A stretch of 47,400 bases of DNA from Bacteroides sp. (GTDB taxonomy: Bacteria; Bacillota; Clostridia; Lachnospirales; Lachnospiraceae). Location: contig JAMPBO010000013.1 of NCBI GenBank assembly GCA_023666705.1, positions 39,120 through 86,519 of the forward strand, written 5' to 3'. A model generated the notes under the pieces. It worked only from the letters and a program-made list of their open reading frames with translations. It did not search any database and was not told the DNA's origin. The translations under genes were made by a program, and so were the position numbers. The first letter of the stretch is position 1, and the number at the start of each line of letters is the position of its first letter. Of this stretch, positions 1 through 47,400 are shown piece by piece.

Positions 1-67
1 GAGTATCACCTTGAGTATCACCTTGAGTATCACCTTGAGTATCACCTTGAGTATCACCTTGAGTATC
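1..67 (-). repeat. 12-bp in-frame tandem repeat (5.6 copies)
   Basis: Five perfect copies of GAGTATCACCTT plus GAGTATC. On the minus strand each unit encodes Gln-Gly-Asp-Thr, forming a linker in the AlbA_2 protein. The unit length is a multiple of three, so copy-number changes by slippage would lengthen or shorten the linker without a frameshift. The array may continue past the left edge. Confidence 0.95.
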
Positions 68-1222
68 TTTGTAATTTACATTAAAAAGCGTTAATGTAAA
101 ATCATCATATTCTCCATCAAAAACAGGTCTAATTTCATCCGTATAATTGACCTGCATTTCGTAATCGGATAAAATCTTTTTAAACCCACTTCCACGTCGT
201 TCCATATATTTAAGTCGACTAAAAATATCTGCAAGAATCGGATTTCTTCTTTTTGATGGAATTTTAAGAATGTCCCTATCCTTAAGTGATATTCCACTTA
301 CCATACCACCTGGAGAATAAATCTCAATTCTATCATCAAACATATCAATATGGACTTCACTTCCATACTCCGTATAACTGCGATGAATAAGTGCATTTAC
401 AATTCCCTCAAGTACAGCTCTCTCAGGATAGTCTGGCATTTCAATTCTTCCGTCTGCAGCTTTTTTCCATGCCTTCTTAGAATTATTTGTCACAAAATCC
501 ATTCCTGCCTGTAATAACACAACTAATCCACCTGTGTATTCCTTATCATCCAATGCATCAACAATACCAGAGGCTTTCGTTGTTCCATTCCATCTAGTGC
601 AAAATAATCTTGAATGTCTTACTGGCGATTCATCTGCTAAAAGTGCTCCTGCATTCGTAAGATTTCCTTCCTCATCAACAAGACCAAATGATTCATAATC
701 TGTATCATCAAAAGTGTTTCCTGTTCTTTGTTTATATACAGATTTTAGCTTTGTAAAAGACATATCGGAAAAGTTATACTTTGATTTTAAGCTATCATAT
801 GTCTCTTTACTGCCCTTAAGAACTAATTCCCTTAGCTTTACAGGTTCTGCTGCAACACTTTCGTTTCCAATTCTTATATATGCAATAAGCTGACCATCAC
901 CCTCATAATAATACGGCGTTTGCTGTCCCGCGGACACTTTAACAATGACAAGCTTTGCTTCATCAATCATTTTAAATGACACATCTACATCAGGAATAGG
1001 GTTAAGGTGTGCTTTTATTGCTTCACTAATATTTTCTGCATCCTTTTCCGCATTTTTAAGCCCCACGATAGTTCCATCATCCGCCACACCAAAATACAAG
1101 GTTCCACCATTACCATTCGCAAACGCACAAACGGTCTTGCACCAGCTTTTAGGTTTCTTCAGTTCAAGTGCCTGTTTTTTATCATATTCCGTTGCTTCAC
1201 CGATTAACTCTTTTATATTCAT
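1..1222 (-). CDS. AlbA_2 / divergent-AAA ATP-binding protein (C-terminus outside window)
   Basis: Reading the minus strand from the ATG at 1222 gives an open frame that runs off the left edge (407 codons visible). Residues about 1-130 match the AlbA_2 (Schlafen AAA_4, 'divergent AAA') domain, with an early FANGNGGTLYFGV stretch and the later AYIRIGNES motif. Residues about 250-370 resemble the GHKL-like C-terminal ATPase region of these proteins (EGIVNALIHR, RRGSGFKKIL). The visible end is a (QGDT)n linker encoded by a 12-bp tandem repeat; a winged-helix domain would be expected beyond the edge but is not visible. The start has a good ribosome site (AAAGGA) and its own promoter at 1273-1301. 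Proteins of this family are usually called putative DNA-binding or RecG-like transcriptional regulators; their substrate is unknown and I cannot assign a specific role here. Confidence 0.85.
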   Translation of the reverse strand, partial: MNIKELIGEATEYDKKQALELKKPKSWCKTVCAFANGNGGTLYFGVADDGTIVGLKNAEKDAENISEAIKAHLNPIPDVDVSFKMIDEAKLVIVKVSAGQQTPYYYEGDGQLIAYIRIGNESVAAEPVKLRELVLKGSKETYDSLKSKYNFSDMSFTKLKSVYKQRTGNTFDDTDYESFGLVDEEGNLTNAGALLADESPVRHSRLFCTRWNGTTKASGIVDALDDKEYTGGLVVLLQAGMDFVTNNSKKAWKKAADGRIEMPDYPERAVLEGIVNALIHRSYTEYGSEVHIDMFDDRIEIYSPGGMVSGISLKDRDILKIPSKRRNPILADIFSRLKYMERRGSGFKKILSDYEMQVNYTDEIRPVFDGEYDDFTLTLFNVNYKDTQGDTQGDTQGDTQGDTQGDT

Positions 1223-1272
1223 AAAATTGTCCTTTACACAATTGTTTTCTATATTTTCAGATATTAAACTAT

Positions 1273-1301
1273 ATTATATTCTTGATAAAGAACAAAATCA
1301 A
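1273..1301 (-). promoter_or_regulatory. sigma-A promoter for the AlbA_2 gene
   Basis: On the minus strand TTGATT (1301-1296) and TATAAT (1278-1273) are separated by exactly 17 bp, in the 94-bp gap between the LytTR gene and the AlbA_2 gene. This suggests the AlbA_2 gene can be transcribed separately from the regulator upstream. Confidence 0.7.
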
Positions 1302-1316
1302 TTATTAAATACTTCC

Positions 1317-2048
1317 CTACTCCTTCAGCCGTCTTTTTGCCGTCTCGTACAGGTATGCTTTAAATTTTTCCCTCACGGCTCCCGTGTAGCTTCGCCCTAT
1401 GGGAAGTTGTATTCCCTCCCCATGTAATTTGACGAGCTTGGCAGTATAATTGCTGATGTATGCCATATTCACCATATAGGACCTGTGTATGCGGACTACA
1501 GAGGTACCCTCTAACAGGGCTTCTGCCTTGCGGATATCCATGACAAATACATACGGCTTGTTCACCGTAAAAACATGAATATAATGGCTGTCTGCCTGTA
1601 TGTAGATAATATCATCCACTGCGATTACGACATTCCGGTCAAACTGGATGACCTTGTTACAGTCGTACTCCTCCATGGCAATATCAAGCCATTGGTATAC
1701 CGTCTTATATTGGACAGGCTTTGGACAATAGCCTAAGGTTTTTAGCCCGAAGGTCTCAAGCATATATTCATCGTGACAGGACACGAACAGAATTCTCCAT
1801 ATCCTGTCACTGTGAAGCATTCGATGCATTACATCAATGCCCGTAATGCCACCTAACTCAATATCGAGAAAAAGCAGCATAAGACTGTCTCCCTCGTAAG
1901 CCAGCACATCCTCGCCTGAGTGAAACATAATTGGTTTATATTTAATTTTTCTGTCAACAAAATATTTATCGCATATTTCTTTTATGCTTTCCCTATGCTC
2001 CGCTATATCATCACAAATACCTATATAAATCATTTTCCAATTCTTCAT
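1317..2048 (-). CDS. LytTR-family response regulator
   Basis: A 243-aa two-domain regulator. The receiver domain spans about residues 6-125, with acidic pocket residues in GICDD, phosphoacceptor Asp62 (FLDIELG) and the conserved Lys110 (PKPV). The C-terminal LytTR DNA-binding domain covers about 135-235 (IYIQADSHYIHVF, VRIHRSYMVN). The chosen ATG has AAAGGA five bases upstream. No histidine kinase lies next to it; instead a small XRE-type regulator sits 21 bp upstream in the same direction and is probably cotranscribed. Proteins of this AgrA/LytR type usually bind direct repeats upstream of target genes, often for peptide signalling or surface traits. Here the kinase and the targets are unknown. 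Confidence 0.9.
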   Translation of the reverse strand: MKNWKMIYIGICDDIAEHRESIKEICDKYFVDRKIKYKPIMFHSGEDVLAYEGDSLMLLFLDIELGGITGIDVMHRMLHSDRIWRILFVSCHDEYMLETFGLKTLGYCPKPVQYKTVYQWLDIAMEEYDCNKVIQFDRNVVIAVDDIIYIQADSHYIHVFTVNKPYVFVMDIRKAEALLEGTSVVRIHRSYMVNMAYISNYTAKLVKLHGEGIQLPIGRSYTGAVREKFKAYLYETAKRRLKE

Positions 2049-2069
2049 ATATCCTTTGCTTATATTTTG

Positions 2070-2306
2070 TTATTTTAACAGTTCATCATATGTTGTATCC
2101 AAGACGTTTTTGATTCCCCGCAGCTGCGTCACTGTTACATGCTGTATTCCTCTCTCAATTTTGACAAATGCTTCCCTCGTCATGGAAACATTTTGCATCT
2201 GCAGCATTGCTGCAATTTCAGTTTGCTTTAAGCCCTTTTCACGTCTTATTCTCCTAATGTTACTTCCAAGCTGTATATTACCATCCTGCTTAATCTTTTG
2301 TTCCAT
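2070..2306 (-). CDS. XRE-family helix-turn-helix regulator
   Basis: A 78-aa protein consisting almost entirely of one Cro/C1-type HTH (about residues 13-68: LGSNIRRIRREKGLKQTEIA, then REAFVKIERG). The ribosome site AAGGTGGG precedes the ATG. A -10-like TATAAT lies at 2362-2357 without a convincing -35. It is 21 bp upstream of the LytTR response regulator, so the two probably form an operon. No effector or dimerisation domain is visible. Function beyond DNA binding cannot be deduced. Confidence 0.85.
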   Translation of the reverse strand: MEQKIKQDGNIQLGSNIRRIRREKGLKQTEIAAMLQMQNVSMTREAFVKIERGIQHVTVTQLRGIKNVLDTTYDELLK

Positions 2307-2388
2307 AATTCACCCACCTTAAGGCTATTTGTAATTATTTTATTGGATGAATACGAATTATAGGGACCCATTTCAGTCCATACGGCAC

Positions 2389-2422
2389 AAAAAAAGGCTA
2401 TACATTAAAAAATGTATAGCCT
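2389..2422 (-). terminator. Rho-independent terminator of the ECF sigma operon
   Basis: On the minus strand a perfect 12-bp stem (AGGCTATACATT / AATGTATAGCCT) with a TTTT loop is followed by seven T. It lies downstream of the anti-sigma candidate. The stretch 2423-2597 between this hairpin and the gene end shows no further recognisable element. Confidence 0.9.
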
Positions 2423-2597
2423 GATATACGTTATGCCCTGATACGGACGAAGCTTGTCTCCTGAAGACCTCCAGTAAACAGATAATAAAGTTCGAATTCC
2501 ATCTAAAATTTTTCTTTTATTATAATTTTGTAATGTATGGTTTTCAACGCAGCTTATCATAAACAGCATATTTTATTCGTAAATGACATTATCAAAA

Positions 2598-3176
2598 TTA
2601 TTTTATCACCCTTTTCATTATCTGAATACAGCTTTTAAATTTAACCATAAAGGCATCTAAATCCGTTCGGGCACCTTGCAGCGTTGTATCAGCTGGTGCA
2701 GCTGTCCCTGCTTCCTGCTTACTGTCTGCATCATAACTGGTTCCATTCACGGCATCATTTGCAGCGTCATATCCCCCGGCAGGTTCTTCCGCCACTTCCT
2801 CTGCTGCTTCCTCCATTTCCTCCCCATTATCCATGTCATATTCATACCCGTCTGCCACCGCATCCATGGAAACCTGGTTTTCATCGCTTTTTCTTCCCAT
2901 CTTCATATTGGATACTATAAGAATAGGAACAGCTATAATGGTAATCAACACACACGCAGCAATTACGGCTGCCACCCTCATTCTTTTTATTTTCTTGTCT
3001 AAACTGATAACTTTATTTTTATATTTTATGGTATCCTCCGATGGATGCATCTCCTCCTCGAAGCCTGCTTCAATTCTGTCCCATAGGTTTGGAGTATCCT
3101 CCTCATGCATGGAACGGTAGGCGTTTAATTCCTGCTTTGACAGCTTGATTATCGCTTCTTCTTTATTCTTTTTCAT
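2598..3176 (-). CDS. membrane-anchored anti-sigma factor candidate
   Basis: A 192-aa protein with an N-terminal cytoplasmic part of about 65 residues (contains LWDRIEAGFEEEM), one transmembrane segment at about 68-90 (AAVIAACVLITIIAVPIL), and an extracytoplasmic half that is very rich in Glu, Asp and Ala. The last 25 residues are basic (FKSCIQIMKRVIK). Its ATG lies 14 bp inside the 3' end of the upstream ECF sigma gene, so translation is probably coupled. The topology and position are those of an anti-sigma factor holding the sigma factor at the membrane. No zinc anti-sigma motif is seen, so the assignment rests on context and architecture. Confidence 0.6.
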   Translation of the reverse strand: MKKNKEEAIIKLSKQELNAYRSMHEEDTPNLWDRIEAGFEEEMHPSEDTIKYKNKVISLDKKIKRMRVAAVIAACVLITIIAVPILIVSNMKMGRKSDENQVSMDAVADGYEYDMDNGEEMEEAAEEVAEEPAGGYDAANDAVNGTSYDADSKQEAGTAAPADTTLQGARTDLDAFMVKFKSCIQIMKRVIK

Positions 3177-3708
3177 AGCCGGATAAACACCTCCTTAACT
3201 TCTTGATTCCCTGATTATACAACCATGTTACGGTTCCCATAGGCAGCTTGGTAACTGTTGCTATTTCCCTAAATTTCAGTCCACCCAAAAGCTTCATGTC
3301 AATGATTTGGCGTTCCTTGTATGAAAGTGCCAGCATCGCCGTTCTCATATCCTCGGCAAGCACCGTCTTATTTTCCACGGATGAGTCCCATCCGACGTCC
3401 AGGTCGTCCATGTCCGCCTGCTCTACGGGTATCTCCCTTTTCCTTTTTCTAATTGTGTCAATCGCCATGTTTCTTGCTATTTTTACAAGCCATGCCTTAT
3501 GTGGTGCACCCTTTTGAAAGCTTCCTGCAACCCTTATCAGCTTTATGAAAAACTCGGAGGTGATATCCTCCGCATCCTCACTGTGCCTGACTATGTCCTT
3601 GACAACCGCATAAATGAGCTTTCCATAGGCATCATATATCATTTTTAATCCATCCTTATTCCCCTCTGCAAGCAGGGAAAGGGCGGCTTCAAACTCCTCA
3701 TTTGTCAC
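3163..3708 (-). CDS. ECF-type RNA polymerase sigma factor
   Basis: A 181-aa sigma-70 family protein with region 2 at about residues 20-90 (AEDITSEFFIKLIR, HKAWLVKIARNMAIDTIRK) and region 4 at about 120-175 (YKERQIIDMKLLGGLKFREI, MGTVTWLYNQGIKKLRR). It lacks regions 1 and 3, as ECF sigma factors do. The start is GTG at 3708, served by GGGAGG in the leader. A seven-codon open frame (3732-3712) overlaps this ribosome site. The gene is followed by an overlapping membrane anti-sigma candidate and a terminator, making a two-gene regulatory unit. Its target promoters cannot be named; an autoregulatory ECF promoter was not convincing. Confidence 0.9.
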   Translation of the reverse strand: MTNEEFEAALSLLAEGNKDGLKMIYDAYGKLIYAVVKDIVRHSEDAEDITSEFFIKLIRVAGSFQKGAPHKAWLVKIARNMAIDTIRKRKREIPVEQADMDDLDVGWDSSVENKTVLAEDMRTAMLALSYKERQIIDMKLLGGLKFREIATVTKLPMGTVTWLYNQGIKKLRRCLSGYEKE

Positions 3709-3711
3709 GCA

Positions 3712-3732
3712 TTAACCTCCCAACCATGACAT
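3712..3732 (-). CDS. short upstream reading frame in the ECF sigma leader
   Basis: ATG at 3732 with an SD-like GAGAGGAG upstream encodes Met-Ser-Trp-Leu-Gly-Gly-stop. Its last codons contain the GGGAGG ribosome site of the sigma gene, and its stop lies three bases before the GTG start. It could couple or dampen sigma translation. This is a pattern seen in the sequence, not a demonstrated gene. Confidence 0.3.
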   Translation of the reverse strand: MSWLGG

Positions 3733-3787
3733 GAGAACTCCTCTCACTTAATATACGTTATTCATGTTTATTTTTATGGAATACTTT

Positions 3788-4417
3788 TTATGAATTTCCC
3801 TGACCAGTCAGGTAAAAAACGGCAAGCTGGGTTCTGTCCCGGAGCTCCAGCTTCTCCAGTATGACACTGATGTAATTTCTCACGGTTCCCTCGCTTAAAT
3901 AAAGCGTTGCGGCAATCTCTTTGTTGCTCTTTCCTGACGCAACCTCCGCTATTATCTCGTATTCCTTATCTGATATCCCATAACTTTCATAATCAAAGCC
4001 ATTTCTTTTGTCAATCAAATCAGGAATTTTTCCAATGATATCTGCACCAAACACACTTTGTCCTTTCACAACAGCTTCGAGTGCAGGCACTATCCCCTCA
4101 AAATCCTGTTTTAGTATGTATCCTTTCGCTCCGATATTGAGTGCCTTTACAATATACTCATCATCCATAAAGGTAGTCAAATACAAAATCTTTGCGTCGT
4201 CATGCCTAGCAAGTATGATTTCACCTGCCTCAAGCCCTGACATTTCTCCCATTCTGATATCCATCAGTAAAACGTCAGGCTGATATGCTTCATACAGGCT
4301 TACCGCCTCCATGCCACTGTTTCCCGTTGCAATCACATCGATTTTATTTGTAGCCTCAAGTATTGTCTTTAAGGAGATTGCAACAAGTGCATCATCATCA
4401 ACCAGCAAAACCCTCAT
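3788..4417 (-). CDS. NarL/LuxR-family response regulator
   Basis: The protein starts at MRVLLVDDD (ATG 4417, preceded by AGAAGGAG); a longer frame to 4477 exists but its start has no ribosome site. The receiver domain covers about residues 1-120, with Asp at DVLLMDIRMG and a Lys in KGYILKQDF. A GerE/LuxR HTH covers about 145-205 (YEIIAEVASGKSNKEIAATL, TVRNYISVILEKL). This class normally pairs with HisKA_3 kinases such as the one encoded at 5170-6318, so it is the expected cognate regulator even though an OmpR-type regulator sits between them. The neighbouring ABC-2 exporter is a likely target. Confidence 0.9.
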   Translation of the reverse strand: MRVLLVDDDALVAISLKTILEATNKIDVIATGNSGMEAVSLYEAYQPDVLLMDIRMGEMSGLEAGEIILARHDDAKILYLTTFMDDEYIVKALNIGAKGYILKQDFEGIVPALEAVVKGQSVFGADIIGKIPDLIDKRNGFDYESYGISDKEYEIIAEVASGKSNKEIAATLYLSEGTVRNYISVILEKLELRDRTQLAVFYLTGQGNS

Positions 4418-4489
4418 ATTATACTCCTTCTCATTAAACGTATCCCACAAGTCAGCAAATTTTCCAATGACAACCAAATTTACTTTTTG

Positions 4490-5173
4490 TCAGTCCGTAA
4501 TTTTGTATCCTCTTGACACAACCGTCTTTATCTGCTTCCCTGCATCGCCAAGCACCTTTCTAAGCTTTTTTATGTGATTATCCACAACCCTGTCGTTCCC
4601 ATCAAAATCATAGCCCCATATATTGACCAGAAGCGTCTCCCTGTCAATGACCTTTTCCTTACGCTCCATCATATACTTAAGCAGCATATATTCCTTGGGC
4701 GGTAATAGAACTTCCCCACCCGATACCGTCACAGTATAGGTTGCAGGATTTAAGCTTATTGCCCCACAGACAATGGTGTTGCTGCCCACAAGCCCCTTAG
4801 AACGCTTCAGCATGGCAAGAACCTTTGCATATAATTCGGCAAGGGAAAATGGTTTAACCATGTAGTCATCACAGCCAAGTTCATAGCCAAACAGCACATC
4901 CTGCTCTCTTGCCTTCGCCGTAAGAAATATAATTGGCACGGTGCTTCTTTTTCGCAGCTCACGGCACAAGGAAAAACCATCTAAACCAGGCATCATAATA
5001 TCAAGCAGGACAAGGTCATACTCTCTCTCATAAATCATATCCAGCCCCTGATTCCCATCCTCCGCTGTATATAAAATCAGACTGTCCTTTCCTCTTTCTC
5101 CAATATAATCGGAGATTACCTCCATTATGTCAAGGTCATCCTCTACTAAGAGTATACTATACATGTCAATCAT
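4490..5173 (-). CDS. OmpR/PhoB-family response regulator
   Basis: A 227-aa two-domain regulator. The receiver has the acidic VEDD pocket, phosphoacceptor Asp in LVLLDIMMPG and Lys in DDYMVKPFS. The winged-helix Trans_reg_C domain covers about 130-225 (LLVNIWGYDF, RVVDNHIKKLRKVLG, VVSRGYKI). Its first ATG overlaps the kinase stop codon (ATGA); the fourth codon is also ATG and is better spaced from AAGGGAG, so translation may begin at 5164. The overlap implies tight cotranslation with the kinase, yet OmpR-type regulators normally pair with HisKA kinases rather than the HisKA_3 type found here. Confidence 0.9.
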   Translation of the reverse strand: MIDMYSILLVEDDLDIMEVISDYIGERGKDSLILYTAEDGNQGLDMIYEREYDLVLLDIMMPGLDGFSLCRELRKRSTVPIIFLTAKAREQDVLFGYELGCDDYMVKPFSLAELYAKVLAMLKRSKGLVGSNTIVCGAISLNPATYTVTVSGGEVLLPPKEYMLLKYMMERKEKVIDRETLLVNIWGYDFDGNDRVVDNHIKKLRKVLGDAGKQIKTVVSRGYKITD

Positions 5174-6318
5174 TCTCCCTTATCGTCTATTTTTTCAATA
5201 ATATTCTTTTTGGGAAATGTTATAAATACCCGAAACCCATTACCTGTAGTTATTGTCATATTTCCATTCAATGTATCAATCCGGTCCCTTATATTTTGAA
5301 GCCCGATACCGTCACCCATAGGAACATTCCCTGCTTGTATATAATCTGCGGCAGATGGCTTTGCAGCCTCATTTTCACTGTAGTCATGCACAATAATCTG
5401 GTACATTGCAGGATGCTCTCTCAATATTATGTTAACCTGTTCATTTTCACTGTGCTTAATAATGTTTGATACACATTCTTTGATTATGCTTATCATTGCA
5501 TATTTATATTTTCTGTCAACATGGTCAGACATGTCATATTCCAGCTCATACCGGAATTTCCCTTCAAGGGCAGATATTGCATCACTGACAGCATACTTTA
5601 AATCTATGGCTTCATCGTGCAGGTCATGCACGCTCTCCCTGACATTATTCATTGCAGCATCCAGATTATCCTTCACCTGTGCAAGCTGACCATGCACCGG
5701 CTCATCCCGGTTGATTGTCATAAGTGCCCCAATCTGCAAAATTGACCTTGTAAGCATATGCCCTACATTATCGTGAATTTCCCTTGCTATCCGGTTTCTC
5801 TCCTTTAATGTTGCCGCATAGATTTCATAATCCTGTTTGTCCATCAAATACTTGTTTTTTTCAAGCAGAATAAGATGTTTTTCGTAGCTGTTGTCCCGTA
5901 TGGTTTTTACCTGCTTCGTCAGCCATTCACTTTTCGCACTCCTGTAATTCAAAAGGTACGCAAAAGCTCCAAGCATCAAAACCATGCAAATAATCCGCAA
6001 GTCATGTGCCATGATTACAGAAACAACTATCAAAATCCCCTGCAACATCAATTTTAAGTCGGATATGTCATACAAAATAACAGGGGATAACGCAGCAAGT
6101 GACGGCACAAAAAGTGCCGCCATCCCATAAATCAGTGTTATTATTTCTTTTTGCCTTCTGCTGTCCACATAGCAAAGAATGCAAGTTATGACAACCATAC
6201 CAAGTACAGTAATCACGTCAGCATTGCCCCGGGAGGTGTAAGAAGCTGCTATCCCCTCAACAAAAAATAAATACAGGGATAAAAACAAAATTATAATTCT
6301 GTCTGCAAGATATGACAT
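5170..6318 (-). CDS. HisKA_3 sensor histidine kinase
   Basis: A NarX/DesK/LiaS-type kinase. The start is taken at 6318 because GGAGG precedes that ATG and no ribosome site precedes the longer frame to 6351. The N-terminal about 130 residues carry five or six hydrophobic segments without a large extracellular sensor, so it probably senses within the membrane or through a partner. The phosphoacceptor His is about residue 182 in AREIHDNVGHML (HisKA_3), followed by an HATPase_c domain with N-box KECVSNIIKHS and G-box GDGIGLQNIRDRI. It has its own promoter at 6363-6391, and its stop overlaps the start of the OmpR-type regulator. The ABC-2 exporter genes upstream suggest an antimicrobial or envelope-stress sensing role. 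Confidence 0.9.
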   Translation of the reverse strand: MSYLADRIIILFLSLYLFFVEGIAASYTSRGNADVITVLGMVVITCILCYVDSRRQKEIITLIYGMAALFVPSLAALSPVILYDISDLKLMLQGILIVVSVIMAHDLRIICMVLMLGAFAYLLNYRSAKSEWLTKQVKTIRDNSYEKHLILLEKNKYLMDKQDYEIYAATLKERNRIAREIHDNVGHMLTRSILQIGALMTINRDEPVHGQLAQVKDNLDAAMNNVRESVHDLHDEAIDLKYAVSDAISALEGKFRYELEYDMSDHVDRKYKYAMISIIKECVSNIIKHSENEQVNIILREHPAMYQIIVHDYSENEAAKPSAADYIQAGNVPMGDGIGLQNIRDRIDTLNGNMTITTGNGFRVFITFPKKNIIEKIDDKGE

Positions 6319-6362
6319 ATCACATTCCTCCGGTTTACTGCGTCCAGCCATCTGATAATTCT

Positions 6363-6391
6363 ATTTTATATAATATCAGTCCATATGGCAA
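6363..6391 (-). promoter_or_regulatory. sigma-A promoter for the kinase-regulator genes
   Basis: On the minus strand TTGCCA (6391-6386) and TAAAAT (6368-6363) lie 17 bp apart in the 80-bp gap between the second permease gene and the kinase. The two-component genes can therefore be expressed without the exporter genes upstream. Confidence 0.6.
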
Positions 6392-6398
6392 ATGATTT

Positions 6399-7520
6399 TT
6401 AGCTTTTGCTTGCAGCCCGCATCTGTTTGGATATCACCATACTCACCATAAAAAATACCAGTGCAAAAAGCAGCTCCACACCAATACACATAAAAATATC
6501 ATTTGCATTATCACCGTTAAATATTTTTTCATTTGCATTTATATACCAGTAAGTCGGCATAAATCTTGCCACCTTGAGCATCGTACTTCCCATATATTTT
6601 ATATGCACAAACACACCGCCCAAAAAGGACATTGCAAGACCGGTTATATTTGCGATAACATTCAGGGTATCTCCCCTGAGCCGCAAATTTCCCACAATAC
6701 CTGCCATGGAGGCAGCTATGATAACCATTGCCATACTGTTTAACAGTATAAACGGAAGCTTACCGTCCATATTTTGGATTCCATAATACAAATACAGAAA
6801 TGCGAGAAACAAAATCCATACGAGTATGCTCATTACAATCTGTCCAAAAACAATCTGAATGTTTTTACTTGCTGATGTAATGGGGGAAACATTCAGCCTT
6901 TTACTTATCTCTTTATGGTTAAAGGCAGCAAGCACGGGTGCCAGAACATAAAACATAACCATAATTAAAACGAATGGTGCAAAAATTAAAGCATAGTAAA
7001 TTGGCGGCACCTGCTCCTCACCTGTCATAAATGTCACAAGTCCCTCAGCGGAGGATGCCGTAAGCGTTAAGGCATATGCCTCCTCATTGGAATATCCCGC
7101 AAGAAGTAGTGCATTCATGTTGCTTTCATACACCGAAATCTGACTGTCAATATATTCTCCTACCTTTGAATCCGGACGTTTTATGTTTGTAAGCTCACCT
7201 GTTTTTGCATAACCGCTTTCAATATAAAGCACATAATCAATTTTCTGGTAATAGAGGTAATCCTGAATTTGCTCATCTGTATAATCGGATTTGCTGTCAA
7301 CCTCGTGTATCTTTTCCAAATACTTTACCAGCATTGCTGATTCCTCACTGTTATCCCTGTCGACAACCACTAAATCGCACGCACTGAAATTATAAGCATC
7401 CTCATCATTTTCAGATGTACCGCCCATCATAATACAAAGCACCGCAAAGATACCAATATACATCAGGGTAATCGGAATCTGCTTTTTGGCAATTTTGAAA
7501 AACGTGTTAAATACTTGCAT
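6399..7520 (-). CDS. ABC-2 type permease (exporter subunit 2)
   Basis: The start at 7520 (MQVFNTFFKIAKKQIPITL) has GGAAGGAGG just upstream; the longer frame to 7565 is not supported. Topology is the ABC2_membrane_3 pattern: one N-terminal transmembrane helix (about 20-38), a large extracytoplasmic domain (about 40-180), then five or six helices to the C-terminus (PIYYALIFAPFVLIMVMFYV, VWILFLAFLYLYYG, LLFALVFFMVSMVI). It overlaps the other permease gene by 14 bp, indicating a heterodimeric exporter with the ATPase encoded first in the operon. Substrate is unknown; the neighbouring two-component system suggests antimicrobial peptides or drugs. Confidence 0.85.
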   Translation of the reverse strand: MQVFNTFFKIAKKQIPITLMYIGIFAVLCIMMGGTSENDEDAYNFSACDLVVVDRDNSEESAMLVKYLEKIHEVDSKSDYTDEQIQDYLYYQKIDYVLYIESGYAKTGELTNIKRPDSKVGEYIDSQISVYESNMNALLLAGYSNEEAYALTLTASSAEGLVTFMTGEEQVPPIYYALIFAPFVLIMVMFYVLAPVLAAFNHKEISKRLNVSPITSASKNIQIVFGQIVMSILVWILFLAFLYLYYGIQNMDGKLPFILLNSMAMVIIAASMAGIVGNLRLRGDTLNVIANITGLAMSFLGGVFVHIKYMGSTMLKVARFMPTYWYINANEKIFNGDNANDIFMCIGVELLFALVFFMVSMVISKQMRAASKS

Positions 7521-8652
7521 ATTTTTTCCTCCTTCCAAGCAGGGCACCCAATATGATACATACAACCGACATGATAAAAAGGGTAATCAGGTTTTGGTAA
7601 TACCTATCATACGTATCATATATATTCAGTGCATAAAATGAATCTGAAATCAGTGCCGACGGATTTATTTTATTGATTACCGGACAGGTTTCCTCAACCT
7701 TTATTCTCATATTTCCGACCATAAGACCACTTAAAAAGCCGCTTACCAGTATAACAGCCGTTCCTATATTTTCTTTCAACGACATGGAGCCTTTTCCTAT
7801 GTTTCCAATAAAAAATCCGAAGGAAATACCTGCAATACAGCCAACAATAATAATCAGTGCAATCTGTCCAATCTGATTTCCAAAATCCACGCCCAAAATG
7901 ATAAGATACAAAAATCCCACCAGTGTACAAAGACATTGGACAACAATTCCTGCCAAAAGCTCTGCAAGCGTCTGCAAAAATGTACCTGCATTTGCCACAC
8001 ATTTTCTCGCTCCGACAGCACTTAAGTTTGCCTGGCTTTTCGCCGTAATACGAATGCCTGCAGTGACTGCCATAAGACAGGCAAGGGCAATCAGGTTATA
8101 GAAATATGCAATATACATATCCATATCTCCTGTCGTGTTTTTCTTCTCGGTATTATTACTTTCTCCAAGTAAAAGTCCGCTGAGCACGATTGGTATTTGA
8201 TCAGGTGCCTTTTGGGACAAATCTTCAATCACGGTTTTTACCTGATGATACTTTGTAACGATGGAGCCAAGGATGCTCTGATTAATGCCATTTTCGTGAA
8301 TCATCAGCTTAATCTCCCCATCCTCTGCGTAGAAAATGCCTTCTATGTCTTTTTCCTCCAGCATTGCCTTTGCCGCATCCATATCATTTGCACAAGCGAT
8401 ATCCAAAAGCTTTTCCCCGCTTTCCTCATCAAGGCTTATCGTTTCCGCCATATCCAAAAAGCTGTCTGCAAGTGCATCATCCTCTATCATCACTGCCACC
8501 TTGATTGCATCTGCAAGCTCCTGATTATACATCTCGTCAAAGCTGACAAAAAATAAAGTGCCCAGTGCGATTATAAATACTACACTCCAAAGCATTTGCG
8601 GTTTATTGCGAAGCGTTGCTTTCACGCAATATTTAAAGTTATGGAAAAACAT
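7507..8652 (-). CDS. ABC-2 type permease (exporter subunit 1)
   Basis: A 381-aa membrane protein with the same layout as its partner: an N-terminal helix at about 18-38 (MLWSVVFIIALGTLFFV), an extracytoplasmic domain of about 140 residues, then helices from about 185 (YIAYFYNLIALACLMAVTAG, IALIIIVGCIAGISFGFFIG, GTAVILVSGFLSGLMVG) to the basic end GRRKKYASI. It starts 3 bp after the ATPase stop, and its end overlaps the second permease start. It should form the membrane channel with that subunit. The two permeases are clearly paralogous in topology but divergent in sequence. Confidence 0.85.
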   Translation of the reverse strand: MFFHNFKYCVKATLRNKPQMLWSVVFIIALGTLFFVSFDEMYNQELADAIKVAVMIEDDALADSFLDMAETISLDEESGEKLLDIACANDMDAAKAMLEEKDIEGIFYAEDGEIKLMIHENGINQSILGSIVTKYHQVKTVIEDLSQKAPDQIPIVLSGLLLGESNNTEKKNTTGDMDMYIAYFYNLIALACLMAVTAGIRITAKSQANLSAVGARKCVANAGTFLQTLAELLAGIVVQCLCTLVGFLYLIILGVDFGNQIGQIALIIIVGCIAGISFGFFIGNIGKGSMSLKENIGTAVILVSGFLSGLMVGNMRIKVEETCPVINKINPSALISDSFYALNIYDTYDRYYQNLITLFIMSVVCIILGALLGRRKKYASI

Positions 8653-8655
8653 AAG

Positions 8656-9606
8656 CTACGCCTCCTTATCCCTAAGTTCTTTCCCCGTTATTTCCAAAAA
8701 GACATCATTCAACGTCGGCAGCTCCGAATATACCCTGCCGCACGGTATATTTTTTTCATTAATATAATTCAAAATCCTAATCAGGTTATGCTTTCCGCCG
8801 TTACATTTTATGACAAGCTTATCCTGCTCTGTACTCACCTCATATACATGCTCAAGCCCGCTAAGATTTTTCTTATCCTCCGCTGAAATATCGATTGACT
8901 CTATACTTATGGTTTCCGTATTTTTTATCATTTTCTTCAGCTCATCCTTTGTTCCAAGTGCGATATTCTTTCCTTTGTCCATAATCGCAATTCTCGTACA
9001 AATCTGCTCAACCTCCTCCATGTAATGGGAGGTATAAATAATTGTCGCACCATTTTTGTTCAGCTCCAAAATGCCCTCAAGTATTTTATTCCTGCTCTGC
9101 GGGTCAACCGCGACCGTCGGCTCATCAAAGAAAATCAGCTTTGGCTTGTGGGCAATTCCACAGGCGATATTTAACCGCCGGAGCAGACCGCCTGAAAGCT
9201 TTTTCGGATAAAACTTCTTAAACTCATTCAGCCCCACAAAATCAAGTGCTTCCGCAACATATTTTTTTCTAAGACCCTTGTCCCTGATATACAGACCGCA
9301 AAAATAATCTACGTTCTCATAAACGGTAAGCTCGTCATACACGGCAACATTCTGCATTACCACACCTATATTTTTCTTTGCTTCCAGATTTTCAGGTGTC
9401 ATTTTCTTTCCAAATACCTCAACCGTACCCTTATCATATGTAAGCAGGGAAAGTATGCAGTTCATTGTCGTTGTCTTTCCGGACCCGTTCGGTCCAAGCA
9501 GTCCGAACACCTCTCCCTCTTTTATTTCCATGTTGAAATGGTCCAGTGCCAGTGTCTCCTTGTATCGTTTTACTAAATTTTCAATTTTAACAACCGTTTC
9601 TGCCAT
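8656..9606 (-). CDS. ABC transporter ATP-binding protein
   Basis: The start is at 9606 (MAETVVKIENLVKRY), with AAGGAGG upstream; the longer frame to 9669 lacks a site. All ABC motifs are present: Walker A GPNGSGKTT, Q-loop (GVVMQNVAVYDEL), signature LSGGLLRR, Walker B LIFFDEPTVAVDP and H-switch YTSHYMEEVE. The C-terminal about 85 residues form the extra domain common in CcmA/NatA-like exporter ATPases. It energises the two ABC-2 permeases encoded immediately downstream. The leader 5' of it contains two 12-bp palindromes (9719-9752) that look like a response-regulator operator. The system is probably an efflux or envelope-protection pump. Confidence 0.93.
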   Translation of the reverse strand: MAETVVKIENLVKRYKETLALDHFNMEIKEGEVFGLLGPNGSGKTTTMNCILSLLTYDKGTVEVFGKKMTPENLEAKKNIGVVMQNVAVYDELTVYENVDYFCGLYIRDKGLRKKYVAEALDFVGLNEFKKFYPKKLSGGLLRRLNIACGIAHKPKLIFFDEPTVAVDPQSRNKILEGILELNKNGATIIYTSHYMEEVEQICTRIAIMDKGKNIALGTKDELKKMIKNTETISIESIDISAEDKKNLSGLEHVYEVSTEQDKLVIKCNGGKHNLIRILNYINEKNIPCGRVYSELPTLNDVFLEITGKELRDKEA

Positions 9607-9718
9607 ATTGCTATATGCCTCCTTATATTGAATCTCTGCATCAGGTGATTGCAAAACTCTGTTTTTCAAACGTCTGTTATACCATTGAATTTTAGGATAA
9701 ATCCATTTTTTACGTAAG

Positions 9719-9752
9719 TAACATCTGTCAAGTCCTAATGTGACAAATGTAA
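9719..9752. promoter_or_regulatory. twin 12-bp palindromes, candidate operator of the ABC exporter
   Basis: TAACATCTGTCA (9719-9730) and TGACAAATGTAA (9741-9752) both fit TNACA-N2-TGTNA and are centred 22 bp (two helical turns) apart. They sit about 115 bp upstream of the ATPase start. A weak promoter (GTTACT at 9722-9717, 17 bp, TATCCT at 9699-9694, minus strand) overlaps the proximal site, as expected for activator-dependent transcription. Binding by either neighbouring response regulator is inferred. Confidence 0.5.
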
Positions 9753-9794
9753 TTTTTTACTCTGGATTTTTGCTTCAATTATGAACTTTCTGTG

Positions 9795-9851
9795 TTTGGT
9801 TTAATTATTAACCAAATAACATTTGCATTAACTGCAATTTTGTATTATAGT
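9795..9851 (+). promoter_or_regulatory. citrate synthase promoter with upstream palindromes
   Basis: TTGCAT (9823-9828) and TATAGT (9846-9851) are 17 bp apart. The -35 lies inside a perfect inverted repeat TTGCA-N5-TGCAA (9823-9837), and a second inverted repeat, TTTGGTT-N8-AACCAAA (9795-9816), lies just upstream. Both could bind regulators; none can be named. The rest of the 354-bp gap holds the exporter operator and a leader hairpin. Confidence 0.65.
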
Positions 9852-9903
9852 ATTAGATATTCTAGTTATTTTGAAAAGATTTCTCTTATCATGATACCTG
9901 ATA

Positions 9904-9928
9904 TGCAGTCAATTCTTATAGGACTGCA
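9904..9928 (+). other. leader hairpin of citrate synthase mRNA
   Basis: TGCAGTC (9904-9910) and GACTGCA (9922-9928) form a 7-bp stem with an 11-nt loop in the 5' untranslated region, about 30 bases before the start codon. It has no U-tract, so it is not a terminator; it may protect the mRNA or modulate translation. Confidence 0.45.
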
Positions 9929-9960
9929 ATTCCAATATAACAACTTATAGGAGGAGATGA

Positions 9961-11325
9961 ATGAATAATACTGAATTATCAGCAATTACACCTGAACTAT
10001 ATAAGCTTGCGAAGCTTTGCGAATCACATGATTTGATTGACGCCAGCTTGTATACAAAATACGAAGTAAAGCGTGGTCTGCGTGACTTAGACGGCAAAGG
10101 CGTTTTAACAGGTCTTACCGAGATATCCACAATAAAGTCCTCAAAGGTTGTCGATGGTGTTTCTAAGCCGATAGACGGAGAGCTATATTACAGGGGAGTC
10201 AATATATATGATTTGGTAAAAGGCTTTATCAATGAAAACCGCTTCGGATACGAGGAGGCAGTTTATCTCCTTTTATTTGGCGAGCTTCCAAATCAAAAGG
10301 AGCTTCAGGATTTCTCGGAGCTTCTCGGCTCATACCGGAATCTTCCACAGCATTTTGTGCGGGATGTTATTATGAAAACGCCGGATAAAGATATTATGAA
10401 TGCCATGGCAAAAAGCATACTCACCTTAAGCACCTATGACCCAAGCTCATCCGACACATCCATTCCGAATGTTTTACGTCAGAGCCTGGAGCTGATTGCA
10501 AACTTCCCGCTGATTGCGATTTACTCTTATCTTGCATACCGGCATTACGATTTAGGACGCGGCATTTATATACATAATCCGAAGCCGGAGCTTTCTACGG
10601 CAGAAAACATTTTAAGGCTTCTCCGCAAGGATAAGTCCTACACGGACACCGAGGCAAAAATTTTGGACCTTGCACTGGTTCTTCATGCGGAGCATGGCGG
10701 CGGAAACAACTCCACCTTTACAACACATGTTGTTACTTCATCGGGAACCGATACCTACTCGTCCGTAACTGCATCCTTATGTGCACTGAAAGGACCAAAG
10801 CACGGCGGTGCAAACGTAAAGGTAAAGCAGATGTTTGACGATATTAAAAAGCATGTGAAAAACTGGGATGACAAGGCGGCACTCCGCTCCTATCTCGCTG
10901 ATGTTTTGGACAAAAAAGCTTTTGACCGCACAGGACTGATATACGGTATGGGGCATGCTGTTTACTCCATCTCAGATCCGAGAGCAAATATATTTGAACG
11001 GTTTGTGGGTCGTCTGTCCGATGAAAAGGGTAAGCAGGAGGAATATGTACTATACACAAATGTTGCCCGTATCGCAAAAGAAGTTATTGCCGAAAAGCGA
11101 AAGATTTACAAGGGTGTCAGCCCAAATGTCGATTTTTACAGCGGCTTTGTTTACAGTATGCTTGAACTTCCTGAGGAGCTGTTCACACCCCTCTTTGCCA
11201 TTGCACGTATTGCAGGCTGGAGTGCACACCGCATCGAGGAGCTGATTAACGCAAACAAAATAATCCGTCCTGCATACATGTCTGTGGCGGAAGAAAAGAA
11301 ATACATACCGATAGGCGAAAGATAA
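9961..11325 (+). CDS. gltA: citrate (or 2-methylcitrate) synthase
   Basis: A 454-aa citrate synthase family protein that condenses acetyl-CoA with oxaloacetate. The core motifs are present: LALVLHAEHGGGNNSTFT with the first catalytic His, GPKHGGANVKV with the second His region, GMGHAVYSISDPRA with the oxaloacetate-binding His, and the Asp-bearing NVDFYSG near the C-terminus. It is longer than the about 370-aa Bacillus enzymes because of an N-terminal extension of about 70 residues, as in many clostridial homologues. The start has AGGAGGAG upstream. It is monocistronic, with its own promoter and a strong terminator. In an anaerobe without a full TCA cycle it probably feeds 2-oxoglutarate and glutamate synthesis. 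Methylcitrate synthase activity cannot be excluded. Confidence 0.93.
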   Translation: MNNTELSAITPELYKLAKLCESHDLIDASLYTKYEVKRGLRDLDGKGVLTGLTEISTIKSSKVVDGVSKPIDGELYYRGVNIYDLVKGFINENRFGYEEAVYLLLFGELPNQKELQDFSELLGSYRNLPQHFVRDVIMKTPDKDIMNAMAKSILTLSTYDPSSSDTSIPNVLRQSLELIANFPLIAIYSYLAYRHYDLGRGIYIHNPKPELSTAENILRLLRKDKSYTDTEAKILDLALVLHAEHGGGNNSTFTTHVVTSSGTDTYSSVTASLCALKGPKHGGANVKVKQMFDDIKKHVKNWDDKAALRSYLADVLDKKAFDRTGLIYGMGHAVYSISDPRANIFERFVGRLSDEKGKQEEYVLYTNVARIAKEVIAEKRKIYKGVSPNVDFYSGFVYSMLELPEELFTPLFAIARIAGWSAHRIEELINANKIIRPAYMSVAEEKKYIPIGER

Positions 11326-11347
11326 GGGCATCCGCCCTTATTTTTTT
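11322..11347 (+). terminator. Rho-independent terminator after citrate synthase
   Basis: ATAAGGGC and GCCCTTAT form an 8-bp stem with an ATCC loop, followed by six further T. The stem overlaps the stop codon. The rhomboid gene ends 64 bp further on in the convergent direction. Confidence 0.9.
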
Positions 11348-11411
11348 GTCTACTGGTTCCAGCAAAAAAACTGATGCCGTAATTTTTGTGGCAAAATCAA
11401 CTACAATTTAT

Positions 11412-12461
11412 TTAGGGCGATGATGCCCTTTTATTGATTATGTGCATGATAAATGCGATAAGTGCTCCTGCAATCAGCCCTCCTATATGTGCCGCATTAT
11501 CCACATTTTCTTCTGTAAATCCTGAGAATACACACAAAATAACGACAAATATTATGGACCCCCATGTGTTTGCATTTGCATCCGCCGACCTCACGATAAG
11601 CAAAACCGCCCATGCTCCCAAAACTGCAAATACACAGCCTGAGGCTCCCACAGATACAACATTATCCCGAAATTCCATATAGTAGCAGAAGCTGACAAGT
11701 GATGCACAAAGTCCACCGCCCATGTATATAATCAGATACCGCACCTTACCTACGACCGGCTCCAGTAAATCACCGATACAGTATAGGGAAAACATATTGT
11801 ATGCCAGATGCATAAATCCGCCATGAATGAACATGTTAGTAAACAGCCTGTACACTTCTCCGTCAAACAAAATGTCGGGCACATACATTCCACCGCATTT
11901 GCGGAGATATTCTGCATCCTGCAAATCACCGCCCAATGCCGTTAAGAAAAAGACGAAAACATTCATGCAAATAAGGATATTTGTTACGGTCAAATAATCT
12001 CCAAAGGTTTTTTTCGGTACCCTGTAAACAACATTTAAATTTTCCTGTTCCGTTCCTTGCTGCTCATTCGGGCTGCCGTATAGATAATCCTCGATTTTCG
12101 TTTTGATGCCAAGAAAATTTAACGGTTGGTTTTCATAGATCAGAAGCCGCCTGTACTTCGTATCAAATACCCAGTAATAGCTTAAATCGCTTAAATTTTC
12201 CTTTACCCATTCCAAATCACCGGTACTTATGATTTTCAGCATTGCGACATTGTCATAAGCAATTCTGGAAAACAGCGTTCTTACCTCGGCGTCAATCAGA
12301 TCAATGCGTTCCCTGCTTTTGTACGAAGGCATATCCATATCAATAAAGCACAAAATATAGGGTATATCATTTTGTATCACATACATAACGTCAACACCCG
12401 GCTCCACAGCACCCGCTTCCGTATATCCCATATTATGAAGCTGTCTTATGAATGGTCTCAT
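11412..12461 (-). CDS. rhomboid-family intramembrane serine protease
   Basis: A roughly 350-aa protein with an N-terminal soluble domain of about 165 residues and a C-terminal rhomboid core of six or more helices. Active-site features are visible: HGGFMHLAYNM in the second core helix, nucleophile Ser in VGASGCVFAVLGA, and the catalytic His in AAHIGGLIAGAL. Rhomboids cut transmembrane substrates within the membrane; the large cytosolic N-domain resembles those of GluP-type Firmicute rhomboids. Two consecutive ATG codons lie at 12464 and 12461; the second is better spaced from GGAGG. It is the last gene of a minus-strand group after a PurF-like gene and Hsp20, a mix that hints at protein quality control. 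Substrate unknown. Confidence 0.92.
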   Translation of the reverse strand: MRPFIRQLHNMGYTEAGAVEPGVDVMYVIQNDIPYILCFIDMDMPSYKSRERIDLIDAEVRTLFSRIAYDNVAMLKIISTGDLEWVKENLSDLSYYWVFDTKYRRLLIYENQPLNFLGIKTKIEDYLYGSPNEQQGTEQENLNVVYRVPKKTFGDYLTVTNILICMNVFVFFLTALGGDLQDAEYLRKCGGMYVPDILFDGEVYRLFTNMFIHGGFMHLAYNMFSLYCIGDLLEPVVGKVRYLIIYMGGGLCASLVSFCYYMEFRDNVVSVGASGCVFAVLGAWAVLLIVRSADANANTWGSIIFVVILCVFSGFTEENVDNAAHIGGLIAGALIAFIMHIINKRASSP

Positions 12462-12510
12462 CATTCACCTCCGCATATGCCAAACATCATTTCCTACAGA
12501 TACTTTCCCT

Positions 12511-12906
12511 TTACTTTATTGGAATCAGCTTTCGTTCTTCACGCTCCACTGACCGTTCAGAATTTGCAATTATAATGCTCAAAATTCCATCCTTAAATGC
12601 AGCGGATATATCCTCCTGCCTGACCTTGCTCCCTACAAAAAAGCTGCGTTTGCAGCCACCCACCAGCCGTTCCCGCCTGATAAAATTGATATCGCCGCCA
12701 TCCTTGGGAATGTACTCCTGCCGTTCAGCAATTATGGTAAGGCGTCCGTCAACAAGCTCCGCCTGTATGTCCTCACGCACAAAGCCGGGAAGCTCTATCT
12801 CCAACAGATAATTTCCATCCCGCTCCTGTATGTCAGTTCTCATAAGCTGTGGCACCCCCACAGTATTATCCTCGAAAATGTTAATTAATCCGCAATCAAA
12901 AAACAC
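12511..12906 (-). CDS. Hsp20 / alpha-crystallin family small heat-shock protein
   Basis: A small chaperone of about 131 residues. The alpha-crystallin domain covers most of it: DIQERDGNYLLEIELPGF, then VDGRLTIIAER, and the terminal strand AAFKDGILSIIIAN, ending with the IPIK tail that resembles the I-x-I docking motif. GTG at 12906 is preferred as start because GGGAGG lies eight bases upstream; the longer ATG frame to 12933 would place that site inside the gene. It lies between the PurF-like and rhomboid genes in the same direction. Such proteins bind unfolding proteins without ATP. No CIRCE or CtsR box was recognised upstream. Confidence 0.88.
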   Translation of the reverse strand: MFFDCGLINIFEDNTVGVPQLMRTDIQERDGNYLLEIELPGFVREDIQAELVDGRLTIIAERQEYIPKDGGDINFIRRERLVGGCKRSFFVGSKVRQEDISAAFKDGILSIIIANSERSVEREERKLIPIK

Positions 12907-12951
12907 AACACATACCTCCCTGCCTCTTGGCACATTCCAAATACTATTATT

Positions 12952-14355
12952 TTATTCCTTTCCACTCCAACAATACGTACAGAGCTTACATGGGTCTATT
13001 CCCACCGACTCTATCATATCATCCAGTCTGTGAAATCTGAGTGATGTAAAATTCAGCTCCTCACAAATTTTATCTACCATCTTCTCATATTTCTCTGAGT
13101 CAGGATTTGCATACTCCTGCAGCACCTCATCCGATACATCCTCACCCTCAAGATCCTTTATCACCTTTCTGGTAATCAGCTCCAGCTCAGAATTGGTACG
13201 TGAAAAATTTAAATATTTACATCCAAATATCAGCGGCGGACATGCAGGTCTGATATGAACCTCCTTGGCACCACTCTCATATAAAAATTCCGTCGTTTCC
13301 CGAAGCTGCGTACCTCTTACAATCGAGTCGTCAATCAGAAGCAGGCTTCTGTCCTTAATCAATGGTTCCACAGGCAACAGCTTCATTTTCGCTATCATGT
13401 CACGCTTGCTCTGGATCGTCGGCATAAAGGAACGCGGCCATGTAGGCGTATACTTGATAAATGGTCTTGAAAAAGGAACGCCTGATGCATTGGCATATCC
13501 AATTGCATGAGCGGTTCCCGAATCAGGCACGCCCGCAACAATATCCGGCTTGACATGATCCCGTTTCGCAAGTGCTTCTCCACATTTGTAACGCATCTGC
13601 TCTACACTTACACCCTCGTAAGATGCGGACGGGTAGCCGTAATAAATCCATAGGAACGTACATATTTTCATATCCTTGCCCGGCTGCACAAGCGTCTTTG
13701 TTCCATCCGCAGTCATAACTGCGATTTCACCCGGACCAAGCTCCCTGTCTGCAGAATATCCCAAATTTAAATATGAAAAGCTCTCAAACGCAGCACATCT
13801 TGAGCCATCCTTTTTTCCCAAAACAACAGGTGTCCTTCCAAACTTATCCCTTGCACAGTAAATTCCCTTCGGTGTGAGAATAAGCATGGACATGGAACCT
13901 TCAATGATTTCCTGTGCATACTGTATTCCCTCTATAAAATTTTCCTTCTGGTCAATCACTGCTGCCACAAGCTCCGTGGCGTTTATCTCCCCGTTGCTCA
14001 TTTCAAAAAAATGAGTATTATCCTTTAAAATATCTTCTATAATGGCATCTGCGTTATTGATTTTTCCGATTGTAGTAATGGCAAACGAACCGTGATGGGA
14101 ACGCACAAGAATAGGCTGTGCCTCATAATCTGAGATACATCCGATACCCATATTCCCTTTCATAGAATTAACTTCCTTCTCAAACTTTGTTCTAAATGGT
14201 GCATTTTCAATTTTATGAATAGATTTTTCAAATCCGTCCTCACCGTATACTGCAAGACCAGCCCGTCTTGTTCCCAAATGTGAATGATAATCTGTTCCGA
14301 AAAATAAATCAAACACACAATCTTCCTTTGATGCAACTCCAAAAAAACCGCCCAT
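12952..14355 (-). CDS. PurF-like amidophosphoribosyltransferase paralogue without the nucleophile Cys
   Basis: A 467-residue protein matching glutamine PRPP amidotransferase over its length: a class II glutaminase-like N-domain (TDYHSHLGTRRAGLAVYG, GNMGIGCISD) and a phosphoribosyltransferase domain with the PRPP loop LLLIDDSIVRGT. Cysteines typical of the Firmicute Fe-S form are retained (ICTFLW, ACPPLIFGC, DPCKLCTYCW). The ribosome site AGGAGG-N5-ATG fixes the start, and the first residues are Met-Gly-Gly-Phe-Phe. Classical PurF has Cys as the mature residue 1 in a CGI-like motif, so the glutaminase nucleophile is absent. The protein may use ammonia, be regulatory, or depend on a partner. 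It is not in a pur operon; it leads a group with Hsp20 and rhomboid and has its own promoter. Confidence 0.85.
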   Translation of the reverse strand: MGGFFGVASKEDCVFDLFFGTDYHSHLGTRRAGLAVYGEDGFEKSIHKIENAPFRTKFEKEVNSMKGNMGIGCISDYEAQPILVRSHHGSFAITTIGKINNADAIIEDILKDNTHFFEMSNGEINATELVAAVIDQKENFIEGIQYAQEIIEGSMSMLILTPKGIYCARDKFGRTPVVLGKKDGSRCAAFESFSYLNLGYSADRELGPGEIAVMTADGTKTLVQPGKDMKICTFLWIYYGYPSASYEGVSVEQMRYKCGEALAKRDHVKPDIVAGVPDSGTAHAIGYANASGVPFSRPFIKYTPTWPRSFMPTIQSKRDMIAKMKLLPVEPLIKDRSLLLIDDSIVRGTQLRETTEFLYESGAKEVHIRPACPPLIFGCKYLNFSRTNSELELITRKVIKDLEGEDVSDEVLQEYANPDSEKYEKMVDKICEELNFTSLRFHRLDDMIESVGIDPCKLCTYCWSGKE

Positions 14356-14422
14356 GATATCCTCCTGTAAAATGACAAATTTCAAACAAACGTCTGTAAG
14401 CACAAAGGCATTTGCAACCACA

Positions 14423-14451
14423 ATTCTACATTACTTTAAATGTTTTGGCAA
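14423..14451 (-). promoter_or_regulatory. sigma-A promoter of the PurF-like gene group
   Basis: On the minus strand TTGCCA (14451-14446) and TAGAAT (14428-14423) are 17 bp apart, about 70 bp before the PurF-like start. No purine box or riboswitch was recognised in the leader. Confidence 0.6.
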
Positions 14452-14599
14452 CATTTTACTACATAAATTTACGGCATTTGCTCATCCTATATTTAAAGGG
14501 CTGATTTTATCAGCTACTTTATTGATATGTCAGATTTCCATGAAAAGCTGACATACAAACATCGGTCCATTTGTCGATGTTCAAGAATGGAGGTTTTGT

Positions 14600-14800
14600 A
14601 TGAAATTTCTAAATTATTTCTGCCTCACATTGACTATTATTGGAGCAATTGTATGGGGACTTATCGGTTTCTTTAACTTTAACCTTGTATCTGCATTATT
14701 CGGAGACGCATCCGCTCTCTCCAGAATAATATACGGATTAGTCGGTTTATGCGGTCTTTATATTATTGGATTTTATAGTCTTGTACAAAGAGCAGAGTAA
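14600..14800 (+). CDS. DUF378 small membrane protein
   Basis: A 66-aa protein with two hydrophobic helices (about 5-28 and 42-62), matching DUF378: LTIIGAIVWGLIGFFNFNLV followed by LFGDASALSRIIYGLVGLCG. The GGAGG site lies six bases before the ATG. The family is widespread in bacteria, and its function is unknown. It is transcribed divergently from the PurF-like gene and followed by a strong terminator, so it is probably monocistronic. The 5' region 14460-14599 has several small inverted repeats (for example TGTCAG / CTGACA at about 14538-14563) but no clear promoter. Confidence 0.88.
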   Translation: MKFLNYFCLTLTIIGAIVWGLIGFFNFNLVSALFGDASALSRIIYGLVGLCGLYIIGFYSLVQRAE

Positions 14801-14839
14801 AGAACACGGGAACAAAGTTTCCCATTAAAACAAAACTAA

Positions 14840-14876
14840 GGTGCATAGAACAACGTGTTTCTATGCACCATTTTTT
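14840..14876 (+). terminator. Rho-independent terminator after the DUF378 gene
   Basis: GGTGCATAGAA (14840-14850) pairs with TTCTATGCACC (14859-14869) around an 8-nt loop and is followed by ATTTTTT. It also lies just past the end of the convergent ldhA gene and may serve both, though the U-tract is on the plus side. Confidence 0.88.
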
Positions 14877-14877
14877 G

Positions 14878-15873
14878 TTATTTTACCTGATTTGCCTCGT
14901 AATCCTTTACATTTCCTGCTGCAAAATTTCTGGCATTTTTTATTGTAACTTCACTGATGGCTGCCAAAGCTTCATTGGTTAAAAAGCCCTGGTGTGACGT
15001 TATGATTACGTTCGGGAACGAAAGAAGTCTTGCCGTTACGGAATGCTCCAAAAGCTCGTCCTCCCTGTTCTCAAAAACGTTGACCGCTTCCTCCTCATAC
15101 ACGTCAAGTCCCACTGCAAAAAACTTATTTTCCCTGATACCCTTAATCAAATCCTCCGTATCCACCAACGCTCCCCTTGAGGTATTGACAAAAATAGGTC
15201 TTTTCTTCATCATGCTGATGCTGTCCTTATTTATCATGTGATATGACTCCTCCGTAAGCGGACAGTGAAGTGATATCAGGTCAGAATTTTCCAGAAGTTC
15301 ATTTAAGCCAACATACTCCACAAATGGCAAATCCTTATTTTGATATACATCATATGCAATGACTTTCATTCCAAAACCCTGACATATTCTGCACATGGCA
15401 GCACCGATTTTTCCTGTTCCAATTATACCTGCCGTTTTTTTATACAGGTTCATTCCCGTAAGTCCAACCAGACTAAAATTATTTTCCCTTACCTTAATGT
15501 AGCTTTTGTGTATACGTCTGCCTGCCGCAAGTGCAAGTGCGATTGCATGTTCAGCAACCGCTTCAGGCGAATATCCCGGAACACGTAAAACGGTAATTCC
15601 TTTTTCGCTTGCACGTTTAATGTCTACATTGTTAAAGCCTGCACACCTCAATAGAATAAGCTTAATGCCAATTTCTGCAAGCTTATCAATGACAGATGCA
15701 CTCAGATCCGAATTTACAAACGCACATATGGCATCATATCCCTTTGCAAGAGAAACCGTTTTCTCTGAAATGTCTGCCTCCTGAAAGGTGATTGTTACAT
15801 CTGCGTGCTTTGCAAGCTCCTCATCAAATGATTTTTTGTCATAGGTAGTAGTATCATAAAATAATATGTTCAT
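14878..15873 (-). CDS. ldhA: D-lactate dehydrogenase (2-hydroxyacid dehydrogenase family)
   Basis: A 331-aa NAD-dependent dehydrogenase reducing pyruvate to D-lactate, a fermentation end reaction. The start at 15873 (MNILFYDTTTYDKKSF) follows AAGGAG; the longer frame to 16005 is not supported. The family layout is clear: N-terminal catalytic part, Rossmann motif AGIIGTGKIGAAMCR at about 145-160, catalytic Arg in VNTSRGALVD, Glu in LDVYEEE and His in ITSHQGFLTNEA. It is monocistronic and convergent with the DUF378 gene. An inverted repeat, TTGCCCAAT (15973-15981) and ATTGGGTAA (16007-16015), lies upstream and includes a CCAATATTGG palindrome; no canonical Rex site is seen. Related 2-hydroxyacid dehydrogenases are the alternative identity. 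Confidence 0.9.
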   Translation of the reverse strand: MNILFYDTTTYDKKSFDEELAKHADVTITFQEADISEKTVSLAKGYDAICAFVNSDLSASVIDKLAEIGIKLILLRCAGFNNVDIKRASEKGITVLRVPGYSPEAVAEHAIALALAAGRRIHKSYIKVRENNFSLVGLTGMNLYKKTAGIIGTGKIGAAMCRICQGFGMKVIAYDVYQNKDLPFVEYVGLNELLENSDLISLHCPLTEESYHMINKDSISMMKKRPIFVNTSRGALVDTEDLIKGIRENKFFAVGLDVYEEEAVNVFENREDELLEHSVTARLLSFPNVIITSHQGFLTNEALAAISEVTIKNARNFAAGNVKDYEANQVK

Positions 15874-16026
15874 TTCCAGTCTCCTTAAGCTTTCATTTTT
15901 TCTTATGTTTTCCAATGATAAGGTAATATATTCAAATATTTTAGTTCTTATTGAAGCAGGTAAAACTCTTATTTGCCCAATCCAGCAAATTTCACCTCGG
16001 TCCAATATTGGGTAACAGCCTGCCTA

Positions 16027-16170
16027 TCATAAGTCCTTCTCCCCTTTAAGGGCTTTGCAGGCAGTGTCTATTATATCCCTGGAAGCCCGCGTTCCGTCCT
16101 TGTCGTCATACTCCAATGGGATGTCCCATATATACCCGTTTAAATGCACTCTGCCTCCTTTCTTAAACAT
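16027..16170 (-). CDS. 47-aa hypothetical protein
   Basis: A short open frame between ldhA and the aminotransferase, in the same direction. It encodes an acidic peptide (GYIWDIPLEYDDKDGTR near the middle, ending KALKGEKDL). An AAAGGAGG sequence lies inside the frame, so translation may start at the GTG (MHLNGYIW) eight codons in. No relatives are recognised. It could be a remnant of a longer gene. The rest of this 460-bp stretch shows only the ldhA leader repeat and the terminator near 16.3 kb. Confidence 0.35.
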   Translation of the reverse strand: MFKKGGRVHLNGYIWDIPLEYDDKDGTRASRDIIDTACKALKGEKDL

Positions 16171-16283
16171 ATCAAGCAACCACAAATTCACCATAGGCAT
16201 GTCCATTGCAATTGCTTTATACTAATATATATGCTGTTATTATTTCTTTTATGCTATGGTTTTACATTTTTTTACAAAATAAT

Positions 16284-16322
16284 AAATAAAATGGGGATAA
16301 CACATTTTTGCGGTATCCCCAA
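16284..16322 (-). terminator. terminator after the aminotransferase gene
   Basis: On the minus strand ATTGGGGATA pairs with TATCCCCAT around a 14-nt loop, followed by a T-rich tract (TTTATTTATT). It sits 12 bp past the stop of the aminotransferase gene. Confidence 0.75.
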
Positions 16323-16333
16323 TGTTTTAAACT

Positions 16334-17623
16334 TTAATTTTTTTCTTCTAACAGTTTTTCTATGCTGACGAGCTTTACGCACAGCACGAAAATCTTTGTT
16401 GCCTCCAACATTTCCTCTGGTGTTGGGAAGGTTGGTGCAATTCTGATATTGGAATCCTGCGGATCCTTTCCATATGGGTAAGTAGCTCCTGCTCCTGTCA
16501 TCACAACGCCCAGTTCCTTACACTTGTCTACAATTTTCTTTGCACAGCCCGGCATTGCATCAAAGGAAATGAAGTATCCGCCTCTTGGCTTTATCCACGT
16601 TCCAATTTCAAGACCTGTTAATTCCTCTTCCAAAATATTAAGCACAGATTCAAATTTTGGACGTAATAAATCCCCATGCTTTTTCATGTGTGCCTTTAAT
16701 CCCTCTATGTCCTTGAAAAATCTCACATGACGCAGCTGGTTTATCTTGTCATGTCCAATGGTCTGAACGGACATATGCCCCATAATGTACTCCATATTAT
16801 TTGGCGATGTAGCAATTGCAGAAATACCTGAGCCCGGGAAGCTAATCTTGGAGGTTGAGGCAAATATATATACCATATCAGGATTTCCTGCCTTTTCGCA
16901 CTCCTCCAAAATATTCAAAATCTCATCCTGCTTATCTTCATATAAATGATGAATACAATATGCATTGTCCCAGTAAATTCTAAAGTCCTCCGCTGCCGGC
17001 TTCAAATTTGCAAACCGTTTTACAACCTCATCCGAATAAGAAATTCCCGTCGGATTAGAATATTTTGGAACACACCAAATTCCCTTTACTGCCGCATCAT
17101 TGTTTACATACTTCTCCACGAGCTCCATATCAGGTCCATCCTCGTGCAGCGGAATGTTAATCATTTCGATTCCAAATACTTCCGTAATTTTAAAATGTCT
17201 GTCATACCCAGGAACAGGGCACAAAAACTTTACTTTGTCCTGCTTACACCATGGCATGCAGCCGTTTACACCAAACGCAAAGGAACGTGCTACCGTATCA
17301 TACATAATATTCAGGCTTGAATTTCCGCATACAATTACATTATCCTTTTTAACATCCATCATATCAGCCATGAACTTTCTACATTCGCCGATTCCATCCA
17401 AGTCACCATAATTTCTGGTATCATTACCAAGAAATGTATTCATATCAGATTCACTGTTCACCACATCCAGCATCGGCATAGAAAGTGTTAATTGCGATGC
17501 CCCCGGCTTTCCTCTTGCCATATTTAAAGAAAGCCCCTTTGCTTCTGCTGATTTATACTCTTCCTGCAATGCTGCTTTCAGTGACAGGAGTTCATCCTTA
17601 CTCATATCCTTATAGGCTCTCAT
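16334..17623 (-). CDS. aspartate-type aminotransferase (class I/II PLP enzyme)
   Basis: A 429-aa fold-type I PLP enzyme of the subgroup often annotated as aspartate aminotransferase (the MocR-like 'Ic' group in Actinobacteria and Clostridia). The Schiff-base Lys is in FASTSKISFPGSG. Other motifs are NMARGKPGASQ near the start, CGNSSLNIMYDT, WCVPKYSNPTGISYS, YWDNAYCIHHLY and NIRIAPTFP with the substrate-carboxylate Arg. AAGGAGAG precedes the ATG. It appears monocistronic, with a -10-like TATAAT at 17675-17670 and a terminator downstream. The likely reaction is aspartate plus 2-oxoglutarate giving oxaloacetate plus glutamate, which would connect to the citrate synthase nearby; specificity is inferred from family only. 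Confidence 0.88.
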   Translation of the reverse strand: MRAYKDMSKDELLSLKAALQEEYKSAEAKGLSLNMARGKPGASQLTLSMPMLDVVNSESDMNTFLGNDTRNYGDLDGIGECRKFMADMMDVKKDNVIVCGNSSLNIMYDTVARSFAFGVNGCMPWCKQDKVKFLCPVPGYDRHFKITEVFGIEMINIPLHEDGPDMELVEKYVNNDAAVKGIWCVPKYSNPTGISYSDEVVKRFANLKPAAEDFRIYWDNAYCIHHLYEDKQDEILNILEECEKAGNPDMVYIFASTSKISFPGSGISAIATSPNNMEYIMGHMSVQTIGHDKINQLRHVRFFKDIEGLKAHMKKHGDLLRPKFESVLNILEEELTGLEIGTWIKPRGGYFISFDAMPGCAKKIVDKCKELGVVMTGAGATYPYGKDPQDSNIRIAPTFPTPEEMLEATKIFVLCVKLVSIEKLLEEKN

Positions 17624-17676
17624 CTTTAATCTCTCCTTCTTGTATTTTTGTATTTATCTTTACATAAAGATTATAA

Positions 17677-17906
17677 TAACCTATTTCTGCCACAATTTCC
17701 ATAATAATACTAAAATATTTCGAAGAAAATTTAAATCATACCAAAATTCCGACGGCATCACAAAAAGCAAATAATCCTGATGACAATCCGAAAAAGCAGA
17801 TACCAACCATTGATAACTTCGTAACAATTCAGCTATCCTGAAAATAACGGCTATCCTAAAAAACAAGACAGGATAGACATAATTTCTGAGATAAATGGAA
17901 AACTCA
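17677..17906. other. gene-free spacer
   Basis: No supported gene. The only visible patterns are two short direct copies of GCTATCCT with an inverted AGGATAG nearby (17830-17875). A 98-codon minus frame covering this stretch lacks a ribosome site and has a non-protein-like composition. Confidence 0.5.
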
Positions 17907-17935
17907 TTGTAATATGTCAAAATTTGTGGTACATT
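17907..17935 (+). promoter_or_regulatory. promoter of the type I toxin mRNA
   Basis: TTGTAA (17907-17912) and TACATT (17930-17935) are 17 bp apart. The predicted start near 17942 places AAAGAGCAACCG at the very 5' end of the mRNA, the segment complementary to the mRNA's 3' end. Confidence 0.65.
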
Positions 17936-17939
17936 GTGA

Positions 17940-18190
17940 AAAGAGCAACCGTGTTGCAGGGTGGGCTGACCTTTCATTCCGAATAGAGTGGGGGGTGATG
18001 CCTATGAAAAATCATTTTGATTTTAAGGATTTGCTGACTTTCGGCATATTCCTTTTGGCATTGCTTACATTTATCTTTACCTTTTGTAAGTAGCCATACA
18101 TAGAAAAACCACCCAAAAACTTTGGCGAGTAGCTGGGTAGTATTTTCTATCTTTCTATAAGTCAACCCACCTTGTGGGCGGTTGCTCTTT
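17940..18190. repeat. long-range inverted repeat flanking the toxin gene
   Basis: The left arm at 17940-17970 and the right arm at 18161-18190 are complementary: 12 perfect pairs (AAAGAGCAACCG) and 10 of 11 (GGTGGGCTGAC against GGTGGGTTGAC), with a 7-8-nt unpaired middle. In the toxin mRNA the two ends would pair with each other. Confidence 0.85.
18004..18093 (+). CDS. 29-aa hydrophobic peptide, putative holin-like type I toxin
   Basis: A short peptide beginning MKNHFDFKDLLTFGIFLL and ending TFIFTFCK, with one membrane helix of about 18 residues. It matches the pattern of the 'putative holin-like toxin' family of Firmicutes (LLTFGxFLLALLTFI). A G-rich ribosome site (GGGGGTG) lies seven bases upstream; an in-frame ATG six bases earlier is too close to it. 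It has its own promoter, its mRNA ends can pair with each other, and an antisense RNA promoter faces it from 18228. This is the arrangement of type I systems such as txpA/ratA. Toxicity is inferred from family and context, not shown. Confidence 0.7.
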   Translation: MKNHFDFKDLLTFGIFLLALLTFIFTFCK

Positions 18191-18193
18191 TAT
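18103..18193 (-). ncRNA. candidate antisense antitoxin RNA (about 90 nt)
   Basis: A strong promoter on the minus strand (TTGAAT at 18228-18223, 17 bp, TATATT at 18205-18200) predicts a start near 18193. A terminator follows: stem ACTACCCA / TGGGTGGT (18141-18134 with 18115-18108), then TTTTTC. The RNA would be perfectly complementary to the toxin mRNA 3' region, including its long-range pairing arm, and would not enter the reading frame, as in RatA-type antitoxins. Confidence 0.65.
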
Positions 18194-18199
18194 ATTGCT

Positions 18200-18228
18200 A
18201 ATATAACATATCTGCCGATTCAATTCAA
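18200..18228 (-). promoter_or_regulatory. antisense RNA promoter
   Basis: TTGAAT (18228-18223), a 17-bp spacer and TATATT (18205-18200) on the minus strand. It is closer to consensus than the toxin promoter, as usual for a constitutively made antitoxin RNA. Confidence 0.65.
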
Positions 18229-18256
18229 GAGGTTTTAGGAGAAATTCTTCTAACTA

Positions 18257-18460
18257 GAATACGGTTCGGCTTATGATTGACGAGCAACAGGCTGAAATCG
18301 ACAGGCAGGCTGATCTGATAACCACACTTGTTAAGGAGATAATTAAAGGCTTATGGAGCATGATGACTCACAGGAAGCCATAATCAGCCAGTTATGTAAC
18401 ACATATGATATGACAAAGGAAGAAGCTGAAAACTATATGAAAGCAATGAAACAGTCCTAG
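18257..18460 (+). pseudogene. decayed C-terminal fragment of an Rpn-family nuclease gene
   Basis: The stretch aligns at DNA level with the 3' end of the intact gene at 18717-19853: GAATACGGTTCGGCTTATGA against GAATACGGTTCAGCTTATGA, then the same ending through to QLCNTYDMTKEEAEN. A one-base loss (GGCTTATGG against GGCTGTATGG) shifts the frame, and the N-terminal three quarters are missing. It has only one heptad unit (IDEQQAEIDRQ) where the intact copy has several. This indicates an old tandem duplication followed by decay. Confidence 0.85.
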
Positions 18461-18472
18461 AAAACAGCTATA

Positions 18473-18534
18473 CAAATTGTACACCAAACTATACAATTTG
18501 GACGTTGACAAGCTTCCTTTTTCACACGTATAAT
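18473..18534 (+). promoter_or_regulatory. strong promoter with upstream palindrome, before the Rpn-family gene
   Basis: Consensus TTGACA (18505-18510), 18-bp spacer and TATAAT (18529-18534). Immediately upstream a perfect 9-bp inverted repeat, CAAATTGTA / TACAATTTG (18473-18481 and 18492-18500), ends 4 bp before the -35 and looks like an operator. Confidence 0.75.
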
Positions 18535-18557
18535 ATATGTATACACCATATGCAACG

Positions 18558-18594
18558 ATAATCTTCTGTTTTTTAAGCAGAAGATTATTTTTTT
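18558..18594 (+). terminator. early terminator (attenuator) in the Rpn-family leader
   Basis: ATAATCTTCTG pairs with CAGAAGATTAT (11 bp, 9-nt loop), followed by seven T. It starts about 17 bases after the predicted transcription start, so most transcripts from the promoter at 18505-18534 should stop as an RNA of about 54 nt, about 120 bp before the gene. Confidence 0.8.
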
Positions 18595-18603
18595 AAGTTA
18601 TGC

Positions 18604-18693
18604 CAGCCCATAGGTTCCCGATTTACAAAGTAAATCGGAACATTTGCTGAAAGCAAATTCGATTTTTATAGGAAACTGCTAGGCAATGGGCTG
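18604..18693 (+). other. structured leader RNA before the Rpn-family gene
   Basis: An outer stem CAGCCCAT / ATGGGCTG (18604-18611 and 18686-18693) encloses a long hairpin (GTTCC-bulge-GATTTAC with GTAAATCGGAAC, AAA loop) and a second one (ATTTGCT-GAA-AGCAAAT). It ends 12 bases before the AGGAGG ribosome site. No Rfam family is recognised from memory. Confidence 0.5.
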
Positions 18694-18716
18694 ATGTTCA
18701 AGATAGGAGGTCGCAT

Positions 18717-19853
18717 ATGGCAAATATTCTACAAAAACAGTTTCCCATGATTCGGGAACGACAGGAACTGATTGACTACATTACTGCAAGGCAGGAGCTG
18801 AAATTGATTTATGATGGCTGGCGGGAGGAACGGCAGAAGGAATTTCTTGACTTCTGCTCCGGCGTAAGCGGAATGAAGCTGACCTACGACGGCTTTTTCA
18901 AGGAGATTATGAATCCTGAAATCCACCCGGAACGGCTGGAGGACTTTCTGTCCTGCATACTGGGAGAAGGACCCGTAAGGATACTCCGTGTCATCCCCAA
19001 TGATTCATCGCGGATTGCGGACGAAAGCTCCCTTGTAATTATGGACATTGTCGTTGAGCTTGAGGACGGACAGATTGTAAATGTAGAGATACAAAAACAT
19101 GGCTACAAATTTCCTGGACAGAGAAGTGCATGTTATTCTGCCGACCTTCTGCTCCGCCAGTACAAAAGAATCCGTGACGAAAAGGGAAACCGCTTTTTCA
19201 ATTACAAAGATATCAAGACGGTATACACGATTGTTCTTTTTGAAAAGAGCACGGAGCCGTTTCACGGATATCCTGACCATTACATACACAAGTCCATGCA
19301 GCAGACGGACACGGGGCTTGAGATTGACCTTTTGCAGAAATATATATTCATACCGCTTGACATATTTAAGGGAAAACTGTATCTTAAAGGAATAGAAAGC
19401 AAATTAGACGCATGGCTCTCATTTCTTGCCTGCGATGACCCTGCAATAATCGCAAAGCTGATTGGGGAATATCCGGAGTTCAAGAAGCTGTATGAGGACG
19501 CCTATTACATATGCCAGAATGTGGAAAGGGTGATGAATATGTTTTCCGAGGAGTTAAGACTGATGGACAGGAATACGGTTCAGCTTATGATTGATGAACA
19601 GCAGGCAGAAATTGACGAGAAAAATGCAACAATTGATGAACAAAATATAACAATCAACGAACAAAGTGCCACGATAGGGAATCTGCAGGCTGATGTTGAC
19701 AGACAGGCTGAGTTGATAAATACATTTGTCAAGGTATTTATTAAAGGCTGTATGGAACATGGTGACTCACATGAAGCCATAGTCAGCCAGTTATGTAACA
19801 TCTATCATATGACGAAAGAAGAAGCTGAAAAATATATCGAAGCAGTGAAATAG
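18717..19853 (+). CDS. Rpn-family recombination-promoting nuclease / PD-(D/E)XK transposase-like protein
   Basis: A 378-aa protein of the PD-(D/E)XK 'Rpn' type. The N-terminal nuclease domain (about 50-260) contains the conserved opening TYDGFFKEIMNPEIHPERLE and the active-site pattern with Asp in IMDIVVELEDG and VEIQKHGYK (E-x-Q/K). The C-terminal third is a predicted coiled coil of DEQxATI heptads (about 290-340), followed by SQLCNIYHMTKEEAEKY. AGGAGG lies six bases before the ATG. These proteins are abundant, multi-copy and presumed DNA nucleases linked with recombination; E. coli RpnA is the studied example. This copy is intact, sits behind an attenuator-like leader and next to a decayed relative. 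Mobility of this locus is not shown. Confidence 0.85.
   Translation: MANILQKQFPMIRERQELIDYITARQELKLIYDGWREERQKEFLDFCSGVSGMKLTYDGFFKEIMNPEIHPERLEDFLSCILGEGPVRILRVIPNDSSRIADESSLVIMDIVVELEDGQIVNVEIQKHGYKFPGQRSACYSADLLLRQYKRIRDEKGNRFFNYKDIKTVYTIVLFEKSTEPFHGYPDHYIHKSMQQTDTGLEIDLLQKYIFIPLDIFKGKLYLKGIESKLDAWLSFLACDDPAIIAKLIGEYPEFKKLYEDAYYICQNVERVMNMFSEELRLMDRNTVQLMIDEQQAEIDEKNATIDEQNITINEQSATIGNLQADVDRQAELINTFVKVFIKGCMEHGDSHEAIVSQLCNIYHMTKEEAEKYIEAVK
19594..19690 (+). repeat. 21-bp degenerate tandem repeats coding coiled-coil heptads
   Basis: Four and a half copies of a 21-bp unit encode IDEQQAE, IDEKNAT, IDEQNIT, INEQSAT and IGN. The pseudogene relative has a single unit, so unit number varies between paralogues. 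Confidence 0.8.
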
Positions 19854-19920
19854 GATTTTATAAAAATATACCATAAAGCAGAACAACGCATCTTTGACGC
19901 TGTAGTTCGAATCTTAGCAG

Positions 19921-19967
19921 GCTCCGTAAGGAGCGTTCCTATAGGAAATTCAAAGGAATTTTCTATA
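19921..19967. other. hairpin pair downstream of the Rpn-family gene
   Basis: GCTCC-GTAA-GGAGC (19921-19934, a GNRA tetraloop on the plus strand) is followed by a 12-bp stem TATAGGAAATTC / GAATTTTCTATA (19940-19967, one G-U). There is no U-tract, so it is a 3' structural element rather than a standard terminator. Confidence 0.5.
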
Positions 19968-19974
19968 AAAGATA

Positions 19975-20029
19975 TAAAAATAAAAGGGTTGCCGCTTCAT
20001 GAATTTACACTCGTTCAAGCGACAGCCCT
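19975..20029 (-). terminator. terminator of the pilus operon
   Basis: On the minus strand AGGGCTGTCGCTT pairs with AAGCGGCAACCCT (G-U and one mismatch), followed by TTTATTTTTAT. It lies about 210 bp past the last pilus-operon gene. Confidence 0.65.
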
Positions 20030-20099
20030 TCACTTTTACCTACCCTTTGACTAACTAAGCATCGTTTATACTTACTGAATAAACTAACTTATTTAGACT

Positions 20100-20222
20100 G
20101 GTAATCTTTTGTTTATATCAGTTTCATACTGATAACCTTTTGTTTACATCAGTTTCATACCGATAACTTTTTGTATATATCAGCTTCATACTGATAGTTT
20201 TGTGTTTATATAGCTTTATACT
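20100..20222. repeat. four tandem 31-bp repeats, each with a small palindrome
   Basis: Units at 20100-20130, 20131-20161, 20162-20192 and 20193-20222 (the last 30 bp and more diverged) follow GATAAC-CTTTTGTTTA-YATCAGTTTCATACT. Each unit boundary forms TATCAG-N7-CTGATA. The array lies between the last pilus gene and its terminator, in its 3' untranslated region. There are no spacers, so it is not a CRISPR array. Confidence 0.85.
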
Positions 20223-20238
20223 TATATAACACTCATTT

Positions 20239-23200
20239 TTACGTCAAGTTGAACAATACATCCTTAAGCATTACCTTAATTCTCTGGTAAACCTTATTAT
20301 CGCTTGAATCGGTAGCTTCAATTACGATATACGTGTACTCGCCGTTGTATGGGTCGAAGTACTCAGGCTTAAGCTTCAGTGCTGACGCAATGTTACTTGT
20401 GCCGTCTTCGTTCGTAGAGTCAACTATAGGATCATCATTTTGATCAACCAATGTCTTAAGCGTAGGGTCATACCTATATACGTTCTTCCTTACTGCCCTT
20501 TCTACATTCTTTGAATCCCAGTCAGCTATAAGAACATGGGACTCATTATTTACATACGCATTACTCCTATTGTCATCCGAGTAATCAAGGTCGTAGTATA
20601 TCCGAACTCTATCAAGCGTTGACTCGCTGTCCGTCGTAGCCTTAAAGCTGAACTCCGGATATTCATCCGTATCGTCTACCTTCGTGTAGTAGCTTCCGTC
20701 CTTACGTTTAATCTTATCGCCATAGGTATCCTTGTCGTAATCATATATATAGATACTTGGCATAGCAGCACTCTTTCTTACGGAGTTACAGATAATATTG
20801 ATGTAGAGCTTTCTCTCATCATTGTTCATCTTACCTACACCGGTAACCTTGGAATGTCCTGCACCACAGTAATATACATTCTTGTAAGAGTATATAAAGT
20901 AGTTATCCTGACCATCCCTTGGAGACGCCGCAAACATAGATGAGCCTTGTTGACCGTTGTAACCACCTGCAAGTGAATACCATACCGTACACTTGTCATC
21001 CTCAAGGTCAAGTGCATAGGACTGCGGATGTGTACCTGCAATATAGATGTCATCACTTAAGGTAAACGGATATAATGTAATCAGTCCGTCATTATTCTTA
21101 GAGCCTCTGTTTGTACCATATTGCTCATTATCTCTCGGATCAAAGCTTGCTGCATTATACCAGTATGCCGCATAAGACCAATCTAAGTACGCATACTTAT
21201 ATGCAACTGCCGAAGGATTCGACGAATCATTTGATGCATGCAATGCATCAGAATATGCAACCGCTGAATATAATCTGCTGCTTCCTGCACCTGAGTTTCC
21301 ATACTGGTACGGCTTCAAGTCATCATACCATGTCGGATATTTGTCATCCCCTGTCTTGTAGGAAAGGTTTGTCAGGAAATACTTTTCTTCGTCATAGTTT
21401 GCAGCCGTCTTATACTTAACGTACTGGTAGCTTGCATCCGCAATCTCCATATGGTTTTTGTCCTGACCAACATATGGTCTGATTGCCTCTGTAAGGTTGT
21501 AGGAGCCTGCATCACTGAATCTCGTAAAGGTATCATGGAACAAAAGAACATTGCCATCATCCTTTACATAGTTGGTTAAGTCTTTCAGACCATTACTTCC
21601 TGCTGTGAAATCATCAGCTGCAAAATCATCCGAAGGTCCCAAAATAACCGTGGAGTAACAACCCTTAATCCAGTTATCAGCATGTGCCTCCCTGTCATAC
21701 TTCTTATATTGCTCCTTGTACTCAAGCTCCGTATCCTTTGCCTTAACGTAATCATTATACGCAGCAAACAGCTTGACTACATCATCAAATGACAAATATG
21801 ATAGAATATTTGCGTCTCGGAATACAAATTTCTTTCCTTCTGATGCATTAAACAAATCATAATACCGTTCTGTTCTTATGATGTACTGTACTTCTTCCAC
21901 AAGAGCAGTCTTTCCTTGTGCTTCAAGACTTGTAACAAGCTTATCAAGCATTTCATTCAAGTCAGTCTTAGCATCCAAGGTTGTCTGTGTGATTTCAATG
22001 TTTGCACCTGTAATCGGGTCCGTAAAGGTTTTGTTCTGCTCGCCCGTACCACCATTACCGGCATTACCCACATCTGGATTAGCAGGGTCTGCATTTGGGT
22101 CATCCACATCCTCAAAGGAATCTGCAACTGCCTTTTCATCCCTCATGTATGTATAAAGATTCCAATACTCGGAAGCGTATGTCTCACTGTTATACTGGGT
22201 AATATACGTTAGCTTCTCATCAATGTCATCAGCTTTATACTTAACATAATCCGCAAATTCCTCAGCTTCTAAGTCAACATTATCCTCAAACTTCTTTATG
22301 GCAGCACGCTTTTCTGCATCCGTCATTTTGGAAAAGTCATATGCTGCTCTTACACTGTCTGATATTTCTTCCACTTCATCCCTTGTGAGAATATCAATAT
22401 CAAAATTAAATCGGTCTGAAAGATCATCTGCAAGATTAATATGCCAATCATCCGCACCGTACTTAGAAACATTATCCTTATCCGCATATTGCAAGTTTGC
22501 ATCATAATATGGAATACCAAATACATGCTCATGGGTTCCTACATTGTTTACGGATATTGCCGTTGATTCATACCATGGGGCATGATTCAAAGTTCTGCCA
22601 ATTGTAAAAGTCTGCAGTGAAGTTTGTGCAAAGTAGTTTCCAGAATAATGTATATTAAACCAGCTTGCATTGTTCGCCAATGGGTTTGTTTCCAGTCTTT
22701 CACATGCCTGCTGACAAACAACACAGAAATACAAGGAGTTTGCACCCTCTGCAGTTTCCGATTTATTCAAATCACCTCCCGGCATAATCTGGAGCACCTT
22801 TACATCCTGCTTATCTTCTACTCTCTTTGGTGCCACATAGGAAATTCCCGTTATACCTGATGTGATTCCTGTTACAGTATCCTTTGCTTCCAGCTTCCAT
22901 GAGATTGGTCCGTAGAAGGTGTCTGCCATTTCTACCCGTAAGCTTGTATCTGAGCCATCATGGGATGGATCATCTACATCATCATATCTTCCGTTTCCAT
23001 CGTCATCAATCCGAAGCTTAACCTCACACTTTGAGCTTCCCTTTATCGTATACTCAAACTCGAGTACGGACTTATCATCAATAATATCCACGGTAGAGTC
23101 TTCCTTTGTATCGTCGTATCTCTTAGGCGTTTTGGTAACCTCAAGTATCGGACGCTTATAGGAAGCATTGTAAACATCTGCAATTTTCTCTTTTTGACCT

Positions 23201-25794
23201 GTAACTGATACACCATCATCTATGTTTTCCTGTCCGCTCTCCGATGCAAACACTTCAACATAGCCTACATTTGTCGTTCCAAGTGCTCCGCCTGCATTGT
23301 CTGTATGACAAACTGCATCCTTGTCAAAATCCCAAAGCACGCTTACCTCATTCTTCAGGTCATAACATGCCTTTAATACCTTTGCCATGTTACAATCCGG
23401 ATCGATAGAATTTTGCAGGTATGGATTGTTATCTTTTGCCTGCACATCTACCAGTGCCTGATATCCTGCGGCAGCGTCATCACTTATGATAACAGGCATT
23501 CCTGCCTTTACATATTGAATCAGCTTTTGTGCCTGCTTCGCCGTCACATCGTTACCATTCAAGGTTGTAAATGAGTCTTTTCCATTTACATTTGCATATG
23601 CTTTACCACCTCTGACTTTGGAACCCGAATAGCCAGTACTTGAGACATCCACAGCGGTCAAATCACCATTATGGGTGTACATGGTATAAATCGGAAGATA
23701 CCTGATATTGCCATTTGCCATAGCAGTAACCAAAAGACCGTGATTAATTCCGTTACCACTGATACCGCCGAGTGCCTGCCACTGGGTAGCATCCTTCAAT
23801 GCACTTTGATTTCCACCAATGTATACCAAATCGTAGGTTCCCAAAATATCCGCTGTGCTTGCTGCCATTTCCTCGGATGACATATGCACAACCTGAACAT
23901 TGTTGATATCCATATCAAGAGCATCTGCTATCTTCGCCTCGGAAAGCTCCCATGCATAATACTCTGGTGTCTCGATTGTTCCGTCAGCATTTAACGTAGA
24001 AACCTGCTCCTTCGGTGCATTTAACACCTCAGCAGGTACAGTATAATAATTTCCCTTAATGCCAAGTTCCCTTAGGGTCTTTGCATTCGGATGCGTTACC
24101 GTACTCTTTAATGCAACCTCCTCGTCAATCGGGTAACATGGCTGTAGCTCCAAAACCGTAAACTTGGTAGAAGAAGAATTTGCTCCGCCATACTCCCTGA
24201 ATGCTGATGCATTGAGAAGGTCTGCAATCTTCTTACAGGTTGCTGCACTGTTGCTCTGTGCGATTACGCCAAAGTCCTCTGCATTTGTTACCATTACATT
24301 CGGCTTCTTGGATACGCCTGATGTAGATGCTACTGTAGAATACAGCATATTGTATTTTGATGCTGTCGCATCAAAGTCTTCATTTCCTGTGTTTGTACTG
24401 CCTGAGCTTGCATTGTCTGAATTATATACCATCGTAACGTTTGCAAGCATAGCTGCACTAAACTTTCTGTACAAGTCAGCCGAAATTCTGGTGCTTCTCA
24501 TGCCAGACTCCATAATAATCATGTCGTACTGGTCAAGGTCAATATCAGCTACATTGGCATCAAGCGTTGCTAATGTAGTCTCCGTCACCTGAACAAAATC
24601 CGGTCTGCTTGGATATCTTGTATTATATGCCTTGTTGTAGAACAAAGTAGGTGTCTTTGCTGCATCGTCTGCATAAAGCCGGTATACATTCGCATATGAC
24701 ACACCTGCGTATGATGTGCCGGCAGCACCCATTACAGTTTGTGAATTACCAAAACCCGTAAACAAAGCATTTGCCAGTGGATTATCCGTATGCGTAGCTG
24801 TCTCCCGTGTCGAGATAATCAACACAGTTGCCATGTTATATACTGCCTCGGTATTTCCACCTGCTTCTTCTGTTGTTGCGTCTGTTGAAGCATCTGAAGA
24901 AGATGCATCCTCGGTAGTCGCCTCCTCCGTAGTAGCATCTGCCGCAGCATCACCAATTGTTACAGGTATCCAGTGACCAGCTTTATTGTCTCCGTTAATA
25001 CCCAGATAAAGAGATCCATTCTTATGGGAAAGGAAATTCTCAGCTCCTGCCGCATCTGCTGCATTCTTTGAGGTATCCCATGCAAACGTATAATATCTGC
25101 TTCCCTTTGCATTAAATACATTTTTTACCAAATCTCCAAAAGGTACTGTTGTATCCTGTTCGCCTGATATATTCTGAGTCTCAATCGGATTGTCAATAAT
25201 CAGCGGACGCTGCTTATTGTTTACATATGTATGAAGCAGTGCACTGTATAAATCCTCACTTAAGTCATTGGTACCAGCCGTATACATGTTTTTTGGATCA
25301 TTGCTTACATAAATCAAATCCGCATCTGCAATTGTCTCAATATCCGCAGCTGTAATACTTGTTACCTGATAGTACTTATAATCTATCCTTCCTTCCTTCA
25401 TAAGCTGTTCAATGGTCTTGTTGCCGTCAATGACATAACTCTTGAACGCACTCACACCCTCGTCATCCATTTGAGAAAGGAAATCAAGATATGACTTGGT
25501 GCCGGTCGGAGCCATACTATGTGAAGCAGAAGAACCAATCTCTACGATATGGTAATATGGATCATTTTCATTTTCTCCATCCCCATCCTCGTCTGCTTTC
25601 AGATTAGAATTTTCAATAATTCTGTCCACTATAGTCATATTCGCATTATCGGCAGCATCCGCCATGAGAGTTACATCCTGTATCTCAGGCTCATCCTGCC
25701 TACTTGCACGGGAGAAGGACACGATAGTTACAGCCAAAACCATCACAAGCATCACAGATAAAGCTGATATCATTATCTTTGTTTTATTTTTCAT
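20239..25794 (-). CDS. 1851-aa secreted surface protein at the end of the pilus operon (DUF5057-like)
   Basis: The largest gene in the window. An N-terminal signal-anchor (about 8-30, ISALSVMLVMVLAVTIVSF) is followed by an extracellular chain. Four stretches have the same alpha/beta pattern of a buried strand, a helix, YVxxxxRPLIID-like strand and loop (about residues 150-210, 410-450, 650-780 and 1430-1500), suggesting repeated Rossmann-like modules. There is a Thr/Glu/Ala linker near 285-320, Asn/Gly-rich linkers, a CVVCQQAC cluster, Ca-binding-like loops (EDGDGENEND, DDDGNGRYDD) and a C-terminal Ig-like end (YIVIEATDSS). I recall such lachnospiral proteins as DUF5057. No LPXTG or other wall anchor is visible. 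AAGGAGG precedes the ATG. Position suggests a pilus-associated adhesin or assembly factor. Confidence 0.75.
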   Translation of the reverse strand: MKNKTKIMISALSVMLVMVLAVTIVSFSRASRQDEPEIQDVTLMADAADNANMTIVDRIIENSNLKADEDGDGENENDPYYHIVEIGSSASHSMAPTGTKSYLDFLSQMDDEGVSAFKSYVIDGNKTIEQLMKEGRIDYKYYQVTSITAADIETIADADLIYVSNDPKNMYTAGTNDLSEDLYSALLHTYVNNKQRPLIIDNPIETQNISGEQDTTVPFGDLVKNVFNAKGSRYYTFAWDTSKNAADAAGAENFLSHKNGSLYLGINGDNKAGHWIPVTIGDAAADATTEEATTEDASSSDASTDATTEEAGGNTEAVYNMATVLIISTRETATHTDNPLANALFTGFGNSQTVMGAAGTSYAGVSYANVYRLYADDAAKTPTLFYNKAYNTRYPSRPDFVQVTETTLATLDANVADIDLDQYDMIIMESGMRSTRISADLYRKFSAAMLANVTMVYNSDNASSGSTNTGNEDFDATASKYNMLYSTVASTSGVSKKPNVMVTNAEDFGVIAQSNSAATCKKIADLLNASAFREYGGANSSSTKFTVLELQPCYPIDEEVALKSTVTHPNAKTLRELGIKGNYYTVPAEVLNAPKEQVSTLNADGTIETPEYYAWELSEAKIADALDMDINNVQVVHMSSEEMAASTADILGTYDLVYIGGNQSALKDATQWQALGGISGNGINHGLLVTAMANGNIRYLPIYTMYTHNGDLTAVDVSSTGYSGSKVRGGKAYANVNGKDSFTTLNGNDVTAKQAQKLIQYVKAGMPVIISDDAAAGYQALVDVQAKDNNPYLQNSIDPDCNMAKVLKACYDLKNEVSVLWDFDKDAVCHTDNAGGALGTTNVGYVEVFASESGQENIDDGVSVTGQKEKIADVYNASYKRPILEVTKTPKRYDDTKEDSTVDIIDDKSVLEFEYTIKGSSKCEVKLRIDDDGNGRYDDVDDPSHDGSDTSLRVEMADTFYGPISWKLEAKDTVTGITSGITGISYVAPKRVEDKQDVKVLQIMPGGDLNKSETAEGANSLYFCVVCQQACERLETNPLANNASWFNIHYSGNYFAQTSLQTFTIGRTLNHAPWYESTAISVNNVGTHEHVFGIPYYDANLQYADKDNVSKYGADDWHINLADDLSDRFNFDIDILTRDEVEEISDSVRAAYDFSKMTDAEKRAAIKKFEDNVDLEAEEFADYVKYKADDIDEKLTYITQYNSETYASEYWNLYTYMRDEKAVADSFEDVDDPNADPANPDVGNAGNGGTGEQNKTFTDPITGANIEITQTTLDAKTDLNEMLDKLVTSLEAQGKTALVEEVQYIIRTERYYDLFNASEGKKFVFRDANILSYLSFDDVVKLFAAYNDYVKAKDTELEYKEQYKKYDREAHADNWIKGCYSTVILGPSDDFAADDFTAGSNGLKDLTNYVKDDGNVLLFHDTFTRFSDAGSYNLTEAIRPYVGQDKNHMEIADASYQYVKYKTAANYDEEKYFLTNLSYKTGDDKYPTWYDDLKPYQYGNSGAGSSRLYSAVAYSDALHASNDSSNPSAVAYKYAYLDWSYAAYWYNAASFDPRDNEQYGTNRGSKNNDGLITLYPFTLSDDIYIAGTHPQSYALDLEDDKCTVWYSLAGGYNGQQGSSMFAASPRDGQDNYFIYSYKNVYYCGAGHSKVTGVGKMNNDERKLYINIICNSVRKSAAMPSIYIYDYDKDTYGDKIKRKDGSYYTKVDDTDEYPEFSFKATTDSESTLDRVRIYYDLDYSDDNRSNAYVNNESHVLIADWDSKNVERAVRKNVYRYDPTLKTLVDQNDDPIVDSTNEDGTSNIASALKLKPEYFDPYNGEYTYIVIEATDSSDNKVYQRIKVMLKDVLFNLT

Positions 25795-25812
25795 TATGCT
25801 TTTACCTCCTTC

Positions 25813-26769
25813 CTAATTCTTTGCTTTCAGTATGTAAGAATTTCTTACATTTACCATTCCAAGTGACGTGTAGGTCATGTTCTTTTTGTTAAAGAAAAGG
25901 TCAAACCCTATCGCACCATTGTTATAATCAATCTTTGCTACACAGCCTGATATTGTGTCTCCATCCGTGGTGTTATATCCAATTGAATCAGAGTACAGGC
26001 GTCTTTTAACCGCATTTGCATCTGACCAGTCAGTAACATAATCATTCAAGCTTGTCATATATGCATATTTCTGTTCAAGATAAAGATTATCCTCGTCAAA
26101 GGTAAACACCGTCACCAGTGAATCATACTCTGAATAAACCGTATCGCCGGTTACCGAAACATTCGTCTTTATAACATCCGGAACATGCGTAAATGCATTC
26201 GTTATAGTATAGCCGCCACTTGCTCCGCCGGAATACGAAGGTACCGCTGATAAATCAATCGGTACTGCCGAAACGACGATAAGCTTTTGTACATAGAGCT
26301 CATCCGTTGGGGCAAGCTCGCTGAAGAACTTAATGTTAGCACTACTTACCGTGTAACCATAATTTGCAAGGTCATTCACAATAGCTTCCTTGTTTTTATC
26401 TATCGTTCTTGCCTCATCGTAGGCTCCTGTGGCATCCTTCTGTAAATATTTCCGCTTATCAAACACCGCATAAACATTTAAGCCTGGTGTTCCCGTTGCT
26501 GCATCCCCACTCTTGGAGAAGTTCGGTGTTCCGCTAAAGGTATAGCCAAACACATAAACCTTCTTTGCCTGCATGACCGTGTCCGTAAGCTTGTTGTACA
26601 CATCCTGTGCAGATGTCTGTACCGTAAGGTCATTCTGTGCCTTCTTATTGGCAAACACACTAGAACCCATCATGGAGCTTACGGCAGTCATTAGAAAAGC
26701 AAGGACTGCTATGGCTATTATCAACTCTATAAGAGTGAAGCCACTATTGTTTTTTTGTTTTGTATCCAA
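25813..26769 (-). CDS. minor pilin, PilW-like
   Basis: A 318-aa prepilin-like protein with a type III-style leader ending at Gly10 and mature start FTLIELIIAIAVLAFLMTA; Phe+1 and Glu+5 are present. The remaining about 270 residues are a polar pseudopilin head. The start is TTG at 26769 with GGAG nine bases upstream; an ATG slightly upstream is in another frame. It follows the GspH-like pilin gene and precedes the giant surface-protein gene by 18 bp. Minor pilins of this class prime fibre assembly and sit at the tip. Confidence 0.82.
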   Translation of the reverse strand: MDTKQKNNSGFTLIELIIAIAVLAFLMTAVSSMMGSSVFANKKAQNDLTVQTSAQDVYNKLTDTVMQAKKVYVFGYTFSGTPNFSKSGDAATGTPGLNVYAVFDKRKYLQKDATGAYDEARTIDKNKEAIVNDLANYGYTVSSANIKFFSELAPTDELYVQKLIVVSAVPIDLSAVPSYSGGASGGYTITNAFTHVPDVIKTNVSVTGDTVYSEYDSLVTVFTFDEDNLYLEQKYAYMTSLNDYVTDWSDANAVKRRLYSDSIGYNTTDGDTISGCVAKIDYNNGAIGFDLFFNKKNMTYTSLGMVNVRNSYILKAKN

Positions 26770-26786
26770 TATTCATCACTCCTATT

Positions 26787-27380
26787 CTACTTTATTTGAT
26801 AACTACCGTTTACGTTAATTGTAACCGTAACCAGAGTGCCACCATTTTTTTTCTTGAATTTGTATGTGCCGGCTCCCCTGATACATCGTCCGCTCCTGTT
26901 AAAGGATACCATAAACGGGTTTGTGTCATCCATGCTGATATTATTGACAACCGTGCCCCCATCCGCCGATGTATAATCAATTGTTGTGTAAGGGCTTAAA
27001 TTGATACCCTTGCCACTGTTTGCGTTGTCAAGATAATCGTCATAGGTCTTGGAACCATCACTTGCCCATACACCCCGTTTAACAAACAGCTTATCTCCAT
27101 CCTTATAGAGTGCAAGGAAATAACATGCTCCTCTGTCAATCTCCGCTGTATCCATCTTGCCATTTCCATTTGCATCATGATATGCCTGTTGACCTTTCGC
27201 CTTCGCATACATGGCATTTACCTCAGCATAAAATGTAGTTGCTGCATCCCGTACCTTTGCCGTGTGTAACACCGACAATGTGATAAATGCCGCTGATGAC
27301 AGGATTACAATAATGGCAATTACGATTATCATTTCTACCAAGGTGTAGCCCTTATCATTTAACTTTTTCATCTTCTTCAT
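26787..27380 (-). CDS. minor pilin, GspH/FimT-like, with a Ca-binding-like loop
   Basis: The start is taken at ATG 27380 (MKKMKKLNDKG), six bases after AGAGGTG; a GTG nine bases further up is also in frame. The prepilin site is KG-YTLVEMIIVIAIIVILSS with Glu+5. The head contains DANGNGKMDTAEID, an EF-hand/dockerin-style loop with Asp, Asn, Asn and Asp spaced as ligands, and one pair of cysteines (GACYF, GRCIR). Pseudopilins of type II systems bind calcium in the head, so Ca-dependent folding is plausible. About 197 residues. It lies between the large PilX-like gene and the PilW-like gene. Confidence 0.82.
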   Translation of the reverse strand: MKKMKKLNDKGYTLVEMIIVIAIIVILSSAAFITLSVLHTAKVRDAATTFYAEVNAMYAKAKGQQAYHDANGNGKMDTAEIDRGACYFLALYKDGDKLFVKRGVWASDGSKTYDDYLDNANSGKGINLSPYTTIDYTSADGGTVVNNISMDDTNPFMVSFNRSGRCIRGAGTYKFKKKNGGTLVTVTINVNGSYQIK

Positions 27381-27391
27381 AGGCAACACCT

Positions 27392-30300
27392 CTATTCTAC
27401 GTTCTTCATCCAGTTGTCAAAGCTTACAACATCTGAATAATCAATTGTATCAATTGTCTTTGCAGAAGTATCTGCTGGGTCAAGTGCCACAACGGAGGAA
27501 CCCTCATATGCCTTAAAGAGACTAAGCACATACTTACACTTATCCTCACTGGAAAGCTGACACTCTCTTATAATTGCCCTACATATCTCAGGGCTGGCAG
27601 TAAATGACTGAAGCTGGTTATTGATATATACCTTTCCGCCTGAAACAATCAGTCCCTCAAAGGAACGGACATTATCAGCAAAGTATACATCGCCCTTTGC
27701 AATTACAATACCCTTTACCACACCGCTTGTTCCTGCTTCTATTGTTACATAAGCAGGGTCACTGGCACCTGTGCTTACTCCATCATTGATATATACACTG
27801 TAACCTGAAGCAAGCTTCAGTACAGTTGCTTCATTTCCGGTCTCAGTACCCTTTGCAGGTCTCAAATCCTTATAAGTTGGATCAGTTCCTATCGTTCTGA
27901 TATTGATATACTTGTTGATAGGAGTGATGGATGCCTCTCCAAAATCAGAGTCAGCCAAAAGTGCTTCAATATAGGTTCTTTCGTCTGCATCCAAATTCTT
28001 ATCCAAATGTCCAAGGTTCCACTTTACAAAGTTATACTCAAGATCCAAGTTATCGGAAAGGCTGAGTGCATTTGTATAACTTCCATCAAAGTCCGTAGTA
28101 ATATTTGAACTTGCACCCGTGTAATCCGCAACCTGTGGGGCAGCTAGCAATGCCTGAGCATCCGCCATGGTGCCTGGTGTAATCATATCAAATGTACTTC
28201 CGCTCTTAGAAGTAATTGCACCACTTGAATAAACTGTTGCAGAGCTTGCATCCATCGCATCGTTCATGGTTGGCAGCAATATTTCGCCCGCCTCAAAATC
28301 TTCATAGTTTGTTATATCCACAAGATACTGTGCAATGTTGCTATTCGGATCCTTAAGCTCCTTCACATAATCTGCTATGAAAGCAGCTGCATACATACGG
28401 TCTGTAGTATACTGGCTCTTGAAAGCCGAATCAACAGCTGCTATACGATTGTAGCAGGATGTGAAATCGTAGTAATAATACTTCTTTCCTGATACCTCCT
28501 GCATAATACAAGGTATATAAACATCACTTACACCGTCAATTCTCTTCTCAAATACAGAAGTCGGGAAATACTTCTCAAAAAGAACGCTTCCCTTCAATGC
28601 CGTGTGAAGCTTTGCCTCATAATAGATAACCTGTGTTCCTGTGCTGTTCGTAACAGCCGTCGGCATTCCCGTATACATAACCGGTACATATGCCTTCTGG
28701 TTACTCTTAAGGGAAATACTCTCACCTGTCCTGTAATCTCTCAAATAAGTTGTATCTGTCGTATCATTTAACGACTTAATATCTGATGTTGTCGGCATAA
28801 ACTGATATGTCTGCTTTACAACATCCTGACTTGTGGAGCCTGTCGTTCCGTCTCCAACATTCACGGTAAGATCTGTCTCATTTATCTGCTTGGAAAGCTC
28901 GATATAGGAACGTCCTGCGAGATAAATAGCTTCTGCTTCCTTGAGATCCAAAGTTGACTTTTCACCGTTTATGATAATGGCACTACTGTTGTAATGACCT
29001 CTGTTATATCTTGTGCCATCTGCTTCTTCTATCTGGAAATTATCAGGGTCAACAGTAGGTATAAACTCTCTGGTATCCTTTGCTGTACTGTCTCCATATC
29101 CAAAGTAGCTTCCCTTCAACTGGAAATATGCACCCGTCGCATTAATTTCCGTATCGTCCTTTACATATACATCTGCCCTTAACAGTGCAGTTGAACCATT
29201 GTATTTGATACTCTGGTTATCACTTCCATTTTGAGTGATTGTTCTTGTGCTGTAACCGCCAAGCACAATGTTGTCAGTCCATACCTCCGACTCACTGGTA
29301 GACTTACCTGTCTTTCCATAAAGGGTCAGGTCTCCTGAATTCATAACTGCAATTGTACCCGGTACAATCACGGTATCTGCAAGAATTGACACACTGGAGC
29401 CGTTAATGTAAAGTCCTGAATACATACTTCTCTGGTTGACACCATTATAGTAGTCTCTCTCTCCTGCAATCTCAGGGTCATTTATGGAAGAATACACATT
29501 GTAATATGTATTACCTGCAGCTCCTGCATCATATTTCTTAGAGGTAACACTTCCATGGGTATACGTAATCGCTGTTCCATTGATTGTCTGAGTGAAAGCC
29601 TTGTGTGCATCCGTCACAGTATCCACATACGTTGACTCATTGTACTTTTTGTTGTAATAATCTGCCGCTGCATATACATTACCTGTGATTGTAAGCGGAT
29701 TACCTGCCGGCTGGTTTATCTCAAGTCCCATATCTGCAACGAGTGAGAAATCAAACAGCTTTGGGTAATCTGAGCCTGTAGAATTAAACCGCACGGTAAA
29801 ATCCGGCTCTCCAATTACAATATCCGTTGAAATACTCTGTGTAAAGTATCCATTTGCCTGTGAACGGTTGTACTCCTGCGTTCTTGTCAGGGTGATATTT
29901 TTGATTGTAAGCGACTTTAAGTTTCCGTTTACGTCTCTGTCCGTATCATCCACAAACACCTTTGACATATCAAGCTGAACCGAGCTGTTTGTAATGTACT
30001 TACTAAGCTCAGTAGCTACATTTGCACTGTCAAAAAATGTGTTTTGGTCCAAATTGTGCATAAACTGCTGCTTGAACATGTCATTTGCAGCCTCATCGCC
30101 AATCGTTACATAGCTGTTGGAGTTAAGGTCATACCTGACCATGTTCTCAACCGTATAAATATATGCATCCTGCATATCCTCCACGGTCTTGGAGCCAACA
30201 CCGGCATAAATTTCCTGCATCGCCTGCTCAACATAGTAAAAGTTGTCTCTGGCATTTAAATCCTGAAGCTTTTGCTTGTATGCGTACCCTGCGAACATAA

Positions 30301-30406
30301 GCAGTGCACCTACAATAATTCCAATAAAGCCAAGTGCCACCACTACCATCACAAGACTAGAGCCGCGATTATTTAGTTTTTTGATGAGTTTCTTAATCTT
30401 TTTCAA
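27392..30406 (-). CDS. very large PilX-like pilus protein (1004 aa)
   Basis: The N-terminus KKLIKKLNNRG-SSLVMVVVAL looks like a prepilin leader and hydrophobic helix (about 16-45), but mature position 5 is Met rather than Glu. This is the PilX/GspK-like exception, since GspK-type tip subunits also lack Glu5. The rest is an about 950-residue exported domain with beta-helix-like stretches (GNVYAAADYYNK, repeated short strands, SGVVKGIVIAKGDVYF). The start is TTG, directly abutting the TAG of the preceding gene with AAAGGGGG upstream, so translation is coupled. Typical PilX proteins have about 200 residues, so this is greatly expanded. It probably caps the pilus tip; adhesion is a possible role. 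Confidence 0.75.
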   Translation of the reverse strand: MKKIKKLIKKLNNRGSSLVMVVVALGFIGIIVGALLMFAGYAYKQKLQDLNARDNFYYVEQAMQEIYAGVGSKTVEDMQDAYIYTVENMVRYDLNSNSYVTIGDEAANDMFKQQFMHNLDQNTFFDSANVATELSKYITNSSVQLDMSKVFVDDTDRDVNGNLKSLTIKNITLTRTQEYNRSQANGYFTQSISTDIVIGEPDFTVRFNSTGSDYPKLFDFSLVADMGLEINQPAGNPLTITGNVYAAADYYNKKYNESTYVDTVTDAHKAFTQTINGTAITYTHGSVTSKKYDAGAAGNTYYNVYSSINDPEIAGERDYYNGVNQRSMYSGLYINGSSVSILADTVIVPGTIAVMNSGDLTLYGKTGKSTSESEVWTDNIVLGGYSTRTITQNGSDNQSIKYNGSTALLRADVYVKDDTEINATGAYFQLKGSYFGYGDSTAKDTREFIPTVDPDNFQIEEADGTRYNRGHYNSSAIIINGEKSTLDLKEAEAIYLAGRSYIELSKQINETDLTVNVGDGTTGSTSQDVVKQTYQFMPTTSDIKSLNDTTDTTYLRDYRTGESISLKSNQKAYVPVMYTGMPTAVTNSTGTQVIYYEAKLHTALKGSVLFEKYFPTSVFEKRIDGVSDVYIPCIMQEVSGKKYYYYDFTSCYNRIAAVDSAFKSQYTTDRMYAAAFIADYVKELKDPNSNIAQYLVDITNYEDFEAGEILLPTMNDAMDASSATVYSSGAITSKSGSTFDMITPGTMADAQALLAAPQVADYTGASSNITTDFDGSYTNALSLSDNLDLEYNFVKWNLGHLDKNLDADERTYIEALLADSDFGEASITPINKYINIRTIGTDPTYKDLRPAKGTETGNEATVLKLASGYSVYINDGVSTGASDPAYVTIEAGTSGVVKGIVIAKGDVYFADNVRSFEGLIVSGGKVYINNQLQSFTASPEICRAIIRECQLSSEDKCKYVLSLFKAYEGSSVVALDPADTSAKTIDTIDYSDVVSFDNWMKNVE

Positions 30407-31957
30407 CTAATTTTCCCCCTTTGCTCCAGTTAATGTAATCCTGCTGACACTATCTGACTCAGGTGTAAGCTTTACCGTAACAGTCATCAGCCTATTGTCT
30501 GTTCTTTTGTCATCCGCAAGCGGTTTGATATAATCAGGATCGTAATTTGTTCTTATACCTGCATGGGCATGTGAATCCGTAATAACCGTAGGTATGACAT
30601 TAGTTGCTATTGTCGCAAACTGAGCATTGCTGCCTCCTATGCTGACATCAAGGTTTGTGTATATACGGGCACATTCTACCTGATTGGTCGACTTGAATAT
30701 ATTAATCTTAACCTTTTGACCGCTTGTATTGGTTGTATAGTATGCATTTCCGTTCGTTGTCGTTCCATAAGCCACATTATTCTGGTCATTTGTCGGCTTG
30801 TAAAGATAAATCTTTGCATCCGTGACAAAGTTGTCAATCATGATATAATCGTTTGCGGCATAGGTAACCTTGTTTGCGGCACCATATGCATAATCCGCTG
30901 TATATGGCTGATACTCAAAATAAATGTCAGGACATTTGTCCGTGTAAAACTTTTGTGAAAATACATTGTAGTCGATGACATCTGATGCATTTATCTGCTG
31001 GTTGCCTGTAATCTTAAAGCTGTAATCATTCAAGTAATAAACATCCGCCTTAACGATATAATAATCATCCGACGTATCAGCTGTGCCACAAGTATCAAAG
31101 TCAATATAAATCTTTGTTATCTTGTTCGTGGAATCCACATAATCGATTGTGTTCAGCACACTATCGTTTGATGTATGAAGCATCGCCTGCTCGTATGATT
31201 TAGGGTCCGTCTGCTTCAGCTTCTCCATGGTCTTGGAGAAGAACAATGATTCTGCCTGTGCATCAAAGTTTGATGCCGTTCCATTTATAATAGCCACCTT
31301 TGTCGCATCCAAATCCTGCATGTTACCAAGGTTTGTATCATTTGGATTACTTACAAGATCTGCTTCCCTGCACGCTATTGCTTCAATATATCCTGAACTG
31401 TTATATTTTACAATACTGCCCTCGTTTGTCAGCTCAAAGCCTGACGGAAATCTGCTCAAATCCGCCTGTGTCATATCATAGGCTATCTTGTATCCATTTC
31501 CACTTGCAGCTGATTTTGCTCCCAGCTGCACGGCAAGGTCATCTAACACAACGTTTCTGTGATATACAGTATTTCTGGCACCCAGCTTGACATCGTTTAT
31601 TTTGTACTCATAGACCTTATAACGGACATAAGACCCGGATGCTCCAATAGCATGACCACTTGCACTGTCATATAAGTTACAAATTTGCGTCTGCACATTT
31701 GCAGGGGCTGTAAGCTTCAGCTCATTCGCCTCGCTCGTTGCATCAGACCCTGATGCAAGCTTGGCTAAGTCATTCCTCTGGGAATACTCCAGCAGATATG
31801 CTGCCGCCTCATTGGCGTACTGCAGTTCCTTAGCCCGTCTGCTTGTATCAAGTGTCTGCGTAAACTGTCTCATAATCGGTACAAGAAGCACTGTCAATAT
31901 GGCAATGGCTATCATAACTTCAAGCAAAGTAAAGCCTTTGTTTTTGTTTTTTGCCAT
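30407..31957 (-). CDS. minor pilin, PilV/GspI-like (517 aa)
   Basis: The start at ATG 31957 (MAKNKNKG) is better spaced from GAGAGGA than the ATG three codons upstream. The prepilin site is KG-FTLLEVMIAIAILTVLL with Glu+5. The head is unusually long at about 490 residues and rich in Tyr, Asn and Asp, containing SxSxTG-like beta stretches but no recognisable enzyme motif. It follows the PilO-like gene by 15 bp, and its stop abuts the TTG start of the PilX-like gene. Together with the three following genes it forms the minor-pilin priming set. Confidence 0.8.
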   Translation of the reverse strand: MAKNKNKGFTLLEVMIAIAILTVLLVPIMRQFTQTLDTSRRAKELQYANEAAAYLLEYSQRNDLAKLASGSDATSEANELKLTAPANVQTQICNLYDSASGHAIGASGSYVRYKVYEYKINDVKLGARNTVYHRNVVLDDLAVQLGAKSAASGNGYKIAYDMTQADLSRFPSGFELTNEGSIVKYNSSGYIEAIACREADLVSNPNDTNLGNMQDLDATKVAIINGTASNFDAQAESLFFSKTMEKLKQTDPKSYEQAMLHTSNDSVLNTIDYVDSTNKITKIYIDFDTCGTADTSDDYYIVKADVYYLNDYSFKITGNQQINASDVIDYNVFSQKFYTDKCPDIYFEYQPYTADYAYGAANKVTYAANDYIMIDNFVTDAKIYLYKPTNDQNNVAYGTTTNGNAYYTTNTSGQKVKINIFKSTNQVECARIYTNLDVSIGGSNAQFATIATNVIPTVITDSHAHAGIRTNYDPDYIKPLADDKRTDNRLMTVTVKLTPESDSVSRITLTGAKGEN

Positions 31958-31972
31958 AAATCCCATCCTCTC

Positions 31973-33091
31973 TTAATATACCTTTACGGTACCACTCTTG
32001 CTTCCTACGCTAAATCTTGGTGATGTACTGTCATCACCGCTTACCTTAAAGAATACAGGAACACTCGTCTTGTTATCGACTGTTACCTTTACTCCATTTG
32101 TATCAGAAGAATCAACTCTTGCAGATGACTCTACATAAATCTTAAGATCTGTTGATGTGATTTCCTTCTTATATGACTTGTCTCCGATTGCATAGGTTAC
32201 GAAATTCTTTCCATCTTCCTCTGCTATGGTAATCGTAAGTGTCTCAACACTGTTTTCTGCACTTGTCACATAAGTATCTGAACCGCCTGATGATACGATA
32301 ATACCATCTGTGTTGTCATTGTTTGCATTGTTAAGAACAATCTTGATATCGTTGTTTGAAGCAAGGGATGCTCCATTGTCCTCATCATATGCATATGTTG
32401 TTGGTGATGCTGCACCCTCTCCGCCAAGGAAGATATTTGCCACACCATTCTTTACATCTACAGAAATCGTATCCGCCTTTCTGTCGCCGCCTGTCACACA
32501 GTAAGCGTTCATGGATACGGAACCATTATATACATCTGCCTCTGCATCATATGTGATGTTCAGACTATCTATGTTCATTCTGTATTTGTAATTCATTACA
32601 TAATCAACATACTCCTTGATGCCTTCATAGGAGCCTGTATAAGTAATTGGAAATGCTGCCTTATATGCAGTATAGGCTGCTGCTGATGCTACATCTTCTG
32701 TTCCCTCTGTTTCCTCTGCTGATGCTACCGTACCAAGAGAATAGAACTGCTCCGGTCTTCCAAGACCTACTGAGGCAACATCAAACTGTCTGTCACCCTC
32801 ATCCTTATTGATTCCCTTTACGAACATAACAGAGATTTCCTGATCAAGTGTTGCAGGAAAAACTGTCAGCTGCGTCTGAAATGCTTCACGAAATTCTTTT
32901 GTCTCGTCTATGTATCTTTGCTTATCCTGTGACTTTGCATACAGCTCGTCATATCTTGCCTGAAGTGTATCTACTTCTGCCTGAAGTGTATCCACTTCCT
33001 CCATGTTTGGCTTATATACATATAAGTATACCCCGCCTACCATAACTACGGCTAGTAAAACTAACAGTATGATTGTATTTCCCTTTGACAT
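31973..33091 (-). CDS. PilO-like assembly protein with a long C-terminal extension
   Basis: A 372-aa single-pass membrane protein: N-terminal helix (about 6-27, ILLVLLAVVMVGGVYLYVY), a coiled coil (about 32-75, EVDTLQAEVDTLQARYDEL), then a ferredoxin-like PilO domain to about 205 (GSYEGIKEYVDYVMNYKYRM is diagnostic), and an additional about 165-residue beta-rich, Asp/Asn/Ser-rich region ending VGSKSGTVKVY. Classical PilO stops near 200 residues. AAGGAGG precedes the ATG. It lies directly after the PilM-PilN fusion, its expected partner in the inner alignment complex that links cytosolic PilB to the growing pilus. Confidence 0.75.
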   Translation of the reverse strand: MSKGNTIILLVLLAVVMVGGVYLYVYKPNMEEVDTLQAEVDTLQARYDELYAKSQDKQRYIDETKEFREAFQTQLTVFPATLDQEISVMFVKGINKDEGDRQFDVASVGLGRPEQFYSLGTVASAEETEGTEDVASAAAYTAYKAAFPITYTGSYEGIKEYVDYVMNYKYRMNIDSLNITYDAEADVYNGSVSMNAYCVTGGDRKADTISVDVKNGVANIFLGGEGAASPTTYAYDEDNGASLASNNDIKIVLNNANNDNTDGIIVSSGGSDTYVTSAENSVETLTITIAEEDGKNFVTYAIGDKSYKKEITSTDLKIYVESSARVDSSDTNGVKVTVDNKTSVPVFFKVSGDDSTSPRFSVGSKSGTVKVY

Positions 33092-33108
33092 ATATATATC
33101 CCTCCTTT

Positions 33109-34758
33109 TTACTCTGCCGATTCTGTCGTTTCTTCTGTTGCACCCGCCTCTGCTGCTGCAGCTTCTTCTTCCATCATCTGCAAGAGCTGGGCATACGGAT
33201 TTGTATAAACACAGGTTACGGTAAACTCATATGTTATGGTCTGCGTACCCTCATCTGTTCTTTTTGCAATACTTGCAACATAAGCATCTTCGATGCAGTC
33301 CATCGTCTTAAGCTGCACAATAAAATCTGCAATGGAGTCATAATCCGTTGATACACATGGCATAGATACACCTTCATTTGCTGAGCTAAAGCCTGACACA
33401 GTAACTGTAGTCGGTATCTTGTTCTCGAGCTGTGTAATAAACTCTCTCATGTTTTCGTTCAACTGATATGTTGCCATATACATAGCTGTGATATCTGCCA
33501 ACTCTGCCTGTGCCTGATCGTGCTCTGTAATAATCTGCTCAATATCAGCAACGCCTGCAATCTTGGTATTTAAGTTATCCCGCTCTGCTTCCTTATCAGA
33601 CTTTGCCTTGATGGAGTAGAACGCAAGACCTGCTGCTCCGATTGCTGCAATAACAACCAGTGCAACAAATGGCACCAAACTGATTTCTCCACTGGATCCC
33701 TTTGCCGCAGCCTCAATTGTCTCAAAGCCCATTGGGGCAAAAGCAGCACCAATTGGAGCCACCAGATATACAGGGTTATATACCTTAAGGTCAATGCTTG
33801 GGTCAAACTTGATATTGTAAAGACTGTCCATAATACGTACATTTACGTTTAACTGTATTTTGAACAATCCATCAATTCCTTTTATCAGTGCTCCATCACC
33901 TGTAAGGAACACATCATCAATCGGCTTATCCGGATTCTTTGATGCATAGTAGTCCATGACACGTCCGATGTTGTTAATCAGATACCGGAAAGCTCCCGTA
34001 GCTTCATTGTCATCAAAGTCTACGGTTATCATTCTGTCGTTTTGCAGTAATGTCATGGCAGTCGTCGCATCGACGCCCTTATCATCCATAACAACATTTA
34101 CAACAGAGTTTGTACCATATGGTACGGTTCTTTGAAGCAGAAGGTTGTCGCCCTGAACGATATTCAGTACGGTTGCCTCGCTTCCTAACTGGATTACCAT
34201 TGTTGTGGTATTTGCAGCAGTCTGTGTCTTGATGAGCTGGAGCATGGAGTTTCCAATGTAGTCCAGTGCCACAACATTCAGTCCTGCCATGGAAGCCAAG
34301 TCATAATAAGACTTCACAATCTGTGCAGGAGCTGCTACCGCAAGAACTCTTAACTGCTTGTTATTCTCCTCGTCTGTTACCGTTTCAAGAACAGAGTGAG
34401 AAACCACATAATCCTCTATATTGACAGGGAAATACTCCTGGGAGTTTGCATTTATGATTCCTCTGATTTTGTTCTCCTTTACGAAAGGTATAATAACCTC
34501 TCTGTTTACTATCTTTGTAGAAGAAAGAACGAATATTGCATTCTTGTTTGAAATTCCCCTACTGGACAGCTGGTCCCGAATAGCCGCCGCTATTCTGTCA
34601 GGCTCCTTGATGATACCATCCTCATAGGCATCCTCAGGAGTTTCAAATATGATTACATTGTGAATGTTCGTCTGCTTTTTCTGAGAAGCAGTCAACTCAA
34701 TAATTGTAATACTTTCATTTGTGATATCAATGGATAACACTTTATTGATTTTTGCCAT
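33109..34758 (-). CDS. pilM: PilM-PilN fusion protein
   Basis: A 549-aa protein joining two normally separate pilus assembly components. Residues 1-about 345 are the actin-like PilM fold (LSIDITNESITIIEL phosphate-1 motif, VVALDYIGNSML, VIQLGSEATVLNI, DDVFLTGDGALIKG). A transmembrane helix at about 360-383 is preceded by EISLVPF, reminiscent of the INLLP motif at the PilN N-terminus that binds PilM. A PilN-like coiled coil and ferredoxin fold follow (about 385-525), and the chain ends in an acidic Glu/Ala tail. GGGAGG precedes the ATG. The fusion would make a permanent PilM-PilN complex at the membrane. The first part of a PilMNO platform, with PilO-like protein next. Confidence 0.85.
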   Translation of the reverse strand: MAKINKVLSIDITNESITIIELTASQKKQTNIHNVIIFETPEDAYEDGIIKEPDRIAAAIRDQLSSRGISNKNAIFVLSSTKIVNREVIIPFVKENKIRGIINANSQEYFPVNIEDYVVSHSVLETVTDEENNKQLRVLAVAAPAQIVKSYYDLASMAGLNVVALDYIGNSMLQLIKTQTAANTTTMVIQLGSEATVLNIVQGDNLLLQRTVPYGTNSVVNVVMDDKGVDATTAMTLLQNDRMITVDFDDNEATGAFRYLINNIGRVMDYYASKNPDKPIDDVFLTGDGALIKGIDGLFKIQLNVNVRIMDSLYNIKFDPSIDLKVYNPVYLVAPIGAAFAPMGFETIEAAAKGSSGEISLVPFVALVVIAAIGAAGLAFYSIKAKSDKEAERDNLNTKIAGVADIEQIITEHDQAQAELADITAMYMATYQLNENMREFITQLENKIPTTVTVSGFSSANEGVSMPCVSTDYDSIADFIVQLKTMDCIEDAYVASIAKRTDEGTQTITYEFTVTCVYTNPYAQLLQMMEEEAAAAEAGATEETTESAE

Positions 34759-34806
34759 TCCTTATAGCCTCCCTCGCTAATCAGTGATTTTAAAATAATT
34801 GGTGGA

Positions 34807-35568
34807 TTATAAAAATGTCCACATACTCAGGTACCAGCTTACAAGCTGCTCACCCCATATCATTGCTATATATACGCCCATAGATAAATATGGACCAAAA
34901 GCCAACACCCGGTCAGCTTTCTTAACAGCCATCAATGTCAGATGTATCACCGAACCAAGCACACATCCGGACAAAAATGCTATAATATTAAGCTGCCAGC
35001 CCAATAGTAAGCCGGTTGCCGCCATAAGCTTTATGTCACCACCACCCATCGCCCTTCCCCGCGAAACAAGAAGCAGCAATAATAAAAAACCGCTGACCGC
35101 AAATAAACCGATTACATACTGACTCCAGTTACCAATATCGGTAACAAGTCTAATCAGACCTAAAAGAAAAATAAAAATGTTAAATCCCGGTGGGATTTCC
35201 TTTGTACGCCAGTCTATAAAGCTAAGCGCAATCAAGGCAGAAGTACACAGGCAGTAAAGTATCGTATCGATTGAAAGTCCGCATGCGAGGTACAAGACGG
35301 TGTACAGCAATCCATTTAGTCCTTCTACTATTGGATACTGACACGATATATGCACTTTACAATACCTGCACTTTCCACCTAAAAACAAATAACTGAATAA
35401 TGGAAACAGATCATACCACGCAAGGGTATGTCCGCACTCCATACAATGAGACCTCTCTCTCGCCAGACTCTCCTTCAACGGAGTACGTAGTATCACAACA
35501 TTCAGGAAACTTCCGATTACAATGCCATATATAAAAAATATAACAGAAAAAATCAGTGTTTCCATCAT
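34807..35568 (-). CDS. pilD: prepilin peptidase / N-methyltransferase (A24 family)
   Basis: A 253-aa polytopic membrane protein. The N-terminal cytosolic part holds the two zinc CxxC pairs (CMECGHTLAWYD and CRYCKVHISCQYP), and the aspartyl protease residues are in SFIDWRTKEIP and MGGGDIKLMA. It cleaves prepilins after Gly and methylates the new N-terminus, so it should process the pilins encoded on both sides. The start has no strong ribosome site (CTGGAAAC before two consecutive ATG codons). The hairpin at 35609-35632 separates it from pilA, and both features should keep its level well below that of the pilin. Confidence 0.93.
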   Translation of the reverse strand: MMETLIFSVIFFIYGIVIGSFLNVVILRTPLKESLARERSHCMECGHTLAWYDLFPLFSYLFLGGKCRYCKVHISCQYPIVEGLNGLLYTVLYLACGLSIDTILYCLCTSALIALSFIDWRTKEIPPGFNIFIFLLGLIRLVTDIGNWSQYVIGLFAVSGFLLLLLLVSRGRAMGGGDIKLMAATGLLLGWQLNIIAFLSGCVLGSVIHLTLMAVKKADRVLAFGPYLSMGVYIAMIWGEQLVSWYLSMWTFL

Positions 35569-35608
35569 GTTTCCAGGGTCCCTTCTTAAGATTTTAAATA
35601 CAGCTAAA

Positions 35609-35632
35609 TTCCACCTGGCGAATCAGGTGGAA
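35609..35632 (-). terminator. hairpin after pilA, partial terminator or mRNA stabiliser
   Basis: A perfect 9-bp GC-rich stem (TTCCACCTG / CAGGTGGAA, 6-nt loop) lies 22 bp after the pilA stop. On the minus strand it is followed by only TTTAG, so termination should be incomplete. That would leave abundant pilA mRNA and lower levels of the assembly genes downstream. Confidence 0.7.
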
Positions 35633-35653
35633 CTTAACTATACTATAATCAGC

Positions 35654-36202
35654 TTACTGATAATTCTTGTTGATTTCAGGAACAAGCTCATAACCGCCTG
35701 TTACTGCTCCAGTAGAAGCGTTAATTGTAGGCTCAGTGTTAGTACCAAGTATAACCTTAACCTGACCAGTTCCTGTACATGCAACATACCATGTAGTTGG
35801 TGCACCTATTGTTGAGTCAGCAGCTTTCTTATACTTAATCTTTGGAACGCTCTCACTGAGGTTCTTGAAGATCTCGTCTACAGCCTCTGCCTGTGTTGTT
35901 GTTGCGTTAGAAACCCATGTAACATTAGTAACTGCAACACCTGCTGCAGAAGTAGAACCAGGAGTAAGCTTAAGAACAGGCTTGTTAGTCGTGCTTGTCA
36001 AGGATGCATAAGTATCCTCATTTGACATAGCTGTCTCAACTGCAGTCTTGATTGTCTTAGCAGCTGAAAGATCATTTGACTTTCTTGACTTATCAATGTA
36101 TCTGATAAGTGCTGGTGCAATTGCTCCTGCAAGGATAGCCATAATAGCTATAACAATGATAAGCTCTACGAGTGAGAAACCTTTGTTGTTTGTTTTCTTC
36201 AT
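35654..36202 (-). CDS. pilA: major type IV pilin
   Basis: A 182-aa prepilin. The short leader MKKTNNKG is followed by FSLVELIIVIAIMAILAGA: Gly-1, Phe+1 and Glu+5 are all present, with the hydrophobic N-terminal helix extending to about 55. The head is small and rich in Thr, Ala and Val (TTNKPVLKLTPGSTSAAG), with a single Cys. AAGGAGAG lies before the ATG. Length, an optimal ribosome site and the flanking hairpin all fit the major subunit. It is processed by PilD encoded next and polymerised by PilB and PilC. A 13-bp palindrome and a GC hairpin lie in its leader. Confidence 0.92.
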   Translation of the reverse strand: MKKTNNKGFSLVELIIVIAIMAILAGAIAPALIRYIDKSRKSNDLSAAKTIKTAVETAMSNEDTYASLTSTTNKPVLKLTPGSTSAAGVAVTNVTWVSNATTTQAEAVDEIFKNLSESVPKIKYKKAADSTIGAPTTWYVACTGTGQVKVILGTNTEPTINASTGAVTGGYELVPEINKNYQ

Positions 36203-36231
36203 AAATAAATCTCTCCTTTTCTTTTTATTTT

Positions 36232-36281
36232 TGACATAATGTCATATATATGATATCAACCCACCGTCCTCGCCCAGTGGG
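36232..36281 (-). promoter_or_regulatory. palindrome and hairpin in the pilC-pilA gap
   Basis: TGACATAATGTCA (36232-36244) is a perfect 13-bp palindrome, and CCCAC / GTGGG (36260-36264 and 36277-36281) can form a GC hairpin. No good -10/-35 pair was found in this 91-bp gap, so an RNA processing or protein-binding site is as likely as a promoter. Confidence 0.35.
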
Positions 36282-36293
36282 AGAAATCCGTTT

Positions 36294-37499
36294 TTAGTAG
36301 CTGTCGATAGCGTCGTACATACTAAGCATTGGTGAGTAAATTGCAAGTACGATACCGCCGACGGTAACACCCATGACAACGATAATCATAGGCTCCATCA
36401 TGGCTGTCAGTGCATCAGTTGCATTGTTTACTTCCATTTCATAGTAATCTGCAACCTTATCCATCATATCCTCAATGTTACCTGTTTCCTCTCCAATCTT
36501 TGTCATCTGTGACAACATCGGTGGAAAAATCTCCATATCCCTTATCGGCTTTGAAAGCGGCACACCCTTGGCAACCTGTACCTTGGCATCCAGCAAGCCT
36601 TCTCTTATAATCTTGTTATTCTGCATCCTTGCAACCTGCTCGATGGCATCCATCAGCGGAACACCTGAACCCATCAATGTACTTAAAGTTCTTGCAAATG
36701 TCGCTGCCGCCGACTTGATGGTAAGGTTTCCAAACAATGGAGCCTTAATTGCTATGGATGAGTAAAGCTGTGCTCCCGTGTTTGTCTTGCCATACTGTAC
36801 AAGTGCAAATACAATTGCCGCTATGACAAGGGCAAGTACAATGCCGTGGTGCTGCAGGAAGCTACTGAAATCAACCAGCATCTGCGTTGGCTTTGGAAGC
36901 TCTGAACCCAAATCCTCAAACATGTCTGCAAATGTAGGAACAACTCCTACAAGAAGTACAACGACTACCGCTATAACGACAACCAGTATAACGATAGGAT
37001 ATGTCATGGCACCCTTGACCTTCGACTTTAACTTGTTTGCATTTTCAAAGTGGGTAGTCAGTCTGTCAAAGGATGTCTCCAAACTACCTGAAATCTCACC
37101 TGCCGCAACCATGTTGATAAATATCGGTGGGAACACCTTAGGGTTTAGCCTGAACGCATCTGCCAAGGTACCACCCTTTTGTACATATCCCTGTGCTTCC
37201 CTGATTGCTCTTTGGAGCGTCTTGTTGTCAAGCTGCTCGCCCATCATTTCAAGTGCCTGTATGATTGTAACACCTGCGTTCAACACGGCACCAAACTGTT
37301 TACAGAAGACTGCAAGATCCTGATCCTTGACCTTCTTGCCGCCGCCCTTCTTACCGCCGCTGCCTTGTTCTTTAATTTCCTGAACGATAAAGCCCTCAGA
37401 CTTCAGCTTTTCTCTTGCCTTGTCCTCACTTACGGCCTCCACGGTACCCTTCTTGGGTTTGCCGCTTTTGTCCATAACCTTGTAATTATATTGTGCCAT
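36294..37499 (-). CDS. pilC: pilus inner-membrane platform protein (GspF family)
   Basis: The start is at 37499 (MAQYNYKVMDKSGKPKKG), with GGAGG seven bases upstream; the longer frame to 37538 is not supported. A 401-aa protein with a N-terminal extension and two T2SSF domains (about 65-190 and 270-395), each starting with the family pattern (FCKQFGAVLNAGVTIIQALE and FARTLSTLMGSGVPLMDAIE). Three transmembrane helices are seen (about 168-190, 215-240, 370-395). PilC anchors the PilB and PilT motor to the membrane. A separate promoter lies upstream (37668-37696). Confidence 0.93.
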   Translation of the reverse strand: MAQYNYKVMDKSGKPKKGTVEAVSEDKAREKLKSEGFIVQEIKEQGSGGKKGGGKKVKDQDLAVFCKQFGAVLNAGVTIIQALEMMGEQLDNKTLQRAIREAQGYVQKGGTLADAFRLNPKVFPPIFINMVAAGEISGSLETSFDRLTTHFENANKLKSKVKGAMTYPIVILVVVIAVVVVLLVGVVPTFADMFEDLGSELPKPTQMLVDFSSFLQHHGIVLALVIAAIVFALVQYGKTNTGAQLYSSIAIKAPLFGNLTIKSAAATFARTLSTLMGSGVPLMDAIEQVARMQNNKIIREGLLDAKVQVAKGVPLSKPIRDMEIFPPMLSQMTKIGEETGNIEDMMDKVADYYEMEVNNATDALTAMMEPMIIVVMGVTVGGIVLAIYSPMLSMYDAIDSY

Positions 37500-37667
37500 C
37501 TCAATTCCTCCGACCCAAATTTTTTTGATAAGAAACATCGTTCCCTACCGCACACTTCTTCACGAAGCCTGCTAAAACCGAACTACAGTATCAAAGACAT
37601 TTTGTCCTTTTATAAAATCCTTATTTTTTAAAAATGAACAAAATGTAAACAATATGTATCTAAATTA

Positions 37668-37696
37668 ATAATACAACATTTCTTAATATTATGCAA
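37668..37696 (-). promoter_or_regulatory. internal promoter of the pilus operon, before pilC
   Basis: On the minus strand TTGCAT (37696-37691), a 17-bp spacer and TATTAT (37673-37668) lie in the AT-rich 331-bp gap between pilT and pilC. The start near 37661 would give a leader of about 160 nt. The remainder of the gap has imperfect TACAAT/ATTGTA inverted repeats near 37790-37825 but no gene. Confidence 0.6.
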
Positions 37697-37830
37697 TAAA
37701 AATAAATATTTTAAATATATTTTAGGCAATATTACCAATATGCAAAGGACTCGAATGACGCAAACCCTATCTATTGTGTTAATTTTCCTACAATTTGTTT
37801 GTTCAATTCTACCTTATATTGTAATTTACC

Positions 37831-38883
37831 TTACATTTGTTTCTTCATTGCTGACTGATCCTGTGCGTAAATGAGTGCATTGTCTCTTGTAATTGTGCCA
37901 TTTCTGTAAAGCTCCATAATGAAGTCATCCATGGTAACCATTCCCTGTGCCCTGCTTGTCTGTATGGAGGACTGAATCTGGTGCGTCTTCGCCTCACGAA
38001 TCAGGCTTCGGATCGCAGAGCTTGCAAGCATAACCTCAAAGGCTGCAACTCGTCCGTTTCCGTCGGCAGTCGGTATCAGTGACTGTGAGATAACTCCCTC
38101 CAAAACCATGGAGAGCTGTATACGTGTCTGTTGCTGCTGATGCGGCGGGAATACGTCAACAATACGGTCGATGGTTGATGCCGCACCAATTGTATGGAGT
38201 GTGGAGAAAACCAAGTGACCGGTCTCAGCAGCGGTTATGGCTGTAGAGATTGTCTCCAGATCTCTCATCTCTCCTACCAGTATGATATCAGGGTCCTCAC
38301 GAAGTGCAGCTCTAAGTGCATTTGCGTAGGATAGTGTATCCATACCGATTTCTCTTTGGTTTACAACCGACTTTTTGTGCTTGTGCACATACTCGATCGG
38401 GTCCTCAAGTGTTATAATGTGGTCTGTAAGATTTTCGTTTGCTTTGTTGATAATGGAAGCAAGCGTTGTTGATTTACCAGAGCCTGTAGGTCCTGTAACA
38501 AGTACAAGTCCTCTTTTCTTTTTGTAGAGCTGTACAACCGAATCCGGTATACCCAGCATATCCGGTCTCGGAATCTGCGTATCTACCTTTCTGTATGCAG
38601 CAGCCATGTTACCCCTGTCCATGAAGACATTTACACGGAAACGTCCTGTCTCTGCTGATGCATATGAGAAATCGACCTCGCCCCTTTCCTTAAGAATTGC
38701 TTTGTGTCTCTCATGCATGGTTGAGCCGATTGCCTCCGCAACATCCGCCGGTGCAAGCGGCGGAACCTCAACCTCAGTGAGCTTTCCATGTATACGAAGC
38801 TTCGGTGGTATGCCGCAAGCTATATGTACATCGGATGCATTTTGCTCCACCGCAAACGCAAGTAACTCCTTCATATCTAACAT
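37831..38883 (-). CDS. pilT: type IV pilus retraction ATPase
   Basis: A 350-aa secretion ATPase of the PilT type. The N-terminal PAS-like domain starts LLAFAVEQNASDVHIACG, followed by the RecA-like core with Walker A VTGPTGSGKST, Asp box (ITLEDPIEYVH), Walker B-like DPDIILVGEMRDLETIS and the His box (VFSTLHTIGAAS). It ends with the short C-terminal helices that follow AIRSLIREAK in PilT proteins. AAAAGGAGA precedes the ATG. It powers pilin depolymerisation and hence twitching or DNA uptake. Its presence implies retractile, not static, pili. It lies 78 bp after pilB. Confidence 0.95.
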   Translation of the reverse strand: MLDMKELLAFAVEQNASDVHIACGIPPKLRIHGKLTEVEVPPLAPADVAEAIGSTMHERHKAILKERGEVDFSYASAETGRFRVNVFMDRGNMAAAYRKVDTQIPRPDMLGIPDSVVQLYKKKRGLVLVTGPTGSGKSTTLASIINKANENLTDHIITLEDPIEYVHKHKKSVVNQREIGMDTLSYANALRAALREDPDIILVGEMRDLETISTAITAAETGHLVFSTLHTIGAASTIDRIVDVFPPHQQQQTRIQLSMVLEGVISQSLIPTADGNGRVAAFEVMLASSAIRSLIREAKTHQIQSSIQTSRAQGMVTMDDFIMELYRNGTITRDNALIYAQDQSAMKKQM

Positions 38884-38961
38884 TATATACCCATCTCCTT
38901 TTCGTGTATTTTGCTTTTATTTGTTGTGAATATTATATCTCTGGTTTCACTGCCTGTTATA

Positions 38962-40683
38962 TTAATATTCGTCACCTGTCTCGTATGTTATCTTTTTCAT
39001 CTCTGAAAGTGATGTAATGCCGTTCAAAACATGTTTTGCCGCACCCATCTTAAGGGTAAGCATACCTTCTTCCAATGCCTGTTTTTCGATGACATCCGCC
39101 GTTGACCCCTTTGCAATAACCGCCTGAAGCGATTTTGATACCGGCATCATCTCGTATACACCGATACGTCCCGAATACCCTGTATCTCCACAAAGTGTAC
39201 AGCCTGCTGGCTCATATACGATGACATCCTCGTCCATATCCTGTACGCCGAGTATCACCTTTTCGTCATCCTCTGCAAGTCTTGCCTGTTTGCACGAACC
39301 GCAAAGCCTTCTTACAAGTCTTTGTGCGATAACCCCCACAAGTGCGTCACCTGCAACGTATGGTTCAATTCCCATGTCTATGATACGGGTAACCGTAGAT
39401 GCAGCCGAGTTTGTATGGAGTGTGGATACAACCAAGTGTCCCGTGATAGCCGCCTGAACCGCGATACTTGCAGTCTCGCCATCACGAATCTCTCCTATCA
39501 TAATGATGTCAGGGTCCTGACGAAGTATGGAACGAAGTGCCGCGGCAAATGTCATCTCCGCCTTGACGTTAACCTGTACCTGATTGATACCATCGATATT
39601 TGCCTCCACAGGGTCCTCAACCGTGATAATGTTTACATCCTCTGTGTTAAGCTCACTGAGCGATGTATACAGTGTTGTTGATTTACCGGAACCTGTAGGT
39701 CCTGTAACAAGTATGATTCCATGCGGGTTACTGAGGATACCGTCAAATACCTTGAGCTCTTCCGGTCCAAATCCAAGGGCACTCTTAGGCTTTGTAAGAC
39801 CATCCTTGGAGGTAAGTCTCATAACCGTCTTCTCGCCATATACGGTTGGGAGCATGGAAACACGGACATCATACTCCCGTCTGTCAACCATGATGGTGAT
39901 ACGTCCATCCTGTGGTTTTCTTTTCTCGGCGATATCCATACCGCCTATGATTTTGATACGGGCACTGATTGCAGATAACAGACTGTAATCATATGTCATA
40001 ACCTGCTTCAAGGCACCGTCTATCCTGTATCTTACACGAACACTCATCTCCAACGGTTCAATATGTATATCAGATGCTCTTTGTCTGACTCCGCCCTCGA
40101 TAATCTGTTTTACAAGAAGAACGATAGGAGAATTTTCGATATCTTCGTTTAATGCTTCTTCTTCTGTTTCGGTTATGCCGTCAGCCTCACGCTCTTTTCT
40201 GTACTGCTCTGCAGCCTCCATTGCCTGTGCATTACCATAGTATTTTCCAATTGCCTCATTCAGGTCATCCTCCATGGCGAGCAACGGTTCTACCTGCGTG
40301 TTGGTTGCGATACCGATGTCATCCACTGCATTTAAATCCATCGGGTCAACCATTGCAACCCTGAGTACGTTCGGATTCATTTCATCATAGCCGATCGGTA
40401 TTGCCTTATACTTGTTGACAAGGTTCTCAGGAACAAGCTTCAGCACCTCTTCATCAAGCTTACATGCCTTAAGCTCTATGAAATCAATACCCATCTGAGT
40501 TGTAAGAACGGTAACAAGGAGGTCCTGACTGATCAGTCCAAGCTGCATGATGACATTACCAATCCGGCCGCCGTTTTCCTTTTGGTAGGCAAGTGCTTCC
40601 TGAAGCTCTTCTTCCGTTATTGCTCCTGCTTCCACAAGCAAATCACCTACACGAATTTTCTTTCTTCCACTAGTAATTCGCAT
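38962..40683 (-). CDS. pilB: type IV pilus assembly ATPase
   Basis: The start at 40683 (MRITSGRKKIRVGDLL) follows GAGAGGG; the longer frame to 40704 has no site. A 573-aa hexameric ATPase with an N-terminal MshEN domain (about 15-150, RVGDLLVEAGAITEEEL; such domains can bind cyclic di-GMP), then the core with Walker A VTGPTGSGKST, Asp box, Walker B DPDIIMIGEIRDGET and a zinc-binding tetracysteine region (RLCGSCKQA and GCTLCGDTGY). It drives pilin polymerisation. First gene of the pilus operon, with an extended -10 promoter directly upstream. Confidence 0.95.
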   Translation of the reverse strand: MRITSGRKKIRVGDLLVEAGAITEEELQEALAYQKENGGRIGNVIMQLGLISQDLLVTVLTTQMGIDFIELKACKLDEEVLKLVPENLVNKYKAIPIGYDEMNPNVLRVAMVDPMDLNAVDDIGIATNTQVEPLLAMEDDLNEAIGKYYGNAQAMEAAEQYRKEREADGITETEEEALNEDIENSPIVLLVKQIIEGGVRQRASDIHIEPLEMSVRVRYRIDGALKQVMTYDYSLLSAISARIKIIGGMDIAEKRKPQDGRITIMVDRREYDVRVSMLPTVYGEKTVMRLTSKDGLTKPKSALGFGPEELKVFDGILSNPHGIILVTGPTGSGKSTTLYTSLSELNTEDVNIITVEDPVEANIDGINQVQVNVKAEMTFAAALRSILRQDPDIIMIGEIRDGETASIAVQAAITGHLVVSTLHTNSAASTVTRIIDMGIEPYVAGDALVGVIAQRLVRRLCGSCKQARLAEDDEKVILGVQDMDEDVIVYEPAGCTLCGDTGYSGRIGVYEMMPVSKSLQAVIAKGSTADVIEKQALEEGMLTLKMGAAKHVLNGITSLSEMKKITYETGDEY

Positions 40684-40723
40684 ATACACATTCCCTCTCA
40701 TCATAATATAGTTAGTTGTTTAT

Positions 40724-40752
40724 ATTATACCACAAGACATGCTGTATGGGAA
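40724..40752 (-). promoter_or_regulatory. pilus operon promoter with extended -10
   Basis: On the minus strand TGGTATAAT (extended -10; hexamer at 40729-40724) has TTCCCA (40752-40747) 17 bp upstream. It lies in the 100-bp gap between the transporter gene and pilB. Confidence 0.65.
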
Positions 40753-40783
40753 GAAAAAATATAAATTGTTTTGGTGGAAACTT

Positions 40784-42214
40784 CTACACAATCTCCAAAT
40801 CGTCCCTGTCACGGAGCATATATTTTTTTAACGGCGTCAGGCTTGCAATCAGATAAAGCAGACCGCCGAAAATTGCAGTAAATCCGCTTCCTGTCGTAAA
40901 CAAAAATATATCGCTGTGGACAACGCCCGTCATCGGATTGTATACAAACAGCATGGATACCACAAACGCAACGACAAGGCATCCAATTCCTACAAAATTA
41001 AATCCATCCGTAAATTTATATGCATCATGCCCGTCCAAGCCGTACGCCGACTTTAGGGACAGTTTTCTCTTTTTTACAATCAGGTAATCTACCAGCGTCA
41101 TACCGATGATAGGTCCCTGTATGTATGCGGCAAGTGATATAAATGCACCAAAATGATCATTTACACCGCCCCAGATTGTAAGCCCGCTGACATACACCAT
41201 TGCAATGATAACCAAAAGCTTATAGCTGACCTTCGGCATGCCGCTCTTTACAATCATACAGTTTACATATGAGCCGGTTCCCTGCGTACCTACATTTGCA
41301 AAAGCAACCATAAGCAGGCTTAATAAGGCAAAGCCCGAACCACAAAGGGTAGACAGCATTGCCGTCGGGTCACTTTCGTATATTCCCGTCTTAACATACA
41401 TGGCAAATGCCATGACGCCGCCTGCTGCCACAAAGAAAGGAGCAACGATGCCATAGGAAATTGCCGTACCCCAAAAGCCGCTTCTCTCTGACCTTGCAAG
41501 CCTCGGCATTACAAGTGCCTGTGTTGACCATGAAAATGCAAATGCTACATTTCCCTCTGCCGACAGCATAAAATTGACAAGGGAAGAATTGTCATTGTCA
41601 ATAACCGGCTTTACTGCCGCAATATCTGATAAAGGTACTGCCGTAAAGCAAAGTCCTACGACGATGGCTCCGACAATGAGCAGTGCCGTTACCAAAAATC
41701 TGTTTGTCCATTTTATTACATCAGGTCCGCCTAAAGCAATCAGTGTTCCAAGTACGACACAGAGTGTTCCCAATACCGGATTCCAAATATCAGGATTTAA
41801 GTGTAATCCAAAATTCCCCGCAAGGTTAATCATGGATGAGGAAAACAGATTTGCCGCAACTGCATACCAGCCGAAATTTGCCAGACTGATTACCGTTGCA
41901 ATCACTGCAACACCCTTTGCCCCAAGCACGGAGCGTAACCAGATCCACAAATCAATTCCGTACCGCACGGCAAACAATACCGGAATACACTCAATAATAA
42001 TCCATACGATATTGAAGCAGAAAATATTAATTAGCAATTGCTTAAAGGTCAAAAACTGTGCCCCATATGCTCCCTGTGTGTAGCACCATGTTGCAATGGC
42101 AAAGCCGCTTGTTGAAAGGAGCAAATCCATAAAGGAATACTGTCTGTCCTTTTTCAGCATCGGCACAACACCTGTAACCGTTTCCTGTCTTATGTAATCT
42201 GCATTTTTTCCCAT
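40784..42214 (-). CDS. NCS1-family (purine/cytosine/allantoin permease-like) transporter
   Basis: A 476-aa polytopic membrane protein starting at 42214 (MGKNADYIRQETVTGVVP), with its ATG overlapping the stop of the small upstream gene (TAATG). About twelve helices are present, with the NCS1/CodB pattern (DLLLSTSGFAIATWCYTQGA in helix 1, IAVIATVISLANFGWYAVAANLF, FMLSAEGNVAFAFSWSTQAL). Family substrates are nucleobases, thiamine precursors and similar small molecules. Its location directly after the Lic-type choline kinase gene suggests import of choline or another amino-alcohol, or of a nucleobase; this is inference. Haemophilus LicB is a choline permease of a different family. Confidence 0.85.
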   Translation of the reverse strand: MGKNADYIRQETVTGVVPMLKKDRQYSFMDLLLSTSGFAIATWCYTQGAYGAQFLTFKQLLINIFCFNIVWIIIECIPVLFAVRYGIDLWIWLRSVLGAKGVAVIATVISLANFGWYAVAANLFSSSMINLAGNFGLHLNPDIWNPVLGTLCVVLGTLIALGGPDVIKWTNRFLVTALLIVGAIVVGLCFTAVPLSDIAAVKPVIDNDNSSLVNFMLSAEGNVAFAFSWSTQALVMPRLARSERSGFWGTAISYGIVAPFFVAAGGVMAFAMYVKTGIYESDPTAMLSTLCGSGFALLSLLMVAFANVGTQGTGSYVNCMIVKSGMPKVSYKLLVIIAMVYVSGLTIWGGVNDHFGAFISLAAYIQGPIIGMTLVDYLIVKKRKLSLKSAYGLDGHDAYKFTDGFNFVGIGCLVVAFVVSMLFVYNPMTGVVHSDIFLFTTGSGFTAIFGGLLYLIASLTPLKKYMLRDRDDLEIV

Positions 42215-42408
42215 TACTGTATCACCCCTGTCATGCAAAGTGCAATCAGTACCGCACTTACCAAAAATCCCGCAATCATAACGATTACATCCGCCTTGTT
42301 AATTTTCTTTGGAAATTCATAATCAGGCTGTTCCATTTCATTCAGCCGTTTTTCTGTCTCAGATGCAATCAGCTCCTCAAGAGACAATTCCTGTTCGTCC
42401 TTACTCAT
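42214..42408 (-). CDS. 64-aa single-pass membrane protein next to the NCS1 transporter
   Basis: A charged, Glu-rich N-terminal part of about 38 residues (LSLEELIASETEKRLNEMEQ), then one membrane helix at about 39-62 (ADVIVMIAGFLVSAVLIALC). AGGAGG lies five bases before the ATG, 14 bp after the licCA-like stop. Its stop overlaps the transporter start, so the two are translationally coupled. This layout suggests an accessory or regulatory subunit of the transporter. I do not recognise the family. Confidence 0.8.
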   Translation of the reverse strand: MSKDEQELSLEELIASETEKRLNEMEQPDYEFPKKINKADVIVMIAGFLVSAVLIALCMTGVIQ

Positions 42409-42421
42409 AGCTTCCTCCTAA

Positions 42422-44194
42422 TTATTTTTCAAAATATTTTTTTGCTTCCCTGCTGTACGTCTTTGTGTACTTGTACCAAATGTACAGATATTCGCCAACG
42501 TCATTTCCAACACTGTTTTGGTAAATCGCCCACAAAAACCAATAATATGCCGCTGCCGCTATGTAGGTATAAAAATACCGTTTTTCCTTTGTGTCAGCCT
42601 CATGCTCCAAATACAGATTGATTATCCAATCGGCTTCCTCCTTCGTATAATCCGAGCAGGCGATAAACGTGCCAATATCGCCGCCTCTGTAAGCCATGCC
42701 GGAATATTCCCAGTCAATGAGGTACATCTTCCCCGAAGCATCAATAAGAAAATTAGGGTCGTATGTATCACAATGACAGAGACATTTTTCATTATCCTCC
42801 TTAATTATGGACCACTGTAGATGCTCCATTGTATCGTGCAGCTCCTGCATATCCTCAAACTGGTTCTGCCCCCGTTCCTCAAGGCGTTCCTCAAACTTAC
42901 GGATTTCCTCCCATATATCAAATGTAAATTCAGTCGCTATGTTACATGTATGGAGCCTTCTTACCATTCGTACCGCTTCCGCTACCTGCTCCCTGTTATG
43001 ATAATCAAGGGTTTGGACATTATCTATATAATGTGAAATCTTCCAGCCCTCCTTTTCATCCATACAGATAAACGTATCATCAAGTCCCAGCTTTTTTGCA
43101 ATTTCCAGCGAGGTTTTTTCGCTTGTCCGATTGATGAAATTGGAGGTTCCCACGCCCGGATGTCTGTACACATACTCCTTTCCATTTACGGTAAAACGGA
43201 AAGAAAAATTTGTAAGACCCTTTTTAATAGGAACAATATTTGTTATGTTTTCTTCCTTTACATCCAACGCAGTACAGATATTGGTAAATATTTTTGAATT
43301 GGCATTTTTTAAATACTTATCATCAAAGTCCCGCAGCTCCTCCAAGGAATCAAACTCCTTGATTTTATCAGCATCATATTTTCGGATGTATAAATCAAGC
43401 TCCTTAATATGGCGTATATAAAGATCCTCCCAAAGCTGCTGTTTCGTCATGGGGTCGTCATATTCATTTCTTAAAATCCTGACAAACCTTTTGCTAAACT
43501 CCTTATCAAAATACACATGTCCAAGCATATACCAGGAGGATTGTCCACCTACGGTTACCTTTGTTATCCGTCCTTTATTATTGAAGGACAGACAATATTC
43601 ATCCGTTTTAGCCGCCTCGTATACAGCGGCATAATACGCCCGATACACATACGGTTCAAAGGGATTTTCAGTAAAGTAGTTGTCCGAGGAGCATATATAT
43701 GTATTGTCCAGCCTGTCAGCCACACGAATTAATGTGGACGTATTATTATATCTATAATAGTCATCATTCATGACAAGCGTTACATTATATTTATCCTCCA
43801 AATAAAAAAGCTGTTCCTTCATATAGCCCACAACAACCGTTATATCAGTAATACCTGCCGCCTGAAGCTGCTTAATTTCCCTCTCAATGAGTATCTCCCC
43901 TTTTACCTTAAGCAATGCCTTTGGCTTTTCATATGAAAGAGGGACAAACCTGCTGCTCATGCCTGCCGCCATGATAACCGCATTTTTAACCTTATATGGC
44001 TCCATGGCCTCATATCCCGCAGGGGAAATCTGCATGTCACTGTTTAAAAGTCCTGCTTGTGTTAATTCCTTTACCGCCTCATTAATCTTCCCCAAGGAAT
44101 ATCCCGCTTCCCCTGCAAGGGTTCTCTGCGTAAGCTTATCATCCTGCTTTTGGATTACAGTATAAAGTATTTTAAATTGTGTTTCTGTCAGCAT
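42422..44194 (-). CDS. HTH - CTP:phosphocholine cytidylyltransferase (LicC) - choline kinase (LicA) fusion
   Basis: A 590-aa three-domain protein. Residues 1-about 63 form a MarR-like winged helix (ETQFKILYTVIQKQDDKLTQ, ISPAGYEAMEPY). Residues about 70-300 are a nucleotidyltransferase of the LicC type (AVIMAAGMSSRFVPLS, KPKALLKVKGE, CSSDNYFTENPF). Residues about 305-590 are an APH-fold choline/ethanolamine kinase like LicA, with the Brenner motif CHCDTYDPNFLID and LIDWEYSGMAYRGGDI. Kinase then cytidylyltransferase would turn choline (or ethanolamine) into CDP-choline in one polypeptide; the HTH may sense or autoregulate. AGAGAG is only a weak ribosome site. The leader holds an inverted TTGCACAA repeat shared with the gene upstream in the locus. 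Confidence 0.88.
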   Translation of the reverse strand: MLTETQFKILYTVIQKQDDKLTQRTLAGEAGYSLGKINEAVKELTQAGLLNSDMQISPAGYEAMEPYKVKNAVIMAAGMSSRFVPLSYEKPKALLKVKGEILIEREIKQLQAAGITDITVVVGYMKEQLFYLEDKYNVTLVMNDDYYRYNNTSTLIRVADRLDNTYICSSDNYFTENPFEPYVYRAYYAAVYEAAKTDEYCLSFNNKGRITKVTVGGQSSWYMLGHVYFDKEFSKRFVRILRNEYDDPMTKQQLWEDLYIRHIKELDLYIRKYDADKIKEFDSLEELRDFDDKYLKNANSKIFTNICTALDVKEENITNIVPIKKGLTNFSFRFTVNGKEYVYRHPGVGTSNFINRTSEKTSLEIAKKLGLDDTFICMDEKEGWKISHYIDNVQTLDYHNREQVAEAVRMVRRLHTCNIATEFTFDIWEEIRKFEERLEERGQNQFEDMQELHDTMEHLQWSIIKEDNEKCLCHCDTYDPNFLIDASGKMYLIDWEYSGMAYRGGDIGTFIACSDYTKEEADWIINLYLEHEADTKEKRYFYTYIAAAAYYWFLWAIYQNSVGNDVGEYLYIWYKYTKTYSREAKKYFEK

Positions 44195-44223
44195 ATGCTT
44201 CTCTCTATACTTTCTTATATATT

Positions 44224-44260
44224 TTGCACAAAAAAGCTTTTATTTTAGCTGTTTGTGCAA
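44224..44260. promoter_or_regulatory. inverted repeat TTGCACAAA / TTTGTGCAA in the licCA-like leader
   Basis: Perfect 9-bp arms at 44224-44232 and 44252-44260, 19 bp apart, enclosing an inner AGCT / AGCT pair, so the RNA could form a 13-bp stem. It ends 30 bp before the ATG. The same core occurs upstream of the nucleotidyltransferase-PLP fusion gene (46881-46934), which points to shared control. It could also act as an end-of-gene hairpin for the methyltransferase. Confidence 0.6.
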
Positions 44261-44285
44261 TGGTTAAATTTCAGTACCTTGTTTT

Positions 44286-45002
44286 TTAATTATCCTTGCA
44301 CAGATAACAGTCAAATACAAATTGATTATTCCAGTAAATCTCATTTTGAGGCTTTTTAATCACACATTTACACTTTGCCTTTTCCGCAAAATTCTGAAAC
44401 ATCTCCTTCGTGTAAAAGGTCTTATCCAAGCCTTTGTATTTTTCATCATAATTTTCTACAGAGGCTCTCCTATATTCTAAATGCTCCTCTTTTCTGCTTT
44501 CATCATGTATCTCTGTAATTACAACCATCTTATCTGCTTTTTGGTACATCCTGTCCAAAACCTGCATTCCGTATTCTGCATCCTGAAAATACTGAAAAAC
44601 GCTGTCCGCCAACACCAAATCGTATTTTTCTTCAACAGAAACCGAAAGTGCCTCGCCACACAGTAAATCTGACGAATCTACGACAGTTTTTGCAGCCTTA
44701 ATTATATTTTCTGAATAATCGATGCCGCCAAGCCTTTGAATGTTCTCAAGCTGCCGGAACATATACAGATTAACACCGCTTCCACAGCCGACCTCATAAA
44801 CGCTTGTTAGCGGCTTTTTGCAAAGCTCCTTGATAAACCTTGTTCTCTCAAGCCACTCCTCATAAAAGCCTTCATAATAATTGTCTACATCCTGCGTATC
44901 AAATCCATTCGCCTTTTTCAAATTACAAAACATCTGAAATATATCATCTGTATCTGCAAGCTTTGTTTCCCTGTTTTTCCAAATCTTATCCCAATGATTC
45001 AT
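44286..45002 (-). CDS. class I SAM-dependent methyltransferase
   Basis: A 238-aa Rossmann methyltransferase. Motif I is VYEVGCGSGVNLYMF at about 68-82, the acidic motif II is GGIDYSENIIKAA, and motif IV is DLVLADSVFQYF. The C-terminal part (CKCVIKKPQNEIYWNNQF) is not diagnostic. The gene starts 17 bp inside the end of the nucleotidyltransferase-PLP fusion gene with GGGAGG upstream, so the two are coupled. Its substrate is probably related to the product of that fusion; N-methylation of a phosphoethanolamine-type group is a possible but unproven role. Confidence 0.85.
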   Translation of the reverse strand: MNHWDKIWKNRETKLADTDDIFQMFCNLKKANGFDTQDVDNYYEGFYEEWLERTRFIKELCKKPLTSVYEVGCGSGVNLYMFRQLENIQRLGGIDYSENIIKAAKTVVDSSDLLCGEALSVSVEEKYDLVLADSVFQYFQDAEYGMQVLDRMYQKADKMVVITEIHDESRKEEHLEYRRASVENYDEKYKGLDKTFYTKEMFQNFAEKAKCKCVIKKPQNEIYWNNQFVFDCYLCKDN

Positions 45003-46815
45003 TTACAAACCTCCCATTTAATATCTCTTTCAATGCGAAAACCAGCTTTTCATTATCTTCATGATTCCGGATTGCTGCCCGTATATATTCTCCTTTCTCT
45101 ATCTTAGGCGATAAATCCTTCGCCAAAATATTATACTTGACAAGCAGATCCGATACCAGCTCCTTTGCAGTTTTGCCATTCACAAGCTCCAGCATTATGT
45201 AATTTGCCTGTGAAGGAATTACCCTTATGGCATCTATTGTTTCCAGCTTTTTCACGAAGCTTTTTCTTTCCTCTCTCAGGAGCCGCAATCCATCTGTATA
45301 ATCACCTTTATATTTTTCTGCAATCTGCATATAAAACTCTGCAAATGAATTAATATTCCATATTGCCACTTCCTTTTTCAACCTGGCAATCAATTCTTTA
45401 TTTCCAGATGCAAGCACGCCCAAACGCAAGCCCGGAATACCATATGATTTTGAAATGCTTTTTATTGCTGTCAAATGTGGATTTTCATATAATATCTCCT
45501 GTCTGATTATTGTTGCGTCTGCTTCCTCCGCAAAATCAATAAAGGACTCATCTATTACAATGTTAATATTCTTATTTCCCGCCCATGAAATTAATTTTAA
45601 AATATTTTCTTTTGCAATATAATTTCCTGATGGATTGTCAGGATTAATGACAAGAAGATTATCAATCGCCTTATCATCAAAATAATTTATAACATCATCT
45701 GCCGTATAATAAAAATCCCTGTTTTCAGGAACAAACACCTCAAGCTGCTCTGTATATCTGTTTGCATATTCTTCAAAGGTCGGTTTTATGATTCCGGTTT
45801 TGCCATGCAAAAGACCCATAAAAGCCTTAATCAGCTCAGCCGCACCATTTCCTACTACGATATCCTCCGGATGCAAATTAAAATTTTTAGCAGCAAGCAG
45901 CACATTTACCTCCATACCTGACGGATATTGCATCAGCAGCTTATCAAAGGACAGCTTCATTTCATCAATTAACCTTTGCGGTGGAAAAAATGGATTTACC
46001 AAATAGCAAAAATCTATCATCTGCGGGTATCTCCAATAGCCCCCATATCTTTTTTGCAGCAGACGAACACATTGGTCATTTTCTGCAAACATAGTCGACG
46101 CTATATCCAAATCCTGAATATCGTCTATCTCATACCATTTTTCCCCGTTCAAACGCCTTGCTTTAATTTCAGGGTGGGCAAGCATGGTAATAACCTTCAA
46201 CACCTGCTCATAGTACTCATTATTACCCGAGGCTGTTATATATGCCTCCAAAAACGGTACATAATGCGTTTTTGAAAAATTTCTGCTGAATTTATATACA
46301 TTTACGGTTTTATAATAATTACCTGTCTCTCCAAATCTAAATCCGTTTCCGGAAATAAATTCCTCAATGGTATCGTCATCTGATAACCGCATACAGGTTC
46401 CGTCCATCCAGCTTTCGTATTTATCTACCAACGCTAAGGTTTCCCGCTTATCATTTATCAGTCCAAAAAGAACCTCGTCCTCAAAAATAATGTCCGATTC
46501 AAACAATAGCGTGTCCTCCCTGCACAGCCACTCCTTTGCCAAATGCAGTGAATATATATTGTTGGTACTGTTATATACGGAATTGTTTATGTAAATAATC
46601 GGCGTTGTAATATTAAGTGTTGTAATAAATTCTATCAGCTTTTCAGCCTGATATCCCACTACAATAACAATTCTTGATAAACTGCACTGTTCAAGCTGCC
46701 TTAAAAGCCTTTCAATCAGCGATATACCATTTACCTCTACCATGCATTTTGTATTATTCTTTGTCAGCTCCTTTAACCGCTTTCCCATTCCGGCAGCCAA
46801 AATAATCCCCTGCAT
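44986..46815 (-). CDS. nucleotidyltransferase - CobD-like PLP enzyme fusion
   Basis: A 609-aa bifunctional protein. Residues 1-about 240 are a sugar/choline-phosphate nucleotidyltransferase (IILAAGMGKRLKELTKNNTK, VVGYQAEKLIEFI, LLFESDIIFED). Residues about 250-605 are a fold-type I PLP enzyme; the Schiff-base Lys lies in KSISKSYGIPGLRLGVLASG. Closeness to CobD (threonine-phosphate decarboxylase) is seen in NINIVIDESFIDFAEE, IPGLRLG, IWNINSFAE and EYIRAAIRNHEDNEKL. CobD relatives remove the carboxyl of O-phospho-threonine or O-phospho-serine, so the fusion could make aminopropanol-phosphate or ethanolamine-phosphate and activate it with CTP. A HisC-type transaminase is the alternative. AAGGAGG precedes the ATG. 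It leads the Lic-type locus. Confidence 0.82.
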   Translation of the reverse strand: MQGIILAAGMGKRLKELTKNNTKCMVEVNGISLIERLLRQLEQCSLSRIVIVVGYQAEKLIEFITTLNITTPIIYINNSVYNSTNNIYSLHLAKEWLCREDTLLFESDIIFEDEVLFGLINDKRETLALVDKYESWMDGTCMRLSDDDTIEEFISGNGFRFGETGNYYKTVNVYKFSRNFSKTHYVPFLEAYITASGNNEYYEQVLKVITMLAHPEIKARRLNGEKWYEIDDIQDLDIASTMFAENDQCVRLLQKRYGGYWRYPQMIDFCYLVNPFFPPQRLIDEMKLSFDKLLMQYPSGMEVNVLLAAKNFNLHPEDIVVGNGAAELIKAFMGLLHGKTGIIKPTFEEYANRYTEQLEVFVPENRDFYYTADDVINYFDDKAIDNLLVINPDNPSGNYIAKENILKLISWAGNKNINIVIDESFIDFAEEADATIIRQEILYENPHLTAIKSISKSYGIPGLRLGVLASGNKELIARLKKEVAIWNINSFAEFYMQIAEKYKGDYTDGLRLLREERKSFVKKLETIDAIRVIPSQANYIMLELVNGKTAKELVSDLLVKYNILAKDLSPKIEKGEYIRAAIRNHEDNEKLVFALKEILNGRFVNESLG

Positions 46816-46880
46816 AAGTGATACTCCTCCTTCGAATAATGTTCATCGCCATGACTAAAACTCTGTTTTCGCAAACGCTC

Positions 46881-46934
46881 GTTGTGCAAGATAGACAAAG
46901 CACCTTGCTTATGATATTGTCCATATTGCACAAC
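46881..46934 (-). promoter_or_regulatory. structured leader with TTGTGCAA / TTGCACAA arms
   Basis: Perfect 9-bp arms GTTGTGCAA (46881-46889) and TTGCACAAC (46926-46934) enclose complementary inner segments (GACA / TGTC and AAGC / GCTT), so the minus-strand RNA could fold into a long interrupted hairpin about 66 nt before the ATG. The TTGCACAA core is shared with the licCA-like leader. Either a protein operator or a cis-acting RNA; I do not match it to a known riboswitch. Confidence 0.55.
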
Positions 46935-47014
46935 TAGTTTTTTAAAATAATGTATTTGCTCGTCTCTGTATCATAAATCAGGTTGTCTGTTCATATTTTT
47001 TCATATAGTTAATA

Positions 47015-47053
47015 AAAATGAACATTTAAATGATACTTCCTATTGTTCATTTT
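47015..47053. promoter_or_regulatory. 10-bp inverted repeat AAAATGAACA / TGTTCATTTT
   Basis: Perfect arms at 47015-47024 and 47044-47053, 19 bp apart; further TGTTCAT copies lie at 46989-46995 and 46843-46849. It sits in the 302-bp gap between the lic-type locus and the Rpn-type gene and may belong to the promoter of the locus. No clear -10/-35 pair could be fixed here. Confidence 0.4.
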
Positions 47054-47078
47054 GTCAATATCTCAGTTACTACTGAAA

Positions 47079-47110
47079 GAAAAAAGCCAGCAATACTAAC
47101 TGCTGGCTTT
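47079..47110 (-). terminator. terminator of the right-edge Rpn-type gene
   Basis: On the minus strand a 10-bp stem AAAGCCAGCA / TGCTGGCTTT (8-nt loop) is followed by TTTTCTTTC. It starts 7 bp after the stop codon. Confidence 0.9.
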
Positions 47111-47117
47111 CCTTGCT

Positions 47118-47400
47118 TTACTTATCCGATTGAGTAATGTATTTTTGTGCATCCTCAGGGGAGAGGGCAAATTTATTGATAAGGGCTTCCGTGATTTTGT
47201 CATTGGAAAAACCGTTTTCTTTCAGAAGAGAAATTGTAGTAACAATTGTTGTTATAATGCCTTCGCTACGCCCTTGCTCACGACCGATGTCAATACCCTC
47301 ACTGCGACCTTGCTCGCGTCCTTCCTCATATCCGATTTCCTTTAAGGTTTTCTCGTGAAGCTCGGCATCATATTCAAATATACTCATGGCGATTACCTCC
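47118..47400 (-). CDS. C-terminal part of an Rpn-family nuclease (continues past window)
   Basis: The frame stays open to the right edge (VIA before MSIFEYDAELHEKTL), so this is probably the C-terminal about 93 residues of a longer protein. An ATG at 47387 does have GGAGG eight bases upstream and could also be used on its own. The segment has MSIFEYDAELHEKTLKEIGY, then two copies of a GREQGRSEGIxx unit, then a helical end (ISLLKENGFSNDKITEALI, LSPEDAQKYI). Such Gly/Arg/Glu repeats followed by this tail are the standard C-terminus of Rpn/PD-(D/E)XK transposase-like proteins in Firmicutes. It is a different subgroup from the copy at 18717-19853. Confidence 0.75.
   Translation of the reverse strand, partial: EVIAMSIFEYDAELHEKTLKEIGYEEGREQGRSEGIDIGREQGRSEGIITTIVTTISLLKENGFSNDKITEALINKFALSPEDAQKYITQSDK

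Follow-up and report, generated by a model that had tools for sequence, protein, structure and literature searches.

What would a nucleotidyltransferase fused to a CobD-like PLP enzyme make, and why is it encoded beside genes of the Lic type? The question is raised by a block of five minus-strand genes in a 47,400-nt stretch of a Lachnospiraceae contig (JAMPBO010000013.1), hereafter the window. All five open reading frames of the preliminary description are present, and Pfam and NCBIfam searches confirm the domains of four of them. The genes and their component domains are as follows.

44986-46815, minus strand: nucleotidyltransferase-PLP fusion, 609 aa
46081-46815, minus strand: cytidylyltransferase domain of the fusion, LicC/PntC type (aa 1-245; Pfam NTP_transf_3)
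45013-46050, minus strand: PLP decarboxylase-like domain of the fusion, SMUL_1544/CobD type (about aa 256-601; predicted PLP lysine K456)
44286-45002, minus strand: SAM-dependent methyltransferase (MT), 238 aa, sharing 17 nt with the fusion gene (Pfam Methyltransf_25/12/31/11)
42422-44194, minus strand: HTH-LicC-LicA, 590 aa (Pfam HTH_24, NTP transferase and choline kinase)
44045-44191, minus strand: N-terminal winged-helix domain of HTH-LicC-LicA (HTH_24, PF13412, E 6.5e-8)
43298-44005, minus strand: LicC-like CTP:phosphocholine cytidylyltransferase domain of HTH-LicC-LicA (1JYK, E 6.9e-39)
42425-43288, minus strand: LicA-like choline kinase domain of HTH-LicC-LicA (Pfam Choline_kinase, E 1.2e-19; 4R77, E 3.2e-31)
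42214-42408, minus strand: 64-aa membrane protein, no family matched in Pfam or NCBIfam
40784-42238, minus strand: NCS1-family transporter, 484 aa, overlapping the 64-aa reading frame by 25 nt (Pfam PF02133)

With a probability of roughly 0.68, we propose that the fusion is a bifunctional L-serine-O-phosphate decarboxylase/CTP:phosphoethanolamine cytidylyltransferase, acting in a pathway whose substrates, step order and end product we infer to be the following. The C-terminal PLP half would decarboxylate O-phosphoserine to phosphoethanolamine and the N-terminal half would convert phosphoethanolamine and CTP to CDP-ethanolamine, which would be made without ethanolamine import, ethanolamine kinase or phospholipid. 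A LicD or TagF-like (PF04464) transferase encoded elsewhere in the genome would then place the phospho-aminoalcohol onto a surface polymer. The overlapping MT may add one or more N-methyl groups to the phosphoethanolamine unit, perhaps going as far as phosphocholine, and HTH-LicC-LicA would also provide phosphocholine from choline imported by NCS1 and the 64-aa protein.

The 609-aa protein is, judged from its distribution among sequenced genomes, a real and recurrent gene fusion, and chance is excluded. Among 150 genomes of the family, 20, our own included, encode a two-domain fusion with at least 42% identity, one of them truncated by a contig end (G104, with a match over residues 1-544 at 25% identity and a stop, was left out); in the genus the fusion is found in 8 of 37 genomes, again counting our own. 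A pattern scan of genome contigs found at least 569 stretches that encode a relative, and 80 of 80 relatives drawn from these span both domains, at 57-71% identity. The preliminary description had called both fusion enzymes of the locus unusual, a view that must be given up, as HTH-LicC-LicA also recurs in the family (30 of 150 genomes, single-domain matches included). Literature searches, which covered open-licence literature, found no paper describing the 609-aa fusion. The five-gene block as a whole is retained by three of the seven other fusion-bearing members of the genus, the sister species L204-L206.

The kinship of the PLP half can be followed in some detail. Pfam and NCBIfam assign it a class I/II aminotransferase fold, and the best NCBIfam family is CobD, below its cut-off (equivalog TIGR01140, 165.2 bits against a curated 290.55); the HisC equivalog scores 139 bits against a cut-off of 276.6. 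Among solved structures the best sequence-profile match is 6OUX, SMUL_1544, titled a decarboxylase (232.6 bits), followed by 3FTB, labelled HisC (169), CobD 1LC5 (136), 3FKD (116) and the HisC 8BJ1 (116 bits), with other HisC structures at 116 bits or less. A CYLxNPY segment is common to the PLP half and SMUL_1544 and is lacking in CobD. Three residues are conserved among the fusions, K456 (94/96), R464 (96/96) and R579 (94/96, with two gaps), which we take to be the PLP lysine, the PLP-phosphate Arg and the C-terminal Arg (CobD Arg337), respectively. The preliminary description had held that firm grouping with histidinol-phosphate or AEP transaminases would count against its proposal; by sequence the domain falls instead into the SMUL_1544/CobD group, with a small structural margin, since the structure comparison places it only slightly closer to SMUL_1544/CobD than to HisC. 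The PLP half is thus probably kin to phospho-amino-acid decarboxylases of the SMUL_1544/CobD type, and decarboxylation is its predicted reaction. SMUL_1544 is presumably an L-Ser-P decarboxylase giving ethanolamine phosphate, and the Campylobacter protein Cj1436 is, we assume, CobD/HisC-like. An extract of PMC11800397 describes Cj1436 as converting Ser-P to ethanolamine-P for the capsule.

The profile of the cytidylyltransferase half matches LicC (1JYK) and PntC (6PD1) equally well, with 71 bits for each and alignments of about 235 positions. According to an extract of PMC6697681, LicC Asp105/Asp192 correspond to Glu104/Glu196 of Tde-PntC, near the primary amine. In our alignment the fusion has Glu at both positions, as does Tde-PntC, and E106 is present in 96/96 and E203 in 95/96 fusions. 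Given this PntC-like Glu pair, phosphoethanolamine is more likely than phosphocholine to be the preferred substrate.

Gene neighbourhoods point to surface decoration. We searched 6 kb around the fusion in six frames at 98 distinct loci, the duplicates L067 and L105 having been removed; residue counts and the fusion tree use 96 fusions, and L102 and L108, whose frame was missed, were also left out of the cluster-context listing. Of the 98 loci, 61 have a gene for a CDP-dependent transferase within 6 kb of the fusion, TagF-like in 22 and LicD in 39, the latter being the outcome of the neighbourhood search that the preliminary description had suggested. LicD and TagF-like genes never share a locus (0/98; hypergeometric 2.0e-6, with kinship ignored), nor did they in an earlier clean-seed census on called ORFs, which undercounted LicD (34 loci) owing to reading frames that the ORF caller overlooked. 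The TagF-like set shifts with the cut-off (L033 in the first census only, L072 and L099 in the six-frame census only) and includes two weak cases, L057 (E 7e-12), confirmed by Pfam, and L075 (E 3e-10). Pfam was run on L106, L111, L129 and L057 of this set and, besides the genome search, on L115, L114, L049, L134 and L131 of the LicD set. No LicD is found among the window ORFs, as originally observed; the genome has a single LicD (PF04991) match, on contig C22, and the window is on contig C4.

Genes for amine-type enzymes occur within the same 6 kb: an opine dehydrogenase (DH) in 26 of the 98 loci, an OCD/mu-crystallin reductase in 12 and an MT in 6, our own included. Nearly all lie within 400 nt of the fusion on the same strand (MT 6/6, opine DH 26/26, OCD 9/12; 41/44 in all). 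MT is found without opine DH or OCD (P 0.066) and the latter two coincide once, in L101 (P 0.18), and with these values we claim adjacency for the partner enzymes and not mutual exclusion. On the fusion tree, loci with the same partner label tend to group together, needing 28 label changes against a mean of 35.5 after shuffling. At nucleotidyltransferase positions 155 and 158, residues seemed to covary strongly with the type of partner enzyme in a permutation test (z 7.5 and 4.9), but the signal vanished when tree-aware pairs were compared (median p 0.5 and 0.625), and we dropped this link. The nearest solved relatives of the opine-DH partner are octopine dehydrogenase 3C7A and CENDH 1BG6. For the MT, the predicted model (pLDDT 90.3) has many N-methyltransferases, including phosphoethanolamine MTs, tied as nearest folds, the fold being generic; it is probably an N-methyltransferase of the aminoalcohol. 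Type IV pilus genes begin 80 bp beyond the window block. Pilus genes also follow the MT in L111 (2/6 MT loci versus 0/90 others, p 0.003), but the three sister species with the conserved block have none at this place, and the MT-pilus link is therefore treated as chance.

Tentatively, and at somewhat less than even odds, the fusion core may constitute a portable module together with two interchangeable parts, an N-modifying enzyme and a transferase (LicD or TagF-like/YidC-linked). In such a module the neighbouring enzyme would alter the nitrogen by N-methylation, by opine-type N-carboxyalkylation or through an OCD-type reductive step. It is also conceivable, if doubtful, that MT, opine DH and OCD act on sugars or other polymer parts. 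Many fusion loci are indeed sugar-biosynthesis clusters, the MT fold is generic as noted, and one MT relative (G307) sits apart from any fusion; on the other hand, the close same-strand placement in 41 of 44 cases and the involvement of three unrelated families, each able to act on amines, argue for the aminoalcohol, as does N-[(R)-1-carboxyethyl]ethanolamine phosphate, which an extract of PMC9630907 lists as an O-polysaccharide constituent. A brief literature search with few terms found no named genes for this group.

Three further explanations concern the fusion itself. Rather unlikely, in our estimate, is another substrate for the PLP half, either Thr-P, giving 1-amino-2-propanol phosphate as with CobD, or dihydroxyacetone phosphate, giving serinol phosphate as with Cj1437, the nucleotidyltransferase then making the matching CDP-aminoalcohol. 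CobD ties with SMUL_1544 in structural Z, the Arg at the CobD Arg323 position is not kept (Lys566 here; Lys in 92/96 fusions, Arg in 2, gap in 2), and an extract of PMC11800397 provides the Cj1437 precedent of transamination to serinol phosphate; against this, SMUL_1544 leads CobD by 96 bits in the sequence profile. Gene context does not discriminate here, because any of these substrates would feed into the same later steps (CDP-amine, N-modification, LicD). There is very little likelihood that the fusion parallels PntC-AEPT, with an AEP transaminase supplying CMP-AEP for phosphonate decoration. The PntC-AEPT structure 6PD2 is the top whole-chain Foldseek match, but it superimposes poorly (rmsd 22), and the shared Glu pair is set against a PLP half of class I/II CobD type, not class V. 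PEP mutase (PF13714) is matched above cut-off in 4 of the 20 fusion genomes, and no match passes it in the other 16, including our own, where the best match reaches 27.2 bits against 31.5; a phosphonate pathway is therefore unlikely there, and we disfavor this explanation. Equally improbable is a housekeeping HisC or cobamide CobD fused by chance to a sugar nucleotidyltransferase: both profiles match the PLP half, but far below their equivalog cut-offs (165 versus 290.6 and 139 versus 276.6 bits), many loci are LicD, TagF-like or glycosyltransferase clusters, and 11 or more of the 20 fusion genomes encode separate PLP-half-only proteins. Scores and locus context thus disfavor it, and we retain phosphoserine decarboxylation coupled to CDP-ethanolamine formation as the preferred interpretation.

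The remaining genes, for HTH-LicC-LicA, the 64-aa protein and NCS1, form a conserved set predicted to serve choline salvage. Homologues of the 64-aa protein are 89-98% identical in the three sister species (in one over 51/64 residues) and, at 51-56% identity, likewise precede NCS1 in two other genera (L174, L175); on this comparison it is a real gene, and its conserved position suggests a small partner of NCS1. NCS1 homologues of 75% identity adjoin LicC-LicA in two further genera (G109, G022), and LicC-LicA elsewhere is flanked by BCCT transporters and choline-binding-repeat proteins; NCS1 is probably a choline importer replacing LicB. The earlier proposal that the locus combines salvage with de novo synthesis largely stands as a prediction, to which we can add that both parts are adjacent and are kept together in three sister species.

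If correct, the pathway would allow these anaerobes to draw CDP-ethanolamine directly from serine biosynthesis, without ethanolamine kinase, choline or a phospholipid donor, and hence to have surface phospho-aminoalcohols independent of host choline or ethanolamine. Three unrelated amine-type enzymes swapping beside one core would predict a set of zwitterionic surface groups. Were the module real, it would offer a genetic route to decorations of the N-(1-carboxyethyl)ethanolamine phosphate type, for whose (R) form the partner enzymes are candidate genes, and, in the window, a way to make N-methylated phosphoethanolamine without choline.

Several known systems resemble parts of this locus. The Treponema precedent invoked in the preliminary description is real (PntC-AEPT, 6PD1/6PD2), although there the PLP half belongs to the class V transaminases. 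Like the fusion, Treponema denticola Tde1415 joins an N-terminal LicC-type cytidylyltransferase, with a Glu pair in the amine pocket, to a PLP enzyme making its primary-amine phospho-substrate; unlike the fusion, it uses a class V AEP transaminase and yields a phosphonate, where here a CobD/SMUL_1544-type domain is present. SMUL_1544 (6OUX), by sequence the solved structure nearest to the PLP half, is stand-alone, serves norcobamide and has no cytidylyltransferase fused; Cj1436, which serves a capsule amide, presumably also stands alone without one. Known octopine dehydrogenase and CENDH enzymes use free amino acids, whereas phosphoethanolamine is the substrate proposed here for their opine-DH kin. 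As in the Lic-1 pathway (LicA, LicB, LicC, LicD), domains for choline kinase and CTP:phosphocholine cytidylyltransferase are clustered in the window with a putative importer. The window differs in that LicC and LicA form one protein with an N-terminal HTH, a LicC-LicA fusion being reportedly present in Treponema denticola as LicCA, and in that the putative importer is NCS1 with the 64-aa protein and LicD is encoded elsewhere in the genome.

The predicted pathway genes form a single block in the window:

40784–46815, minus strand: five-gene block, in the order NTase-PLP fusion, methyltransferase, HTH-LicC-LicA, 64-aa protein, NCS1 transporter

The methyltransferase ORF overlaps that of the fusion by 17 nt, and the NCS1 ORF overlaps the 64-aa ORF by 25 nt. 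Domain searches matched the assignments made in the preliminary description. Three of the seven other fusion-bearing members of the genus (L204–L206) carry all five genes at 84–99% identity, with a TagF-like gene 7–8 kb from the fusion. No such methyltransferase was found within the stretches fetched for the remaining four; a TagF-like gene lies near the fusion in L203, L208 and, as a weak match (E 1e-13), L202, with LicD instead in L207. An extra LicA-like kinase gene follows NCS1 in one sister species (L205, 10760–11656) and is absent from the window. Type IV pilus genes (PilB, PilT, PilC, prepilins, PilD, PilM/PilN; 25813–40704, same strand as NCS1) begin 80 bp past the NCS1 gene, an arrangement not kept there in three sister species. 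The pilus run ends at an 1851-aa ORF with a signal-like N-terminus (20239–25794), and 47118–47399 gives weak, sub-cut-off matches to FliH and an Rpn-family transposase (C-terminal part).

The NTase-PLP fusion is a real, recurrent gene. It is present in 20 of 150 family genomes (running off its contig in G065) and in 8 of 37 genus genomes, and a genome_contigs scan returned at least 569 stretches encoding a relative. Both domains are spanned in all 80 relatives retained from these, which are mostly Bacillota, with labels that also include Treponemataceae, Sphaerochaetaceae and Actinomycetaceae. Fusions identical to those of L067 and L105, both Lachnospiraceae records, occur at L032 and L037, two loci from the family to which the window belongs; this cross-check gives that family as Lachnospiraceae. 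From the observed genes, domains, kinship and gene associations we infer the substrates, order of steps and end product of the locus: the conserved fusion is probably a bifunctional Ser-P decarboxylase/phosphoethanolamine cytidylyltransferase feeding surface decoration, probably combined in the window with N-methylation and choline salvage. The PLP lysine is replaced by Glu in the L063 fusion and by Gln in that of L134, indicating inactivity or sequencing error.

Of 150 family genomes, 30 have HTH-LicC-LicA relatives (E 1e-60 or better), some of these being single-domain proteins. In two of these genomes (G109 and G022) a 75% NCS1 homologue directly precedes the gene and is itself preceded by a homologue of the 64-aa protein. 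Among the 17 LicC-LicA neighborhoods read, others contain BCCT transporters, confirmed by Pfam for L177 and L188, or proteins with choline-binding repeats, confirmed for L178 and L187. Taken together, these neighbors make choline import the most likely predicted role of NCS1 and the 64-aa protein. In some loci, such as L062 (13768–15339; Pfam-checked) and L058 (12971–14539), a LicC-like gene is separated from HTH-LicC-LicA by a gene for an amidohydrolase-type protein.

Transferases expected to attach the phospho-aminoalcohol to a surface polymer were counted in six frames within 6 kb of the fusion at 98 distinct loci. LicD is present at 39 and TagF-like PF04464 at 22, never together (P 2.0e-6, kinship ignored); one or the other is thus found at 61 of 98 loci, and at 38 of the 53 with 6 kb on both sides. 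In an earlier 96-locus census, 13 LicD/TagF-like exchanges were placed on the fusion tree (55 loci), and YidC-domain proteins lay near 20 fusions; of these 20, 16 had a TagF-like gene nearby and LicD was absent from all. The window's own genome has a single LicD, on contig C22. Its contig C5 (L144, 4531–11531) carries a PF04464 gene and, after it, a tandem pair of related genes whose products combine a YidC (60KD_IMP) domain with a sulfatase/LtaS-like region, the sulfatase match of the first (24.1 bits) falling just under the 25-bit cut-off. This YidC-sulfatase fusion is itself odd; in other genomes the NTase-PLP fusion is flanked by comparable gene sets. Further joined proteins are a YidC-PF04464 protein directly before the fusion and methyltransferase (L129, 7852–9882), a LicD-methyltransferase fusion whose gene overlaps the NTase-PLP gene (L049, 9417–11141) and a LicD-choline kinase fusion (L114, by Pfam). 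In L114, two tandem LicD/choline-kinase proteins (12886–16633; Pfam on the first only) adjoin the methyltransferase, fusion and LicD.

The enzyme beside the fusion may be exchangeable. With adjacency set at ≤400 nt on the same strand in the 98-locus census, the partner is a window-type methyltransferase (6 of 6 adjacent), an Octopine_DH PF02317-type enzyme (26 of 26) or an OCD/mu-crystallin PF02423-type enzyme (9 of 12), family names resting on one or two Pfam-checked members each plus NCBIfam. Partner labels change 28 times on a tree of 96 fusions, below the shuffled mean of 35.5 yet well above the minimum of 3, and sister fusions can have unlike partners (L075, OCD versus L092, opine dehydrogenase; support 99). 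PF02317 is rare away from fusions: the 20 fusion genomes gave three matches, in 2 genomes, with one match lying beside the fusion, and 14 control genomes gave none. Opine-type condensation of pyruvate with phosphoethanolamine would be expected to yield N-[(R)-1-carboxyethyl]ethanolamine phosphate, a compound assigned to Proteus. A review lists N-[(R)-1-carboxyethyl]ethanolamine phosphate, in a legend and in its glossary, as an O-polysaccharide constituent (PMC9630907).

The predicted model of the window methyltransferase is confident (pLDDT 90.3). The VIA rows are tied between an NRPS methylation domain (17.7), NTMT1 (17.3) and TylM1 (17.2), and phosphoethanolamine methyltransferases fall within the same tie (6WLF, 17.2; 4KRG and 5WP4, 16.7). 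The first Foldseek matches are non-N-methyltransferases such as ChlM, and sequence profiles pick out plantazolicin methyltransferases at E 4.5e-8 and HvrF at 4.9e-5, followed by weaker hits. This methyltransferase family is rare: at E 1e-20, with its own genome counted, one genome has it among 150 from Lachnospiraceae and two among 391 from the class; the other class genome (G307) has no fusion within the 20 kb fetched.

LicC (1JYK) and PntC (6PD1) score equally against the NTase half of the fusion. Published work on PntC places Glu104 and Glu196 of Tde-PntC beside the primary amine, gives Asp105 and Asp192 as the LicC equivalents and reports a 2700-fold LicC preference for phosphocholine over phosphoethanolamine (PMC6697681). 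At the LicC Asp positions the fusions, methyltransferase loci included, have Glu106 (96 of 96) and Glu203 (95 of 96). These residues point to a primary amine, as in PntC, and suggest that the NTase half more likely activates phosphoethanolamine than the phosphocholine preferred by LicC.
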